From NCBI GenBank assembly GCA_022703485.1, contig JAKLDO010000002.1:1-64000 (forward strand): a stretch of 64,000 nt of DNA, read 5' to 3'. A program made the translations under genes and the position numbers. This DNA comes from a bacterium (GTDB lineage Bacteria; UBP6; UBA1177). Positions 1-64,000 of the stretch are shown one piece after another. The notes under the pieces were generated by a model that saw only the letters and a program-made list of their open reading frames with translations, was not told the origin of the DNA and searched no databases. How positions within the stretch are numbered: position 1 is the stretch's first letter; each line of letters begins with the position of its first letter.

Positions 1-1751
1 GGGTTCCTGCTGACAGTGCTACGACCTATAATGCTTCAGCCAGTTCGACCGAATGCAGATATAAATGTGCTTTGAACTATACATGGAACAGCTCTATCTG
101 CGCCGCCGACACGAAAAACGGACAGAACTGCACAGGACTTCCGGCAAACGCTTTCTGGAACACGGCATCGAGCATAACCCAGACATGGAACGGAACAGAC
201 TGGGCTCCTTCCACAACAGGTACTTTTAATTCGACCCCGAGCACAACAGAATGCGTATTCAAATGCAATGTAAATTATTCATGGAACGGCTCTGCGTGTA
301 TTGCCGATACAAAGACCTTCAACTGCGCTTCAAAACCTGCCGGAAGCGACTGGAACACAGTTTCAAGCTATACACAGACATGGAGCGGAACTGAGTGGCT
401 TCCTGCTGAAACCGCAACAGCATACAACACGGATGCAAGCACTTCGGAATGCCGTTACAAATGCGCATTGAACTACACATGGAACGGTTCTATCTGTGCT
501 GCTGACACAAAAACTTTCAACTGCGCATCAAAACCTGCCGGAACAGACTGGAACACTGTGTCAAATTATACACAGACATGGAACGGTACAGCATGGTCAC
601 CTGCCGACAGCACAACCACATACAACGAAACACCCGATACAAATTCATGCAGATTTAAATGCACGACTGACTATTTCTGGGACGGTTCATCCTGCAAAAC
701 CCACGAATGCGCTCAGAATTCAGACTGTACTGCTGATTATAACAAACCTGTATGCGACACCAGTGTCAATCCGAGAAAATGTGTGATGTGCTTTACTGAT
801 TCCAACTGCAATACAGCTATCGGGGAAAGATGCGATACCGGTCTTAAGCAGTGCTGGTCGGGACTTACATGCCAGAATGCAGTATGGTCACTTCCGAACA
901 GCGGATCATATAACTGGGATAACGGTAATCAGAGCTGGCTCGGAACAGGTAACTACTGGGGAAGAGAGACCTACCGGGCAAGAAGTGCTTCATACAGCTG
1001 GGGATATTATGATGCGGATTACTATTACAGCAGCAATATTGATGAAACTTCGAGGATCTCAGGATATTATGATCTGACAGCATGTACAGGGTGCACCGTT
1101 CAGGCATCATTCTATTATACAGGCTGGGTGGAAAGCACCTCAAGCGATTTTGACTATATTCAGGCAAGATGCAGCGGCGACAACGGATCGAACTGGAATA
1201 ACGACTCGACACTGAAAACACAGACATGGTCTACATGGTCGAACAGGACATGGAATATGCCGGCGGGATGCATCACCAATAAATTTACATTCGGAATGAG
1301 ATTCAGATCTGACGGAAGTAATGTTGAAGACGGAATGCTGATAGACGATCTTGTCATTACAAATGCGGCAAGCACCGCTCCAAACGGTAATTTTGACGGA
1401 ATTACAAGCGGATCTGACAGCTATCTCTGGGGCTGGACATGTGATCCCAACGATTACAACGCCGCCCTTCTCGTCCATCTCGTATTCTACAAAAATGGAA
1501 ATACCGGAAACACTCCTGTAACCAGATGGATCAGGGCCGTAGTACAGAGGGAGCAGGCCGTCGGGGATGTCTGCGGCGGGAACAGGAATCACGGATTCCA
1601 GTATTCGCTCGACCCTGAGCTTAAAGCGGCTCTGGGAAGCGGCACCCACTCAATATATGCATACGGTATCGATGTTGCGGCATCAACAGGTCTCTGCGGA
1701 GGAAAATTCTATTCTTTCAGCAGTATGCCGAGAACTTTCACACTGCCGTAA
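1..1751 (+). CDS. Cys/Trp-repeat surface protein, 3' part of a longer gene
   Basis: The frame is open from base 3, so the gene starts upstream of the window; the TTG at 72 lies inside a repeat and is not a credible start. About 582 residues are visible. The first 210 or so are repeats of about 65 residues, each with a Cys, a WNT/WNS segment, TQTWNGT, a second Trp followed by P, YN, an EC-x-YKC or EC-x-FKC motif and WNGS-x-C. Next comes a short Cys-rich stretch (ECAQNSDC, CFTDSNC), then a beta-rich segment of about 150 residues ending in IDDLVI that resembles an extracellular jelly-roll module. The last 110 residues carry three Cys (WTCD, DVCGG, GLCGG) and an HGF motif. No membrane segment or sorting signal is seen at the C-terminus. 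The same repeat module recurs in the protein at 24708-26660. The role is unknown; extracellular or cell-surface location is inferred. Confidence 0.85.
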   Translation, partial: VPADSATTYNASASSTECRYKCALNYTWNSSICAADTKNGQNCTGLPANAFWNTASSITQTWNGTDWAPSTTGTFNSTPSTTECVFKCNVNYSWNGSACIADTKTFNCASKPAGSDWNTVSSYTQTWSGTEWLPAETATAYNTDASTSECRYKCALNYTWNGSICAADTKTFNCASKPAGTDWNTVSNYTQTWNGTAWSPADSTTTYNETPDTNSCRFKCTTDYFWDGSSCKTHECAQNSDCTADYNKPVCDTSVNPRKCVMCFTDSNCNTAIGERCDTGLKQCWSGLTCQNAVWSLPNSGSYNWDNGNQSWLGTGNYWGRETYRARSASYSWGYYDADYYYSSNIDETSRISGYYDLTACTGCTVQASFYYTGWVESTSSDFDYIQARCSGDNGSNWNNDSTLKTQTWSTWSNRTWNMPAGCITNKFTFGMRFRSDGSNVEDGMLIDDLVITNAASTAPNGNFDGITSGSDSYLWGWTCDPNDYNAALLVHLVFYKNGNTGNTPVTRWIRAVVQREQAVGDVCGGNRNHGFQYSLDPELKAALGSGTHSIYAYGIDVAASTGLCGGKFYSFSSMPRTFTLP

Positions 1752-1770
1752 GACGCTGATATAAATCAAT

Positions 1771-1799
1771 TTGACAAACCCGTTTTTATTTTCTAAAGT
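1771..1799 (+). promoter_or_regulatory. Predicted sigma70-type promoter for ilvE
   Basis: TTGACA at 1771-1776, a 17-base spacer and TAAAGT at 1794-1799 lie upstream of ilvE. The ribosome binding site GGAGGA at 1853-1858 is 4 bases from the ATG at 1863. The leader would be about 60 bases. Confidence 0.5.
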
Positions 1800-1862
1800 T
1801 CACTGTCCTTTGTTTTTTTTCATTAAAGTTAAAATATCAAAAAAAGATCCACGGAGGAAAAA

Positions 1863-2891
1863 ATGGTTGAAAAGGCTGACATCAAATGGTCTGAACTTCG
1901 ATTCGGCTATCTGAAATGCGAGTACCGTTTCATTTCGAACTTCAAGAACGGCAAATGGGATGATGGTGTGCTTACAACCGATGACTATCTCAGAATTCAC
2001 GAAGGCTCCACAGCTCTTCATTACGGACAGCAGTGCTTTGAAGGTCTGAAGGCCTACACAACGAAAGACGGCAGAATTCTTCTTTTCAGACCCGACAGGA
2101 ACGCCGCAAGGATGAAAAGTTCGTGCGAACAGCTCCTTATGGCGGTATATCCTGAGGAAAAGTTCATTGAAGCATGCGTCAAAGTCGTTAAAGCGAATGA
2201 AAAGTTCGTTCCGCCATACGGAAGCGGTGCATCTCTTTATCTCAGACCGTATCTTATCGGCGTGGGTGAAAATGTCGGCGTGAGACCTGCACCTGAATAT
2301 CTTTTCGGAATATTCGTCACTCCTGTCGGACCTTATTTCAAAGGCGGACTTGCACCGTGTCACTTCACAATAGCCAATTATGACAGAGCGGCGCCTAGAG
2401 GAACGGGCGGAGTAAAAGTCGGTGGCAACTATGCGGCAAGCCTTAAAGCTCATAAAGAGGCCGTTGATGCAGGTTTCTCTGACTGCATTTACCTTGATCC
2501 CGCCACACAGACAAACATTGAAGAAGTCGGGGCGGCTAATTTCTTCGCAATCACAGCAGACAACACTTTTGTTACACCTAAATCCCCTTCAATACTTCCA
2601 TCGATAACAAAATACAGCCTCATGCACATTGCTGAACACTATCTCGGAATGAAAGTCGTGGAAAGGGAAATTCCCGTGACATCGCTAGGTGAGTTCGTAG
2701 AGGCAGGTGCATGCGGAACCGCGGCGGTTATATCACCGATCGGCTCCATCACAAATAAAGGACACAGATATTCCTTCTATGGCGAAGGAAAAGAAGTAGG
2801 CCCGAAAACAAAGGAACTTTACAGAATTCTCACATCCATCCAGAACGGTGACATGGAAGGTCCGGCAGGCTGGGTCATCGAAGCAAAATAA
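1863..2891 (+). CDS. ilvE: Branched-chain amino acid aminotransferase
   Basis: This PLP enzyme of fold type IV exchanges amino groups between glutamate and the 2-oxo acids of valine, leucine and isoleucine, the last step of their synthesis and first of their breakdown, in the cytoplasm. The 342 residues match the group II BCAT length. Recognisable family segments are LHYGQQCFEGLKAY near residue 57, the FRPDRNAARM segment near residue 78, GTGGVKVGGNYAAS near residue 180 (its Lys is the expected Schiff-base residue, as in KxGGNY of known BCATs), YLDP near residue 210 and EVGAANFF near residue 221. The ATG start is supported by an upstream GGAGGA. It stands alone with its own promoter; no other branched-chain biosynthesis gene is next to it. 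I am confident in the family; exact substrate preference cannot be read. Confidence 0.95.
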   Translation: MVEKADIKWSELRFGYLKCEYRFISNFKNGKWDDGVLTTDDYLRIHEGSTALHYGQQCFEGLKAYTTKDGRILLFRPDRNAARMKSSCEQLLMAVYPEEKFIEACVKVVKANEKFVPPYGSGASLYLRPYLIGVGENVGVRPAPEYLFGIFVTPVGPYFKGGLAPCHFTIANYDRAAPRGTGGVKVGGNYAASLKAHKEAVDAGFSDCIYLDPATQTNIEEVGAANFFAITADNTFVTPKSPSILPSITKYSLMHIAEHYLGMKVVEREIPVTSLGEFVEAGACGTAAVISPIGSITNKGHRYSFYGEGKEVGPKTKELYRILTSIQNGDMEGPAGWVIEAK

Positions 2892-2907
2892 ATCCCTGGA
2901 ATTCTTT

Positions 2908-2935
2908 TTGACTTTTTTTCCACATCAAATACAAT
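2908..2935 (+). promoter_or_regulatory. Predicted promoter for the MscS channel gene
   Basis: TTGACT at 2908-2913, a 16-base spacer and TACAAT at 2930-2935 lie just before the channel gene. A weak GGAG at 2952-2955 precedes the ATG at 2962. Confidence 0.5.
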
Positions 2936-2961
2936 ATCTCTGAAATCTAACGGAGACATGT

Positions 2962-4581
2962 ATGCGTATTTTATTTAGAAATTTCACAATGATCTTATGT
3001 CTGGCTATCCTTTCAGCGCCGCTTTTTGCAAATGTTAAAGGAAGTGACATTCCTCCTGATACAGCAGATGAGATTCTGGTCATTGACGGCACTCAAGTAT
3101 TCACATTCAGAGGCGAACTTACCGGTTTCAGTCCGGCAGCAAGAAAGAACAGGGCGCAATCCAGAATCGAAGACCTTATTAAAAGAGAGATCCCCGGTGA
3201 AGTGACATCAAAGCAAATTAATGAAGGAAATTTGATAATGCTCGGAGATCGCGGGATCTTTGTCATTACTCCAGGAGACATTGATCCTTTAAAAAATGGA
3301 ACTGTTAAATCAGAAACGCAAAAGGTTACGGATTTACTGAACAATCTTTTTGAAGCAGAAAGAAAAAAAAGAACATCATCCGCCTATATCTTTGCTGTCA
3401 TTCAGTCGGTGACAGCACTTGCTCTGTTCATTCTTTTCATAATATTCACAGCCAGGAGCACAAAAAAACTGAATGATTTCATTTCATCTAAACTTGCAAC
3501 CGGTGGAAAAACTGTCAAAAGCGACCTGCTGAAAGCTTTCCATGCTGAAGAAATAACTGCAAGAGCGGGGAATCTGATAACTGCTGTAAGCTGGATCATC
3601 TACCTGATAATGACCTATGTATTCATCACATTCATGCTTACGAGATTCCCACAGACAAAAAACTTCGGCAATGCACTCGGAAGTTATCTGAATGCGGCTT
3701 TTTCGGCTACTTTTTCATCGATCATATCATCAATACCTGACCTAATGATAGTTGCTGTCATCACATTCTGCGCATGGATAATCAATCGTATATCAAGGCT
3801 TCTTTTCGACATGATCGAACAGGAAAAGATCTCTATGCCGGTAATTTTTCCAGATACTGCTCAGCCTACCCGGAGAATAGTTACAACACTTATCTGGATA
3901 TTCGGAATAATTGCGGCCTATCCGTATCTCCCTGGAAGCGGAAGTGAAGCGTTCAAAGGGATAAGCATTATGCTGGGACTGATAGTATCTCTCGGTTCCT
4001 CGGGAATTATGAGTCAGGCGATGAGCGGACTTATCCTTATGTACTCAAGAACTTTCCGTCCCGGTGATTTTGTCAAAACAGGTGATGTCGAAGGCATTGT
4101 CATTTCTCTCGGCATGCTTTCAACAAAGATCAGAAACATAAAAAATGAAGAGATAACCGTTCCTAATGCAGTTCTGGTTGGGTCTGCAACAACAAATTTT
4201 ACGAGATTGCATAAAGAAATGGGACTGGTAATATCAACATCCGTCACCATCGGATATAACACTCCGTGGAGACAGGTGCACGCAATGCTTATAATGGCCG
4301 CGGAAAAAACCGAAGGAGTAAAAAGAAACCCGGCTCCCTATGTCCTTCAGACCGCATTGAGTGATTTTTATGTGGAATACAGACTTTTTGCACCTGTCGA
4401 AGAGGTCAACGGCAGGCCAGCGGTCCTGAACAGACTTCATCAGAACATTCAGGATGTGTTCAACGAGTACGGTGTTCAGATCATGTCACCTAATTACGAA
4501 GCAGATCCACCGCAACCTGTTCTTGTACCTAAAGATAGATGGTTTGAAGCACCCGCAAAAAATAACGAAAAGAATAATTAA
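2962..4581 (+). CDS. MscS-family mechanosensitive ion channel with periplasmic N-terminal domain
   Basis: Predicted small-conductance mechanosensitive channel that releases solutes on osmotic down-shock. The 539 residues begin with a signal peptide (residues 1-24) and a soluble segment of about 100 residues. Hydrophobic helices follow near residues 132-157, 195-222, 240-270 and 297-325. The pore-lining helix and beta domain are the signature: GLIVSLGSSGIMSQAMSGL then LMYSRTFRPGDFVK near residue 340, with ITVPNAVLVGS in the beta domain and a long C-terminal alpha-beta part. It is longer than E. coli MscS (286 residues) because of the signal sequence, N-terminal domain and extra helices, as in many MscS homologues. 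It has its own promoter and is not coupled to ilvE. Confidence 0.92.
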   Translation: MRILFRNFTMILCLAILSAPLFANVKGSDIPPDTADEILVIDGTQVFTFRGELTGFSPAARKNRAQSRIEDLIKREIPGEVTSKQINEGNLIMLGDRGIFVITPGDIDPLKNGTVKSETQKVTDLLNNLFEAERKKRTSSAYIFAVIQSVTALALFILFIIFTARSTKKLNDFISSKLATGGKTVKSDLLKAFHAEEITARAGNLITAVSWIIYLIMTYVFITFMLTRFPQTKNFGNALGSYLNAAFSATFSSIISSIPDLMIVAVITFCAWIINRISRLLFDMIEQEKISMPVIFPDTAQPTRRIVTTLIWIFGIIAAYPYLPGSGSEAFKGISIMLGLIVSLGSSGIMSQAMSGLILMYSRTFRPGDFVKTGDVEGIVISLGMLSTKIRNIKNEEITVPNAVLVGSATTNFTRLHKEMGLVISTSVTIGYNTPWRQVHAMLIMAAEKTEGVKRNPAPYVLQTALSDFYVEYRLFAPVEEVNGRPAVLNRLHQNIQDVFNEYGVQIMSPNYEADPPQPVLVPKDRWFEAPAKNNEKNN

Positions 4582-4605
4582 GGATTTCTCACTTTCTGGA
4601 AGATC

Positions 4606-4680
4606 TGGCGACCCCAGGGGGATTCGAACCCCCGTTAACGGCGTGAGAGGCCGCCGTCCTAACCACTAGACGATGGGGTC
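4606..4680 (-). tRNA. tRNA-Glu (anticodon CTC)
   Basis: On the minus strand the sequence folds as a cloverleaf: acceptor GACCCCA pairs with TGGGGTC, the discriminator is G, and CCA is encoded (TGG on the plus strand at 4606-4608). The anticodon loop CTCTCAC gives CTC, which reads GAG. The T arm contains GGTTCGAAT. It lies 12 bases downstream of tRNA-Gln on the same strand. A second tRNA-Glu with anticodon TTC is at 16643. Confidence 0.96.
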
Positions 4681-4692
4681 AATTCAAGAAAT

Positions 4693-4766
4693 TGGATCCC
4701 GGATAAGGATTCGAACCTTAATTGATGGAGCCAGAATCCATAGTCCTGCCATTGGACGATCCGGGA
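4693..4766 (-). tRNA. tRNA-Gln (anticodon CTG)
   Basis: Minus-strand cloverleaf: acceptor TCCCGGA pairs with TCCGGGA, discriminator T, encoded CCA. The anticodon stem ATGGA/TCCAT encloses the loop TTCTGGC, giving CTG, which reads CAG. The 5' end is only 8 bases beyond the stop of the small secreted-protein gene at 4775, so the two tRNAs may be transcribed with that gene or from a promoter inside it. Confidence 0.93.
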
Positions 4767-4774
4767 CCCTCTTG

Positions 4775-5134
4775 CTATTTAAAGACTCGTGCAAAAACCT
4801 TATCGTCCCAGGAGATGACATAGATCTTATGCCAGGGGGCCGACTCTTTGAGGTTGTAGAACACCTGCACCCTGAAATTATCCTCATTGATATGAAGATC
4901 TTCCTTGATGTTGGCATCACCTGCAAAAAGGGCTCGGATCTGCTTAACCGAAGTATCAAAGTCTTTAGCAAGTTGATACTTTCCGTCACCCACCTTTACG
5001 GCCTGGTTCGGCAGATACTTCAAGTTCAGATCCGTTGCACTGAGTCCATAGCTCAAAAGTAAAAGAGCCGTTAAAGCGACGGCTTTGTAACACAAAACCT
5101 TTTTCAAGTCAAATAAAAGTGCTGATCTCGACAT
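4775..5134 (-). CDS. Small secreted protein of unknown function
   Basis: The 119-residue protein has a basic N-terminus and a hydrophobic stretch (residues 17-32, VALTALLLLSYGLSA) that looks like a signal peptide cleaved after SA. The mature part of about 85 residues has no Cys and no motif I recognise; it contains YQLAKDFDTS and ends VISWDDKVFARVFK, mixed alpha/beta in character. The ATG at 5134 has only a weak ribosome site (GGTG), so a slightly later TTG start is possible. The gene lies directly upstream of two tRNA genes on the same strand. It looks real because of the clean signal peptide and the absence of any rival frame. Function unknown. Confidence 0.7.
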   Translation of the reverse strand: MSRSALLFDLKKVLCYKAVALTALLLLSYGLSATDLNLKYLPNQAVKVGDGKYQLAKDFDTSVKQIRALFAGDANIKEDLHINEDNFRVQVFYNLKESAPWHKIYVISWDDKVFARVFK

Positions 5135-5180
5135 AACACACCGATTATCCTAAGTAAAATAAACGAATTAAGCTGAGCGG

Positions 5181-6179
5181 CTATTTGCTCTGATTCTGAA
5201 GTTCCTTGATCTTGTCCATAAGAGCTTTTTCTCTTTCCCAGATCTCCTTCTGCTGTTTTCTCGCCTCTTCGTCAGCTTTCTTTGTGTCTTCGATAAGCTT
5301 CTTGAGCTTATCTCTTTCCTTATTTTCAGCAATGAGCTCTTCAGGAGTGATCGTCTTTCCGTCGATCAGGTAGAAGCTGAATGTAAGCGGCTGATTCTGG
5401 TCCCAGCTCTCAGGTATGTCTTTAACAACTGTCTTGAAAACTTTTACGCTGTTCGGAAGGAGCGAAGTCCTGAGACCTTCAAATCGCATATCAACTACAG
5501 GGAAGAACTCCGTAGCGTGAATGACATCACCGTTGGAATCCCTGAATTTAACTCTGATGCCGACCCTTATCATATCAAGGTCGGAACTTCCGTTAAGGAT
5601 CGTTCCTACAAGCTGTGCCATGCCCGGACGGTCTATTATCTTCTGTCCGACGATCTCATCGATCTTTATCAGACCTTTGTATTCACGCAGAAGACTGTCA
5701 AGCCTTTCCTGCTCGTCCTTTCTTTCTTTGATCATAGCCATTATGTCCTGAAGCTCAACTTTGAAAGCTCCGTTCTCTTTTACGACCCTGACAACGAAAA
5801 TGAGCGATTCATCCTGATTCATTACACCTGCCATACGGCCCATGTTGGATGTCTGACCGGTTGCTTCAATGAAGTCGCCGGTTTCCTTATCAATAACGAT
5901 GGCTGCCTTTGCAGTTCTGATCTCCTTGCCAATTTTGCCTTTATATCTTTCTGTAAGCCAGTCCTTGTACTCTTCGAATGTCATGACCTCTTTCATCTTC
6001 GTTGAAAGATAGTTGTCGTATATGTCCTTGAGAGTGCCTTTGCTTCCATCAAGCGCATCTCTGACTGTATAGAGATATTGCTGAATGAATTCATCTACTT
6101 GGTCCTGGATAGCCTTTTCTTTGTTACATGCAGTGAAAACAAGGACCACTGCAATAAGAGCCAACATCAGATTTCTCAT
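5181..6179 (-). CDS. Lipoprotein with C-terminal coiled coil, unknown function
   Basis: The 332 residues start with a lipoprotein signal peptide whose lipobox FTAC places the lipidated Cys at residue 18. The mature protein is rich in charged helices. Its middle contains a beta-type region around residues 190-270 (NGSSDLDMIRVGIRVKF, ATEFFPVVDMRF) resembling a small immunoglobulin-like fold. The last 60 residues (KERDKLKKLIEDTKKADEE and onward) are a strongly charged heptad-like coiled coil. A consensus AGGAGG precedes the ATG. It lies 46 bases before the small secreted-protein gene on the same strand and follows the larger lipoprotein gene at 6226, so the three may share a transcript. I do not recognise the family. 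Periplasmic or outer-membrane inner-leaflet location is inferred. Confidence 0.82.
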   Translation of the reverse strand: MRNLMLALIAVVLVFTACNKEKAIQDQVDEFIQQYLYTVRDALDGSKGTLKDIYDNYLSTKMKEVMTFEEYKDWLTERYKGKIGKEIRTAKAAIVIDKETGDFIEATGQTSNMGRMAGVMNQDESLIFVVRVVKENGAFKVELQDIMAMIKERKDEQERLDSLLREYKGLIKIDEIVGQKIIDRPGMAQLVGTILNGSSDLDMIRVGIRVKFRDSNGDVIHATEFFPVVDMRFEGLRTSLLPNSVKVFKTVVKDIPESWDQNQPLTFSFYLIDGKTITPEELIAENKERDKLKKLIEDTKKADEEARKQQKEIWEREKALMDKIKELQNQSK

Positions 6180-6225
6180 TTAAACGCCTCCTGAGCTTAA
6201 AAAATACTGCTGCGAAAAGATATAT

Positions 6226-8148
6226 TCACTTAATTATTATGTCAAGAATATAGTTCCCCGTAATGTTCATTGAGGGGATGTGGGAACTTTCTGTCATGAA
6301 AGGCTTCACCTGTATGATATATTTCTCCCCTTTTTTAACATCAAGAACTGTCCTGCTGTACTTGTTGTAATTGAGAATGTCTATCATGTCATCATTTTCA
6401 GCCATAAGCTCTTCTTTCCTGAAAACTCTGATGACAGTGTCAATGTTGAAATCGGTGTTCCGTCTATCCGGTGAAGTAGAAACATACATTGTACCGTCAT
6501 TCTCTATCATGATCTCGAAGTTGTTCTCCACGAAATAATTGTCCGTATCGAAGTGACCTGAGTATGAACCCTGTCCGGCTTTTACAGGATCGGGGCTGAG
6601 CCCGCCGCTCCATTCACGGATATCCGTATGCACAGGAGATGTTCTCAGGTGAGTAACACTTCCGGAATCCTGTTCACATTCACCCTGATATATGCCCAGA
6701 TAAATGGTCTGCGTCTTTTCATATCTCCTTATGAAAGCCCTGCTCACACCGGCGGGATCTATAAATGCATAAGGAAGCAGGTCACTGCTGAAAATATGAA
6801 TGCCTGCCGGGACATCACCTGACACCTCTATTTCAAAAAGATCACCATTATCAGGCATGTTCCATTCATAAAAAGCCCATCTGCAGTCAGGCATTTCAAT
6901 CATTTTATGCACAGTGTCATTGAACTGGACAAGAACTTCCGGTTCGCCTGCATCAGAAACAGAGAAACTGTAATTCTCATCTTTTCCGGTGAGATTGAGA
7001 TACGCTGTACCTGTGAACGGCATCAGCATGTTAACATAATGTGTTTCGAGCCCTTTCAGCGAGCTGAAACGCAGAGGGATGACTGTCGAGCCTGTCACAG
7101 GGTATGTCCCGGCCCAGAACTCAGCTGTGATATTCTTTCCGGCTTCAGTGACAATTACCATTTCAGCGATGCGGCCTTTCTGAAGATCATATCTGAACCA
7201 GTCCTGATCATCAGCTGTTTCGCCCAGTATAATCTGCGGTTTTTCGCTCAATCTGCCTGAAACATTCTGTGTATCTGTGATATTTGCATAGTTGTAGAGA
7301 TTGTTCGGTTCAAGCTCGGAATCTGACGGCTGTCTTAAAAGTGTCAGAGTAAAATCATCAGGACCCCGACTGTCCAGCTCTGTGAGCAGTCTTCCCGTAA
7401 CAGCAAGATATTTCAGACCGCTTTCAAACCTTGAATAGATTAGCGGGTTCATGAGGTTGCTGTTGTAGTCCTCATCATCGTTCCCTGCGGCTGATTCTCC
7501 TGAATCGCAGTTGAATATGAATGTCGTCTTATCGCTTTCAACTGTTCCGGACTGTACTCTGATCTGATATATGCCGTTATCCGGGATATCAAGCTCTACA
7601 ATGTCACTCCCGCTCAACGATCTGTCGAAGTTCCGCTCCAGTTCCTGACCCGGACTGAGAATTTCATAGATACCGGAATCGCAGACAGACCGTGAGGAAA
7701 TTCTGAAATAGTAATAATATCCTCCGAAGACACCGCCTGTTTCATCTGTGTTTCTGACATCACCCGTTTCAAAGTACTGCCAGCCGTCTACCGATGTGAC
7801 AAAGACGGCCCTGTGTCTGCCTGCGGAAGGAAAAGTCACGAACTGGGCATGTCCCAGATTGTCACCGTGTCCGATGTAAGGAAAGAAATCTTCCTTTGCG
7901 CTTTCTATCTCGATAGTTATTTCAGTTCCGGCAGGCCGCCATATTTTAAAAAGGTCGGTATCAGCAGTTCCGTCTTTTTTTGTCTCCAACACAGCGGCAT
8001 AAAGCTTTCCCGATTCCACTTCCATAGCCTGGAATGTCATTTCATTCGGTTCTGTCTCAAGGATATATCCGCTCAGATCAAGGCTTGTCCGCGGATCGCA
8101 TGCGCTTAAAATAAAAAGGGAAAAATATATTATCAGGTGTCTATTCAT
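6226..8148 (-). CDS. Large lipoprotein with PPC-like domains
   Basis: The start is the ATG at 8148, which overlaps the stop of the upstream thioredoxin gene (ATGAATAG, 8 bases), rather than the longer in-frame TTG. This gives 640 residues with lipobox LSAC and Cys near residue 17. Two segments look like bacterial pre-peptidase C-terminal (PPC) domains: ETEPNE followed by TDLFKIW near the N-terminus, and ELEPNN followed by DDQDWFRYDL near residue 300. Further beta-rich repeats follow, including one with DTDNYFVENNFEIMIEN. PPC domains are extracellular beta-sandwich modules often attached to peptidases; no catalytic domain is visible here. A secreted or surface binding role is inferred. Translational coupling to the TlpA-like protein suggests that redox partner may serve its folding. 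Confidence 0.83.
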   Translation of the reverse strand: MNRHLIIYFSLFILSACDPRTSLDLSGYILETEPNEMTFQAMEVESGKLYAAVLETKKDGTADTDLFKIWRPAGTEITIEIESAKEDFFPYIGHGDNLGHAQFVTFPSAGRHRAVFVTSVDGWQYFETGDVRNTDETGGVFGGYYYYFRISSRSVCDSGIYEILSPGQELERNFDRSLSGSDIVELDIPDNGIYQIRVQSGTVESDKTTFIFNCDSGESAAGNDDEDYNSNLMNPLIYSRFESGLKYLAVTGRLLTELDSRGPDDFTLTLLRQPSDSELEPNNLYNYANITDTQNVSGRLSEKPQIILGETADDQDWFRYDLQKGRIAEMVIVTEAGKNITAEFWAGTYPVTGSTVIPLRFSSLKGLETHYVNMLMPFTGTAYLNLTGKDENYSFSVSDAGEPEVLVQFNDTVHKMIEMPDCRWAFYEWNMPDNGDLFEIEVSGDVPAGIHIFSSDLLPYAFIDPAGVSRAFIRRYEKTQTIYLGIYQGECEQDSGSVTHLRTSPVHTDIREWSGGLSPDPVKAGQGSYSGHFDTDNYFVENNFEIMIENDGTMYVSTSPDRRNTDFNIDTVIRVFRKEELMAENDDMIDILNYNKYSRTVLDVKKGEKYIIQVKPFMTESSHIPSMNITGNYILDIIIK

Positions 8149-8638
8149 CAATTGATCTGATCCAGCTTTCGACAGCATCAGGACTTATCATGCCGGTATG
8201 GACTTTTTTAACGGTCCCGTCCTTTAAAAGAATGGTCGTGGGAAGCACTGAGATCATATATTTATCAAAAAAAGTATCATCGGCCGCTGCATTCCTGAAT
8301 GAAAGCGCCAGTCTTTCATATGTGAGATCATCCACAGGGCCTCTGAGCACGCCGACAGTGGTGTGCTTTTCTGATATAGCATTCAATCCGGGCATTTCCT
8401 TTACGCACGCTTCGCACCATGTCGCCCATAGATTAAGGATCACAACTCCCGAGCTTACATCTATCGAAACAGGTTCACCGTTTTTCGGGTCGGTTCCAGT
8501 TATCTGCTTTATTTCAGATCCCGGAAGTGTTATATGGGCACCGTAATATGAAAAGATGTTGTATGCTATCAGAAGAATGACTATGACAGTTATTACAATG
8601 GTGAATATCTTATCAGACCTTTCGTTCTTTTCATTCAT
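8141..8638 (-). CDS. TlpA-like membrane-anchored thioredoxin
   Basis: Predicted periplasmic thiol-disulfide oxidoreductase. Starting at the ATG at 8638 (just past the stop of the upstream gene) gives 165 residues. An N-terminal membrane anchor spans about residues 12-32, followed by a thioredoxin fold. The active site is ATWCEACVKEMP, a CxxC redox pair in the WC-x-x-C-x-x-E-x-P context typical of TlpA/ResA proteins, and the cis-proline loop appears as SVLPTT. The TTG at 8671 would extend the frame back into the neighbouring gene and is less likely. It is the middle gene of a tight set with the CoA-binding protein and the PPC-like lipoprotein. Its role may be cytochrome c maturation or disulfide control of the many Cys-rich secreted proteins nearby; the sequence does not decide. 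Confidence 0.9.
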   Translation of the reverse strand: MNEKNERSDKIFTIVITVIVILLIAYNIFSYYGAHITLPGSEIKQITGTDPKNGEPVSIDVSSGVVILNLWATWCEACVKEMPGLNAISEKHTTVGVLRGPVDDLTYERLALSFRNAAADDTFFDKYMISVLPTTILLKDGTVKKVHTGMISPDAVESWIRSIDE

Positions 8639-8645
8639 ATCCGGC

Positions 8646-9050
8646 TCAGTAAAGATAGTTCTGGTGCTCAACGAATATACATCTGTTCATGACATACGGA
8701 ATGTTAGCTCCATCAAGTATTTTAGCCGCAGTCTCGTCTGAAATGCCAAGCTGAGCCCAGAAAGCTCCGCATCCTCTCTGCACCGCCTCGCGGGCCACTT
8801 CTTCAAGATGTTCACTGCGTCTAAACACATTAACAATATCGATCTTTATTTCAGACGGAATATCGAGCAGAGACTTGTATGATCTTTCGCCGAACACTTC
8901 ATCGACAGTCGGGTTCACCGGTATAACCCTGTATTTTCCCGTGTTCTGGAGATATTTTCCTATCCTGTTGCTCGTCCGTCCGGCCTTTTCACTTAGTCCG
9001 ACAATGGCAATCGTCTTCGCATTTTCAAGAACCTCTTTGATATCCAGCAT
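8646..9050 (-). CDS. CoA-binding (YccU-type) Rossmann protein
   Basis: The 134 residues form a single CoA_binding domain. It opens with a dinucleotide-type loop (TIAIVGLSEKAGRTSN, residues 13-28) and continues with VIPVNPTVDEVFGE near residue 43, IDIVNVFRRSEH near residue 70, GAFWAQLGISDE near residue 95 and a C-terminal NRCIFVEH motif. These segments match the YccU family of small cytosolic proteins related to the CoA-binding part of succinyl-CoA synthetase. Binding of CoA is established for relatives, but the cellular role is poorly known. A GGGGGAA ribosome site lies upstream of the ATG. It is the first gene of the minus-strand set. Confidence 0.92.
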   Translation of the reverse strand: MLDIKEVLENAKTIAIVGLSEKAGRTSNRIGKYLQNTGKYRVIPVNPTVDEVFGERSYKSLLDIPSEIKIDIVNVFRRSEHLEEVAREAVQRGCGAFWAQLGISDETAAKILDGANIPYVMNRCIFVEHQNYLY

Positions 9051-9083
9051 TTCAATTCCCCCCGCTTTGCATAAAAACAGGTT

Positions 9084-9112
9084 ATGTTATCAATAACGGT
9101 ATATATTTTCAA
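9084..9112 (-). promoter_or_regulatory. Predicted minus-strand promoter for the CoA-binding gene set
   Basis: Read on the minus strand, TTGAAA (plus coordinates 9107-9112) is followed by a 17-base spacer and TAACAT (9084-9089). It faces the MATE-gene promoter in the same 147-base divergent region. Confidence 0.4.
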
Positions 9113-9145
9113 CTAAAATAATATGATGACAACCGCTTTTCCCTC

Positions 9146-9173
9146 TTGACACGCACCATCTTTGCAATAGAAT
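9146..9173 (+). promoter_or_regulatory. Predicted promoter for the MATE exporter
   Basis: TTGACA at 9146-9151, a 16-base spacer and TAGAAT at 9168-9173 form a near-consensus promoter 25 bases before the ATG at 9198. Confidence 0.6.
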
Positions 9174-9197
9174 GCACGGGCTTTACGGGGTATTGAC

Positions 9198-10544
9198 ATG
9201 TCTGAGAATTTCTACAAACGGGCGCTTTCGATAGCGATACCGATAGCTGTGCACAATCTTATACTTTCATCCATAAACATGGCGGATGTTTTCATGGTGG
9301 GTCAGCTCGGTGAGTCTGCCATCGCGGCTCTGGGTATAAGCAACCAGCTGATGTTCCTCTTCATCCTGTTCCTTTTCGGGATGGGAAGCGGAGGCTCCAT
9401 ATTCATCTCCCAGTTCTTCGGCAAGAAGGACCGCGTCAATCTTCACAGGGTGTTAGGGATCATGATGGTACCTGCACTTGCAATATCGGTAGTAATGGCA
9501 AGCGGCGCCATTTTCATTCCTGAGCTTCTGATGTCTGTTTTTTCCAAGGATGCCCAGGTCCTCGACCAGTCCGCAAGATACCTCAGGATCGTAGGGTGGA
9601 GCTACCCGTTCACCGCAATTTCGTTCATATTCCAGATGGTTCTCAGAAGCACAGACAAACCCCGCGTGCCGATGTACACTTCATTTTTCGCACTCATCAT
9701 AAACATAATTTTCAACTGGCTTCTGATATTCGGCAACATGGGTTTTCCCGTTCTGGGTATTGAAGGAGCAGCTATCGCCACCGTGCTTGCGAGGGCTCTT
9801 GAAACTCTTATAACGATATTCATCGTCTACTACACAAAGTCGGAAGCGGCTGCAAAATTAAAGGTGATGCTCGATTTCAGGCTCGATCTTGTGAAAAAGG
9901 TCATTACCACATCTCTTCCTGTTTTCATCAACGAATCTGTCTGGGCAAGCGGAATAGTTGCGCTCAACATAATCTATGCATCGCTCGGAACAGAATCTAT
10001 CGCGGCAGTGAACATAATGGATAGCGTCGGAAGGCTCTCTTTCGCCGCATTCATCGGTATAGCCAATGCCGGAGCCGTGGTTCTCGGAACTGACATCGGA
10101 GCGCAGAAATACAGTCAAGTCTGGGAACACTCGAAGAAATTCACGGCGATGTCCATCTATACCGGAGTCGCAGTAAGTGTCATACTTTTCGTCACGGCAC
10201 CTTCAGTCATCTCGATATACAACATTTCAGCAACCGTGTCAGACCTTGCATACAAGACCATTCTCGTATGGGTTTTCATGATACCGATCGTTTCGTTCAA
10301 CTGCCTTAACATCGTGGGGATACTTCGCAGCGGCGGAGACACGCAGGCCGCACTGTGGATAGACATCGGAGCGCTCTGGGCGATCGGAGTTCCTCTTGCA
10401 TTAATAGGTGCATCATATTTCGCACTCCCCATCCACATTGTCTATTTACTGGCAAAAATCGAAGAAGTGTTTAAATTTATCTTCGGGTTTAAACGGTATC
10501 TTTCAAAAAAATGGATAAAGAACCTCGTTGAGGACATAAACTAA
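9198..10544 (+). CDS. MATE-family efflux transporter
   Basis: Predicted inner-membrane exporter of the multidrug and toxic compound extrusion family, which uses a Na+ or H+ gradient to expel cationic compounds. The 448 residues contain about twelve hydrophobic helices in two halves. The first half shows the family pattern ADVFMVGQLGESAIAALGIS near residue 29 and a glycine-rich FLFGMGSGGSIFISQFFG near residue 57. The second half repeats the arrangement around INESVWASGIVALNIIYASLG near residue 243 and IGIANAGAVVLGTDIGAQ near residue 287. Length is standard for the family. It has its own strong promoter and stands between the CoA-binding set and the barrel-like pair. The substrate cannot be predicted. 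Confidence 0.93.
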   Translation: MSENFYKRALSIAIPIAVHNLILSSINMADVFMVGQLGESAIAALGISNQLMFLFILFLFGMGSGGSIFISQFFGKKDRVNLHRVLGIMMVPALAISVVMASGAIFIPELLMSVFSKDAQVLDQSARYLRIVGWSYPFTAISFIFQMVLRSTDKPRVPMYTSFFALIINIIFNWLLIFGNMGFPVLGIEGAAIATVLARALETLITIFIVYYTKSEAAAKLKVMLDFRLDLVKKVITTSLPVFINESVWASGIVALNIIYASLGTESIAAVNIMDSVGRLSFAAFIGIANAGAVVLGTDIGAQKYSQVWEHSKKFTAMSIYTGVAVSVILFVTAPSVISIYNISATVSDLAYKTILVWVFMIPIVSFNCLNIVGILRSGGDTQAALWIDIGALWAIGVPLALIGASYFALPIHIVYLLAKIEEVFKFIFGFKRYLSKKWIKNLVEDIN

Positions 10545-10605
10545 TAAATTGCTGAAGTTCTGTTAATCACTAAAATGACCGTGTACTTTCAGAGGTTCAA
10601 TTTAT

Positions 10606-11382
10606 ATGAAGGTGATAATTAAAAGTTTCCTGTTCATAATATTTTTTATCCCCGTTACTATGTTTTCTGAAGATGGAAACATTTCCGACAGTAAGTATAA
10701 AGACTTAAAAGAACTCAGAGACAATCTTGTCACAAAAGATTCTCTAATCGACAGCATCTGGGAAATCATAATAAAAACAGTAAAAAACGAAAATATCCCT
10801 AACATAAAGAAAGCAGAAATAATAGAAAAATTCATTAAGGATTTTCCCGATAAAAACAAATATTCTGACAAGGCACAGCTATTTCTTTCTGAGTTGAAAA
10901 AAACTGATAGTAACATACGGCATATTCTCAACAGTGACAGCTACCGCACAAAGATTGAATGGTTCGCTCTTAATTTTTCAGGTGGAAACTATGGACTGGG
11001 CGGAGGTTTTACTCTTATAACATTAAGAGGCAGATATGTTTTCTGGGAAATAGCCCGTATTCATGCGACAGGATATCGAAACATTGTTGCGGCCAATGCA
11101 AAAACGATGGTCGGGATTCCTTTCTTTTTTGATCCTCTGAATAGAAATGAGCTGAGGTTTTCAATCGGTCTCTCAGGCGGTTTTACTAATTCATGGTCAG
11201 GAGAGGAGGAGGATTTTGACTTCGATTACGGTTCATATTTTAATTTACCGATCGAGATTTCCTATGTTTTTCATGCTGATAAATATTTTGCATTCCAAAT
11301 GGGTTTTTCTGTTGATTTTCCTGTTTGGTATTTTGGCGGATTTCTCCCTGTATTTAACGGTTTTATAGGATTCAGAATATGA
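10606..11382 (+). CDS. Predicted outer-membrane beta-barrel protein, first of a tandem pair
   Basis: The 258 residues begin with a signal peptide (residues 1-21, ending VTMFSE). A helical, lysine-rich segment of about 90 residues follows, then a glycine/aromatic-rich region with alternating strands (NYGLGGGFTL, NAKTMVGIPFF, FHADKYFAFQ). It ends in FIGFRI; a C-terminal aromatic/hydrophobic strand is the usual mark of a BAM-inserted barrel. The gene is AT-rich and overlaps the next by 4 bases (ATGA). The next gene is a paralogue with the same layout. The family is not recognised; the barrel and the outer-membrane location are inferred. Confidence 0.75.
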   Translation: MKVIIKSFLFIIFFIPVTMFSEDGNISDSKYKDLKELRDNLVTKDSLIDSIWEIIIKTVKNENIPNIKKAEIIEKFIKDFPDKNKYSDKAQLFLSELKKTDSNIRHILNSDSYRTKIEWFALNFSGGNYGLGGGFTLITLRGRYVFWEIARIHATGYRNIVAANAKTMVGIPFFFDPLNRNELRFSIGLSGGFTNSWSGEEEDFDFDYGSYFNLPIEISYVFHADKYFAFQMGFSVDFPVWYFGGFLPVFNGFIGFRI

Positions 11383-12128
11383 ATTGCAGATATATTTCAA
11401 AAAAAATTCTGATACTTATTGCGTTTCTGGCAATATTTTTAAATGGTTATGCGCAGGAGTCAGATGATATTGAAAAACTTGCAAGTGAGACATGGAAAAT
11501 CATTTTAAAGGAACTCGAAAAAAAAGATATTCCATTTGAAAGGAAAATATCGCTCATAAATGAATTCATTGCCAGATCACCTGAAAACAGCACGGCCTGT
11601 AATGAAGCAAAGCTTCTGCTGGAAAAAGTTGAAAACTCCGGATCGAGGCTGGAACATTACCTGAACAGAAATTTATATATAAATAAAACAGAATGGTTTG
11701 CAACGGGTTTTGCCGGTGGTAATTACGGATTGGGATTTACAATTTCATTTGCCACTTTCAGGTGGAAGCGATTTTTCTGGGAGACGATGAGATTCCAGTT
11801 TGCGATGCTTAAAAGTATTGATTCCCACGCCATTAATGCAAAAACAATGGTTGGAATTCCATTCTTTTCCGGATTTGCAAATCAGCATGAACTGCGGATA
11901 AGTACCGGCGTTGCAGGCGGGTACAGCTCAAAGGATTTTTCGGGTGACAATAATAATTGGATTGAAATTGACCTCAGCATACCGCTTGAAATCTCCTATG
12001 TTTTTCATGCAGATAAATATTTTGCATTTCAGACCGGTTTGATAATTGATTTGCCAGTTCTATATCACTGTCACAATGAAGGTTACTATCTTCCGGTATT
12101 TTCCGGCTTTATCGGTTTCAGAATCTGA
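11379..12128 (+). CDS. Predicted outer-membrane beta-barrel protein, second of a tandem pair
   Basis: The 249 residues share with the preceding protein the motifs EWFA, NYGLG, NAKTMVGIPFF, EISYVFHADKYFAFQ and the ending FSGFIGFRI, so the pair arose by tandem duplication. A signal peptide covers residues 1-25 (ending GYAQES), followed by a helical segment of about 70 residues and the strand-rich C-terminal part. The start ATG lies in the stop codon of the first gene, so translation is coupled. Divergence between the copies is large outside the shared motifs, so the duplication is not recent. Function unknown. Confidence 0.75.
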   Translation: MNCRYISKKILILIAFLAIFLNGYAQESDDIEKLASETWKIILKELEKKDIPFERKISLINEFIARSPENSTACNEAKLLLEKVENSGSRLEHYLNRNLYINKTEWFATGFAGGNYGLGFTISFATFRWKRFFWETMRFQFAMLKSIDSHAINAKTMVGIPFFSGFANQHELRISTGVAGGYSSKDFSGDNNNWIEIDLSIPLEISYVFHADKYFAFQTGLIIDLPVLYHCHNEGYYLPVFSGFIGFRI

Positions 12129-12207
12129 GCAAATAAATTGCCAATAAAACAGCAATCGTTAGAATCTTAGCCGTACTCAGTATAGAGAAATTGAAGCAGG
12201 GAAACAA

Positions 12208-13593
12208 ATGGATAAAAAACTTGTGGAAGACAGCAACACTGAATTCAAAGCAGTTCTTAATGAAAAACTTGAAAGATCGGTTGTGGGGTTTCTTAACTCA
12301 AAAACGGGCGGAGACATTTATATCGGTATTGAGGATGATGGAAATATTGCCGGTGTGAAAAAACCCGATAAAATTCAACTTGAGATAACTGACCGGATCA
12401 GAAACAATATTCTTCCAACGGCTCTTGGGCTTTTTGATGTTTACGCTGAAGATATAGAGGGAAAAACGGTGATCCATGTTGTTGTTTCAAGCGGAACGGA
12501 GAAACCGTATTATATCAGGTCACTTGGAATGTCACCTTCAGGCTGCTTTATCAGAATAGGTAGCAGTTTCAGGCAGATGGACACTAAAATGATTGACGGT
12601 TTTTATAATTCACGCACAAGAAATTCTCTTCGGAACATTGTTTCGCCCCGTTACACCGACCATACTTTTGCACAGCTCAAAATTTACTATGAAGAGAAAG
12701 GGTTCAAACTCAACGATGAATTTTTGAAAAACCTTGACCTTTTTACTCCTGACGGGAAATTTAATTATGTCGCATATCTTCTTGCCGACAAGAACAGTGT
12801 TTCAATCAAAGTTGCAAAATACTCAGGAACAGACAAGACCGATCTTGTTGAAAATGAAGAATATGGATTCTGTTCCATAATTAAAGCAACCGAAAAAGTT
12901 CTTGATAAACTGGATATCGAAAACAGAACATTCACAAAGATTACAGGAGCTGCGAAACGACTTGAAAAGAGGATGATCGATAAAAACGCATTAAGAGAAG
13001 CTCTCATAAATGCAATGGTTCACAATGATTATTCCAGAGAAGTTCCCCCTGTTGTCGAGATATATTCGGACAGGCTCTCAATAACTTCATACGGCGGACT
13101 TATCGAAGGTCTGTCAGTTGAAGAATTTTTCAAAGGCAGATCCATGCCTCGAAACCGTGAATTAATGCGTGTTTTTCGCGACATGGAGCTAGTTGAACAT
13201 CTTGGATCGGGAATGAACCGTATATTGAAAGTTTATGACTCAAACATTTTTCATCTCAGCGAACACTTTATTGAAGTGGTTTTCCCATTTGAAGAAGAGT
13301 ATTTGAAATTACAAAAGGGATTGACCCCCGAAGTCACCCCCCATGTCGCCCCCCATGTCGCCCCCCATGTTTTAAATCTTTTAAATATACTTGAAGATGA
13401 AATGGGCAGAGAAACTATTCAGAAGTTAATGAAACTGAAAGACAGAAAATCATTCGTGAAAGTATACATAGTCCCTGCATTGGAAAGCGGACTGATTGAA
13501 ATGACAATTCCAGACAAACCCAAAAGTATAAATCAGAAATACCGTCTGACAGAAAAAGGGAAAAAACTAAAAAAAGAACTGGAAGGAAAATGA
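12208..13593 (+). CDS. AlbA_2 (Schlafen-type) ATP-binding regulator
   Basis: The 461 residues have the layout of the 'ATP-binding / transcriptional regulator' family. The N-terminal AlbA_2 domain (residues 5-125) contains EDSNTEFKAVLNEKLE and GGDIYIGIEDDGNIAGV. A HATPase_c_4-type domain (residues 255-360) contains ALREALINAMVHNDY, YGGLIEGLSVEEF and VEHLGSGMNRI. The C-terminus reads as a winged helix. Between them lies a short VTPHVAPHVAPHV linker encoded by a 12-base tandem repeat. The family occurs widely in accessory regions and is suspected of nucleic-acid binding or stress and phage response, but a defined role is lacking. It sits in an AT-rich stretch between the barrel pair and the HNH module. 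A GCAGGG ribosome site precedes the ATG. Confidence 0.88.
   Translation: MDKKLVEDSNTEFKAVLNEKLERSVVGFLNSKTGGDIYIGIEDDGNIAGVKKPDKIQLEITDRIRNNILPTALGLFDVYAEDIEGKTVIHVVVSSGTEKPYYIRSLGMSPSGCFIRIGSSFRQMDTKMIDGFYNSRTRNSLRNIVSPRYTDHTFAQLKIYYEEKGFKLNDEFLKNLDLFTPDGKFNYVAYLLADKNSVSIKVAKYSGTDKTDLVENEEYGFCSIIKATEKVLDKLDIENRTFTKITGAAKRLEKRMIDKNALREALINAMVHNDYSREVPPVVEIYSDRLSITSYGGLIEGLSVEEFFKGRSMPRNRELMRVFRDMELVEHLGSGMNRILKVYDSNIFHLSEHFIEVVFPFEEEYLKLQKGLTPEVTPHVAPHVAPHVLNLLNILEDEMGRETIQKLMKLKDRKSFVKVYIVPALESGLIEMTIPDKPKSINQKYRLTEKGKKLKKELEGK
13333..13368 (+). repeat. 12-base in-frame tandem repeat, three copies
   Basis: Three consecutive units (GTCACCCCCCAT, then GTCGCCCCCCAT twice) encode V-T/A-P-H. Each unit is four codons, so unit gain or loss keeps the reading frame and only changes the linker length of the AlbA_2 protein. 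Confidence 0.9.
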
Positions 13594-13629
13594 TACCGTT
13601 AAAAAAAATCGGAATTGAAGCAGGGTTTT

Positions 13630-13639
13630 GTAGGGGCGA
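13630..13639 (+). repeat. GTAGGGGCGA repeat, left copy
   Basis: GTAGGGGCGA at 13630-13639 recurs in inverted orientation at 14641-14650 as part of a longer hairpin. The two copies bracket the HNH module. The left copy shows only part of the palindrome and looks like a decayed or half element. Confidence 0.55.
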
Positions 13640-13715
13640 CTTTCACTACATTTAGTGTTTGTTGAAGAATAGAATTGTGAAATTTTAGGCGTTATTTTAA
13701 GCGAGGGTTGTGTCC

Positions 13716-14150
13716 ATGGACAGAGAAACACGCACTACAGTTGAAATACTTGATGGAACCAAAGTTGATGTTTACAACTTGTTTGAAAAAATAAGTTTTT
13801 TCTATCAAGGCTGCTTCTTAGATGATATTGATTCAGACACAATTGATTACAATAAAAACAAAGGAGGAATTTGGGCTAGTGAACAAAAAATAGATGAGAC
13901 CTACATTGACAAAATTTTCTCAGTTGATTTTATAACGAGAAAGATTAAAGAAAATGAGAAATCGAAAAGCCTTGGAAAACTAAATAAAACAAACATTCGT
14001 GATCTTAATAACTTGCAAAAGGTATTCATAAATAAAAAAGATCTGTTGCCAGAAGTCATTGCTTTGGCAAAGAAAATCGTCAATCGTAGCTCTATTAGAA
14101 TTAACTATTTTCACCAATATAAAAAAAAGGAAGAAGATATGTGGTTGTAG
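13716..14150 (+). CDS. Unknown protein fused by overlap to an HNH endonuclease gene
   Basis: The ATG at 13716 is preferred over the GTG at 13710 because GAGGG at 13703-13707 is correctly spaced only for the ATG. The 144 residues are lysine-rich and acidic with no recognised motif. The gene ends MWL-stop, 10 bases inside the following HNH gene, which is read one base on. The pair may be two coupled genes, or one gene (N-terminal specificity domain plus HNH nuclease) broken by a frameshift near 14138-14150. Codon use is much more AT-rich than the flanking uvrC gene, which fits acquired DNA. Confidence 0.65.
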   Translation: MDRETRTTVEILDGTKVDVYNLFEKISFFYQGCFLDDIDSDTIDYNKNKGGIWASEQKIDETYIDKIFSVDFITRKIKENEKSKSLGKLNKTNIRDLNNLQKVFINKKDLLPEVIALAKKIVNRSSIRINYFHQYKKKEEDMWL

Positions 14151-14575
14151 AAGGATACATAGAAGAAAAAGATGGTATTTTTAGTAAAACACAAAAATTT
14201 GTAGAAGAAATTTTGCCCTATTACACAGAGGAAAATGAAGAGTATATAGAAAACATGATTGACTTTGGACAGCCTGCACCCAAGTCAAAGGACACAAGAA
14301 CAACAACTGTTTATAATCGCAATTCCGGTGTGCGCGAAATAGTAAGAAAACGCGCAGAAGGCATCTGTGAATTATGTGAAAAAAAAGCTCCTTTCAACAA
14401 TCCAAAAGGTGAACCTTTTCTTGAAGTTCACCATATTGATTATCTGTGCGATAATGGACATGATTCACCGGAAAACGCTGCTGCACTCTGCCCGAACTGC
14501 CACAGAAAGATGCACATTCTAAATGATTCTGAAGATGTGAAAAAGCTGAAAAAGAAAGCGAAAACAGGAAATTAA
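14141..14575 (+). CDS. HNH endonuclease (McrA-like)
   Basis: The 144-residue frame contains a complete HNH zinc-finger nuclease motif near residues 77-128: ICELC, then LEVHHIDYL (the catalytic His pair), NAAALCPNCHRKMH. The four Cys of the two CxxC pairs would hold the structural zinc. This pattern is typical of McrA-type restriction nucleases and related HNH enzymes that cut foreign or modified DNA. The start is a GTG that overlaps the end of the previous gene by 10 bases, with AGGAAG upstream; alternatively both frames were once a single protein. No methyltransferase is nearby, so a modification-dependent or nicking role is more likely than a classical restriction pair. This is inference. 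Confidence 0.85.
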   Translation: MVVEGYIEEKDGIFSKTQKFVEEILPYYTEENEEYIENMIDFGQPAPKSKDTRTTTVYNRNSGVREIVRKRAEGICELCEKKAPFNNPKGEPFLEVHHIDYLCDNGHDSPENAAALCPNCHRKMHILNDSEDVKKLKKKAKTGN

Positions 14576-14620
14576 ATGACCAGATTCAATCCTGAAATAC
14601 ATTCCGCAGGTCAATCCGCT

Positions 14621-14650
14621 GTACGGGCGAAAACATGGTTTCGCCCCTAC
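14621..14650. repeat. REP-like palindrome, right copy of the GTAGGGGCGA repeat
   Basis: Bases 14621-14632 and 14639-14650 are inverted copies matching at 11 of 12 positions (GTAcGGGCGAAA against the complement of TTTCGCCCCTAC), with a 6-base loop ACATGG. It could form a strong hairpin just before uvrC. It carries the same GTAGGGGCGA core as the element at 13630. Confidence 0.75.
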
Positions 14651-14672
14651 GGCATACAACGGGAAATATTGA

Positions 14673-16430
14673 ATGAACACTACTAACTCTTTCGTTATTG
14701 ATGAAGCGGTCCTGACAAAGATCCCGAGGCTTCCGGGCGTGTATCAGTTCGCTGATATTAACGGAAAGGTGATCTATATCGGGAAGGCGAAGGACCTCCG
14801 GAGCAGGATCTCGCAGTATGTGAATCTGACCGATTCGAGGCCGATGGTGCCTGTCCTGATGGAGAACGCGGCGACAGTTTCTGTCATCATAACTCCTGAT
14901 GAAGAGGAGGCGCTGATACTTGAAAGCTCGCTCATCAGAAAGAAACAGCCTCAGTTCAATATCGACCTCAAGGACGACAAAAGCTATCCCTATCTCGCGA
15001 TCACAAAAGAGGAGTGGCCGAGGCTCATCATATCGAGACAGCCGTGGAAAAAATATCTTTTCATCAGAGGCCCTTTCACACAGGCCGCCCTTCTCCACTC
15101 GCTCCGCGACCTTCTCCAGACGATATATCCGCTTAAATACTGCTCGGTGAACAATCCTTCAGGATGCATAAACCATCAGATGGGCATCTGCCCCGCTCCA
15201 TGCAGAAAAAACACAGACAGAACGGCCTACATGGCAAATGTCACAGGAATAATTGAAGTGCTTCAGGGGAAAAAATGGAAAGAGCTGTCGGGCATAATAA
15301 AGGACAAGATCTCTAAATATTCAGAAATGCTCAATTTCGAAAAAGCCGCATCCTTGCGGGATACTATAACAATGATACCCGACATCCAGCGCAAGTTCGG
15401 AGTTGAATTTTCAGGAAAAGGAGTCGACGACCTTTTTTCTTTCAGGGTGTTTGACAACATGCTTTTCACGGTGGCAGTAAGATACAGCGACGGAGAGCTT
15501 TTTTCTGTACGAACCTTTTCAAGCGCCGCTCTTTTTGACTCGATGGAAAGCTGTATTGCCGCAAGTCTGGCATCTTTCTACCGCGGAAATCCTCCTGCAG
15601 AAAAGGTATTTCTTGAACCTGCAATTCTTTCAACAGAGCAGATAAATAGCGTCACGGGCATCAGCTTTTCAAAAACCGGCGGCATTCCGTCTGCATTAAA
15701 AAAGATCACCGATTCCAATCTTGAACAGGCCGTTGAAAGATATATCAGGGAAAGCACAAGGAACAATGAAGCGCTCAAAGAGCTTTCAGCTTTCACAGGA
15801 TATGAAACGGATTCCATAATGTGCCTTGACATTTCAACACTCAGCGGAGACTTCACCGTTGCAGGTGCCGTCTGGTGGGAAAAGGGAAAGTTCATAAAGA
15901 ACAAATACAGGAAATACAGAATTAAGACCGTTTCAGGTGTTGATGACTTCGGCAGTCTCAGGGAAGTGGTGTCAAGACTTATGAAACAGTGGCTGTCATC
16001 AGGAACCAAACCGTCGCTTCTGCTCATTGACGGAGGCAAAGGTCAGGTCTCTTCAGTCAATTCAGTTATCAAAGGGACAGTGCCCGTTGCCGGCATCATC
16101 AAGGACCGCAGAAAAATAAAAGGGATGGAACAGCTCATCACCGCTGACGGCCGGGAATTCCAACTCACCGACTCTGTTCTTTCGCTGATACTGAGATCGA
16201 TACGGGACGAAACCCACCGGTTCGCCATATCTTTCAACAGAAGTTCAAGAAAAAGTCTTCTTTCCACCACTTTGAAAGAGATATCGGGGATAGGGCCGGA
16301 AAGAGAGCTTGCCCTGCTTAACAGGTTTAAAACTGTTTCTGCGATAAGAAAAGCCACAGTGGATGAACTTAAAACTGTCAGCGGAATAAGCGAATCTCTG
16401 GCCATCAAGATATTCAGCCACTTCAATTGA
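14673..16430 (+). CDS. uvrC: UvrABC excinuclease subunit C
   Basis: UvrC makes both incisions around DNA damage after UvrA and UvrB have loaded, in nucleotide excision repair. The 585 residues match the family length of about 600. The GIY-YIG nuclease domain (residues 15-95) shows PGVYQF and VIYIGKAKDLRSRISQY. A UVR UvrB-binding motif lies near residues 205-235 (FEKAASLRDTI). The RNase H-like 5' nuclease domain contains CLDIS near residue 383, LLIDGGKGQ near residue 453 and RDETHRFA near residue 510. Two helix-hairpin-helix motifs finish the protein. One oddity is that the usual DISH motif reads DIST, so the His after the catalytic Asp is absent. The gene is single and not beside uvrA or uvrB. 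Confidence 0.96.
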   Translation: MNTTNSFVIDEAVLTKIPRLPGVYQFADINGKVIYIGKAKDLRSRISQYVNLTDSRPMVPVLMENAATVSVIITPDEEEALILESSLIRKKQPQFNIDLKDDKSYPYLAITKEEWPRLIISRQPWKKYLFIRGPFTQAALLHSLRDLLQTIYPLKYCSVNNPSGCINHQMGICPAPCRKNTDRTAYMANVTGIIEVLQGKKWKELSGIIKDKISKYSEMLNFEKAASLRDTITMIPDIQRKFGVEFSGKGVDDLFSFRVFDNMLFTVAVRYSDGELFSVRTFSSAALFDSMESCIAASLASFYRGNPPAEKVFLEPAILSTEQINSVTGISFSKTGGIPSALKKITDSNLEQAVERYIRESTRNNEALKELSAFTGYETDSIMCLDISTLSGDFTVAGAVWWEKGKFIKNKYRKYRIKTVSGVDDFGSLREVVSRLMKQWLSSGTKPSLLLIDGGKGQVSSVNSVIKGTVPVAGIIKDRRKIKGMEQLITADGREFQLTDSVLSLILRSIRDETHRFAISFNRSSRKSLLSTTLKEISGIGPERELALLNRFKTVSAIRKATVDELKTVSGISESLAIKIFSHFN

Positions 16431-16480
16431 CATTATTTTCTTTAATTTACAAATAGTTACACTGTTTCAAAATAAAAAGT

Positions 16481-16508
16481 TTGACAAAATAGAGCTTTAA
16501 ACTACTAT
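16481..16508 (+). promoter_or_regulatory. Predicted strong promoter of the tRNA-Lys/tRNA-Glu unit
   Basis: TTGACA at 16481-16486, a 16-base spacer and TACTAT at 16503-16508 lie about 43 bases before the tRNA-Lys 5' end. A second TTGACA is visible at 16534. Confidence 0.65.
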
Positions 16509-16551
16509 ACACGGGCAACTTCGGTCGTTGAAGTTTGACAAGGTGTGAGTT

Positions 16552-16627
16552 GGGTCGGTAGCTCAGTTGGTAGAGCATCTGACTTTTAATCAGGTGGTCG
16601 TGGGTTCGAATCCCGCCCGACCCACCA
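16552..16627 (+). tRNA. tRNA-Lys (anticodon TTT)
   Basis: Complete 76-base cloverleaf: acceptor GGGTCGG pairs with CCGACCC, discriminator A, encoded CCA. The anticodon loop CTTTTAA gives TTT. The T arm shows GGTTCGAATC. It precedes tRNA-Glu by 15 bases. Confidence 0.98.
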
Positions 16628-16642
16628 TTCTCATCTTTAGGT

Positions 16643-16717
16643 GACCCTTTCGTCTAGTGGTTAGGACATCGGCCTTTCACGTCGGTAACGGGGGTTCGAG
16701 CCCCCCAAGGGTCGCCA
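16643..16717 (+). tRNA. tRNA-Glu (anticodon TTC)
   Basis: Complete 75-base cloverleaf: acceptor GACCCTT pairs with AAGGGTC, discriminator G, encoded CCA. The anticodon loop CTTTCAC gives TTC. Its D arm is the same as that of the CTC isoacceptor at 4606. Confidence 0.98.
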
Positions 16718-16806
16718 TTTTTTTTTGTTCTGTTTACTTTCCCCTCATTACTTTTATCTGCTCTTTCTCAATAACTATTCAACTATTCACTTTTGGAGGT
16801 TTGAAA

Positions 16807-17361
16807 ATGAAAAAAGTGCTTAAACTGCTGATCATCATTTCTTTTACCGGACTTTTCCTGACTGCATGCGGAGGAGACGGAACAGATGAGACAAATGACG
16901 ATTCTGAAAATGTGACCGCTGATAATGAAACAGCTGATGATGAAGCGTCCGGCACGGACTGCCCCGCTGATAACAAGTTCTGCCATGAACATAACGGTCT
17001 TAACTGGACAGCCATTTCTTCAGAGAAGATCGTATGGTCAAAAGCTGTTGAGGACTGTCAGGGACTTGGCGGGAGACTCCCGACTATCGCTGAGCTCAGA
17101 GGTCTTATTGAAGGCTGTGAAAAAACTGTTACGGGCGGAAGCTGTGCGTTTACAGAGGGCTGTCTTACTAATGAATGTATCGCCGATTGTTTCTGCGACT
17201 CCAAAGTTGAAGGTTATTCAGTATTCGGAGACATTGAATGGCTCTGGTCATCATCACCCAAAGACGGGGACCCCGACAGCGCATGCGGAGTGGCTTTCGG
17301 AAATGCCAGCATCTTCTGCGACAGCAACACGGGCTGGAACTATTACCGCTGTGTGAAATAA
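16807..17361 (+). CDS. DUF1566 (Lcl-type) lipoprotein
   Basis: The start is the ATG at 16807 with a good GGAGG at 16796; a longer in-frame start would lie inside the tRNA-Glu gene and is rejected. The 184 residues have lipobox LTAC with Cys near residue 21, then an acidic linker (ETNDDSENVTADNETADDE) and one DUF1566 domain. That domain shows the family pattern WSKAVEDCQGL, GGRLPTIAELRGLI, LWSSSP and a final YYRCVK. Eight Cys in the mature part suggest disulfides. DUF1566 domains resemble FGE-sulfatase/C-type-lectin-like folds, but their ligand is unknown. The same domain occurs three times in the protein at 24708 and twice in each of three DUF285 proteins here. Confidence 0.88.
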   Translation: MKKVLKLLIIISFTGLFLTACGGDGTDETNDDSENVTADNETADDEASGTDCPADNKFCHEHNGLNWTAISSEKIVWSKAVEDCQGLGGRLPTIAELRGLIEGCEKTVTGGSCAFTEGCLTNECIADCFCDSKVEGYSVFGDIEWLWSSSPKDGDPDSACGVAFGNASIFCDSNTGWNYYRCVK

Positions 17362-17362
17362 T

Positions 17363-19135
17363 TTACAAAAGAATCCCTGATTCTGCACAGAATTCAATGA
17401 ATTCAATGGCTTCGCTTCTGTTTATATTTGCGGACTTTATTGTCTGATCAAGCGTCCTTTTTCCGTCGAGCGATCTCAGCAGCTTTATCCAGACCGTGTC
17501 AAGCGGCATTGATACCGAATTTCCGTTATCATTATATGTTATCACTTCAGTCCTGTATGGTTTGAACCGTTTTACAAAATCGATCAAATTTATTTCGCCT
17601 ATCATCAGGAGCTCATCATGATCGTAGCTGAGAGTCAGGAAATTTACAGAGGGAGACAGCCTGTAGACCTTATGCAGACTGACTTTTCCGTCAATTTTTC
17701 CACTGAAGCCCGATTCAAGCGACTTGTTCAGGCAGTCATTGTATCTTATGATGTCTGTCATTGCAGTGGAAAGATTCCTTTTCCCCGCTTTTTCAAACAT
17801 ATCTTTCACAATACTGCATTGAGCCTTGCAGATGTCGCCATCCACTTCCCGTTCAGCGAACTTCTCGAAAAATTCAGAAGGTCTCATGTTCAGAGTCTCA
17901 AGCACCATGAAAAGCCACCCGACAGCACGGCCTCTGTTATAGAAAATGTCGCAGGACTTGCTCAGCAACTGCGCTTTTTTCATATCTTCAGCCGGGAACT
18001 GCGGTGTCGAACGGACCGTGTAAGGAGCATTGTTCGCAAAATCAAGCCCGAAACTGTCCGCTTTGTCATGAAGAACCGTCCCCGGAAGCACAGCAAGAGG
18101 AAAAATATCAAGATTGTTCGGCTGGAGCGATACAGCGAAATCAATGCTTTTCCTGAACCCGGCAAGCGTGTCACAGGGAAGCCCGTATATCAGATCAAGC
18201 CCGAAAACAGCATTTTTTCTATTCAGAATATTTATCTTCTCCCTGAATTTTACAGGATCGAACGACCTGTTCACACATTTAAGCACAGAGCTGTCAGAGC
18301 TTTGAAGCCCGATCTGAAGACCGCAGTTCACCGAAGCGAAAAGTTCAGCCATCTCCTCATCAAGGAATTCGGTTCTCACTTCGAAAGTAAAGTGAATTGA
18401 CGGCGCTATCTTTCTTATCAACCGCAGTATATTTTTCGCCCTTTCCCTATCCTGATTGAATGTGGGGTCAAGAACAAACACCTGAGTCACTTTCTTTTCT
18501 TCAAAAAGCCTCAGCTCAGCCTCTATCCTGTCAAGTGAAAAACGCCGCACACCGGATAATCCCCTTGATTCAAAGCAGAAATCGCATTTAAAAGGACATC
18601 CCCTGGACAGCTCCCACAGCACACCCTCATATTTACTTAGATCGACCGTTCCGCTTAAAAACGGTGAAGGCAGATCATTGAGATCGTTGACAGGAACATT
18701 GAAAATCCTGTTTTCAGGCACTGCATCGCCATTCAGAATACCATACACCGCTTTGGCAAACGCAATCTCCCCTTCACCGGTCACTGCAAGATCGAAAACA
18801 CCTGCATTAAGAAGTTTTTCAGGCATTTCACCTGCCTCAGGTCCTCCCAGGCAGACAATTATCCCAGGCGCTTTCTTTTTTATGATTGACGCGACCTGTA
18901 AAGACAGCTCCCTGTTCCAGAGATAAACGGAAAACCCCGCCATATCAGGCTTTTTTGCAAGAACCGACGATGCAATATGTTCCGCATCATCATCAGTATA
19001 GAAGTCACACATCGAGACAGTCACCCTGTTCTCAGGTCCGTTCAGTGAATCGAGCTTTGCCTTCAGCATTGCGGCTGCAAGAGGCATCGCCTTGGGGGAC
19101 CTTTCTATGTGGATTGATACGAGCTCTATTTTCAA
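17363..19135 (-). CDS. B12-binding radical SAM protein (DUF4080-type)
   Basis: The 590 residues start at a TTG (19135) supported by GAGG five bases upstream. The N-terminal cobalamin-binding Rossmann domain (residues 1-135) includes GGPEAGEMPEKLL near residue 97. The radical SAM core follows, with its 4Fe-4S motif CPFKCDFC near residue 180 (CxxxCxxC). The barrel then contains VFVLDPTFNQD, LQIGLQSSD and LIYGLPCDT. The C-terminal 150 residues hold further Cys and end in a small module (DGKRTLDQTIKSA) like a PqqD-type or winged-helix peptide-binding element. Such proteins perform radical methylations or rearrangements, mostly on unknown substrates. The gene ends 2 bases from the DUF1566 lipoprotein stop, on the opposite strand. 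No precursor peptide is evident beside it. Confidence 0.9.
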   Translation of the reverse strand: MKIELVSIHIERSPKAMPLAAAMLKAKLDSLNGPENRVTVSMCDFYTDDDAEHIASSVLAKKPDMAGFSVYLWNRELSLQVASIIKKKAPGIIVCLGGPEAGEMPEKLLNAGVFDLAVTGEGEIAFAKAVYGILNGDAVPENRIFNVPVNDLNDLPSPFLSGTVDLSKYEGVLWELSRGCPFKCDFCFESRGLSGVRRFSLDRIEAELRLFEEKKVTQVFVLDPTFNQDRERAKNILRLIRKIAPSIHFTFEVRTEFLDEEMAELFASVNCGLQIGLQSSDSSVLKCVNRSFDPVKFREKINILNRKNAVFGLDLIYGLPCDTLAGFRKSIDFAVSLQPNNLDIFPLAVLPGTVLHDKADSFGLDFANNAPYTVRSTPQFPAEDMKKAQLLSKSCDIFYNRGRAVGWLFMVLETLNMRPSEFFEKFAEREVDGDICKAQCSIVKDMFEKAGKRNLSTAMTDIIRYNDCLNKSLESGFSGKIDGKVSLHKVYRLSPSVNFLTLSYDHDELLMIGEINLIDFVKRFKPYRTEVITYNDNGNSVSMPLDTVWIKLLRSLDGKRTLDQTIKSANINRSEAIEFIEFCAESGILL

Positions 19136-19253
19136 ATGGACCTCAAACCCTTGAGACTGTTAACAAAACGCACACCATCATACATTTAAAATTTGCATTT
19201 ATCAAAATGTTATTGTTTACTTTAGAGGCTGATTTGCTAAGGAATAAAGAAAA

Positions 19254-22067
19254 TTGGGAACCTTATATTTAAAAATATCATTCTTTTTCATTATATTTTC
19301 CTTCACACTCCACCTTCCAGCGCTTGATCCATCAAGAAAGATCCACCAATACATTCAAAGGTCGTGGCAGACGATAGACGGGCTTCCCCAGAACTCGGCA
19401 CATGCTCTGGCGCAGACAGATGACGGCTATATGTGGATTGCAACTCAGGAGGGGCTTGCCAGATTTGACGGAGTATCTTTCAAGATCTTCAACCGCACAG
19501 ACGATCCGCAGCTCGGAAGCAATGATATCAGGGCGCTGTTCAAAGCTTCTGACGGTTCGCTATGGATAGGCACTTACGGCGGAGGCGCGGCAAAATACAG
19601 CAAAGGCGCCTTCCAGCTTTTCAACAAAGAGAACGGACTGAGCGACAATCTTATAAAAACGGTCTATGTCGACGGATCGGGCTGTGCATGGCTCGGCACC
19701 TACAAGAACGGGATCAGCATAATCTGTGGTGGAAAAATAACAAAGCTCACTTCTTCAGACGGACTTCCCGATGATTCGATAAGGGCGATCACCGGAGAAA
19801 AGGATGTCATCTGGGCCGGCACGACCAAAGGTCTTGCAAAAATATCAAAAGGCCGCGTCATCAAGGTTTACAGGACTGCGGACGGACTGAAGAATGATAA
19901 CATATCCTCAATTTTCATCGACGGCAGTTCGGTAATATGGACGGGAACCAAAGGAGGCTTTGTTCATTCAATAACAGGAAACAGGATCGAATCGTTCTCT
20001 GTTGCCGTTGCAGGACCGGCCGATTTTGTAAATGTCATATTCAAGGACCGTGACCAGAATCTCTGGATCGGGACAGACAGCGGACTTCACAGAAAAAATT
20101 ATAACGACCTTGAAACATTCACCACCGCCGACGGACTCACTTACAATTCAGTCAGATCAATATTTGAAGATTCCGAAGGCTCGCTATGGGTGGGAACAAG
20201 CGGCGGCGGAATAAACATTTTCTCTGAAGGCGCTGTAAAAACAATATCTTACAGAGACGGATTAACTTCCACCGATGTACTTCCTGTTCTATATGATTCA
20301 TCAGGAAACCTCTGGGCAGGGACCGCCAACTCAGGCCTTGATGTCATACGCAGCGACGGAACTCATTATAATTATTCATCAAAGAACGGCCTGAACGACC
20401 TGAGGATACTTTCGCTGCTTGAAGATGAAAGCGGCATGATCTGGATAGGGACCCTTTCCGGACTGAACCTGCTCGACCCCTTGACCGGAATCATAAGACC
20501 GGTATCGAATATCAGCGCCCCGGTAAGCACTCTGCTCAAGGAATACGGAATAATATGGGCAGGAACTCACGGAGAGCATCTTATAAAAATAAAAGAAAAG
20601 GATCTCGGCCTTATAATTGAAGCATTAAAAGGAAAGAAACCGCCTGCATCACTGATTCTGAACACCGAAATAATAGATAAAGATCAAGGGCTTAGTGACG
20701 GCGTAATACTTTCTTTCATTCCTGACAGGCTCGGCAGTTACTACATCGGGACAATGAACGGGCTTTTCATTTTTGACGGCAACTCAGCAAAAGAGGTCCA
20801 TAACGGCCTTTCCAGCAGAACCGTATATTCTCTCCATTTTGATGACTCGGGAACTCTCTGGGCAGGCACCGATTCAGGACTCAACTTCATAAAGGAGGGA
20901 TCGGTCTTTCAGATCCAAAACAGAGATTTTCTATCCACCGATTCCGTATTCAGCGTTTTCAAGGACATGACCGGAACTTTATGGCTTTCCAGCAACAAAG
21001 GGATTTTTTCCGCCTCATCGGCTGAGATAGTTTCCGCAGTCACTCAGGGAAAAAAAGATTTCCAGTTCCGCAGGTACACTCAATCCGACGGAATGAAAAG
21101 CATGGAATGTAACGGCGGTTTCTCTCCGGCATATTCAATAGATAAAAACGGAAACATAGCTTTTCCTACTATAAACGGCATCGCCCTTGTGTCAGAAGGC
21201 GCTTCCGGTCCGCCAAAAGTACCATTTGGCACCATCATAGAGAGTGTCCGGTCCGAAAACAATGAATTTATTGACTTTTCAGGCGGCAGCATTGTTTTTC
21301 CCCCGGGAAGCAGAAAGTTTGAGATAAAGTACACGGCACCTTCTTTTTCCAGCCCGTCCGGAGTAAAGTTCAGATACAAGCTTTCCGGATTCGATCCTTC
21401 TTTGGTAGAAGCCGGAACAAGAAGAACGGCTTACTACACCAATCTCCGTCCCGGAACATACAATTTCACTGTAACTGCCTCAAATGACGGAATTATCTGG
21501 AATGACACAGAGAAAGGGATAAAGATAGTGATCGAACCTTTTTTCTATCAGACATACTGGTTCTATACATTATTAATAGTATTTTTACTTTCAGCCGGAG
21601 GAATTCCTGCGACCGCATTCTTCAGGAAAAAGATAAAAAAAGTCGAACGGGAAAAGATGGAGCTTGAAAAAAGGGCGGTTGAAGCAGAGACAAGATACCA
21701 GAAAAGCAGACTTGATGAAGAGTTCTCGACAGGATACCTTGAAAAGCTTTTTTCAATAATGGATAGCGAAAAACTCTATAGAAATCCGAATCTTACATTG
21801 CAACAGCTCGCAGACAGGATGAAAATATCACATCTATATCTATCCCAGATAATCAACCTGAACACCGGAATGACATTCTATACATTCCTGAATATGTATA
21901 GAATTCTTGAGGTTATGGAAAAACTTCAGATGAAGGAACTTGTTGAGGAAAATATTATATCGATCGCCTTCGATTCTGGCTTCAACACCAAATCATCTTT
22001 CAATTCAGTTTTCAAAAAATTCACAAATTTGACGCCAAGCGAGTACAGAAAAAAATTTTTTGTTTGA
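19254..22067 (+). CDS. Transmembrane beta-propeller sensor with AraC-type DNA-binding domain
   Basis: The 937 residues start at a TTG (19254) with AAGGA upstream; no ATG is near. A signal peptide or first membrane helix is followed by about 14 Reg_prop-type beta-propeller units, each with a pattern like DGYMWIAT-EGLARF or GSLWIGT-GGA. A Y_Y_Y domain (KFRYKLSGFD, LRPGTYNFTVTASNDG) ends near residue 755. A membrane helix at about 765-785 leads to a short coiled coil and a C-terminal AraC/XylS DNA-binding domain (LTLQQLADRMKISHLYLS, IAFDSGFNTKSSFNSVF, TPSEYRKKF). This is the layout of hybrid two-component sensors from Bacteroidetes but without histidine kinase, receiver or phospho-acceptor domains. 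It is a one-component membrane regulator, and the ligand is probably an extracytoplasmic polymer or sugar (inference). Confidence 0.92.
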   Translation: MGTLYLKISFFFIIFSFTLHLPALDPSRKIHQYIQRSWQTIDGLPQNSAHALAQTDDGYMWIATQEGLARFDGVSFKIFNRTDDPQLGSNDIRALFKASDGSLWIGTYGGGAAKYSKGAFQLFNKENGLSDNLIKTVYVDGSGCAWLGTYKNGISIICGGKITKLTSSDGLPDDSIRAITGEKDVIWAGTTKGLAKISKGRVIKVYRTADGLKNDNISSIFIDGSSVIWTGTKGGFVHSITGNRIESFSVAVAGPADFVNVIFKDRDQNLWIGTDSGLHRKNYNDLETFTTADGLTYNSVRSIFEDSEGSLWVGTSGGGINIFSEGAVKTISYRDGLTSTDVLPVLYDSSGNLWAGTANSGLDVIRSDGTHYNYSSKNGLNDLRILSLLEDESGMIWIGTLSGLNLLDPLTGIIRPVSNISAPVSTLLKEYGIIWAGTHGEHLIKIKEKDLGLIIEALKGKKPPASLILNTEIIDKDQGLSDGVILSFIPDRLGSYYIGTMNGLFIFDGNSAKEVHNGLSSRTVYSLHFDDSGTLWAGTDSGLNFIKEGSVFQIQNRDFLSTDSVFSVFKDMTGTLWLSSNKGIFSASSAEIVSAVTQGKKDFQFRRYTQSDGMKSMECNGGFSPAYSIDKNGNIAFPTINGIALVSEGASGPPKVPFGTIIESVRSENNEFIDFSGGSIVFPPGSRKFEIKYTAPSFSSPSGVKFRYKLSGFDPSLVEAGTRRTAYYTNLRPGTYNFTVTASNDGIIWNDTEKGIKIVIEPFFYQTYWFYTLLIVFLLSAGGIPATAFFRKKIKKVEREKMELEKRAVEAETRYQKSRLDEEFSTGYLEKLFSIMDSEKLYRNPNLTLQQLADRMKISHLYLSQIINLNTGMTFYTFLNMYRILEVMEKLQMKELVEENIISIAFDSGFNTKSSFNSVFKKFTNLTPSEYRKKFFV

Positions 22068-22180
22068 CCCGCAAATTAGCAAGATAACATTTTAATATAA
22101 TTATATAATTATCGCAAACGCACCCATCCTCCTAAAAAACAAATACCTTGCTTAAACAATAAATTGGTACGAATTTATTA

Positions 22181-23705
<1,525 letters not shown>

Positions 23706-23712
23706 AGGAAAA

Positions 23713-24705
23713 ATGAATACATTCAGATTGTTATTTGTGTTTCTGTCAGCTTTTATCTTTGTATCATGTACTGTTGATGACGAAAACATTCTGATCGATA
23801 ATGAAAGCGTTAAAGATGCTGATACTGCAGAAACTGTGGATGAGGCGGTCGATGAGAACATCGTAACCGACAACGAAACAGTAAATGATGATGATAATAT
23901 GATCCCTGATGAGGATCAGGCTGATGAATCTGTTGCTGAACCGGACGATCTTGAGGAAATTCCGGATGAAGAGCTTCCGGCAGGAGAGTGCGGCAATGGA
24001 AAACTCGAAAAAGATGAACTTTGTGAAACCGGTGATTCCATTGATTGCACAGAACTTGGAAATTTCACATCTGGAACTGCAACTTGCACGGTTTCTTGTA
24101 CTTTTGAAACGACTCAATGCATTACTGCAGTTGCGACAATCGGAAAAGTCAGCGCAAATGTGGCAGCCAATTTTCTGATCAATGAAGACCGTTTCATGAG
24201 CGGTGACACTCAGTATGTGATTTCCAGCATTTCAAAATTTCTAACCGACGGGTTTAACGGCACTTTAAATAACGGCGATACAATACCTCACAAGGATATA
24301 ACACATCGCAATGCAATGCCGTTCCGTTCAAAAACGACTGTATTCATTCATCAGCAGTCAAAGAAAAAAGAAGGGGATAATGACTACTTTCTCAATCCCC
24401 ATGTTCAGTTTTTCATGCCTTCGGCTGATGTAAAATTAGGTATTTATTCTGTTGATATGCTTAAGAACAGCGCTACGATGTATATTTATAAATTCCTCGA
24501 CCCGAATGATCCAAATAATAACAGTGTTTGCGTTTGGGGTGTCGCTATCGGGGGCAGTATTAATGTAACCCTCGCTCAAAACACAGCTGCTCCCGATGGC
24601 GGTCAAATTCATTTTACCGGAACAGACATTCCCCTTTATTATGTCAAGGAAACACCCTACGGTGACCTTTCAGCTAATGTGGGGACTGACATCTGCGATA
24701 ATTAA
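23713..24705 (+). CDS. Acidic-linker lipoprotein with one Cys-rich repeat
   Basis: The 330 residues begin with a lipoprotein signal ending FVSC (Cys near residue 19). A very acidic linker of about 65 residues follows, built from DNE, DDD and ADE units. A single Myxococcus-type Cys segment (ECGNGKLEKDELCETGD, then several Cys) leads to a C-terminal beta-rich domain of about 190 residues that I do not recognise. It starts 8 bases after the previous gene, so the two are probably one transcript. It meets the minus-strand DUF1566 gene tail to tail with only 2 bases between. Confidence 0.82.
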   Translation: MNTFRLLFVFLSAFIFVSCTVDDENILIDNESVKDADTAETVDEAVDENIVTDNETVNDDDNMIPDEDQADESVAEPDDLEEIPDEELPAGECGNGKLEKDELCETGDSIDCTELGNFTSGTATCTVSCTFETTQCITAVATIGKVSANVAANFLINEDRFMSGDTQYVISSISKFLTDGFNGTLNNGDTIPHKDITHRNAMPFRSKTTVFIHQQSKKKEGDNDYFLNPHVQFFMPSADVKLGIYSVDMLKNSATMYIYKFLDPNDPNNNSVCVWGVAIGGSINVTLAQNTAAPDGGQIHFTGTDIPLYYVKETPYGDLSANVGTDICDN

Positions 24706-24707
24706 AA

Positions 24708-26660
24708 CTATCTAACACACCTTGCAAAATTAACTTCTGTGTTTTGGTCAGAACCGATAATCCTGCCGTCATAAAACCGGAGCGACCACACCTTTTCTGT
24801 TTCATCTGCAACGCTGGAAACCGACCACAAGGTGTCGATCTCACCTATTACGGAATACCCCTCGCTGTTTTCTTCACATCCCTGACAGCCTGTTGAACAC
24901 GAAGCCGTAAGACATTCATCCGTTACCCCGCATTCTCCGCCGGTTATTGATGGCTTACAGTTGATAACCAGTGTTCTAAGTTCAGAGATCGAAGGAAGCC
25001 TCCAGTCGGAATGATCCCTTTCAACAAGATCATCACAAAACTTTACAGATTCATTCCATAAAAGAGGTTTCTCCGACCTTGAAGACCATTTTCCCTTTAC
25101 GGAGGAAGGCATACACTCAGAACCGTTCCAGAACATTCCTGCACAGTAGAATCTGCATTCTGTGTCACTTCCTGTTTCGTTATATACACCCTGTTCAGAC
25201 GGAACCCACCCTTTACCGTCCCATATCTGAACTATTTCATCCACATCGTTCCACACTGCATTATGCGGAAGTCCCTTGCATTTCTTTGTTATCATTCTGC
25301 CCGGAACGACATTAATGAGATCTTTTATACAGCGGACGAAAACCCCTGTTTCATCCTTTTCGAACATATCGACTGAAGCATATTTAAAATTGACGGTCCA
25401 TGCCTTGTTCAGATCTTCATGATCAGTACTGGTAGTCGAAGACCATATCGCTTCGACATCACCGAACAAAGAGTACAGTATATTTGAGTTTGCCTGACAT
25501 CCATCACAGGCTAATGAATTCGAATGATCCTCTTCATCATTTCTGACACCGCAGAAATCATCAATAAAAGGGCAGTTTATTATTATTCCCATTAATTCTG
25601 AGATCGTAGGCATACGCCATTCGGAAAAACCTCCCTCATCCAGTGTATCACAGTAAAGAGAAGCATCTTCCCAGCTCATCGGAGATGTTGAAAGAAGTGA
25701 CCATTTTTCATCTGTTTTTTCAAGTATGCATAAACCGGCTTCATTGAAAACATATCCTTCTTCACATATAAATCTGCATTCTTTTTCAGACTGCTCTTCA
25801 TTATAAGATCCTGCGGCGGTCGGAATCCACTGTATCCCGTCCCATTTCTGAATGATTCTGTTTGCACTGTTCCATATCCCGTGTTCAGGAAGATCTTCGC
25901 AGGAGACTGTCCTTTCTGTTCCGGGTTCCGTTCTGATACAGATCACATCAGCATAATCAACAGTATTATGATCCTCGTCTAAAACTCCTCTTTTTCCCAA
26001 TCCGCCAGTAGTGAAATCAACGGCCCACACAAAATAATTATCGACCGGAGTTGCCGACCATAATGTCCACAAAGTATCTATCTTTGAATACTCACCGCCT
26101 TCTTCACAGCCATGGCACGGATCATCGAAACAGAAAATATCCGGACAGTATTCCGTTACTTTACAGTCTCCGCCGCTTTTTGTACTGTCGCAGTTTCTGA
26201 TCAAAGTTCTCAGTTCCGAAATTGACGGAAGTCTCCAGTCAGTAAAGCCTCTTTCTTCAAGGCTTTCACAATGATCCAAAGCCGAGTTGAACGACATCTG
26301 TTCATAATGTCTGCTCGTATCAGACCATACGCCGCTTAAATTTTCATCAGTACAGACACTGCCGCTATATTCAAAACCTTTTTTACATTTAAACCTGCAT
26401 TCTGTCGTACTCGGCTCTTCATTATACCTTCCTATTTCAGACGGTGTCCACCCGAACCATTCGCCATTAAAAACCTGATCTATTTTTTCCGCTGTGTTCC
26501 AAAATGCATTTTCTGGAAGTCCTACACAAGGTTCATCAAATCTTTCCTGTGTTTCGTATGGATCGGATACACAGCCGCCTCCGAAGAAAGAGTCGCATGC
26601 ATTCAGGGAAAAGACCAGAACAGCCATGAAGGCAATTTTAAAAACCGCATCCCTTTTCAT
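24708..26660 (-). CDS. Lipoprotein with three Cys/Trp-repeat plus DUF1566 units
   Basis: The 650 residues have lipobox LNAC (Cys near residue 22) and GAGGA upstream of the ATG. The mature protein is three copies of a two-part unit. First comes a 60-residue Cys/Trp module (LPENAFWN, W-x-P, YNEEPSTTECRF, then C), the same module that repeats in the partial protein at 1-1751. Then comes a DUF1566 domain (WSDTS, DWRLPSISELRTLI, LWSATP and a final CIRT or CVR). Many Cys in conserved positions suggest disulfides. Function is unknown; ligand binding at the cell surface is inferred from the lipid anchor and the modular repeats. Confidence 0.87.
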   Translation of the reverse strand: MKRDAVFKIAFMAVLVFSLNACDSFFGGGCVSDPYETQERFDEPCVGLPENAFWNTAEKIDQVFNGEWFGWTPSEIGRYNEEPSTTECRFKCKKGFEYSGSVCTDENLSGVWSDTSRHYEQMSFNSALDHCESLEERGFTDWRLPSISELRTLIRNCDSTKSGGDCKVTEYCPDIFCFDDPCHGCEEGGEYSKIDTLWTLWSATPVDNYFVWAVDFTTGGLGKRGVLDEDHNTVDYADVICIRTEPGTERTVSCEDLPEHGIWNSANRIIQKWDGIQWIPTAAGSYNEEQSEKECRFICEEGYVFNEAGLCILEKTDEKWSLLSTSPMSWEDASLYCDTLDEGGFSEWRMPTISELMGIIINCPFIDDFCGVRNDEEDHSNSLACDGCQANSNILYSLFGDVEAIWSSTTSTDHEDLNKAWTVNFKYASVDMFEKDETGVFVRCIKDLINVVPGRMITKKCKGLPHNAVWNDVDEIVQIWDGKGWVPSEQGVYNETGSDTECRFYCAGMFWNGSECMPSSVKGKWSSRSEKPLLWNESVKFCDDLVERDHSDWRLPSISELRTLVINCKPSITGGECGVTDECLTASCSTGCQGCEENSEGYSVIGEIDTLWSVSSVADETEKVWSLRFYDGRIIGSDQNTEVNFARCVR

Positions 26661-26735
26661 TATCAGTCCTCTTTTTTTATTTACATCCTAAATTATCGCT
26701 AAATTATAAAAAAAACAAATGATTTTTAAGCCTGC

Positions 26736-26763
26736 TTGACTATTTTATTCCGTAATCTATCAT
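26736..26763 (+). promoter_or_regulatory. Predicted promoter for the WD40-like lipoprotein/amidase pair
   Basis: TTGACT at 26736-26741, a 16-base spacer and TATCAT at 26758-26763 lie 37 bases before the ATG at 26800, which has AAGGAG upstream. Confidence 0.55.
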
Positions 26764-26799
26764 TTCTGACGGGTTCATATTTAAATTAAGGAGTGAAAA

Positions 26800-27735
26800 A
26801 TGAAACTTCTGCTTGTAATCGTAATGACTTTGTTTCTTGTTTCCTGCAGTGGAGATGCGGTCAATTCCGCCGCTTCAGGCTCAAGAGACACGCTTGTGAC
26901 CGAAATGAGCTGTGCCGCTTCGCAGTTCTCGCCTGACTCAAGGTACATCGCGTGGGGCGGAGAAAAGTTCAAGGGTCTTTTCGTGAAAGATCTTACTTCA
27001 GGAACTATCACAAAAATCTCTGATGCAGACGGTGCAGGATGGAAGTTCAGCTGGGCGCCGGACAGTTCAGGTATCGCTTTCCGCGAAAGCATAACTTCGG
27101 GTTCAGATCAGTTTTTCAGGATACAGAAAAGGTATCTTGATAAAAACATGAACGAGCTTGTAGGTGAATTTGAGAATACTGTGTGGCCTCCGCTCTGGAG
27201 AGATTCGATATATTCCGTGGATACTGTAAAAATATCGAACATCTCACTTGCACTGAAGCCGTCACTGTCGCTTAAAACAGCTGTAGATCCTCTTAAATAC
27301 AACGCTTTCACATCTTCAGGCAGGGTTTCCATCATAAACATTCAGGACGGATCGCTCATTAATTTCAATGATGGAACGCACTCCCCATCAATTTCACCGG
27401 ATGGAAGGAAACTGCTTTATATCGAGCTTGATACAATAAAAGTATATGACACCATTTCCGCTTCGACCGTAACGATAGGCAGGGGTTCATCAGCTTCGTG
27501 GGCAGGAAATTCAAGGATAGTTTACACCTTTACTGCCGATGACGGACGGAATGTGACATATTCCGAAGTGCGGGTCTTTGATCTGAAAAACAGAAGATCC
27601 GAAGCAATACCTGTTGAGGCTGGGAGGATACCGCTATTCCCTTCGCTGTCATCCAACGGATCGCTCGCATACACCGACAGTGTTTCCGGCCGTCTTTTCA
27701 TCACTTCAGCGAATGATAACGGAGGTGTAAAATGA
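26800..27735 (+). CDS. TolB-like beta-propeller lipoprotein
   Basis: The 311 residues have a lipoprotein signal ending LVSC (Cys near residue 16). The body is made of WD40/PD40-type blades typical of TolB-like proteins: FSPDSRYIAWGG, FSWAPDSSGIAF, SISPDGRKLLYI and PSLSSNGSLAYT. The number of blades (five or six) suggests a complete propeller. The gene overlaps the amidase gene by 4 bases (ATGA), so the two proteins are made together and may act together at the cell wall, the propeller perhaps positioning the amidase. That partnership is inferred from coupling only. Confidence 0.85.
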   Translation: MKLLLVIVMTLFLVSCSGDAVNSAASGSRDTLVTEMSCAASQFSPDSRYIAWGGEKFKGLFVKDLTSGTITKISDADGAGWKFSWAPDSSGIAFRESITSGSDQFFRIQKRYLDKNMNELVGEFENTVWPPLWRDSIYSVDTVKISNISLALKPSLSLKTAVDPLKYNAFTSSGRVSIINIQDGSLINFNDGTHSPSISPDGRKLLYIELDTIKVYDTISASTVTIGRGSSASWAGNSRIVYTFTADDGRNVTYSEVRVFDLKNRRSEAIPVEAGRIPLFPSLSSNGSLAYTDSVSGRLFITSANDNGGVK

Positions 27736-29432
27736 GAATAAGATCGATCACTTACACACTTTTTGCACTTTTACTTCTCACTTCCGGACTTTCAGCAACC
27801 CTTTCAGGAAAAAAGATATGCGTAGATCCCGGACACGGAGGAAGTGACCCGGGAGCAACAGGCATCAACGGTTCGACACTACCTGACGAAGCGGATCTCG
27901 TGCTTGACATCGACCAGAGGTTCAGTTCGATGCTGACCGCTGACAGCGCGACAGTAATAATGACCCGTAACGATGATGTCGAGATATCACTTGATAACAG
28001 AGTGGCCATAGCAAATGACAACAGTGTTAACATTTTTGTCTCCACACACCTGAATTCATACAGTGACCCTGCGGCAAACGGTACAGAAACCTATGCTTAT
28101 CAGGCAGGCGGCAATGGAGAAACCCTTGCGACAAAGATCCAGAACGAACTTATTGATCATGTGGGAAGGTTCAACCGCGGAGTTAAATTTGCGGGATATT
28201 ATGTCATTAAGTACACCAACATGCCGGCGGCCCTTTCGGAAGGATTGTTTGTTTCCAACACTGCAGAATTCAATCTTATTTCACAATCTGACACCAGACA
28301 GGAACATGCCTTGGCGCTCTATCATGCTGTGTGCAGTTATTACGGTGTAACTCCGATGGACGATCCGGGGACAGGCGAAGATCCGGGAAATGTCAAAGGG
28401 TTCGTCTATAACGCGACTAAGGGCGAAAATGTCGAAGGGAACAGGATAGCAGGAGCCGACTGCAACCTTTCAAACACAGAGAACAGCTATGATGCAGTCT
28501 CTTCCTCAACAGGACTTTTCAGTTTTACAAATGTCGTTCCGGGAGACTACACACTTACAATTGAAAAGACCGGTTTCACGACAGCTTCAAAAAGCGTTAC
28601 CGTGACAAGCGGTGCCGACACATGGGCTTCCACAGGCATCGAGGAATCGGGCGGCAGTGAAACGGCATGGCTCAAAGGATTTGTCTTTAATGAATCTACA
28701 GGTCTTGGAAATGTGGCAGAGAACAGGATAGCCGATGCGGTCTGCGTACTTAAAAATAAAACAACGAATGCAGAGGTCACGGTAAATTCGGATGCATCCG
28801 GTCTTTTCAGGTTCAACGACCTTGAAACCGGTGAATATTCTCTTGCCATTTCAAAGACGGGGTTTACGGCAAGAACTGTTGATATCACCATTATCGCCGG
28901 CGAGAACTGGGCATCGACCGGTATTTTCGAGGAAGGCGCAATCGAACTCGGAAGTCTTACCGGTGTCATCACATCAGCGGATACTTCTTCTCCCGTGGAA
29001 AACGCTCTGTGCGTTCTCACTTCAAAGACTTCGGGAGATCCTTTCAGCGTAAACAGCGATGGAACCGGTACTTATATTTTCGAGAACATGGCAGCTGGAG
29101 ACTATTCTCTTACTGTCAAAGCTTCCGGATTCAATGACTGGACAGGCGACATAACGATCGTTTCAGGTGTTCAGTCAGTAAAAGATGTTGAACTTGAGAC
29201 AGCAGAGACCGCTGAAGATTCAGACATCACTTCAGATTCAGAGATAACACCTGACAACGAAACCGAAGACTCAGACAGTTCAATGACCGACAATGAACAG
29301 CCCGACACAGATGAAACTCCCGTATTCCCTGACGATGAAACAACTGACAGCGGCATCACAACAGATGCTGACTGGGCTGATATCGGAATCGAAGAAGAGA
29401 CCGGCTGTTCCTGCGCCGTGGTGGGTTTCTAA
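27732..29432 (+). CDS. N-acetylmuramoyl-L-alanine amidase with Cna-B-like repeats
   Basis: Predicted cell-wall hydrolase cleaving the bond between muramic acid and the stem peptide. The 566 residues start with a signal peptide (ending LSA). The Amidase_3 domain spans about residues 27-215. Zinc ligands and catalytic Glu are visible as VDPGHGGSDPG, DEADLVLDI, STHLNS and ALSEGLFVSN. Three carboxypeptidase-regulatory/Cna-B-like repeats of about 85 residues follow, each with LFSFTNVVPGDYTLTIEKTG-type strands. Then comes an acidic Asp/Glu/Ser/Thr linker (about residues 490-550) and the C-terminus GCSCAVVGF. That ending parallels GCGCNVIGL of the protein at 55039 and resembles the Cys motif of MYXO-CTERM signals without the membrane helix. 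Surface attachment is inferred. Confidence 0.92.
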   Translation: MRIRSITYTLFALLLLTSGLSATLSGKKICVDPGHGGSDPGATGINGSTLPDEADLVLDIDQRFSSMLTADSATVIMTRNDDVEISLDNRVAIANDNSVNIFVSTHLNSYSDPAANGTETYAYQAGGNGETLATKIQNELIDHVGRFNRGVKFAGYYVIKYTNMPAALSEGLFVSNTAEFNLISQSDTRQEHALALYHAVCSYYGVTPMDDPGTGEDPGNVKGFVYNATKGENVEGNRIAGADCNLSNTENSYDAVSSSTGLFSFTNVVPGDYTLTIEKTGFTTASKSVTVTSGADTWASTGIEESGGSETAWLKGFVFNESTGLGNVAENRIADAVCVLKNKTTNAEVTVNSDASGLFRFNDLETGEYSLAISKTGFTARTVDITIIAGENWASTGIFEEGAIELGSLTGVITSADTSSPVENALCVLTSKTSGDPFSVNSDGTGTYIFENMAAGDYSLTVKASGFNDWTGDITIVSGVQSVKDVELETAETAEDSDITSDSEITPDNETEDSDSSMTDNEQPDTDETPVFPDDETTDSGITTDADWADIGIEEETGCSCAVVGF

Positions 29433-29442
29433 GGATTTATTT

Positions 29443-30429
29443 CTACTTTTTAACATTCCTCACAGCTTTTTTTAATTGATCAATACTCGGAAGTTTCGGC
29501 TTGTAAGTTGCAATGAATATTTTTTCCTCAAGTCCGCCAAGAGCGTATTGCACTTCTTCCATTCCTGTTTCAGAACATATTATCAGTCCGATGGTCTCTT
29601 TTTCATGTTCGTACTGGCGGTTAAGCCTGAAATAATTCACATATTTATTCATCTGACCGACATCTCTTGCATCAAGTTTCCGTGTTTTAAGTTCAACCAG
29701 AATATTGCACGGAATCCCTTTGTGATAGAGCAGAAGGTCAATGTAGTGGACAGTTGCGTCAATTTTTATGGGAACCTGCCTTGCAACAAAACAGAAATCG
29801 GTGCCGAGCTCGTTTAAAAATGCTTCGACATGGTATATCAAACTGTTTTCGAGCTCTTTTTCATTTTGGGGATATTTTATAAAACCGAGATCATAGCTTC
29901 CTTTGAAAATTTCAAGCTGAGAAGTGCGAGAAACAAGCTTCCTTCTTTGAGAGATTTTTTTTTCTTCAGGTGTTGTTTTTTCATAAAGTTGACCATTTAT
30001 CTGATGTTTTAATTCTCTTGTGCTCCATGAATAAGCAATAATCTTTTCCTGGTAGAAGTTTCTTTTTTCCGGATTTTCGATATCAACAAGCACTGAGTAA
30101 TGAGTCCAAGATAATTGTGGCATCACTGCCCCCACAATTGGATAAAGTCTAAAAAACCTAATGATTCTATACAGTTCTCTTTTGTCGATGTCAAGGTCGC
30201 TAGAAATATGGTCTACAAGATATTTCCCGTAATCCGCACGGTCTTGACTGTTAAATTTCTCGCGGACAATCCTTTCCCCGATCTGCCAGTATGTCTGAAC
30301 TTTTATATTGTCAACGGCTTTATATGCCTTTGCCTGACCGTTACCGAGAATGCTTTTCAGTTCATTGAGAAGGTTTCTGTAATTCTCTTCTTTGCTGACC
30401 GCAATTGATGAATCGGTTGGTTTTTCCAT
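29443..30429 (-). CDS. YhcG-family (DUF1016) PD-(D/E)XK nuclease
   Basis: The 328 residues match the DUF1016/YhcG family. The N-terminal helical domain (residues 15-165) includes AVDNIKVQTYWQIGERI and LSWTHYSVLVDIENPEKR. The C-terminal nuclease-like domain includes FCFVARQVPIKI, YIDLLLYHKG and NILVELKTRKLD, where D and ExK fit the PD-(D/E)XK active site. Homologues are common in accessory regions and beside restriction systems, and have been suggested to act in DNA repair or defence; no settled function is known to me. It is convergent with the amidase gene, 10 bases apart. No partner methylase or helicase is next to it. Confidence 0.9.
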   Translation of the reverse strand: MEKPTDSSIAVSKEENYRNLLNELKSILGNGQAKAYKAVDNIKVQTYWQIGERIVREKFNSQDRADYGKYLVDHISSDLDIDKRELYRIIRFFRLYPIVGAVMPQLSWTHYSVLVDIENPEKRNFYQEKIIAYSWSTRELKHQINGQLYEKTTPEEKKISQRRKLVSRTSQLEIFKGSYDLGFIKYPQNEKELENSLIYHVEAFLNELGTDFCFVARQVPIKIDATVHYIDLLLYHKGIPCNILVELKTRKLDARDVGQMNKYVNYFRLNRQYEHEKETIGLIICSETGMEEVQYALGGLEEKIFIATYKPKLPSIDQLKKAVRNVKK

Positions 30430-30505
30430 TTGCTTTTCTCTAAACCCACACTCAAATCATCATTAAACTCCGTAAAATATAGCAACCTGAAATGTTTCCG
30501 TCAAA

Positions 30506-31399
30506 TTATTTTAAGTTTGGTTCGACGCCTTCATTTTTCTTCCTGAACTTGAAAAATCTTGAGAAGGGGAAGAAATAAAGGACAAGTGCGGCGTAAAGTA
30601 TGTAGCTGTGGAGTCCTGCTCCGCCCATGAATGCGATTATGAAGATCATCATGTGCATTTTGATGACATTTTTGTATGGTCCGAGGAACATGTCGCCCTT
30701 TTTTGCACTGAATGCGTCTATTATCTCGCCTGTTTTTGAGACTGCGCTTGTGGCAATGAACGGCCAGTATGATAAAAAAGAGACCTCAATGAATGTGAAG
30801 AACAAACTGAAAGTCCCTTCTATGCTCTTTCCGAAAGGCGTTTCTCCTGTCAGCGGAAAGAATCCGTTAAGAAAAATGCTGTGAACGAAATGAAATCCGC
30901 CGAAATGCACTGTGAAAAAAACGAGCATGAATACCGTTGCCGGAAGATTTATCACCAGGCTGAAAAAAAACCTCACTATCCATGACTCACCGTGATGACC
31001 CGTCTTGAACCTGATTACCGCAAAAAGTACGCTCAGACCTACAAAAAGTGCATAAATAAGTGTTATTTTTGACAGTCCGAAGAATCCGAGCACGGGCAGA
31101 AGAAAGAACACCGCCATTGCCGCACCTGTGTTCTGAAGCTTCTTCGGATCAGGTTTAAGTCCGTTTTCATCATGATCTTCACCGCCGCCGCTCTCATCGG
31201 CCATCCTTCCGTGAAAAAGGTTCCCCGCCATTCCAGTGAGTATCGTGAAATAACCTATCGTGAGACTTGATATCCACAGGCTCCACAGAAGATCCTTCGC
31301 CGTCCATGCAAAGTGGAATGCAAAGAAAATGGTCAGAACAAAAGAGCCGAGTTCAAGGATGAACGAAAAACTGTCTGATATGAACCGTTTCTCTTCCAT
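30506..31399 (-). CDS. DUF6498-type integral membrane protein
   Basis: The 297 residues contain about seven hydrophobic helices. A charged cytoplasmic-type loop (ESGGGEDHDENGLKPDP) sits near residue 70, and the conserved stretch TVFMLVFFTVHFGGFHFVH near residue 155 carries several His in a membrane context. The pattern resembles DUF6498 proteins. The ATG follows directly after the stop codon of the acyl-CoA ligase gene, so the two are co-translated. The His-rich helices could bind metal or haem, or simply face lipid; I cannot tell. Function unknown, possibly linked to fatty-acid or lipid metabolism through its neighbour. Confidence 0.78.
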   Translation of the reverse strand: MEEKRFISDSFSFILELGSFVLTIFFAFHFAWTAKDLLWSLWISSLTIGYFTILTGMAGNLFHGRMADESGGGEDHDENGLKPDPKKLQNTGAAMAVFFLLPVLGFFGLSKITLIYALFVGLSVLFAVIRFKTGHHGESWIVRFFFSLVINLPATVFMLVFFTVHFGGFHFVHSIFLNGFFPLTGETPFGKSIEGTFSLFFTFIEVSFLSYWPFIATSAVSKTGEIIDAFSAKKGDMFLGPYKNVIKMHMMIFIIAFMGGAGLHSYILYAALVLYFFPFSRFFKFRKKNEGVEPNLK

Positions 31400-33070
31400 T
31401 TATTTCTTTTCAGGACTTACCAGAGATGTATAAAGTCTTCTTTTTATCTTTTTTGTAGAGGTCTTTTCGAATTCTTCGGGATATGTCCTTATTTCGGAGA
31501 CTTTGGCAAATGAAGGAAGTGTTTCATTGAGTTTCGTACGGTTCTGTGCCATTATCTCTACAAGCTGTTCTTCCGTTATTCCGTTTTTCTGCATCTTCTC
31601 CTTGTCAGGATATACAAAGGCTACAAGTATCCCCTCACCTGCATCGAGCACAAGTGATTCAACGACATAAGGCATGAAATTTATTTTAGCCTCGATCTCT
31701 TCAGGATATATGTTCTGGCCTGATGAAGAAAGTATCATGTTCTTGGACCTTCCGCTTATGAAAATGAAACCGTCACGGTCAATGTAGCCGAGATCTCCGG
31801 TATGGAGCCAGCCGTCCTCATCTATCGCTTCTTTTGTCTGCTCCGGCATCTTGTAATAGCCGTCCATCACATTCTCGCCTTTAACACAGATCTCTCCGAC
31901 ACCTTTCTCATCCGGACTGTCAATTCTGACAGTAAGATAGTTTATCGCCTTTCCGCAGCTTCCCACCGGCCTTCCCTTGTAGTAATCGGCATAACTTATA
32001 AGAGGTCCGCATTCTGTCATTCCGTAACCGACAGTGACTTTGACGCCTGCTCTCATGAAAAGGTCCTCTATCTCATAGTTGAACGCCGCTCCGCCCACTA
32101 TTATTTCGTAATGTGTTCCGCCGAAAGCGTCATTTATCCCCTTACCTATCTTTTTAAGCACGATCTTGTTGAGAACAGGTGTCTTGAGAAGTATTTTCAT
32201 CCTCTTTGATTCAAGGAGAGGCATGATCCTGGCCCTGTAGATCTTTTCAAGTATCAGAGGAACTGCGAATATAACGACCGGACGGACCTCTTCAAAGGCT
32301 TTGAGTATTATTTTCGGAGTCGGGATCTTTGAAAGGAATGTTATGTGGCACCCTTTTACAAACGGGCTAAGAAAGTCAAAAGCACATCCGAAACAGTGTG
32401 CAAGCGGCAGGAAAGAGAGCACTCTGGAATCATCTTTGACCGGCAGATTATCAAGAAAGAACTGGACATTCGCCATCAGGCAGTTGTGAGAAAGCATAAC
32501 CCCTTTTGAAAAACCGGTGGTTCCTGAAGTGTAGACTATCGAGGCGAGCTTTTCCCCGCCGGTCTTTTTGAAAGATATCTGTTCGCGTGTGACCTGAGCC
32601 TGTTTCTTAAAATCGTTGACCGCTACCAGTATTCTGGTCTCGAGCCCTTTTTCATATGCATGGTAGACCGCAAAAGTGTCAAGGTTGAATATCGCTTTGA
32701 GCCCTTCAAGCTTAACATCTTCGATCCTTTCATATATTGATTCACTTGCAAAAAGGAGCTTGGACTCTGAATGGTTCACGATGTGGTGTATCTCATCAAC
32801 TGCAAAATCGGTAAGTATCGGAACGATCACTGCACCGTATGATACTGCGGCGAGATATGTAACTGCCCAGTTAGCGCTGTTCTTTCCTGCAAGTGCTATC
32901 TTGTCGCCCTCGGCTATTCTGCATTCCTCGAATATCGTGTGAAGCTCCTTGATGAGGCTTGCCACTTCTCCGAAAGTTAAAGGGTCTTTTTCATAATCAC
33001 TGAAACACGGTCTTTCCCAGTTCCTTTTCACAGTGCTTTCGAACGCGTTTACAAGGTTCTCCTTAAGCAT
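31400..33070 (-). CDS. Long-chain acyl-CoA ligase (AMP-forming)
   Basis: Member of the ANL superfamily that activates fatty acids through an acyl-adenylate and transfers them to CoA. The 556 residues show the phosphate-binding loop IVYTSGTTGFSKGVMLSH near residue 185, the adenine-binding motif VGYGMTECGP near residue 335, the hinge-region motif LHTGDLGYIDRDGFIFISGR near residue 420 and a C-terminal catalytic lysine context (EKTSTKKIKRR). A strong AGGAGGG precedes the ATG. It is co-transcribed with the downstream DUF6498-type membrane protein. Long-chain specificity is inferred from similarity to the FadD15-like branch. An alternative is a ligase loading a carrier protein, although none is nearby. 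Confidence 0.93.
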   Translation of the reverse strand: MLKENLVNAFESTVKRNWERPCFSDYEKDPLTFGEVASLIKELHTIFEECRIAEGDKIALAGKNSANWAVTYLAAVSYGAVIVPILTDFAVDEIHHIVNHSESKLLFASESIYERIEDVKLEGLKAIFNLDTFAVYHAYEKGLETRILVAVNDFKKQAQVTREQISFKKTGGEKLASIVYTSGTTGFSKGVMLSHNCLMANVQFFLDNLPVKDDSRVLSFLPLAHCFGCAFDFLSPFVKGCHITFLSKIPTPKIILKAFEEVRPVVIFAVPLILEKIYRARIMPLLESKRMKILLKTPVLNKIVLKKIGKGINDAFGGTHYEIIVGGAAFNYEIEDLFMRAGVKVTVGYGMTECGPLISYADYYKGRPVGSCGKAINYLTVRIDSPDEKGVGEICVKGENVMDGYYKMPEQTKEAIDEDGWLHTGDLGYIDRDGFIFISGRSKNMILSSSGQNIYPEEIEAKINFMPYVVESLVLDAGEGILVAFVYPDKEKMQKNGITEEQLVEIMAQNRTKLNETLPSFAKVSEIRTYPEEFEKTSTKKIKRRLYTSLVSPEKK

Positions 33071-33138
33071 TCATCCCTCCTGAAACAAAATGACACTGAA
33101 GTCTATATAAAACCGGATATAAAATCAACAGTTCAGAT

Positions 33139-35058
33139 CTAAAGTCCGATCTCATTCTTAAAACGGACGATATCCTCTTTTTTCCCCGCAGTTATGAGAT
33201 CATCCCCAGGCTGAAGGCTTCTTGAAGGGCATATTGTGCTTTTTGTGCTTCCCTTCTCCCTCACAGCAAGAACGAGAATATTGAACCTCTCTCTGAGTCT
33301 CAGGTCGATAATGGTCCTGTTCCACATAGAAGGTGTTGATCTAACGGTCTCAATGACAAACTCATCCTCGAGCAGTATGTGCTGATTCCCGGCATCTGTA
33401 CATTTCTGAACAGTTTTAAGAAGACTTCCTTTGGAAAGTATCTCCCTGTTGTAGAAGTCTATCAGGTCGTGCTCATGTATCGTTCCGGCAGGTTCGCCTT
33501 TTTCATCGACAGCGACAAGTCCTGTGATACCTTTTTCAGTCATCATTTTCATTGCTTCGGTAAGGGTCGCATCCGCACTTATCTTCGGGACTGAGCTATG
33601 TATTTTAGTAAAATCATTGATCTCTCTCATGCAGAGACGGACACTGTTTTCAGACATCACGGTGGATTCCTCGTTATCCTCCAGCGGAATACCTTCTTTG
33701 AAAAGCTGATAGTTGTATATCGAATATTTTGACATGGTTTTCGAAATCATGACTGCAACTACCGTTGAAAGCATAAGAGCCGGCATCATGTTGTAATCCC
33801 TTGTGATCTCAAACACTATCAGAAGAGAGGAAATAGGTTCCTGAGTCGCGGCACCGAGAAGAGCTCCTATTCCGACTGAAGCGAAGCTGAGACCTATCCC
33901 CGGGTCCATGCCGGCAAACATGACAGGAACAAGTTTCCCGAAACCGAGACCGAAAATATATCCCACAAAAAGGATAGGCAGAAAAATTCCGCCCGATGCA
34001 CCGCTTGCAAAAGCTATTGAAAGAAAAAGAAGCTTGAGCACTGCAAGACCGATCAGGAACTGCGGTGTGAAACCTCCGGCCTGTATCATTATGTCCTTAC
34101 CCAGACCGAAGATCTCAGGAACGAACGGAACTGTCACAGCAAAAGGAAGAAGAAAAAGAGGAATGTGAATGAATTCAGGCAGTCTGCTTTTAAATCTGTC
34201 GAAATATACTGAATTCCTGTATGTGAGCTTTATAAGTCCAAGGCCCAGAAATGCGTTTATCAATCCGAAGATCACAAACAGAAATATCTGGGTCCCGCTG
34301 TTTATCGGTGATGACAGAGCAAGTGCCTCATGCGGGATCACTTCATGTCCGGGAAGGAAGAATGCTCCGAAGAAGCTTGCTGTAGCCGCCGCCACAACTA
34401 TCGGAGTGAGCGTTCCTATCGCATAACTGCCAAGTATGGTTTCAACCGCAAGTATCGTTCCTGCTATCGGAGCGTTGAATGCCACCGCAAGCCCTGCCGC
34501 GGCACCGCAGCCGACAAAAAGTTTTATTCTTGACACCGGCATGCTGAGAAGCTGTCCGAATGTAGAACCTACAGATGAACCTATCATTATTATCGGACCT
34601 TCACTTCCAAGCGGAATGCCTGTCCCTATCGAAAGAGCCGAAGTTATGATCTTGAAGAATGTCATCATCGGAGGCATTATACCTTTTTTAACCTTCATAA
34701 ACTTCAGAAGAAGCCCTATGCCGGCACCTCCGCTTTCCCTGCTGATGTATCTGATGATGAAGCCGCTTATGAAAACACCAGAAAGTGGCAGAAGTATCTG
34801 GTAATAAAGAGGGAGCCTTTTAAATCCGGCGACGCTGTTATTTGTGTTTTCGCCAACGCAGAACATTGAAATATGGTCGATGAGCCAGTGAAAGAAAAGG
34901 AATGCACATCCTGCGGACACCCCGATAAGTATGGCGACAAATATAAGGAATGTATTTTCTTTGAGCTTGGCTTTTTCAAGAAGTTCGTTGAGCTTCGCCC
35001 TGCTTATCAGTCCTCTCACTTCAAGGCTCCATCGTCTTTTCGCTCCGAATATAACCAT
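33139..35058 (-). CDS. CLC chloride transporter with CBS and TrkA-C domains
   Basis: The 639 residues comprise a CLC transport core (about residues 35-430), two CBS domains (about 450-570) and a C-terminal TrkA-C-like domain (about 575-639). Core signatures are GTGIPLGSEGPIIMIGSSVG near residue 145, whose Glu matches the gating Glu of CLC antiporters, FNAPIAGTIL near residue 191 and GASGGIFLPILF near residue 350. The gating Glu argues for Cl-/H+ exchange rather than a passive channel. CBS domains usually sense nucleotides, and TrkA-C binds cyclic dinucleotides or other ligands, so dual regulation is likely. The GREGP motif reads GSEGP. It is divergent from the sirtuin gene. Confidence 0.93.
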   Translation of the reverse strand: MVIFGAKRRWSLEVRGLISRAKLNELLEKAKLKENTFLIFVAILIGVSAGCAFLFFHWLIDHISMFCVGENTNNSVAGFKRLPLYYQILLPLSGVFISGFIIRYISRESGGAGIGLLLKFMKVKKGIMPPMMTFFKIITSALSIGTGIPLGSEGPIIMIGSSVGSTFGQLLSMPVSRIKLFVGCGAAAGLAVAFNAPIAGTILAVETILGSYAIGTLTPIVVAAATASFFGAFFLPGHEVIPHEALALSSPINSGTQIFLFVIFGLINAFLGLGLIKLTYRNSVYFDRFKSRLPEFIHIPLFLLPFAVTVPFVPEIFGLGKDIMIQAGGFTPQFLIGLAVLKLLFLSIAFASGASGGIFLPILFVGYIFGLGFGKLVPVMFAGMDPGIGLSFASVGIGALLGAATQEPISSLLIVFEITRDYNMMPALMLSTVVAVMISKTMSKYSIYNYQLFKEGIPLEDNEESTVMSENSVRLCMREINDFTKIHSSVPKISADATLTEAMKMMTEKGITGLVAVDEKGEPAGTIHEHDLIDFYNREILSKGSLLKTVQKCTDAGNQHILLEDEFVIETVRSTPSMWNRTIIDLRLRERFNILVLAVREKGSTKSTICPSRSLQPGDDLITAGKKEDIVRFKNEIGL

Positions 35059-35122
35059 TTTTTTTGTGTTTTGTAGTTTTATATCCTAAAACTTAATACA
35101 GATCTTATAAAAGGAGTGGAAA

Positions 35123-35833
35123 ATGAACAAAGTGCTTATACTTTCAGGTGCAGGGCTTTCTGCTGAGTCAGGGATAAGGACTTTCCGCGATTCTAACGGG
35201 CTGTGGGAGGAATTTGATGTAATGGAGGTCTGTTCTGCCGAGGGTTTCATAAAAGACAGATCTAAAGTTCTCGATTTCTATGATATGAGAAGGCGTGACA
35301 TCGCTGACAAACAGCCTAATGCGGCTCATCTGATGATCGCTGAACTTAAAAATGCTTTTCCTGAAAACATCGCCGTGCTGACCCAGAATGTAGATGATCT
35401 GCTGGAAAGGGCTGAATGTACTGATGTGATCCATCTTCACGGCACTTTGAGAGACTTGCGGTGCGAATCATGCGGTCATATCTGGGATATCGGCTACGGA
35501 CCGGTAAAAGGCCATATCTGTCCTCAGTGCCGAAGCGGTAATGTCAGGCACAATGTCGTGATGTTCCACGAACCGGCTCCCGAATATCAGACCCTTTATG
35601 AAAAAATAACTGAATGTCACAAAGGGCTTTTTGTGGCCATCGGCACATCGGGGCAGGTAATTGATGCAGGCGGGATAGCGAAATACTTCAGATTCTCGGT
35701 TCTGAACAACCGCGACCCGGAACCGTCAATGGACTACTGCTTCTCAAAAGTCATCCACAGAAAAGCGACCGAAGCCGCACCGGAAATAAGAAAGATCATC
35801 CTTAACTTCATAAATTCCGGCGAACTGGCGTGA
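35123..35833 (+). CDS. cobB: NAD-dependent protein deacylase, sirtuin class III
   Basis: Removes acyl groups from lysine using NAD+ in the cytoplasm. The 236 residues show all sirtuin landmarks: GAGLSAESGIRTFR near residue 9, the TQNVDDLLERA motif near residue 87, HLHGTL with the catalytic His near residue 104, and zinc ligands CESC and CPQC near residues 113-137. The FYDMRRR segment near residue 51 keeps the Tyr and Arg (spaced three apart) that give class III enzymes, such as E. coli CobB and SIRT5, their preference for succinyl and malonyl lysine. The ATG has AAGGAG upstream. It is a single gene between the CLC transporter and a small barrel-like protein. Confidence 0.95.
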   Translation: MNKVLILSGAGLSAESGIRTFRDSNGLWEEFDVMEVCSAEGFIKDRSKVLDFYDMRRRDIADKQPNAAHLMIAELKNAFPENIAVLTQNVDDLLERAECTDVIHLHGTLRDLRCESCGHIWDIGYGPVKGHICPQCRSGNVRHNVVMFHEPAPEYQTLYEKITECHKGLFVAIGTSGQVIDAGGIAKYFRFSVLNNRDPEPSMDYCFSKVIHRKATEAAPEIRKIILNFINSGELA

Positions 35834-35835
35834 TC

Positions 35836-36363
35836 TCAGTATCCGATAATATAGTAGACATATAATCCGGGGCCCCACGGTCCGAAACTACCACCTTTGT
35901 TTTTGCAGAAAACCACGCTGCCTTCCATTCCGATGCCGTTGTTGACTCCGTTTCTAAAAAACCGTCTGTATTCCAGATTCAATCCTGTAGAAAGGAAACC
36001 GTTTGTCATTGACCAGCCAAGATCTCTTCCGCCACCTATTTCTGCTCCGAAACTGATGTAGTTCTTCTGATTTTCAGAAACAGGGAACCTTAATCCGGCA
36101 GAAATCCCTGAAGATATTGAAAATATTTGAAAACATTCAACATATGGGCCGATATAAAAATTATCAAGTCTTAATGTCATAAGACCCAGTTGAAATAAAA
36201 AACTCGGGACCGGAATGCTGCCGCTTGGCTTGAAAACACCTGCTCCGATATTCAAAGAGACCCATTCAACCGGTTTTTTTTCTTTAGGCTCTTTTTTGAG
36301 ATCCTCAGCTGACAACCCGAAGGAGATAACAACAACAAACAGCAGAAATAACAGCTTTTTCAT
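35836..36363 (-). CDS. Small predicted outer-membrane barrel protein
   Basis: The 175 residues start with a signal peptide (residues 1-19, ending GLSA). A short lysine/glutamate stretch follows, then alternating hydrophobic and aromatic strands rich in glycine (SLNIGAGVFKPSG, SAGLRFPVSENQ, SFGAEIGGGRDLG), ending in an aromatic Tyr (YVYYIIGY). This fits an eight-stranded outer-membrane barrel or a surface beta-protein. No close family is recognised. AGGAGC precedes the ATG. The gene is convergent with cobB, 2 bases apart. Confidence 0.75.
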   Translation of the reverse strand: MKKLLFLLFVVVISFGLSAEDLKKEPKEKKPVEWVSLNIGAGVFKPSGSIPVPSFLFQLGLMTLRLDNFYIGPYVECFQIFSISSGISAGLRFPVSENQKNYISFGAEIGGGRDLGWSMTNGFLSTGLNLEYRRFFRNGVNNGIGMEGSVVFCKNKGGSFGPWGPGLYVYYIIGY

Positions 36364-36493
36364 AAACAGCTCCTTTATCTGTGCAATCTTTAGTGACAGA
36401 CAGACTTAATTATTATTAAACTTTTAATTGAATCGAATTTAAATAAAATAAACACCGCAACGGCACAAAAAAGCGCTTAAAACGGAGAAAAAG

Positions 36494-38503
36494 ATGGTTA
36501 GGACAATAATTCAACTATCAATTATTCTGACCGCACTGTTTTTCATTTCGTGCAGCAATATCTCATCAGGCACAAATGGTAAAAATGATTCGCCTGATGA
36601 CGAAATAGTAAATAAAAGTGAGTGGGCCGTTCTTGCTGTAGGCGGACATCATACCTGTGGAATAAAGAATGGTGAACTTTTCTGCTGGGGAGCTAATTAT
36701 ATTGGTCAGTTTGGTAATGGAACTCAAGTCGGCGAAATAACTCCGTTAAAAATAGGTACTGAAAATGACTGGACAGATATTTCAGCCGGTTATCAACATA
36801 CCTGCGGAATAAAATCAGGTGAACTTTATTGCTGGGGCAACCTTTATTTTTCCGATCTTATTCCGGGTGTAGATAAAAAAATGTTAAGTCCCGGCAGAAT
36901 AGGAAGTGACAGCGACTGGACAAAGGTTGTCTGCGGTTTCAGGCACACCTGCGGAATCAGAAATGGAGAACTATACTGCTGGGGAAATAATTTTAGAGGA
37001 GAACTCGGTGACGGCACAACTGAAAATAAGGAGGAGCCATCCAGAGTCGGCAGTGACAATGACTGGCAGACCGTTTCAGCAGGAGAATCGCATACTTGCG
37101 GAATAAGATCAAGCGGGCTTTACTGCTGGGGTGGAGGATATCTGGAATACACAGAGGGATTAACTTATGAAAACTTCAGTTCACCAGTAAAAATCAATGC
37201 AGAAAACAACTGGAAAGATGTCGCAGCTGGCGGACACAAACCGTGCGGACTTAAAAATAACCGAATTTACTGTTGGGATGCAGACAAATATAAAACTGAA
37301 GCTGTAGAACCGTTCGAATTGGACAATAACAGAAACTGGCAGTCCTTATCGGGTTTTCTGAATTACACCTGCGGAATCAGAAATGGTGAACTCTACTGCT
37401 GGGGGAATAATTATTACGGTCAGCTTGGCGACGGAACAAACGAAGAGAGGGAAAAACCAGTCAGAGTTGACAGAAGCTCCGGGTGGTCAGTTGTTTCTAC
37501 AGGACAGAGTCATACCTGTGGCATCGATGGAACTGGTCTTTACTGTTGGGGCAGCAATGAATTTGGGAAACTTGGAAACGGAGAAGATTCATTTTCCGCA
37601 GATCCGGTTCAAATCGGAAGTTTGTCAGACTGGGGAACGGTTTCGGCATGCGATTCACATACCTGCGCAATCAGAAACAGCGAACTTTACTGCTGGGGAT
37701 GGAATTATTCAGGAGAACTCGGTGACGGTACTCAAATTAACAGACAGATTCCGGTTCAGACAGTTGATTCGGGTAACTGGAAAAGTGTTACAACTGGAAA
37801 TAACAGTAGTTGCGGAATAAAAAACAACGGAAAACTCAGTTGCTGGGGTTACATCGGAGATATTGAAAATGAGGAAAACATTGAATGGTCATCCGTTTCA
37901 ATTTTTGGTTCAGGCGTATGCGGAATAAGCGAAGGCAAACTTTTCTGTGCCGAAAGAGAGTATCAGCCATTTGTTCAGATGGATGAACATAATGACTGGA
38001 ATGTAATTTCATCCGATTATCGTCGTGCCTGTGGAATCCGCGGTGGTGAACTTTATTGCTGGGGTGATAATCTAAACGGAGATCTTGGAATTGATTCTGA
38101 AATCAACATTAAATCACCTACCAGAGTCGGTGAGTTCAGCGACTGGTCAGTTATTTATGTGAGTTCAGGTTATATTTGCGGGATAAGGAACGGAGATGTT
38201 TCCTGCTGGGGATGGAACGAACTCGACTTTAATTTTGATAACAGCGAAAACGACTGGACAGATGTTTCTTCCAGTGAATATGATATCTGCGGAATTAAAT
38301 CCGGAAAACTGTTTTGTGCCTATTATAAAGAAGGTATTGAACAGATTGGAAATGATTCTGACTGGACATCAGTTTCAGTAGGAAGAAATTACATTTGCGG
38401 AATAAGGGACAGTAAATTATTTTGCTGGGGCAGCAACAGTGTCGGTCAGCTTGGGAACGGTGAAGCGTGGGAACTGACTCCTGTTCCGGTGATAGAGCCG
38501 TGA
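36494..38503 (+). CDS. RCC1-repeat lipoprotein, two predicted seven-bladed propellers
   Basis: The 669 residues have a lipoprotein signal ending FISC (Cys near residue 20) and a short polar linker. The rest is 14 repeats of about 44 residues with the pattern W-x-x-V-x-x-G-x-x-HTCGI-x-NGELYCWG-x-N, several ending in GQLGDGT. This is the RCC1-type blade. Fourteen copies would build two seven-bladed propellers. Each blade carries a paired Cys (CGI and CW), which suggests one disulfide per blade, suited to an extracytoplasmic protein. Most blades keep the WG motif; blades 10 and 13 lack it. It is the first gene of a plus-strand series with barrel paralogues. A binding or scaffold role is inferred. 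Confidence 0.9.
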   Translation: MVRTIIQLSIILTALFFISCSNISSGTNGKNDSPDDEIVNKSEWAVLAVGGHHTCGIKNGELFCWGANYIGQFGNGTQVGEITPLKIGTENDWTDISAGYQHTCGIKSGELYCWGNLYFSDLIPGVDKKMLSPGRIGSDSDWTKVVCGFRHTCGIRNGELYCWGNNFRGELGDGTTENKEEPSRVGSDNDWQTVSAGESHTCGIRSSGLYCWGGGYLEYTEGLTYENFSSPVKINAENNWKDVAAGGHKPCGLKNNRIYCWDADKYKTEAVEPFELDNNRNWQSLSGFLNYTCGIRNGELYCWGNNYYGQLGDGTNEEREKPVRVDRSSGWSVVSTGQSHTCGIDGTGLYCWGSNEFGKLGNGEDSFSADPVQIGSLSDWGTVSACDSHTCAIRNSELYCWGWNYSGELGDGTQINRQIPVQTVDSGNWKSVTTGNNSSCGIKNNGKLSCWGYIGDIENEENIEWSSVSIFGSGVCGISEGKLFCAEREYQPFVQMDEHNDWNVISSDYRRACGIRGGELYCWGDNLNGDLGIDSEINIKSPTRVGEFSDWSVIYVSSGYICGIRNGDVSCWGWNELDFNFDNSENDWTDVSSSEYDICGIKSGKLFCAYYKEGIEQIGNDSDWTSVSVGRNYICGIRDSKLFCWGSNSVGQLGNGEAWELTPVPVIEP

Positions 38504-38521
38504 TGATTTAAGGAGAAATAT

Positions 38522-39307
38522 TTGAGCAGATCCGCAATAACAAAATTCATAATTTTCGCGCTTCTTTTCATCGGGACTGTTGAAGCGGCATCAACTGTTG
38601 ATAAAAGTTCCGATGACAAGATAACTGTATCAGGTTCATATAATCCTTTTATGTTCTCTTCAAAATATGTCAGCGACTCAAATCTTGAAGAAAAATACAT
38701 ACAGGGAACTTTAAAAATTGATTACGACAAAAGATTCCATAAAAACTGGGAATTTCACTCTTCATCTGCAATTTCAAAATCCAAAAGGACTTTCTATAAT
38801 CCTGATGTTGAACCTTTTACAGAAAACCCGGAAATTCTTTACAATCCTCCGGTTGCAAATATTTCAGGATATATTGATGCAGGCTTATCTTTCTGGTGGG
38901 ATTACATTAGAATAAGAGCAGATTTAAAGGTTTGTATTGCTGACAGGGAGGATGGTACAGTCGGTGTTTTTCCGGTTGGAGGGTTGCTGATGGAAGCCGG
39001 TAAAATGGACCGGTTGTGGATTTCCACAGGGTTCTTTCACAATGAGTATCCATACGGATTATTTCAACTTGCACTGAACGGAAAAATAAACGACAGCGTT
39101 GAATTAGGTGGAGGAGTTTTAGTTCTTGCAATAAATACATCCGTTTTTGAAACTGCTGAAATGCCCTTCCCTTCAGCATTTTTCAGGTTTAAAATTCAGG
39201 CATCGGAAGAAATCGCATTAAAATCATATTTAAATATCAAACCTTATCATTATGAAGATCCCGAAATGATGTTTGAAGGCTCCCTCGGAATGGAGTTCAG
39301 TTTTTAA
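38522..39307 (+). CDS. Predicted outer-membrane barrel, paralogue 1 of 3
   Basis: Starts at TTG 38522 with AAGGAG upstream; no ATG is suitably placed. The 261 residues have a signal peptide ending EAAS (residue 23), then SGSYNPF, YIQGTLKIDYDKRFHKNWE, LSFWWDYIRIRAD, LLMEAGKMDRLWISTGFF and the C-terminal strand GSLGMEFSF, whose last residue is Phe as required for BAM-dependent barrel insertion. The same motifs occur in the proteins at 41414 and 44338. It lies 18 bases after the RCC1 lipoprotein and 10 bases before the SBBP lipoprotein, so the three are probably one operon. Function unknown; outer-membrane location is inferred. Confidence 0.82.
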   Translation: MSRSAITKFIIFALLFIGTVEAASTVDKSSDDKITVSGSYNPFMFSSKYVSDSNLEEKYIQGTLKIDYDKRFHKNWEFHSSSAISKSKRTFYNPDVEPFTENPEILYNPPVANISGYIDAGLSFWWDYIRIRADLKVCIADREDGTVGVFPVGGLLMEAGKMDRLWISTGFFHNEYPYGLFQLALNGKINDSVELGGGVLVLAINTSVFETAEMPFPSAFFRFKIQASEEIALKSYLNIKPYHYEDPEMMFEGSLGMEFSF

Positions 39308-39317
39308 GGAGATTAAC

Positions 39318-41414
39318 ATGACGAAGTTATTTATGTTTCTACTGCTGGCGGTTTTCATTTCCTGCGGGGAAAACAGTACTGATAAAGCTGGCGATCCATT
39401 TTATGAAGAATGGACAATTTACTGGGGTTTTGGTGCGTCTGTACAAAATGACCTCGGGAAAAGTGTTGCAGTTTCAAAAGACGGATCCATTTTTGTTGCT
39501 GGCGACAATATTGAAAATTCTGATGAAAGCGAAAATGCAGAAAATGATTCTAAACCATTTTTTCTCACCAAAATATCTTCTGACGGAACAATCATTTGGA
39601 GCGTTCTCAATGATTTAATCGGTACGGTGATTGAAGGAAAAACTATAGTCACTGACAGCAGAAACAACTGCTTTGTAGTAAGCAACAGAATTGACTATTT
39701 AATTATTACAAAATTTAATAGTGCCGGCACAATTGAATTGAGTCGTCCGTTCGATAAAAAGTTCTACATACACAGTATTGCAATAGATAAATCAGGAAAT
39801 ATTTTTGTCGGCGGTCTCAATGATACATCAAAGAAACCTTATTTAATGAAAACAGACAGAGATGGCATGAAATTGTGGGAAAAAGAGTGGGATGAAGAAA
39901 ATCACTTTATGGTTGAAGCTGTTGCAACTGACATTTCCGGAAATGTTTATGCAGTAGGCAGAACGGAAGACAATCCCGATTCAGACGGCGTCGGTGATAG
40001 AAGTGAAAGCTTCATCGTAAAATTTGACGGGAACGGAAAGAAATTGTGGAGTAAAAACTGGGGTGTCCCGGAAAAATGGACAGTAGGCAATTCAATTTCT
40101 GTAGATTCCGATGGATCGATTTTTGTTTCCGGAATGACTTCTGGAACTTTTGAAGGAAATGTTTCAGCCGGAGATACCGATATTTTCTTAACAAAATTCA
40201 ATTCCGGATCAGAAATAGAATGGACAAAACAGTTCGGAACTGAAGCTTGGGATGCGGGATACTCATTGACTCTAGACGGAAAAGGTCGTGTCGTTGTAAC
40301 TGGAAGTGCTTCAAACAGCAACTATTGTAAAGATAACGGTTGTCGTAATTCATTTCTTGTCTCAGTATTTGATTATAATGGAAACAGCAAATACTCGAAT
40401 GAATGGAGCAATGGTCAACAAAGCAATATTTATTCTATTGCCTCCGACATGAATGGAAATGTTTTTTTCACTGGATTCAACGAGAACTTCGATAATGAAG
40501 GATCTGTTTTTCTATCCCGCTTTTCATTGAACGGATCTGATGACAAAACAGAGGATAACAAATCCGATGATGAAGACTCTCCTATTGATGAAGAAAATTG
40601 CAGACAGGCTGACGGAGGAACCGATACCTTCATAAAAGTCACTTATGAAGAAGATAAGTGTGCAAATCCCGGCGAAAGAACATTCAAAATGCTTTATCTT
40701 ATTGAGCCTGCCGATCATACCATAATAGATCCTGAGCATTCAGGAATGATATGCACTATGACCATTGACAGTATAGAAGGCGGAGAAATTGAAAACTTTT
40801 CCGCTGATGCCACTATCCCTGAATCAGATTTCTATTATGTTTCGGAAAAACAGATATATACAGACATTTCAGGCATTTCAGAAGGAGAAAAATGCTGGGG
40901 CGCTGACAGATATACAATAAGATTCAATGGATACGATAGGGATCTTTTCAATGACTCTATGATCGGAAAAAAGATCGTTTTCTACACCGGACCTGTCTAC
41001 TGGGGATACGAAAAAGTGCACGCTGTAGCTTATGAAGACGGCACCTGGATTGCTGTGAACCGTGTTATGCCGGGCAATTTCGGTCTTAAACCCGATCTGC
41101 TGGCGTACAGATCAACAATGCTTGATTGTGCTGTGCATTGTGTCTATGGAATGGGATATAACGGCTATGACATTCCCAACTACACCATTCAGCCGCCTGT
41201 ACAGTTTGATGTTGAAGGTCTTGATGAAGTTGTTCTGATCCGAAACGGCGAAACTCAGATCATCGGCGACTATGAATTTTATGCCGATTTCAGCGTGGCG
41301 ATCTCAGACAAAGACCCTGACGGAATATTTACAGTTACAGCCGATTATGATCCTCTTCCTCCCAAAAACGGACAGTTCTATTTCTCAGTCCTCAATATCG
41401 GTGCACTGAAGTAA
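39318..41414 (+). CDS. SBBP-repeat beta-propeller lipoprotein
   Basis: The ATG at 39318 has AAGGAG upstream and gives a proper lipoprotein signal ending FISC (Cys near residue 16); a longer frame start at 39273 is rejected because it overlaps the preceding gene. The 698 residues contain SBBP-type propeller repeats: WGFG-x-SVQNDLGKSVAVSKDG, IAIDKSGNIFVGGL, VATDISGNVYAVGRTED, SISVDSDGSIFVSGM and IASDMNGNVFFTGF. An acidic linker (near residue 420) precedes a C-terminal domain of about 270 residues with several Cys that I do not recognise. The stop overlaps the next start (TAATG), so the barrel protein that follows is translationally coupled. Confidence 0.87.
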   Translation: MTKLFMFLLLAVFISCGENSTDKAGDPFYEEWTIYWGFGASVQNDLGKSVAVSKDGSIFVAGDNIENSDESENAENDSKPFFLTKISSDGTIIWSVLNDLIGTVIEGKTIVTDSRNNCFVVSNRIDYLIITKFNSAGTIELSRPFDKKFYIHSIAIDKSGNIFVGGLNDTSKKPYLMKTDRDGMKLWEKEWDEENHFMVEAVATDISGNVYAVGRTEDNPDSDGVGDRSESFIVKFDGNGKKLWSKNWGVPEKWTVGNSISVDSDGSIFVSGMTSGTFEGNVSAGDTDIFLTKFNSGSEIEWTKQFGTEAWDAGYSLTLDGKGRVVVTGSASNSNYCKDNGCRNSFLVSVFDYNGNSKYSNEWSNGQQSNIYSIASDMNGNVFFTGFNENFDNEGSVFLSRFSLNGSDDKTEDNKSDDEDSPIDEENCRQADGGTDTFIKVTYEEDKCANPGERTFKMLYLIEPADHTIIDPEHSGMICTMTIDSIEGGEIENFSADATIPESDFYYVSEKQIYTDISGISEGEKCWGADRYTIRFNGYDRDLFNDSMIGKKIVFYTGPVYWGYEKVHAVAYEDGTWIAVNRVMPGNFGLKPDLLAYRSTMLDCAVHCVYGMGYNGYDIPNYTIQPPVQFDVEGLDEVVLIRNGETQIIGDYEFYADFSVAISDKDPDGIFTVTADYDPLPPKNGQFYFSVLNIGALK

Positions 41415-42205
41415 TGAATAAACAGGCAATAACAAAATTCATAATTTTTGCGCTTCTTTTCATCGGAACTATCGAGGCGGCATCGCCCCAAGATAAAAAT
41501 GTGAATGACAAAATAACTGTATCAGGTTCGTACAATCCTTTCAGTGTTTTAACCTGTTCCACAACTGACAGATATGTTCAAGGATCGGCAAAGATAAATT
41601 ACGACAAAAGATTCCACAAGAACTGGGAACTCCATACTGCGGTGGCTTATTCAAGATCAAAAAGAATTTCTCACGAAGAGCATAAAGATCCATATGATGA
41701 AACAACTCCGCCGGGAGAATTTAAAAACAGCGGTTTTGGCGATATCGGAATGTCTTTCTGGTGGGATTATCTCCGCATCAGAGCTGACTTCACCTTATTT
41801 GCATATGACAATTATCAGGAGGAATACAAAGGTAAAACTCTGGTCGGAATAAATAAAAAAATCAGTCTTATGCCTATGGGCGGCGGAATTATTGAAGCTG
41901 GAAAAATGGATTTTTTATGGATATCAACAGGTTCTTTTTATCAGGAATATCCTTACGGAATGCTTCAAATAGCATTGAACGGCAATATAAAAAACAAAGC
42001 CGAGCTTGGCGGCGGGATTGTATTGCTGCCAGTTAATCACTCTATATGGGAAGCACAGCAGACTGATCAGATGTTTTCGCTTTTTTTACGGACAAAAATT
42101 AAAATCAACGACATTTTTGCAATCAAATCTTATATAAATTTTGTACCGATATCCCCACCTGAAGGAATAGTTCAAGGTTCCCTCGGGATGGAGTTCAGTT
42201 TTTAA
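41414..42205 (+). CDS. Predicted outer-membrane barrel, paralogue 2 of 3
   Basis: The 263 residues have a signal peptide ending EAAS and the family motifs SGSYNPF, RYVQGSAKINYDKRFHKNWE, MSFWWDYLRIRAD, IIEAGKMDFLWISTGSF and the terminal GSLGMEFSF. The ATG is inside the stop codon of the SBBP lipoprotein gene. The first 20 codons are nearly identical at the DNA level to those of paralogue 1 (ATAACAAAATTCATAAT and onward), which indicates a fairly recent duplication or gene conversion at the 5' end. Outer-membrane location is inferred from the signal peptide, strand pattern and final Phe. Confidence 0.82.
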   Translation: MNKQAITKFIIFALLFIGTIEAASPQDKNVNDKITVSGSYNPFSVLTCSTTDRYVQGSAKINYDKRFHKNWELHTAVAYSRSKRISHEEHKDPYDETTPPGEFKNSGFGDIGMSFWWDYLRIRADFTLFAYDNYQEEYKGKTLVGINKKISLMPMGGGIIEAGKMDFLWISTGSFYQEYPYGMLQIALNGNIKNKAELGGGIVLLPVNHSIWEAQQTDQMFSLFLRTKIKINDIFAIKSYINFVPISPPEGIVQGSLGMEFSF

Positions 42206-42223
42206 AAACCTCACACAATTAAT

Positions 42224-42252
42224 TTGACATCCTGTTTTTTGTTAGGTATCAT
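42224..42252 (+). promoter_or_regulatory. Predicted strong promoter of the radical SAM/DUF4130 pair
   Basis: TTGACA at 42224-42229, a 17-base spacer and TATCAT at 42247-42252 lie just before the GTG start at 42281, so the leader is only about 20 bases. Confidence 0.65.
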
Positions 42253-42280
42253 TGCCTGACAAGTTCGGGAGAGAACACCT

Positions 42281-43525
42281 GTGGATATAATGGAAAAGCT
42301 TGAAATATTAAGTGCTTCCGCCAAATACGATGCAAGCTGCGCCTCGTCAGGCAGTTTCAGGAATACTCCGAAAGGGGGCATAGGCAACGGCAAGGCATGC
42401 GGAATATGCCACAGCTGGGCGGATGACGGCAGATGCATAAGCCTGCTCAAGGTGCTTTTCACGAATTTCTGCATTTATGACTGCGCTTACTGCATAAACA
42501 GAAGAAGCAATGACATAAAAAGAGTCGCTTTCACATCCAGGGAGATAGCCGATCTTACTATCGGATTTTACAAAAGAAATTACATCGAAGGGCTGTTCCT
42601 TTCAAGCGGAATTATTAAAAATCCTGATCACACGATGGAACTTCTGAGCGAGGCACTTCGCATACTGAGGTGCGAATACCGTTTCGGCGGATACATACAT
42701 GTCAAAGCGATCCCCGGAGCATCAAAAGAACTTATCGACAAGGCAGGGAAACTTGCCGACCGCATTTCGGTCAATATCGAACTTCCTTCGAAAGAAAGCC
42801 TGACAAGACTGACCGACAAAAAACACACAGACATCTTCGAACCCATGAAACAGATAACTGACGGAGTGATAACAAGTACCGAAGAACGAAAAATAAGCCG
42901 TTTCGCCCCCAGGTTCGCACCGGCGGGGCAGTCAACTCAGCTGATAGTAGGCGCGACACCCGAGACAGACCTCACAATTGTTAAGCTCAGTGAGGCCATG
43001 TATCACAAATTCAACCTCCGCCGCGTCTACTACAGCGCCTTCATTCCTGTCAATAACGATTCCCGCCTTCCGGTGCTCCGCGAACCTCCCCTTCTGCGTG
43101 AACACAGGCTGTATCAGGCAGATTTTCTGATGCGGCAGTACTATTTCAATGCCGATGAAATACTTTCTCCGCAACACCCGATGCTTGACATATCCCTCGA
43201 TCCCAAGGCGAACTGGGCGCTCAATCATTTTCACCTGTTCCCTGTTGAAGTGAACACAGCCGACCATGAAATGCTTCTGCGGGTTCCCGGAATAGGACCG
43301 AGGTCTGCAAAAAGGATAATCCTTGCAAGAAGAACTCACTATCTTGGCTTTGACAACCTCAGACAGCTCGGGGTGGTAATGAAAAGGGCGAAATACTTCA
43401 TCACCTGCAAAGGGGTCAGGATGCCGGCTGTCACAGAAAAGCTTCAGACAGTCTACAGATCTCTCGCTGAGTCGCATGAACCGGGTCCATATCAGATGAA
43501 ACTCTTCTCAACTGAACCGTTATGA
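42281..43525 (+). CDS. Putative DNA modification/repair radical SAM protein (TIGR03916-type)
   Basis: The GTG start at 42281 fits the GGGAGAG at 42267-42273 better than the ATG at 42290. The 414 residues contain a Cys cluster near residue 45 (KACGICHSWADDGRC) and the radical SAM motif CIYDCAYC near residue 68 (CxxxCxxC), followed by the barrel motifs GLFLSSGI, HVKAIPGAS and ISVNIELPS. The C-terminal part has a helix-hairpin-helix (LLRVPGIGPRSAKRIILARR) that would bind DNA. This is the layout of the family annotated as a putative DNA modification/repair radical SAM protein, almost always encoded beside a DUF4130 protein, as here. The substrate base and the reaction are unknown. Confidence 0.92.
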   Translation: MDIMEKLEILSASAKYDASCASSGSFRNTPKGGIGNGKACGICHSWADDGRCISLLKVLFTNFCIYDCAYCINRRSNDIKRVAFTSREIADLTIGFYKRNYIEGLFLSSGIIKNPDHTMELLSEALRILRCEYRFGGYIHVKAIPGASKELIDKAGKLADRISVNIELPSKESLTRLTDKKHTDIFEPMKQITDGVITSTEERKISRFAPRFAPAGQSTQLIVGATPETDLTIVKLSEAMYHKFNLRRVYYSAFIPVNNDSRLPVLREPPLLREHRLYQADFLMRQYYFNADEILSPQHPMLDISLDPKANWALNHFHLFPVEVNTADHEMLLRVPGIGPRSAKRIILARRTHYLGFDNLRQLGVVMKRAKYFITCKGVRMPAVTEKLQTVYRSLAESHEPGPYQMKLFSTEPL

Positions 43526-44283
43526 GCAGAGTCTATCTTTTTGACGGCACCCTTGCCGGGTTTCAGTCCGTTCTGCCTGTTCTGTGGAACATCTCTGAAA
43601 ATGGTGACAGGCTCCAGAGCGCCGATTCATACATTCCGGGAATATTTGAAGAAGCAGTTACTCTTGACCCATCCGTCGATCATTATCAGCCGGCACTATC
43701 AGATGAAGCATACAACGAAGCTGTAAAAAGACTTCTCTATGCTTTTTCTGACAGCAGAACAAATGCATTTGAACAGACCCCGTCATTCCTCTGTTATGTT
43801 AGAAATAACGGACTTTTTGCATTAACTCACCTTGCAGAACCTTGCGTGAACATTGTGACAAAAGCGGCAAGAAGAACTGCCGGAGAGGCCCACAAGCTCA
43901 AAGGACTTCTCAGGTTCAGAAAGATAGGCAATATTTTTTACGGACCTTATTTCAGCAGATCTTTTGTTCTGCCCATGCTTTCCGAACATTTCAGGAGAAG
44001 ACTTCCTAACCAGCAGTGGATACTTCATGACACAGAACGGTCGACAGGCATTTTCTATAACGGACATGTTCCTGTTCAGGCGTTTTTCGATGAAACGCAG
44101 ATACTTGAACTTACTGCACTTTATGAAAAGAATGGAGTTGAGGACCCTTTTGAAACGCTCTGGAAAAGCTATTTTGACAATATCGCGATCGAATACCGGA
44201 AAAACCCGAAACTTCAGCAGTCCTTCATGCCGAAACAGTACTGGAAATACATTCCTGAAGTGTCCGGCAGATTGAAAAAATAA
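43522..44283 (+). CDS. DUF4130 DNA-metabolism partner protein (TIGR03915-type)
   Basis: The 253 residues match the DUF4130 protein that accompanies the radical SAM protein above. Landmarks are VYLFDGTLAGF at the N-terminus, KAARRTAGEAHKLKGLLRF near residue 113, FYGPYFSRSFVLPMLSEHF near residue 140, LHDTERSTGIFYNG near residue 173 and a C-terminal FDNIAIEYRKNPKLQQSFMPKQYW. In some genomes this domain is fused to a uracil-DNA-glycosylase-like domain; here that domain is absent and the protein ends after DUF4130. The ATG overlaps the radical SAM stop (ATGA). Joint action in DNA repair or modification is inferred from the constant pairing. Confidence 0.92.
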   Translation: MSRVYLFDGTLAGFQSVLPVLWNISENGDRLQSADSYIPGIFEEAVTLDPSVDHYQPALSDEAYNEAVKRLLYAFSDSRTNAFEQTPSFLCYVRNNGLFALTHLAEPCVNIVTKAARRTAGEAHKLKGLLRFRKIGNIFYGPYFSRSFVLPMLSEHFRRRLPNQQWILHDTERSTGIFYNGHVPVQAFFDETQILELTALYEKNGVEDPFETLWKSYFDNIAIEYRKNPKLQQSFMPKQYWKYIPEVSGRLKK

Positions 44284-44337
44284 AATCTTCTAAAAAATGC
44301 TACTATATTGCATAATCCTTTAAAAAAGGAGGAGGTC

Positions 44338-45111
44338 ATGAGCTCAAAACAAACGAAATTCATTGTTTTTGCACTGCTTCTTGTTGGAACTATCGAAGCG
44401 GGAAGCCCTGCTGACAGATCTTCAAACGACAGCTTCACATTCACGGGATCATACAATCCCTTCACGGTATCTACATGCTCGACCACAGACAGATATGTTC
44501 AGGGAACAGCAAAGCTCAACTATGATAAAAGGTTCCATAAGAACTGGGAATTCCACTCAGGCGCAGCATATTCAAAATCTGTAAAACTTAGCCATGACTA
44601 CAATGCAGGCGAAGTTGATGAAGGTGTCGAGGATGATTCACCTTCAACGCTGAGAAACAGCGGATATCTCGATGCCGGAATGTCCTTCTGGTGGGACTAT
44701 CTTCACATAAGGACAGACTTGAGCGTATTCATGTGGGATGAATACAGGAACAACAGAAGGGATACCGTAAATGTAATACCGATGGGAAGAGGCCTCATCG
44801 AAGCAGGAAAAATGAACCTTGTCTGGGTGTCGACAGGCTTCATGCACCCTGAATTCCCCGACGGCATTCTTCAGCTTGCACTTAGCGGTAATATAAAAAA
44901 CACCGCGATACTCGGCGCAGGTTTCGTATGGCTTCCGCTGAACATCACCACCTTCCAGACCGTTGATGCAGGCTATTCGCTATTTATGCACACAAGAATA
45001 AAGTTCGATGACAATGCATATCTCAGATCATATCTTAATATCAAACCGGATTTCCACGATGATGTGCTGATGATGTTCGATTTCTCTTTAGGATTCGAGT
45101 TCAGGTTCTGA
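44338..45111 (+). CDS. Predicted outer-membrane barrel, paralogue 3 of 3
   Basis: The ATG at 44338 follows a strong AAAGGAGGAGG; a longer frame start at 44308 would place that site inside the gene and is rejected. The 257 residues have a signal peptide ending EAGS, then the family motifs GSYNPF, RYVQGTAKLNYDKRFHKNWE, MSFWWDYLHIRTD, LIEAGKMNLVWVSTGFM and the C-terminal FSLGFEFRF. It is less AT-rich at third positions than paralogues 1 and 2 and stands after the DNA-metabolism pair rather than beside a propeller lipoprotein. It is probably the older copy. Convergent with the DUF285 array. Confidence 0.82.
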   Translation: MSSKQTKFIVFALLLVGTIEAGSPADRSSNDSFTFTGSYNPFTVSTCSTTDRYVQGTAKLNYDKRFHKNWEFHSGAAYSKSVKLSHDYNAGEVDEGVEDDSPSTLRNSGYLDAGMSFWWDYLHIRTDLSVFMWDEYRNNRRDTVNVIPMGRGLIEAGKMNLVWVSTGFMHPEFPDGILQLALSGNIKNTAILGAGFVWLPLNITTFQTVDAGYSLFMHTRIKFDDNAYLRSYLNIKPDFHDDVLMMFDFSLGFEFRF

Positions 45112-45116
45112 TAAGT

Positions 45117-47390
45117 CTATTCCAACCCGCCGTCAGTAATTATCCAGTTGAAATCATTTATTATCTTAGCTCTTGCCGCTTCTGCCGCTGAACTGTATTT
45201 TGAATTCCCGCCATTAAAATCAACATCGTTCTGTAAAACAAGTTCGCTCCAGCCGTTAAGGATCGCATCGTAGTTTGCGGTTGAAAGAGTCACACCGTCG
45301 AACATCATTGTCATGACCTTCACATTTGAAACATTCCAATTTGAAAGATCTTGATCAAATGATACGGCATCACTGAACATTGAACCCATATCTGTAACAT
45401 TTGATACATTCCACTTCGAGATGTCCTGGTTAAATGAAGATGTAAAACCGAACATTAGATACATATCGCTTACACTTGAAACATCCCAGTTTGAAATATC
45501 CTGATCAAATGGTGTATTTGCAAACATAACGCTCATGTCTTTAACATTTGAAACATCCCAATTTGAAATATCCTGATTAAATACAGTATCACTAAACATC
45601 CAGCTCATATCTGTTACCCTGGAAACATCCCAGCTTGATATGTCATTATCAAAATTCTCCGCTCCATAGAACATTCTTTTCATATCTGTTACATTCGATA
45701 CATTCCAGTTCGAAATATCCTGATTAAATAATCTTGCGCCCCAGAACATTGCATTCATATTTGTGACCTTAGAAACATCCCAGTCAGAAAGATTGCCATT
45801 AAATACCGTTGCGCCTTCAAACATAAAACTCATATCAGTTACATTTGAAACATCCCATTTCGAAAGATCCCTGTTGAATGATGTCACACAAAACATACCA
45901 GCCATATTGGTGACATTTGACACATTCCAACTTAAAATGTCCTGATCAAATAATTTAGCATCAGTAAACATCCAGCTCATATCGGTTACATTGGAAACAT
46001 TCCACTTTGAAATATCCTGATTAAATGATTCTGCACCACTGAACATCCCTGTCATGCTGGTCACATTCGATACATTCCAGCTCGAAATATCCTGATTAAA
46101 CAATAGTGCATCATGAAACATTGCGCTCATATCCTTAACTTTGGAAACATTCCATTTTGAGATATCTCTATTGAACAATTTAGAAAATTGAAACATTTCA
46201 CTCATACTGGTGACATTAGAGACATCCCAGTCTGCAATATCACCATTAAAAACCGTCGCATAAGAAAACATTTCGCTCATATCGGCTACACTAGAAACAT
46301 TCCAGTCTGACAAATCCTGATCAAAAGGTGCACTAAGAAACATTTTACTCATATCTTTCACATTAGAGACATTCCAGTTTGATATATCCTGATTAAAAGA
46401 TTCCGCATATGCAAACATCCCACTCATATTTGTAACTCTTGAAACATCCCATCCCGAAATATTGCTGTCAAATAACTCAGCATGATAAAACATATAGCTC
46501 ATATCCGTTACATTAGATACATTCCAGCTTGAGAGCTCTTTGTTAAAATCAATATTTTCATAAAACATATAGCTCATATCCTTTACATTTGATACATTCC
46601 AATTTGAGATTTCCTGATTAAAACGGCGCACTTTATAAAACATCCCGCTCGTGTCAGTTATGTTTGAAACATCCCAGTCATTGAAAGATTGACTGCCGGC
46701 CATTTTAGCACAGCCCCAGAACATTCCTTTTAAGCTTTTTGTTTTACTTAAATCAGGAACATCTTCAGCAACAATGGTCAAATTAGTACAATTTCCAAAT
46801 TGGTATTCTGTGTCCCCCAGAGCCAGACCTCCCCACTGACTTATTTCTAATAACTTATATGAATCACTCAACTCGCAGTCATTAATCAATTCATTAAAAA
46901 AACAAAACTGCCATCCTGTAATTATTCCTTTTATTGCAACAGTATATTCTCTATTATCTTCGTATTTGTGTGTTGACTCAGGATCATTCCATGAAGTGAT
47001 CCTGCTTTCAGATCCATCACCCCAATATACAGTAAAATCATATATCCCGCCTTCCACAAGGGGGAGTTTTATTTCATATCCTGAAGATACTCCATATTTG
47101 GTTATATCCCACCTGGAAACAAAAATATCCGGAGGATAACATCGCTCATGAAAACATGTCGATCCTAATGGACAATCGTTGTTTGAATAACATTTTTGAT
47201 CATCATTCCATTCATCGTCTGTTATTATTTCAACCGAGTCGTTTTCATCTGAGCCGTTTTCATCTGAGCCGTTTTGATCGGCAACATCTTCATCGTCTGT
47301 TTTTTCATAGGCATCATAGTCCTGATCCTGCTTTAAAGGCTGATTGCACGCAATGATCAAAAAAATCGAACCCAACAATAAATACTTCAT
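45117..47390 (-). CDS. DUF285 (BspA-like) lipoprotein, fourth gene of the array
   Basis: The 757 residues have lipobox IIAC (Cys near residue 15), an acidic DEN-rich linker, a short CYSNNDCPLGSTC knot, and a PKD-like beta domain near residues 88-190 (YDFTVYWGDGSESRITSW). About 19 DUF285 repeats of 24-25 residues follow, each of the pattern FNQDISNWNVSNVTDMSxMF. The C-terminal cap contains STANYDAILNGWS and SSAAEAARAKIINDF. DUF285 repeats form a leucine-rich-repeat-like solenoid found in surface adhesins of Treponema, Mycoplasma and Bacteroidetes. Unlike its three neighbours it lacks DUF1566 domains and has about twice as many repeats. Its ATG overlaps the stop of the upstream gene by 4 bases. 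Confidence 0.93.
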   Translation of the reverse strand: MKYLLLGSIFLIIACNQPLKQDQDYDAYEKTDDEDVADQNGSDENGSDENDSVEIITDDEWNDDQKCYSNNDCPLGSTCFHERCYPPDIFVSRWDITKYGVSSGYEIKLPLVEGGIYDFTVYWGDGSESRITSWNDPESTHKYEDNREYTVAIKGIITGWQFCFFNELINDCELSDSYKLLEISQWGGLALGDTEYQFGNCTNLTIVAEDVPDLSKTKSLKGMFWGCAKMAGSQSFNDWDVSNITDTSGMFYKVRRFNQEISNWNVSNVKDMSYMFYENIDFNKELSSWNVSNVTDMSYMFYHAELFDSNISGWDVSRVTNMSGMFAYAESFNQDISNWNVSNVKDMSKMFLSAPFDQDLSDWNVSSVADMSEMFSYATVFNGDIADWDVSNVTSMSEMFQFSKLFNRDISKWNVSKVKDMSAMFHDALLFNQDISSWNVSNVTSMTGMFSGAESFNQDISKWNVSNVTDMSWMFTDAKLFDQDILSWNVSNVTNMAGMFCVTSFNRDLSKWDVSNVTDMSFMFEGATVFNGNLSDWDVSKVTNMNAMFWGARLFNQDISNWNVSNVTDMKRMFYGAENFDNDISSWDVSRVTDMSWMFSDTVFNQDISNWDVSNVKDMSVMFANTPFDQDISNWDVSSVSDMYLMFGFTSSFNQDISKWNVSNVTDMGSMFSDAVSFDQDLSNWNVSNVKVMTMMFDGVTLSTANYDAILNGWSELVLQNDVDFNGGNSKYSSAAEAARAKIINDFNWIITDGGLE

Positions 47391-49876
47391 TCCTCCACCT
47401 TGCCGCCGTCAATTATTGTCCAGTTGAAATCATTTATTATCTTAGCTCTCGCCGCTTCTGCCGCTGAACTGTATTTAGAGTTCCCCCCATGAAAATCAAC
47501 ATCGTTCTGTAAAACAAGTCCGCTCCAGCCGTTAAGGATCGCATCGTAGTTTGCGGTGGAGAGGGTTATCTTGTCAAACATTGAGGTCATATCTATTACA
47601 CTCGATACATCCCAGTCCGAAAGATTCTGATCGAATGCTCCGGCATTTGCAAACATCTCTTGCATATACAGCACTTTCGAAACATTCCACTTTGAAATAT
47701 TCTTGTTGAATTTATATGCATGGAAGAACATTCTTGACATATCGGTCACTTTTGATACATCCCAGCCGGAAACATCCTGATTGAATTCAACAGCCGCACC
47801 GAACATTTCACTCATATTAGTTACATTGGAAACATTCCAGCCGGAAATATCTTTATCAAACTTCGAAGCCCCGTAAAACATACTTTCCGCAGAAGTCAGG
47901 TTTGACACATTCCATCCTGAAATATCACTATTGAACGGCGTGTTAAGGAACATACCGGATGTTTGTATAACATTGGAGACATCCCATTTGGACAGATCTC
48001 CGTCAAATGAACTGAAGGCGAACATGTACCACATATTTCTTACATTAGAAACATCCCAGTTTGAAATATCACCTTTAAAAGATTCTGCAGCATAGAACAT
48101 GAATTTCATGTCCGCGACTTTTGAAACATTCCATTTCGAGATGTCCTGATTAAATGAAACCGCTGAGTTGAACATTCCATTCATATATACCACATTAGAA
48201 ACATTCCAATCGGAAATTTTACCATTGAACACTGTTGCAGAGTAAAACATGTTTTCCATGTTTTTTATACCTGAAACATCCCATTCATTGAAATGTTCGT
48301 TCGCCTTAAGGTTCTCACAGCTGTTAAAAGCATTTTTGAGACTTGTTGTACCGTCGAGATCAGGAACATCTACAGCTTTTATGTCAAGGTTCATGCAATT
48401 CATGAACTGGCTTTCTGTGCTTCCGAAAGAAAACCCTCCCCACTGCCCTATCTCAAGCAGTTTTTGTGAATCACCGCAATCAAGTCCTTCAGAAATATCT
48501 TCTAAATTACAAAATTGCCAGCCCGATATAGTTCCTTCAATCACCACAACATATTTTCCTTCCTGTTTATAAGTATGATCCGCTTCAATGCTGTCCCACT
48601 TAGTTACTCTGCCTGAGGTTCCGTCACCCCAGTCTACAGTAAAATCGTATTTTCCGTTTTCAACAAGAGGAAGCCTTATAGTGTGATTATCCGGAGCTTC
48701 ATTGTAAGTTGTACTCCATTTTGAAACAAAACTATCAGGCAGAGCACACCCTCCGTTTATACATTTTCTGTTTTCCTGACACCCGTTATCCGAATTGCAC
48801 GGACCGAAATCTCCGCTTACTCTGGTCACACAAATGACACCGGCCATATCAGGTTTATAATTCCCGGTGATCTCGTCATTTGTAAAATCAACAGTTAATG
48901 CATAGAAATCATAATAAAGCAGGTCTGTCGTGGAAGACCAGTATCTCCCGCCTTGATTAAACGGAAAATCAGCAGCAGAATCATCTTTTTCTGAAAAATT
49001 CATCAGCGTCTGAAGTTCATTGATGTTCGGCAGTCTCCATGCTGACCTTCCGCCATAATTTAAACTTTTGCAGACATTCAGAGCTTCACCCCATGACATC
49101 TCAGAAAAAACTTTTAAAGCCCACACGAGACCTGTTGACCGGTCTATTGCAACTTTGTCATTTTTTTTCTCTTCAACTTTAAAAACATTACCGGGCAGTT
49201 TTGCATTTCTCACACAACGCACAAAATTAATGCCGTGCTTATACCGTAACCCGGTGATACCGTATTTAAAATCTATTACCAGCCCTATCGTTTTATCAGA
49301 AGCATACTCTGTTGATGTCCAGAATATATCTTCGGGACAATATGGAAACACATCAACATTTATAGCCGGCGGAACTTCGACTCCGTGATCTACAATACTC
49401 CACAACTCATCATAGTCCGGAAGTCTCCAATCACCGTATCCGGCATATTCAAGACCTTGGCAGTATATGTCCGCATCACTCCATGAATAGCCTGTGGTAG
49501 AAATATTCCTCTGCCACTGAAGACCTGTCGCATTATCAATAACAACATCTCCTGCAAGAGAAGTCTCCACCTTATAGCTTCGCGCTATACATTTTTCCTC
49601 CATAGCATACTGACCATCGGTTCCATAAAAATCTTCATTGAATTCCGGGCATTTGATCTCATCTTCACTGTCATAACATTTTTTCTGTCCGGTACACACA
49701 ACACCTGAAAGTTCTAAGATCTCTTCGTCAGAAATTTCCTCTGTATCATTGTCGCCCGCTCCGCCGGAATCATCAGAATCAGCTGCTGCATCATCACCGT
49801 CAGCAGAAGGTCTTTCAAGCTTCTCAAGACTGCATGAAATAGAAAAAATAAATACAAACAAGATAAAGTATTTCAT
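47387..49876 (-). CDS. DUF1566-DUF285 lipoprotein, third gene of the array
   Basis: The 829 residues have lipobox SISC (Cys near residue 15), an acidic linker, a short VVCTGQKKCYDSEDEIKCP segment, and two DUF1566 domains (GYGDWRLPDYDELWSI near residue 150 and GRSAWRLPNINELQTLM near residue 280). A Cys-rich knot and a PKD-like domain (YDFTVDWGDGTSGRVTKW near residue 430) come next, then about ten DUF285 repeats. The cap (STANYDAILNGWS, SSAAEAARAKIINDF) is nearly identical to that of the fourth gene. The start lies in the upstream stop (TAATG). The last codons (GGTGGAGGAA) supply the ribosome site for the next gene. Probable surface adhesin. Confidence 0.93.
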   Translation of the reverse strand: MKYFILFVFIFSISCSLEKLERPSADGDDAAADSDDSGGAGDNDTEEISDEEILELSGVVCTGQKKCYDSEDEIKCPEFNEDFYGTDGQYAMEEKCIARSYKVETSLAGDVVIDNATGLQWQRNISTTGYSWSDADIYCQGLEYAGYGDWRLPDYDELWSIVDHGVEVPPAINVDVFPYCPEDIFWTSTEYASDKTIGLVIDFKYGITGLRYKHGINFVRCVRNAKLPGNVFKVEEKKNDKVAIDRSTGLVWALKVFSEMSWGEALNVCKSLNYGGRSAWRLPNINELQTLMNFSEKDDSAADFPFNQGGRYWSSTTDLLYYDFYALTVDFTNDEITGNYKPDMAGVICVTRVSGDFGPCNSDNGCQENRKCINGGCALPDSFVSKWSTTYNEAPDNHTIRLPLVENGKYDFTVDWGDGTSGRVTKWDSIEADHTYKQEGKYVVVIEGTISGWQFCNLEDISEGLDCGDSQKLLEIGQWGGFSFGSTESQFMNCMNLDIKAVDVPDLDGTTSLKNAFNSCENLKANEHFNEWDVSGIKNMENMFYSATVFNGKISDWNVSNVVYMNGMFNSAVSFNQDISKWNVSKVADMKFMFYAAESFKGDISNWDVSNVRNMWYMFAFSSFDGDLSKWDVSNVIQTSGMFLNTPFNSDISGWNVSNLTSAESMFYGASKFDKDISGWNVSNVTNMSEMFGAAVEFNQDVSGWDVSKVTDMSRMFFHAYKFNKNISKWNVSKVLYMQEMFANAGAFDQNLSDWDVSSVIDMTSMFDKITLSTANYDAILNGWSGLVLQNDVDFHGGNSKYSSAAEAARAKIINDFNWTIIDGGKVEE

Positions 49877-52509
49877 TATTCTTTCCCGCCGTCAGTTATT
49901 GTCCAGTTGAAATCATTTATTATCTTAGCTCTAGCCGCTTCAGCAGCAGTACTGTATTTTGAATTTCCGCCGTCAAATTTGACACTTTTGCAGAGAGACT
50001 GTTCACTCCAGCTATTAAGAATAGCATCGTAGTTAGCGGTGGAAAGAGTCACACCATGGAACATGTATTCCATGTCGTATACTGATGACACCTGCCATGC
50101 CGAAAGGTCCTGATCGAAAGAAACGGCACCGTTAAACATCTCCTCCATGCTCCCTACACTTGAAACATCCCAGCTTGAAATGTCCTGATTGAATGATACT
50201 GCATTGTGAAACATAACTATCATTTCATAAACTTTCGAGACATCCCACCCTGATATGTCCTGATTGAACGATTCAGCACCACTGAACATCCCTGTCATGC
50301 TGGTCACATTTGAAACATTCCACTTAGAAATATCCTGATTGAATGATTTTGCTCCGCCGAACATCCCGACCATGTCTTTGACACCCGAGACATCCCACCC
50401 TGATATATCCTGATCAAAAGACTCTGCACCGCTAAACATTGCTCTCATTTCAGTGACATTTGACACATCCCATTGCGATATATCCTGATTAAATGCCAAA
50501 GCATTGTCAAACATAAAGTTCATATAGTCCACCTTTGAAACATTCCAGCCCGAGATGTCACCGTTAAATGACTCGGCAGAATCGAACATTTCACTCATGT
50601 CGATCACATTGGAAACGTCCCATTTTGAAAGATCCTGATTAAAAGAAACGGCGAATCCGAACATGCCGTTTAAAAGAGTCGTATTCATGACATTCCAGGT
50701 TGTTATATCCCCGTTGAACGACTCAGCCCCATCGAACATGTATGACATCTGCAATACTTTAGAAACATCCCATCCTGAAAGGTCCTGATCAAACAATTTG
50801 GCATTTTGAAACATTCCATTCATATAGTTTATATTGGACACATCCCATTTGTTGAAAGAATCTGTACCGATTAGTTCAGCACAGTCCATAAAAGTATTAT
50901 ACAGGTCCGATGTTTTAGTCAGATCCGGTGTGTCTGCTGCTGAAATATCAAGATTGGAACATCCTCTGAACTGGCTGTCAGTGCTGCCGAAAGCCATATT
51001 CCCCCACTGGTATATTTCAATTATTTTCAGTGCATCACTTAAAGCGCACTCTCCCTCCCAGGCTTTAAATATACAGAACTGCCAGCCGGAAAGAACTCCA
51101 TCTATAATAACAAGGTATGTTCCCTCTGAATCGTATGTGTGAAGTGCTGTTTCGTCATCCCAGCTTGTAATTTTATCACTCGTTCCGTCACCCCAGAAAA
51201 CAGTGAAATCATATTCTCCATCCTCGACTAAAGGCAGTTTGATCTGCCTTGAAAAAGTCAGTCCTTCATTATCTGTTTTCCATTTTGAAATAAAAAGTCC
51301 GTTCTGATAACAAAGGTCATCAACACAACTATAACCTTCCGGGCATTCATCATCAGAAGCACATTCGGCATCATCATTGCGGCATTGTCCTTTAACACAG
51401 AACTCTCCTTCCGGACATCCGTTATTTTCAGAACATTCATTTTCATCAGAAACGATCTCCTCATTCACGACACAAAGCACAGGATGGAGGTCCTGTTTCT
51501 GTTCACCGGCGATCTCACCTGTCTGAAAATTAACTGTAAATCCATAAAAAAGATAATACAGCGCATTGGTCGTAGATGACCATACTTTCTCCTGCGGCAT
51601 GTCAGGGAACAAGGATGCAGCACCGTCTTTTGAAGGATCTATAAGTGATTGCAGCTCATTGATGTTCGGAAGTCTCCAGTCAGCTCTTCCTCCGTAATTA
51701 AGATCCTTGCAGAAAACCAAAGCGTCCTTCCATTTTTTCTGCTGTGCCGGGGTCCCCGTCCACAAAAGACCTGTTGAGGAATCTGCTATCAACTTATCAC
51801 CCTTGACCGTTTTTTCAGAAAAACCGTTATCAGGCATTCCGGGGTTTCTGACACATCTTACATAATACGAACCGTTTTTGAGCCTGAATCCGGTTCCTCC
51901 ATATTGAAAATCGGTAAAGAACACCAGCTTATCGTCAGAGACATATTCAGAAGATGTCCAGAAAATGTCGGCAGGAGTATCAGGAAAAACATCCTCATCG
52001 ACAGCAGGAGACATCCTTCTGCCAAGGTCCACAATAGTCCAGAGTTCATCCATACCCGGAAGCCGCCAGTCACTGTGTCCGCCGAGATCAAGACTTTTGC
52101 ACAGATCTAGCGCATCAGCCCAGAAATATTTTTCTTTAAAACTATGTCTCTGCCATTCGAGTCCTGTATTTCTGTCGATCACTGTTTCCTGTCCGGATTT
52201 GCTTATTATTTCGAAATCTTTTATTAAACAGAACCCTTCCGGAGCGAACTGGCCGTCAGTTCCGTAATAAACACTATCTGAAGACGGGCAGATTATTTCT
52301 TCATTGCTGTCATAGCATTTGGTCTGTCCCGTGCATAAAACACCGTCAATATCAGATACACCGGCATCACTGTCGCCGCTTTCATCCACATGTCCGTCAT
52401 TAACAGCTGTGTCTTCATCGCTTTCCGCATCTGTTCCAGATCTTGGAAATTTTTCGAGACTGCACGATGTGATTAAAAAAATTGCGATCAGGATCAAATA
52501 CTTCATCAT
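49876..52509 (-). CDS. DUF1566-DUF285 lipoprotein, second gene of the array
   Basis: The 877 residues have lipobox ITSC (Cys near residue 16), an acidic linker, VLCTGQTKCYDSNEEIICP, and two DUF1566 domains (GHSDWRLPGMDELWTI, GRADWRLPNINELQSLI). Two Cys knots (CSENNGCPEGEFC, CASDDECPEGYSC) and a PKD-like domain (YDFTVFWGDGTSDKITSW) precede about eleven DUF285 repeats and the shared cap. Two ATG codons in tandem begin the gene; the first overlaps the stop of the gene upstream by 4 bases. One repeat unit shares almost identical DNA with the fourth gene (see findings), which suggests exchange of repeats between genes. Confidence 0.93.
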   Translation of the reverse strand: MMKYLILIAIFLITSCSLEKFPRSGTDAESDEDTAVNDGHVDESGDSDAGVSDIDGVLCTGQTKCYDSNEEIICPSSDSVYYGTDGQFAPEGFCLIKDFEIISKSGQETVIDRNTGLEWQRHSFKEKYFWADALDLCKSLDLGGHSDWRLPGMDELWTIVDLGRRMSPAVDEDVFPDTPADIFWTSSEYVSDDKLVFFTDFQYGGTGFRLKNGSYYVRCVRNPGMPDNGFSEKTVKGDKLIADSSTGLLWTGTPAQQKKWKDALVFCKDLNYGGRADWRLPNINELQSLIDPSKDGAASLFPDMPQEKVWSSTTNALYYLFYGFTVNFQTGEIAGEQKQDLHPVLCVVNEEIVSDENECSENNGCPEGEFCVKGQCRNDDAECASDDECPEGYSCVDDLCYQNGLFISKWKTDNEGLTFSRQIKLPLVEDGEYDFTVFWGDGTSDKITSWDDETALHTYDSEGTYLVIIDGVLSGWQFCIFKAWEGECALSDALKIIEIYQWGNMAFGSTDSQFRGCSNLDISAADTPDLTKTSDLYNTFMDCAELIGTDSFNKWDVSNINYMNGMFQNAKLFDQDLSGWDVSKVLQMSYMFDGAESFNGDITTWNVMNTTLLNGMFGFAVSFNQDLSKWDVSNVIDMSEMFDSAESFNGDISGWNVSKVDYMNFMFDNALAFNQDISQWDVSNVTEMRAMFSGAESFDQDISGWDVSGVKDMVGMFGGAKSFNQDISKWNVSNVTSMTGMFSGAESFNQDISGWDVSKVYEMIVMFHNAVSFNQDISSWDVSSVGSMEEMFNGAVSFDQDLSAWQVSSVYDMEYMFHGVTLSTANYDAILNSWSEQSLCKSVKFDGGNSKYSTAAEAARAKIINDFNWTITDGGKE

Positions 52510-54968
52510 TCTTTTCCGCCGTCAGTTATTATCCATTTAAAGTCATTTACCAGCACAGACCTCCCTGTTTCACCCGAAGAACTGTATTTAGATTTTCCGC
52601 CATTAAAAGACCTGCCGCTTTTCAGGGGAAGTTTTGACCAGCCGTTAAGTAACGCATCATAATTTTCAGTTGAAAGAGTACCGTTTTTGATGAAATTATT
52701 GAAAGAAGTGACATTTGCAACATTCCATTTCGAAAGATCCTGATCAAAAGACACTGCCTCTTCAAACATGAAATCCATATTCAACACATTTGATACATTC
52801 CACTCTGTCACATCACCGTTAAAAGAAGCTGCTTCATAGAACATATTGCTCATCTCAGTAACTGAAGAAACATCCCATTCTGAAAGGTCCTGGTTGAAAG
52901 ACACGGCATTTTCAAACATATAAGACATATTAATGACATTTGACACATCCCAGCCCGAGATGTCCTGATCGAAAGAAAAAGCATGGGAAAACATTTTATA
53001 CATATGTGTTGCACTTGAAACATTCCAGCTGGAGATATCCTGATCAAAAGATGCTGCGCCGTTAAACGCCCAGCTGAAATTTGTCACCTTTGACACATCC
53101 CAAACTGAAATATCCTGATTAAAATCAGAGGCTCCGTTAAAGATCCAGCCCATATCTGTCACTTTTGAGACATCCCATTTTGAAATGTCCTGATCGAAAC
53201 ATCCTGCATTGTTGAAAAGATGTCGCATGTTTGTGACACCGGAAACATCCCAGTTATTAAAAGACGGACCTCCTTTAAGGTTATAGCAATTCCAGAATGC
53301 AGCCTTAAGACTGGATGTTTTGCTCAGATCAGGAACATCGTCAGCCTTCACATCAAGATTGGAACATCCGGCGAACTGGGACTCTGTTTCTCCCATTACA
53401 AGGCCTCCCCATTGATCTATTGTCATGAGCTTATTGGAATCGTTTTTATTATTACATTTAAGTTCATACGGATCAAACTTACAAAACGACCACCCTTCCA
53501 ATTTCCCTTCTATAGCAACAGTATATGTCCCCTGGACTTCGTATCTATGTAATGCATCAGGATCACTCCATGATTTTATAACACTGCTTGTTTTATCCCC
53601 CCAGAAAACAGTGAAATCATAAGTCCCGTTCTCTACAAGAGGCAATTTAATCTCATTTTTCTGAGAAACTCCGGGAAATACGGTCTGCCATCTTGAAACA
53701 AAAAGACCGGAAGAGAAACAACGCCCGTTATAGCATGAGCTGCCGTCGGCGCATTTATTATCAGAAGCGCATGCTTCCTCATCTTTATAACAGTACATGT
53801 CTACGCAGAACTCCCCTTCGGGACATCCTTTGTCGTCTGAGCATATATCTTTTTCTTTAGCGGTATCTCCGGTAACGCACAAAAATCTTTTTTCTTCTGT
53901 CTTCTTTTCACCCGTTATTCCACCATTTTTGAAATCAACAGTCAAAGCATAAAAAGCATAATAAAAAGAGTCCGTTGTGGATGACCAGAATCTTTCTGAA
54001 GGAATATCCTTTAATACTGACGCCGGCTGATCATCAACCATGCTTATCAGGGTATGAAGCTCATTTATGTTAGGCAGTCTCCAGTCCGATCTTCCTCCAT
54101 AGTTCAGCTTTTTACAGTATTCCAGCGCCCTTTCCCATGTTTTCCCCGCAACAAACTGCCTGTTCCACACAAGATGAGACAGAGGATCGATCACAATTGC
54201 ATTCTCTTTTACGGTTTTCTCATCAAATTCTTTCAAAGGCAGTTCATCTCCTCTCACACATCTGGCGGAATATTCCCCATACTTGTAACGGAGTCCGGAC
54301 CCTCCATACATGAAATCTACAAAAGCGCCAAGCGTTTTATCTGAAATATTTTCCGATGAGGTCCAGAAAACTTCAGGAGGTGTATTCAGAAAGTAACTGG
54401 GGTGTATGGCCGGAGGATTTTCATTTCCGAAACTGACTATCGTGCGCATTTCCCTGAGATCTGGAAGCCTCCAGTCGTCATAACCGCCATATTCAAGACT
54501 GTCGCAATAATTTATTGCGGCTGACCAGGTGTGCTTCTCATCAGAAAGAGTCCTCTGCCAGATCAGAGCAGTGTTCCTGTCAATTACTATCTTGCCCGAA
54601 CCTGTGTCCTTTACAGTCATATCCTGTTCCAGACACTTAGATTCGATGACATTCTGAAAGTCGTTGCCGTAATATATGCTCTCTGTTCCGGGGCACACAG
54701 TTTCTTCATCATTATTATAGCATTTCTGCTGCCCGGTACACAGAACTCCTTCGACATATATCAGATCATAATCAGGACTTTCTACCGTATCATCTTCATC
54801 ATTTATATCAATATCAAAGGTATCGGCAGTATCGTAGTCTGCAGTGTCGTTTTCAGATATTTCTTTATCTGATACGGACTGTTCTTCATCTGCATCAGTT
54901 CTTTCAAACTTTTCAAGACTGCATGAAACAGAAAAAATGAAGATGGCGATGATGAACAGTTTCTTCAT
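52506..54968 (-). CDS. DUF1566-DUF285 lipoprotein, first gene of the array
   Basis: The 820 residues have lipobox SVSC (Cys near residue 16), an acidic linker rich in DT/DE units, VLCTGQQKCYNNDEETVCP, two DUF1566 domains (GYDDWRLPDLREMRTIV, GRSDWRLPNINELHTLI), two Cys knots, a PKD-like domain (YDFTVFWGDKTSSVIKSW) and about eight DUF285 repeats. The C-terminal cap (STENYDALLNGWS) is clearly more diverged than that of the other three. This is the promoter-proximal gene of the set, with its own predicted promoter at 55005-55033. Location at the cell surface is inferred from the lipid anchor and adhesin-like repeats. Confidence 0.93.
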   Translation of the reverse strand: MKKLFIIAIFIFSVSCSLEKFERTDADEEQSVSDKEISENDTADYDTADTFDIDINDEDDTVESPDYDLIYVEGVLCTGQQKCYNNDEETVCPGTESIYYGNDFQNVIESKCLEQDMTVKDTGSGKIVIDRNTALIWQRTLSDEKHTWSAAINYCDSLEYGGYDDWRLPDLREMRTIVSFGNENPPAIHPSYFLNTPPEVFWTSSENISDKTLGAFVDFMYGGSGLRYKYGEYSARCVRGDELPLKEFDEKTVKENAIVIDPLSHLVWNRQFVAGKTWERALEYCKKLNYGGRSDWRLPNINELHTLISMVDDQPASVLKDIPSERFWSSTTDSFYYAFYALTVDFKNGGITGEKKTEEKRFLCVTGDTAKEKDICSDDKGCPEGEFCVDMYCYKDEEACASDNKCADGSSCYNGRCFSSGLFVSRWQTVFPGVSQKNEIKLPLVENGTYDFTVFWGDKTSSVIKSWSDPDALHRYEVQGTYTVAIEGKLEGWSFCKFDPYELKCNNKNDSNKLMTIDQWGGLVMGETESQFAGCSNLDVKADDVPDLSKTSSLKAAFWNCYNLKGGPSFNNWDVSGVTNMRHLFNNAGCFDQDISKWDVSKVTDMGWIFNGASDFNQDISVWDVSKVTNFSWAFNGAASFDQDISSWNVSSATHMYKMFSHAFSFDQDISGWDVSNVINMSYMFENAVSFNQDLSEWDVSSVTEMSNMFYEAASFNGDVTEWNVSNVLNMDFMFEEAVSFDQDLSKWNVANVTSFNNFIKNGTLSTENYDALLNGWSKLPLKSGRSFNGGKSKYSSSGETGRSVLVNDFKWIITDGGKE

Positions 54969-55004
54969 TAATAAATCTCCGGATAAAATTCTTTTTAACG
55001 GTCA

Positions 55005-55033
55005 ATGTTAATTAAAAAACTTCAGATTTGCAA
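55005..55033 (-). promoter_or_regulatory. Predicted promoter of the DUF285 array
   Basis: On the minus strand TTGCAA (55028-55033), a 17-base spacer and TAACAT (55005-55010) lie between the thrombospondin-type gene and the first DUF285 gene. A GGAGAT ribosome site precedes the ATG at 54968. Confidence 0.4.
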
Positions 55034-55038
55034 GGATA

Positions 55039-55815
55039 TTAAAGTCCGATCACATTACAACCGCATCCACTGTCATTCGAACCGGCAGTATCTACGACAG
55101 AGATATCGTCTGTATCGGTTTCGAGATCATTTCCGTAAGCTGAATCTTCATCTGAATTGCTGTTGTCAGCTGTCTGGGATTCATCAGACGACTGATCTTC
55201 GTCACCGGTCTGATCATCATTTACAGCGATTTCGTCAATGACAGTCCCGTCATCTGTTGTATCTTCATCAATAAATATTTCATCAATGTCTATGATATCT
55301 TCATCGGCTTCACCTTCAAACAGGTCTTCATCAACGGGATCCTCATCCGCAACATTTTCGTCAGCCGCATCTTCATCAATAATGTCTTCGTCAACAATAT
55401 CTTCATCAATAATGTCCTCATCAGTGCAAACACCGAGATCACAAGGCTGAGTCAAAGCCGGCATCGAAGGAGAATCACAGTACGATTCACTTACAACTTC
55501 CGAAGTTTCAACTTTTGTGCAAGTTACGCTTCTTGACTGGAAACCCGGACCGCACATTTCAGAGCATTCGCCCCACTCTCCCGCCACCCATTCATAAGTG
55601 CAAGGAGGACTGCACGGCTGACTAGTCGCAGGTTTGGGTTTCGCATCACAGAGAGAATCGGGGGCAACATCGCCGGTAACAGGGTTTTTGCAATATACTT
55701 TTCTCACCTGAACACCGTCACATACGGCAGAACATTCCTTCCATGGACCCGCAACCCAGTCTCCATAAACAGAAACAGTAAGAAACAGCACCGATGCAAA
55801 TACCAGAAACTTCAT
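55039..55815 (-). CDS. Secreted thrombospondin type 1 repeat protein with acidic repeat tail
   Basis: The 258 residues have a signal peptide (residues 1-18, ending VYGDW). Two thrombospondin type 1 domains follow (WKECSAVCDGVQVRKVYC and WGECSEMCGPGFQSRSVTC), each with W-x-x-C, the Cys pattern and a closing PCSPPC or PCDLGVC. Then comes an acidic tract of about 100 residues built of DEDIIDEDIVDE-type units, and the C-terminus GCGCNVIGL. TSP1 domains are mainly animal and protist modules binding glycans or proteins; bacterial examples are few. There is no lipobox, so anchoring, if any, must use the C-terminal motif. It is transcribed from the divergent palindromic region toward the DUF285 array. 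Confidence 0.87.
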   Translation of the reverse strand: MKFLVFASVLFLTVSVYGDWVAGPWKECSAVCDGVQVRKVYCKNPVTGDVAPDSLCDAKPKPATSQPCSPPCTYEWVAGEWGECSEMCGPGFQSRSVTCTKVETSEVVSESYCDSPSMPALTQPCDLGVCTDEDIIDEDIVDEDIIDEDAADENVADEDPVDEDLFEGEADEDIIDIDEIFIDEDTTDDGTVIDEIAVNDDQTGDEDQSSDESQTADNSNSDEDSAYGNDLETDTDDISVVDTAGSNDSGCGCNVIGL

Positions 55816-55843
55816 TCATATCTCCATAAAACAGGTTGAAAAC

Positions 55844-55917
55844 GGGTCGATTATTTTTATTTGACCTGAAAAGTCAAATATTCATCATTTTTCCATAATT
55901 TGCTGTATAATCGACCC
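55844..55917. promoter_or_regulatory. Nested inverted repeats in a divergent promoter region
   Basis: GGGTCGATTAT (55844-55854) and its exact complement ATAATCGACCC (55907-55917) form an 11-base inverted repeat 52 bases apart. Between them ATTTGAC (55859-55865) and GTCAAAT (55873-55879) form a second, 7-base inverted repeat. The outer arms overlap the -10 element of each divergent promoter: the right arm overlaps TATAAT at 55906-55911, and the left arm overlaps the minus-strand -10 at 55850-55855. This arrangement suggests a shared regulator acting on both directions, possibly by looping. Confidence 0.6.
55850..55877 (-). promoter_or_regulatory. Predicted promoter for the thrombospondin-type gene
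   Basis: On the minus strand TTGACT (plus coordinates 55872-55877), a 16-base spacer and AATAAT (55850-55855) would start transcription about 30 bases before the ATG at 55815. Its -10 lies in the left arm of the outer inverted repeat. Confidence 0.5.
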
Positions 55918-56024
55918 TGTACGGAGGTCGCATTTCACAATCAGGAAAATGATTTTTTGATAATTAAATATAAATATGGATACTAAATACAGCATTTTAT
56001 CTTTATCACTTAGTGGAGAAGACC

Positions 56025-57101
56025 ATGAAAAAGATCATTTTTGCTGTCTTTAGCGTCCTGCTCATGGCGGCATGTTCAAACACGACAAATTCATCCAATG
56101 ACGGAAACACGCTTCCTGACACTGATGAGATAAATGATGAACAGTCAGATTTGTCAAATGACGAAGCCGCCGACAACACGCCCGATGAGGACTTGTCCGA
56201 CGAAGTTTTAACGGAGTCGGATGAGACTGCTGACGAGACTACGGATGAAATAACCGATGAAGAAATTCCCGATGATCCCGGTGCAATAGATCGCGGTGAG
56301 CCAGTTCACGGAAGAGTCATTCTTCAGAGCTATCCGGAAAGTGATAAAAATTCAGCATGGATATCTGCGAACTTTTATGACAAACCGATGAGGCTTGACG
56401 CTTTCAGTCCTTTCCAGCCTTCGATCCAGAAGCTTGGACTTAAAAAAGGCGCCTGCTCGATATTTATCGCCGATATCAATGCCGCATGCAACCCGCAGTG
56501 CGGAAATGATGAATTCTGCAATGCCGAGTCAAAATGCGAAAAGTTCTCGGTCTCCCAGTCAGCAGGAAAGATAACCGTATCGGACACCGATGCTGAAGTA
56601 TCAATGGACTACAGTCCCGATGAATGGTTCCCCGGATATTACCAGACGGAGTTCCCCGCAGACGGACTTTATTCTCAGGCTGTCATAACCGCAAGTGCCG
56701 CAGGTGAAACCCTCCCCGCCTTCACAATGTCGGTCAAAGCTCCAAAATATTCAGACATCACCGTCGGGGACAACGGGACAGTGAATCTGTATGACGATAA
56801 GAACACGGAGATAAAATGGACTCCCGACGGAAATGATAATGCAGAAATGCTTCTGATCATAAATTTCGGATGGCACGGAGCTCCTCCTGAAGCGACAATA
56901 ATCTGCTCTGCTAAGGACTCTGCCGGAAAGATCGTGATCGACAAGGATATATCTGTACTTGCTCCTCTTGCCGGAGGTCCATCACTTTTTCCGCACGGGT
57001 CATATTTATTTAAAATGACATCTGTTAGAAAGGTGATAGATGGAAAGAACATCGAGCTGTGGGCGGCGTTCGTCTATGGCGCAAACCCGGTCCACGAGTA
57101 G
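56025..57101 (+). CDS. Acidic-linker lipoprotein, first of a paralogous pair
   Basis: The ATG at 56025 is used, since it gives a standard lipoprotein signal ending MAAC (Cys near residue 17); GGAGA lies upstream. A strongly acidic linker (residues 30-85, DETADETTDE type) precedes a folded part of about 260 residues. The folded part contains GACSIFIADINAACNPQC, CNAESKC, NFGWHGAPPEATIICSA and PLFPHGSY-like segments, all matched in the next gene. Six Cys in the central part suggest disulfides. I do not recognise the domain. It is the first gene of the six-gene operon, with TATAAT at 55906 and a leader of roughly 100 bases. Confidence 0.87.
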   Translation: MKKIIFAVFSVLLMAACSNTTNSSNDGNTLPDTDEINDEQSDLSNDEAADNTPDEDLSDEVLTESDETADETTDEITDEEIPDDPGAIDRGEPVHGRVILQSYPESDKNSAWISANFYDKPMRLDAFSPFQPSIQKLGLKKGACSIFIADINAACNPQCGNDEFCNAESKCEKFSVSQSAGKITVSDTDAEVSMDYSPDEWFPGYYQTEFPADGLYSQAVITASAAGETLPAFTMSVKAPKYSDITVGDNGTVNLYDDKNTEIKWTPDGNDNAEMLLIINFGWHGAPPEATIICSAKDSAGKIVIDKDISVLAPLAGGPSLFPHGSYLFKMTSVRKVIDGKNIELWAAFVYGANPVHE

Positions 57102-57110
57102 GAGGGAGCA

Positions 57111-58130
57111 ATGAAAAACATAATACTGACAGCGGTCTTCGTTTCGATATTCATCATATCGTGCGCAAATTCCACTAACAAGGTACAGGGAGGCGACGAT
57201 CAGGTCCAGCCTGATGAAACAGCTGATGAAACAGCTGACGACATCTCCGACGATCTATCCGACGACATCTCCGACGAAATTTTAACTGATCCTGACGAAC
57301 CGGTGAGCGATGATGACACCTTTATCGGCGGACTTGATCTGGGAGAGCCTGTCGCAGGACAGATCTCGATACTTGCAAACGGCTATGACGGAGCGGCAAG
57401 TTCAGGATATGTCACCGCGGCATTTTATGATTCACCGGTCCATTTCGATGCTTTCTCGACCTATCCCGACCTTCACTCCGAAAAAGCAAAGACCGGGAAA
57501 TGCGCGATCTACATAGCTGAGAACGCCGCATGCAACCCGGCATGTGATTTCGATGAATACTGCTCAAAGGATTCAAAATGTGTCAAATCTCCTGCGATGG
57601 TGGGGGCCGGAGCCATCACGATAAGCGCCAACGGACAGTCATTATTCCTGAGTTTTGATGAATATTTCGGTTATTTCTCTGAAAACAACATAGCCGGAAT
57701 GAACAGTGAACCTGACATCACAGTGCAGGTTGACGGCGATATGGTCGAAAAATTCACGACTGTGATACCGACTCCGCCTCTGGTGCTTCTCAACATAAGC
57801 AATTTTGAGATCGCTCTGCATGATGATGAAGATACCGTGATAACATGGGAGCAGTCCGGGAACGACGGCGAAATTATATACATCGTTCTGAATTTCGGAT
57901 GGCACGGAGCTCCTCCTGAAGCTGTGATACTGTGCGCCGCCCCTGATGCCGACGGATCTCTGACAATTTCAAAAGAGATATCGAAACTTGCGCCCCTCAA
58001 CGGAGGAGCCGGACTTGAACCTCACGGATCGTATGCCATGAGAATAAACAGATCTGTCGTCAATTCCAATTACGGAAAGATACTGATAAGGTCAGGCTTC
58101 AACTTCTATGTGAATGTCAGACATGAATAA
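57111..58130 (+). CDS. Acidic-linker lipoprotein, second of a paralogous pair
   Basis: The 339 residues have lipobox IISC (Cys near residue 19), an acidic linker (DETADETADDISDD type) and a folded domain like that of the preceding protein: GKCAIYIAENAACNPAC, CSKDSKC, NFGWHGAPPEAVILCAA and LEPHGSYAMRI. The pair arose by duplication, and conservation is strongest around GWHGAPPEA, which may mark a functional surface. GGAGGGAG precedes the ATG, 9 bases after the first gene. The end overlaps the dikinase-like gene by 8 bases (ATGAATAA), so its translation is coupled to that protein. Function unknown; a partner of the dikinase-like lipoprotein is plausible. Confidence 0.87.
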   Translation: MKNIILTAVFVSIFIISCANSTNKVQGGDDQVQPDETADETADDISDDLSDDISDEILTDPDEPVSDDDTFIGGLDLGEPVAGQISILANGYDGAASSGYVTAAFYDSPVHFDAFSTYPDLHSEKAKTGKCAIYIAENAACNPACDFDEYCSKDSKCVKSPAMVGAGAITISANGQSLFLSFDEYFGYFSENNIAGMNSEPDITVQVDGDMVEKFTTVIPTPPLVLLNISNFEIALHDDEDTVITWEQSGNDGEIIYIVLNFGWHGAPPEAVILCAAPDADGSLTISKEISKLAPLNGGAGLEPHGSYAMRINRSVVNSNYGKILIRSGFNFYVNVRHE

Positions 58131-60057
58131 GATATACTTTTTTATACTTGTGATCGTCGTTCTTTCCTGTTCAAATGACAGAAAAGATGCGGACTTCACC
58201 TGTCTGTGGCTTGAAGATTCAAGACCTGAGGAGCTTGCGCAGCTCGGATGTCCTGACGATCACGCTGCACTTGCAGGAGATCCTCCCTCTTCCGCACTTC
58301 CAGCCAACAAAAGCACTTTGTTCTTAATTGAGAGGAACAAGGAAAATAAGATCCATTTCTTCGACTCTCAGAAATGGCGTCATTTCTCTTTTGCGACTGA
58401 AAAGCTTGAAGGTTATCCCGACCTTTCGGCATTCAATTCAGAAATGTACTACAGCCAGAAAAGAAGGCTTTATCTGGGCACCGTGACCCGCTTCCTCTCT
58501 TCTGAGATCTATGCTCTTGAGATAGCGCCTATTGATAAAGCGAGCCCTGAAATGATCGAAGAGACATATAACCTTGTGAAAAAAGCGATCAAATGGAACG
58601 CCGATCTCCGTTACCACCCGACCTCGAACGCTCTTGAAATGGAGTCACGGCTTCCAAAGAATGTGCCGATCGTATATACGAAAGAACTTTATGACGGGGC
58701 TGAGTTCCAGGGGCTGAATCTGGGAAGAACGATAGGAAAGATCGTTTTCATAGACCTTGAAAACCTCGACAGCACCTATATTTCAAGGACAGATATCGTT
58801 GTTCTTGATAGAGTTCCCAACGACATTTCAGCCTGTGCCGGAATAATAACGGCCGAATTTCAGACTCCCCTTTCACATGTAAATCTGCTCAGCATCAACC
58901 GCGGAACTCCCAACATGGCCTACACAAAAGCTCTTGAGGATGAGTCCATAAAAACGCTTGAGGGGAAATGGGCCGAACTTACCGTAAATGCAGACGGGTT
59001 CACGATAAAGGCATCCACAAAAGAGGAAGGTGAAACTTTCTGGGAATCGCTCAGACCGCCTGAAGTGCAGAGACCTGAAATAGATCTGACGGTCAAAGAG
59101 ATAATAAATGTTGATGATATCGGCATTGATTCAATACCTTATGCAGGCGGCAAGGCGGCTCATTATGCAGAGCTTAGAAAGCTGAAAGATACTATTCCTG
59201 TCGAAAAGGCCTTTGTTGTGCCTATATCTTTCTATGATGATTTCATAAGAAGTAACGGAATAGATGCTAAGATCTCGGCAATGCTCAAGGATGAAAAGTT
59301 CCAGAATGACGGTCTTTACAGGAAAGCGGCACTTGCAGAGCTTCGTGATCTGATAAAAAATTCCGCTCTTGATGCAGCTGCTGAAAAAAAGATCGCTGAT
59401 GTCATTGCGGCGGAATATGCTGCCGACCAGCCTGTGCGGTTCCGTTCAAGTTCAAATGCCGAGGACCTTGAATCGTTCAACGGTGCAGGACTTTACGAAT
59501 CGAAAAGCTATAAGCCCGGAGATCCTCAGAAAACGATAGCCAATACCGTGAAAGAGGTCTGGGCAAGCCTATGGTCGCAAGCCGCATTTGAAGAAAGGGA
59601 ATGGGCGAAAGTCGATCATTCGTATTGCGGAATGGCTTTACTTTTCCACAGAAGCTATCCCGATGAAGTAGAAAAGGCGAACGGTGTCGCGATAACTGCA
59701 AATCCTTTCGATCCTCCGCCCGGAGGACAGGCTGCTTATTATGTGAATGTCCAGAAAGGCGCGATCTCTGTAGCAAACCCTGAACCCGGCATTACACCTG
59801 ATTCGTTCCTTTACTACAAACCGCCTGCAGGTCAGGGTGAGATGACATATCTTTCCTTTTCGAGCGAAACAGGCGGCGCAACTGTGATGGAATTCGATGA
59901 GATAGTGACGCTCGTCAAAGCGCTTTACACGCTTCACAACCATTTCCATAAAATATACAGAAGTGAACCTTTCGGAATGGATGTGGAATTTAAACTTATC
60001 GATGATGACAGGAAGCTCGTCATAAAGCAGGCGAGACCTTATCCTTTCAAGAATTAA
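58123..60057 (+). CDS. Lipoprotein with phosphohistidine-swivel and PEP/pyruvate dikinase nucleotide-binding domains
   Basis: The ATG at 58123 gives 644 residues with lipobox VLSC (Cys near residue 15). An N-terminal part of about 170 residues of unknown type is followed by a swivel domain (about 190-285). Its TPLSHVNLLSINRGTPN carries the His that is phosphorylated in PEP synthases and glucan water dikinases. The PPDK N-terminal ATP-binding domain follows (about 345-640), with GGKAAHYAELR, FRSSSNAEDLESFNGAGLYES, WASLWSQAAFEER and GVAITANPF; the Arg and Glu-Asp of the nucleotide site are present. The swivel precedes the ATP domain, the reverse of PEP synthase, and no PEP/pyruvate-binding barrel is present. 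An enzyme of this kind behind a lipid anchor is unexpected, because ATP is scarce outside the cytoplasm. Substrate unknown. Confidence 0.88.
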   Translation: MNKIYFFILVIVVLSCSNDRKDADFTCLWLEDSRPEELAQLGCPDDHAALAGDPPSSALPANKSTLFLIERNKENKIHFFDSQKWRHFSFATEKLEGYPDLSAFNSEMYYSQKRRLYLGTVTRFLSSEIYALEIAPIDKASPEMIEETYNLVKKAIKWNADLRYHPTSNALEMESRLPKNVPIVYTKELYDGAEFQGLNLGRTIGKIVFIDLENLDSTYISRTDIVVLDRVPNDISACAGIITAEFQTPLSHVNLLSINRGTPNMAYTKALEDESIKTLEGKWAELTVNADGFTIKASTKEEGETFWESLRPPEVQRPEIDLTVKEIINVDDIGIDSIPYAGGKAAHYAELRKLKDTIPVEKAFVVPISFYDDFIRSNGIDAKISAMLKDEKFQNDGLYRKAALAELRDLIKNSALDAAAEKKIADVIAAEYAADQPVRFRSSSNAEDLESFNGAGLYESKSYKPGDPQKTIANTVKEVWASLWSQAAFEEREWAKVDHSYCGMALLFHRSYPDEVEKANGVAITANPFDPPPGGQAAYYVNVQKGAISVANPEPGITPDSFLYYKPPAGQGEMTYLSFSSETGGATVMEFDEIVTLVKALYTLHNHFHKIYRSEPFGMDVEFKLIDDDRKLVIKQARPYPFKN

Positions 60058-60078
60058 CAACTGTAATAAAGGTTTAAG

Positions 60079-62004
60079 ATGAACAACAGGATCCAGGGTG
60101 CAGGACTTATCTTCACCGCTTTGGCGGTACTTATCGCAGTTCTCATTGTGATCGGGATGTATTCAAGTTCAGATGCCACGCAGTTCCAGGGTATCGCAGA
60201 TTCCACTGAGACCGTGATAAATTCCGAAAGTTCGGTCGAGATACAGAAGATACTTGTCATGGAAGGGCAGAAAGTGAATGCGGGTGAAAAGCTCGCCGAG
60301 CTTACGAACCCTGAACTTTCGCTCAGGATATCGGACATAAACAATCAGCTTCTTCAGCTCGTTTCTGAGAAAGGGATGGGAAAGGCTGAGATAAGATCCA
60401 AACTGATACAGGTCAGAGCGGCACAGCAGGCGGCGGTCAACGATCTCAATTCACAGATAAGGTCGCTTGAGAACCAGCTGAAGATAAACATGGAGCTTTC
60501 AAGCGGTCTGAAAAGCATAGAGATCAATAAAAATCAGGGCGACCTCAAAAACCCGATAAGGCTTCAGATAGAGTCGCTGAAACAGGAGATCGAGGATAGA
60601 AAAAAGGAATTCGGGGCTTCAGCGCAGATGTACCTCGATATGCTTGCAAACTCGGACGCACCGGTAAAGATCCAGATGGAAAGGCTTAAAGAAGAGCTTG
60701 AAATGCTCACCGAGAAAAGTCAGAACCTCGCAGTTTTCGCACCTTTTGAAGGCATAATCGGCAGTGTATTTTTCAAAGGAGGAGAAAAGATAGCTCCGTT
60801 CACTCCGATACTTTCGATAAATAAAAAAGAGCCTTCCATCGTCAAAGGCTACATTCACGAATCGCTTTATTCCAAAATAGCGGCAGGCGACCCTGTGACG
60901 GTCATTTCAATAGACGGTAAAAAGAAGGTTAAGGGTGAAGTTGCAGGACTTGGCAACAGGATCGTCCCCTACCCTGTGAGACTTCTCAAGATCGCTACAT
61001 TTCAGCTCTGGGGCCGCGAGATAACTGTAAAGATCCCTGAATCGAACGGACTGATCCTCGGCGAAAAAGTGACAATAGTATTTGAAGAGAACCCTGTAGG
61101 CGGAATATTCTCAAAGCTTCTCTCTTTACTTGCTCCTGACAAACTTAGTGCAAAGGAAAAGACCGGCACTGACACAGTTGAAATAAAATGGGACGGATCT
61201 GTAAAAATAGAGGCTTCAGGCGCAGTCTATCTTGAAAAAGAGAACCTTTTTGCGATCGTATCGGATGAAACGGAAAAGAAAAGCCCTGTCATCTATCTCA
61301 CAGCTTTGGACGGAACCGTTAAAAAGGCCGCAGTAATTTCAGGTCTTGATAAGATCGATGATGTGGAATCTATCTGCAAAGCGGGAGATGACGAGTTCAT
61401 CGTTGCATCATCGCTAAGCCGCAATAAAAAGGGAAAGCTCAGGGAAAACCGCCAAACGGCGGCGATGATAAAAATGGAGAACGGCGAGTTTAGACTGACA
61501 GCAAGGGCGGATCTTTACGCCATGCTTGAAAAATTCGCCGCATCAGCTGATAGCGGACTTGCATCATTTATCAAAAAAGGGATGTCAGAAGGGACCCTTG
61601 ATATCGAAGGGATATCTGCTGAAGGTAACGACCTTCTTATCTCTTTCAAAGATCCGCTTTTCAATGACAGGCCTCTCATAATGAAAATAAGCGGTTTTCG
61701 CGCAATGTTCGATTCACAGAAAATCGATCCTGCAGTTGCGTCCCACTTCACAGTAGAAGGAATTCCCGCAAATGAAAGGATCTCCGACATACTGCACAGA
61801 GAAGGCGTCATCCATTTCACAGCTTCATGCAGTTCAGGCAAATGCGGAGGATTTTACAGATATGAAAAAGGAAAAGCCGTACTTATAAAGCACTTTGACG
61901 GCCTGAAACCTGAAGGTATGGCTTTTAACGCTTCCGGTTCTTTTTTCATATTCTTTGATGAAGGCGGCAAAGGAAATTCAAGGTTCACGGAGATAAAAAA
62001 ATGA
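60079..62004 (+). CDS. HlyD-like membrane protein fused to a DUF3616-like propeller domain
   Basis: The 641 residues begin with a membrane helix (about residues 9-28). A lipoyl/barrel-sandwich half with VMEGQKVNAGEKLAELTNPE, a long coiled coil (about 75-210) and the second half with FAPFEGIIGSVFFKGGEKI follow, the classic layout of HlyD/AcrA-type adaptor proteins. A beta-barrel region follows near residues 250-340. The C-terminal 270 residues are a different, propeller-like domain (AVYLEKENLFAIVSDETE, DDVESICKAGDDEFIVASS) that resembles DUF3616. Adaptors usually stop after the beta-barrel, so this fusion is unusual. The stop overlaps the TolC-like gene (ATGA). An ABC or RND inner-membrane pump is not in the window. 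Confidence 0.86.
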   Translation: MNNRIQGAGLIFTALAVLIAVLIVIGMYSSSDATQFQGIADSTETVINSESSVEIQKILVMEGQKVNAGEKLAELTNPELSLRISDINNQLLQLVSEKGMGKAEIRSKLIQVRAAQQAAVNDLNSQIRSLENQLKINMELSSGLKSIEINKNQGDLKNPIRLQIESLKQEIEDRKKEFGASAQMYLDMLANSDAPVKIQMERLKEELEMLTEKSQNLAVFAPFEGIIGSVFFKGGEKIAPFTPILSINKKEPSIVKGYIHESLYSKIAAGDPVTVISIDGKKKVKGEVAGLGNRIVPYPVRLLKIATFQLWGREITVKIPESNGLILGEKVTIVFEENPVGGIFSKLLSLLAPDKLSAKEKTGTDTVEIKWDGSVKIEASGAVYLEKENLFAIVSDETEKKSPVIYLTALDGTVKKAAVISGLDKIDDVESICKAGDDEFIVASSLSRNKKGKLRENRQTAAMIKMENGEFRLTARADLYAMLEKFAASADSGLASFIKKGMSEGTLDIEGISAEGNDLLISFKDPLFNDRPLIMKISGFRAMFDSQKIDPAVASHFTVEGIPANERISDILHREGVIHFTASCSSGKCGGFYRYEKGKAVLIKHFDGLKPEGMAFNASGSFFIFFDEGGKGNSRFTEIKK

Positions 62005-63242
62005 TAAAAAGGACCCTTTTCATCGCACTCTGCACATTTCTCTGGACCGTTCTTTGCGGAAAAGACCTGACGATCGCAGAATACATAAAAAAGACGGGCG
62101 ATGATCCGAGACTGAAAGGCAAGTTAGAGATGAGCGGCACTTTCGGCGGATCCAAGAACACTCCTCTTCTGAAGGGTGTAGAGTTCAGGACAGAAACGAA
62201 GAACTTTGACATAATGCAGCAGAAATACGCATTCAGGTTCTATTTCAAGGGACTGGGCGAGACAAAGTCATCCAATGCAGTGCTTCAGAACTACAAAGAC
62301 CTTTATGCGGCAGAATACAAGATAGATATGATAGACATTCTGCTTGAACGATATACTTTGGTCCTTGAAAACATCGAGATAAAGAAGAACATCGAACTTC
62401 TTGATTCACTTACCGCGGTGCTTGAGGACAAAGTGGCCGTGCTTCGCAAAATGAGCTCCATTTCGCAGGACACCAGTCTTACGGAGATCGTGGATGCCGA
62501 AGAGAAGATAACAGACATCGAGCTTGAGAAGATAGAGCTTGAGAACAGGGCCAACTCAATTGAACTGATGGTCATGGAGCAGACCGGCGGCGACTCCAAG
62601 CCCGCATTTCATAACGAAAAGCTGATAACCATTGATGATATTGAGAAAAAGATACTTGTCATGGAAAAGGCGGAACATGAGCCTGATGTCCTTGTTGAGT
62701 ACAGGAAACAGAGAGTGGAGCTCGCTGAGAGCGAACTGCAGATGGAAAAGGCGAAGACCTATGACTTTTTCAATTACTTCTCCCTTGACTATGACACTGA
62801 TGAATGGGAAACCCCGAGGAATTCGTTCTCTATCGGTCTTGCAGTGAACATTCCGGGGATCAAGAACGATCAGGTGGACATTTCAAGGAAAAAAGCCGAT
62901 CTTATCGAAGAGAAGATGAAATGCGAAACAGAGAGCAGTGAAAATGAAAAGAGCATAAAGAACAACATCCGCTCGATAAAAAGGCAGATAAAACAGTACC
63001 GTGTCCTTCTTGAGAAGAACCGTGACAGCGAAGCATCGACCTCACTTGCAAAATATTCCGCGATGGAAGGAGCCGACCCGCTTACAATACTTAAGATCAA
63101 GGAGAGGATCATAAAGAACGAAATGAAGATGCAGTCGATACTTTTCAGGATCTACATAAGATACATCACTCTGCTGAATCTGACAGGCGTTATTCCTGAA
63201 AACCCTGATGAGAACCATCTTCTGGGGAGTTCTGCCAAATGA
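62001..63242 (+). CDS. TolC-like outer-membrane factor
   Basis: The 413 residues start with a signal peptide (ending VLCGK) and contain two long alpha-helical hairpins with heptad character (about residues 115-200 and 225-390). Between them short strand-rich segments such as RTETKNFDIMQQKYAFRFYF and NSFSIGLAVNIPG near residue 275 have the amphipathic pattern and GL-x-x-NIP-type motif seen in TolC-family strands. Length agrees with the family. It is coupled both to the HlyD-like gene upstream and the VTC gene downstream by ATGA overlaps. Together with the HlyD-like protein it would form a periplasm-spanning duct, but the energising pump is not seen here. Confidence 0.85.
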   Translation: MIKRTLFIALCTFLWTVLCGKDLTIAEYIKKTGDDPRLKGKLEMSGTFGGSKNTPLLKGVEFRTETKNFDIMQQKYAFRFYFKGLGETKSSNAVLQNYKDLYAAEYKIDMIDILLERYTLVLENIEIKKNIELLDSLTAVLEDKVAVLRKMSSISQDTSLTEIVDAEEKITDIELEKIELENRANSIELMVMEQTGGDSKPAFHNEKLITIDDIEKKILVMEKAEHEPDVLVEYRKQRVELAESELQMEKAKTYDFFNYFSLDYDTDEWETPRNSFSIGLAVNIPGIKNDQVDISRKKADLIEEKMKCETESSENEKSIKNNIRSIKRQIKQYRVLLEKNRDSEASTSLAKYSAMEGADPLTILKIKERIIKNEMKMQSILFRIYIRYITLLNLTGVIPENPDENHLLGSSAK

Positions 63243-64000
63243 CAAAGACGGTTCAGGTTGAAATACCGCAGGTCCTCGAAAGGTATGAACTGAAATATCA
63301 TATCCCTTTCGAGCTTGTCGAGCCGATATCGCAATTTGTGAAGCCTTACTGTTCTCTTGATGAGTACTCGGAAAGAGAGACTAACGGTTTCTACATGATA
63401 AACAACCTTTATCTCGATTCACCTTTCTACACTTTCCTCAACAACAGGCTTGAAGGGGCTGAAAAAAGGTTTAACATGCGGATAAGGAGTTACGGAGCAG
63501 ACCCTGTTCCGCCCTACTTTTTTGAAATAAAGTACAAGACCGGCGACATTATCAGGAAATTCAGGGTTAAATGCAAAAAAGGTGATGCGCAGGAGATGCT
63601 CAACTGTCCTGATGTTGTAGAAAAGTACGGTCTTAAAGAGAAAGAGGCCCGCAACATGGAGCTTTTCCAGAGACTTGCGATACAGTACGGCATTGAACCG
63701 AAAGTGTTCACGCAGTACATCAGAAAAGCATGGATCAGCGATATCGACGACTATGCAAGGGTCACTTTCGATGTTGATATGAAATGCATGGAAGCGGAAG
63801 GTTTCACATTTAAACCCGATCCTTTAAAAATGGAGCCTTACGACAATGAGACCATTTTCCAGCCGGGGTGCAATACCATACTTGAACTTAAATGCTATAC
63901 TTCGAGCGTTCCGCTGTGGATGCTCGATCTTATAAGGGAATTCGATCTCAGGCGGAGCAGTTTTTCAAAGTATTCGAACGGAGCGCTGAAGGTGCTCAGA
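63239..64000 (+). CDS. VTC-domain protein (polyphosphate polymerase type), 5' part
   Basis: The gene starts at ATG 63239, overlapping the TolC-like stop (ATGA), and runs off the right edge after 254 codons without a stop. The visible part is a VTC domain: ERYELKYHI near residue 14, INNLYLDSPF near residue 54, MRIRSYG near residue 80, FEIKYKTGDIIRKFRVK near residue 95, YIRKAWISD, VTFDVDM near residue 178, ILELKCYT near residue 216 and RRSSFSKYSNGALK at the end. Its basic residues (K and R in the strands) and Glu of ELK correspond to the polyphosphate-synthesising tunnel of yeast Vtc4. Bacterial VTC proteins often neighbour CotH kinases and DUF4956 membrane proteins; these would be expected beyond the edge. 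No signal peptide is seen, so it is probably cytoplasmic. Confidence 0.93.
   Translation, partial: MTKTVQVEIPQVLERYELKYHIPFELVEPISQFVKPYCSLDEYSERETNGFYMINNLYLDSPFYTFLNNRLEGAEKRFNMRIRSYGADPVPPYFFEIKYKTGDIIRKFRVKCKKGDAQEMLNCPDVVEKYGLKEKEARNMELFQRLAIQYGIEPKVFTQYIRKAWISDIDDYARVTFDVDMKCMEAEGFTFKPDPLKMEPYDNETIFQPGCNTILELKCYTSSVPLWMLDLIREFDLRRSSFSKYSNGALKVLR

Follow-up and report, generated by a model that had tools for sequence, protein, structure and literature searches.

Six tightly coupled genes on the plus strand, at positions 56025-64000 of the 64,000-nucleotide stretch analysed here (the window), bring together a lipid-anchored dikinase-like protein, HlyD- and TolC-type export proteins and a VTC polyphosphate-type enzyme, which raises the question of what such a set might do together. 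The preliminary description of this locus suggested that the operon may make, modify or export a phosphorylated polymer, or phosphorylate surface components. Its account of the layout is borne out by the ORF coordinates, and the spacing that it gave (gaps of 9 and 21 bases; overlaps of 8, 4 and 4 bases) is correct to the base. The whole contig is 89,552 bases long and the window edge cuts the VTC gene; once the DUF4956 and LTD lipoprotein genes on the rest of the contig are counted, the operon has eight genes, and an opposite-strand gene adjoins that of the LTD lipoprotein. Rightward extension had been proposed for DUF4956, CotH and an inner-membrane pump, and of these only DUF4956 is present; the operon encodes no ABC, MFS or RND pump. 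The features are as follows.

56025..57101, plus strand: lipoprotein 1 (earliest in-frame start 56013)
57111..58130, plus strand: lipoprotein 2 (from the ORF)
58123..60057, plus strand: lipid-anchored dikinase-like (PPDK-like) phosphotransferase (earliest start 58114)
58168..58170, plus strand: lipobox cysteine (VLSC) of the dikinase-like protein, from its sequence
58876..58878, plus strand: predicted phosphohistidine within QTPLSHVN (residue 255 when 58114 is taken as the start; conserved as His in 49/49 homologues)
59443..59466, plus strand: ATP-site motif RSSSNAED of the dikinase-like protein, from homologue conservation
60025..60039, plus strand: ATP/Mg motif KQARP of the dikinase-like protein, from homologue conservation
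60079..62004, plus strand: HlyD-type periplasmic adaptor with a C-terminal beta-propeller fusion
61192..61971, plus strand: Phytase-like/DUF3616-type propeller domain of the HlyD fusion
62001..63242, plus strand: divergent TolC-like outer-membrane factor (homologues in the same position match OEP)
63239..64000 in the window, plus strand, stop at contig base 64045: VTC (polyphosphate polymerase-type) enzyme
Contig 64055-64741, beyond the window: DUF4956, directly after VTC in the operon
Contig 64742-65221, beyond the window: LTD (lamin-tail) lipoprotein, last gene of the operon

The neighbouring block to the left lies on the minus strand and holds large tandem lipoprotein genes and the gene of a thrombospondin-repeat-like protein, so that transcription probably begins within the 209 bases that separate this block from position 56025. 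Four consecutive large ORFs of this block (45117-54968, minus strand; 757, 829, 877 and 820 amino acids, overlapping by 1-4 bases) resemble a tandemly expanded surface-protein operon, and the two whose sequences were read completely are lipoproteins and paralogues of each other, with, by eye, DUF1566-like and BspA/DUF285-like repeats. The exported protein at 55039-55815 (minus strand) has two thrombospondin type-1-like repeats and then a long Asp/Glu-rich tail, and to the right of the operon (L002:9953-16539) lie type I restriction-modification-like genes, with large restriction and specificity subunits, both likewise judged by eye.

The dikinase-like protein matches PPDK_N in Pfam (1.3e-26) and consists of an N-terminal domain, a swivel phosphohistidine domain and a C-terminal ATP-grasp domain, the same order as in glucan water dikinase. 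It had been stated that an ATP site broken in all homologues would speak against the earlier proposal; instead, the ATP-site and phosphohistidine residues are kept across 49 homologues, with H255, K347, R444, S446, E450, D451, Q639 and R641 in all 49 and E625 in 48, and with the PPDK_N domain and the RSSxNxED and Q-x-R motifs in 49/49, which rules out degenerate catalytic residues. The family is predicted to be exported and often lipid-anchored, since 66/80 homologues have a signal-peptide-like N-terminus or a lipobox by a crude heuristic. In an AlphaFold2 model (pLDDT 85) the ATP domain matches rifampin phosphotransferase, its best fold match, and PEP synthase, and the NCBIfam PEP_synth profile gives 89 of 740 bits, in the ATP domain only, below the equivalog level and without the TIM barrel that binds PEP. 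GWD1_pHisD matches 11/49 homologues (best E 2.6e-4) and not the window protein itself, and a Pfam carbohydrate-binding module is found in 0/49. The protein shares the swivel phosphohistidine and ATP-grasp domains, with their conserved residues, with the glucan water dikinase, PEP synthase and rifampin phosphotransferase superfamily, but differs in its predicted export, usually with a lipid anchor, and in its N-terminal domain. The window genome encodes two such dikinase-like lipoproteins (contigs C112 and C166), each with an adjoining lipoprotein; the pair on C166 (L049:6931-10105), a small lipoprotein and a PPDK-like gene with a run of N inside it, is without VTC.

Lipoproteins 1 and 2 are paralogues, 37% identical. 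Lipoprotein 1 has an acidic linker and a domain with four conserved cysteines (CNPQCGNDEFCNAESKC), an invariant tryptophan and a His-Gly, and its homologues are close to the PPDK-like gene in 16/80 loci. Together the two lipoproteins represent a new family, marked by these Cys, Trp and His-Gly positions, whose members turn up repeatedly in the vicinity of PPDK-like genes.

Whether these genes belong together can be judged from relatives near and far, and the two give different answers. VTC is carried by 15 same-family genomes, the window genome included, and in the same-family loci (those of 14 genomes, window included) HlyD (plus propeller), TolC-like, VTC and DUF4956 form a kept unit; the PPDK-like gene is present in none of the same-family relatives, and both lipoproteins are likewise absent. 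The next gene after this core is mostly that of a membrane protein of about 300-320 residues, and CotH in one relative (G005). The former is a multi-helix protein encoded directly after DUF4956 (L058:11062-11973 and equivalents in 12 same-family loci); it has no Pfam or NCBIfam match and is missing from the window locus, where LTD is in its place. Upstream of the core several relatives have, by eye, a gingipain-type (C25) peptidase-like lipoprotein (L051:6472-8241 and equivalents). Within the family, then, the conserved unit does not include the PPDK-like gene or the lipoproteins that go with it, and these make up an exchangeable peripheral part.

This absence raised the possibility that the PPDK-like gene adjoins the core by chance, which is ruled out by its recurrent linkage in a genome-wide scan. 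The scan of GTDB genomes gave 255 relatives of the PPDK-like protein, and the neighbourhoods of 80 were taken, mostly from Myxococcota, with Verrucomicrobia, Planctomycetes and others. Six-frame profile searches found VTC, DUF4956, HlyD, propeller, TolC-like, CotH and LTD around many of them, and VTC is near the PPDK-like gene at 10/45 loci against 0.1 expected (loci with measured genomes). Among 141 Myxococcota drawn evenly, with a PPDK-like cut-off of E <= 1e-100, the two genes also co-occur by genome (36/8/30/67, P = 2e-8, uncorrected for phylogeny). Along the tree of the PPDK-like proteins, linkage to the core was gained or lost 13 times or more, with some false negatives from truncated contigs, and so this is not one inherited arrangement. 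Five loci (L147, L089, L104, L106 and L237) hold the PPDK-like gene with core genes including HlyD, and the fullest parallel, L147, reads VTC-DUF4956-HlyD-propeller-TolC-like-PPDK-LTD/CotH-LTD/CotH. Related gene sets thus recur in many unrelated bacteria. Genes not kept together in relatives had been named as a ground for refuting the preliminary description, and across relatives as a whole this is not what is seen. The functional association proposed there holds as a recurring one, both in the same-family core and in distant linkage, whereas the PPDK-like gene and the lipoproteins fall outside what the family keeps together; the gene system is well supported and its biochemistry is what we infer.

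CotH is found in 9/15 same-family relatives searched and is absent both at the window locus and in the assembled window genome, about 95% complete. This fits a replacement of CotH by the dikinase-like lipoprotein as extracytoplasmic phosphotransferase, in one genome of about 95% completeness.

The HlyD fusion matches HlyD_3 in Pfam at 1.7e-8, and its propeller matches PF13449 (0.0099) and DUF3616 (0.062) below threshold; the homologous propeller in L106 matches PF13449 at 2.4e-11, and we dropped the name DUF3616 in favour of a broader Phytase-like group. In L062 a propeller is a separate gene adjoining VTC-DUF4956. The window TolC-like protein has no Pfam match of its own, and homologues in the equivalent gene position match PF02321 (OEP) at 1e-15 to 1e-22. 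Adjacent adaptor and outer-membrane factor genes are as in HlyD-TolC tripartite exporters, but here there is no ABC, MFS or RND pump, a propeller is fused to the adaptor, and DUF4956 appears to be the membrane partner.

The VTC part within the window matches PF09359 at 6.7e-42. Its invariant residues are identical across 19 divergent loci, and the columns align to yeast Vtc4p, which the profile matches end to end (8.8e-26) at the invariant positions; these we take to be the residues lining the Vtc4p tunnel, so that the VTC fold is present with its basic tunnel and metal-binding Glu conserved. By sequence, the active site matches that of Vtc4p, and the enzyme is predicted to make polyphosphate. 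SPX and DUF202 were not found in the 268-residue protein (Pfam, on the first 253 residues, gives VTC only; NCBIfam, on the whole, nothing). The system thus has in common with the eukaryotic VTC complex (yeast Vtc4p, PDB 3g3q) the catalytic domain, its active-site residues and presumably membrane-coupled synthesis, but differs in lacking SPX and DUF202 domains and in having DUF4956 as membrane partner. Neither the window genome nor any of five relatives has PPK1, the only PPK type that this search covered. DUF4956 has five predicted helices and an ACT-like domain and is MgtC-like; PDB fold matches, examined for a functional name, consisted chiefly of ACT domains, including the C-terminal domain of MgtC. 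In 71/72 loci that have both genes, VTC is no more than 5 kb from DUF4956. A divergent Myxococcota VTC subgroup (L200-L208, L102) has no detectable DUF4956 or HlyD neighbour.

The distribution of the export parts follows the type of envelope. With Omp85 examined in 26 genomes, and Myxococcota and the remaining relatives taken as diderm, HlyD is nearby in 36/56 outer-membrane loci and 0/16 monoderm loci (Fisher P = 3.6e-6; 1.4e-4 without the window's family), and an outer-membrane factor in 29/56 and 0/16 respectively, whereas the monoderm loci keep VTC-DUF4956 in 16/16 and CotH in 9/16. A rule that HlyD is in every outer-membrane locus fails, as 20/56 have none nearby. That HlyD-TolC parts are found only where an outer membrane must be crossed is the main argument for export of something.

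Part of the gene set has been described before. CotH, the polyphosphate polymerase (VTC) and DUF4956 are accessory genes of Gram-positive Pel operons, as in S. intermedius SIR_1592-1594 (PMC7112168, PMC12345266), and the triad was published with no function or mechanism (PMC7112168, PMC2879425, PMC12345266). It shares with our loci VTC adjoining DUF4956 (membrane segments and ACT domain) and a secreted phosphotransferase, but is tied to Pel and has no HlyD, propeller, outer-membrane factor or dikinase-like lipoprotein; the window locus has the VTC-DUF4956 pair, with CotH replaced by the dikinase-like and LTD lipoproteins. The Pel authors did not find the triad genes together outside Pel loci (PMC7112168, PMC12345266); we find VTC-DUF4956, with or without CotH, in numerous further genomes, diderm ones included, in a search that did not cover Pel genes. 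C. perfringens NELoc-2 also has VTC with CotH, with no function given (PMC2879425); it is Gram-positive and lacks the export parts, and the 'tubulin/FtsZ' genes beside its VTC may be DUF4956, by their length and place. The earlier statement that no such system had been described thus fails for VTC-DUF4956-CotH (PMC7112168, PMC12345266) and VTC-CotH (PMC2879425) and stands for the form with HlyD, propeller, TolC-like and dikinase-like proteins. Neither the form extended by HlyD, propeller and TolC-like proteins, nor the secreted dikinase-like lipoproteins and their link to VTC/CotH, nor the diderm/monoderm contrast was found in the searchable open-access literature, and secreted dikinase-like lipoproteins are a little-described family.

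Our preferred reading, to which we give a probability of roughly 0.4, is a system that spans the envelope and serves phosphorylation outside the cell, in which VTC polyphosphate is passed outward to phosphotransferases. VTC would make polyphosphate from ATP in the cytoplasm and send it over the inner membrane, either through DUF4956 or beside it, in the way that yeast Vtc4p delivers its polymer to the vacuole; the HlyD and TolC-like proteins would then bring it to the surface, where it may be deposited or serve as an energy-rich phosphate source for the lipid-anchored phosphotransferase. The dikinase-like enzyme would charge its swivel histidine and pass the phosphate on at the surface, to a polysaccharide in the manner of glucan water dikinase or to a partner protein, for which lipoproteins 1/2 and the LTD lipoprotein are candidates, and in the window genome the two dikinase-like lipoproteins would fill the place that CotH holds in relatives. 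The sequences show which genes are present, their order and linkage, the conserved active-site residues and the predicted export of the phosphotransferase; we infer that polyphosphate is the product, that it passes by way of DUF4956 and HlyD-TolC and acts as donor, and what the target is. A more specific proposal seems to us somewhat unlikely: a new kind of trans-envelope system whose conduit, made of VTC, DUF4956, HlyD-propeller and TolC, supplies exported polyphosphate (or a different VTC product) as phosphate donor to extracellular kinases that do not depend on ATP, CotH kinases and lipid-anchored dikinases being interchangeable as its users.

Several facts count against the preferred reading. 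Dikinases use ATP, and polyphosphate is only a putative donor for such an enzyme; the operon encodes no energised pump, and the fold that DUF4956 resembles, MgtC with an ACT domain, is not known to act as a polymer channel. Many PPDK loci are without a nearby VTC and many PPDK-linked VTC loci without HlyD, and L232 and L236, from an Omp85-positive lineage in the phylum of the monoderm set, have no HlyD nearby. No biochemically tested prokaryotic VTC enzyme was found in the literature searched.

The operon might instead be accessory to a matrix or polysaccharide, with CotH or the dikinase-like lipoprotein phosphorylating glycan or matrix proteins, HlyD/TolC exporting a matrix component and VTC/DUF4956 acting as a cytoplasmic phosphate or nucleotide sensor that controls it, with no polyphosphate export. 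We hold this as a genuine if tentative possibility, in keeping with the occurrence of CotH, VTC and DUF4956 together in the Pel operons of Gram-positive bacteria (PMC7112168), with the ACT-like, sensor-type domain of DUF4956 and with the glucan water dikinase-like domain order. In S. intermedius, deletions of DUF4956 and of CotH altered Pel level and aggregation, whereas VTC deletion had no reported effect on aggregation (PMC12345266), which is the strongest contrary fact to polyphosphate export; the phenotype reads Pel and not polyphosphate and so is not decisive, but on its account the sensor or accessory alternative is a close competitor. Yet we noticed no gene for a glycan synthase next to the window operon, the locus to which this observation applies, and a pure sensor needs no Vtc4p-type active site, of which all residues are kept.

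Two independent modules might also share a transcript, the HlyD-TolC-VTC-DUF4956 core being the real system and the dikinase-lipoprotein set a separate one, given that the same-family core stands without the PPDK-like gene, that the other dikinase-like gene of the window genome, on contig C166, has no VTC beside it, and that GC steps from about 48% over the lipoprotein genes to 44-46% in the later operon genes; however, the core-dikinase linkage recurs far above chance in other phyla, and we think this improbable. Very improbable is inactivation or modification of a small molecule by a periplasmic or surface dikinase-like lipoprotein with HlyD-TolC as an efflux pair. Rifampin phosphotransferase, the best fold match of the ATP domain, inactivates a small molecule, and HlyD and TolC-like proteins are efflux parts, but the inner-membrane pump is missing, no substrate-domain homology extends beyond the ATP domain, and the VTC and CotH partners are left unexplained.

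The gene set joins bacterial VTC enzymes, DUF4956 and non-spore CotH kinases, and its diderm form often comes with an export conduit that is missing from Gram-positive loci. It bears on how extracytoplasmic bacterial enzymes get energy-rich phosphate.
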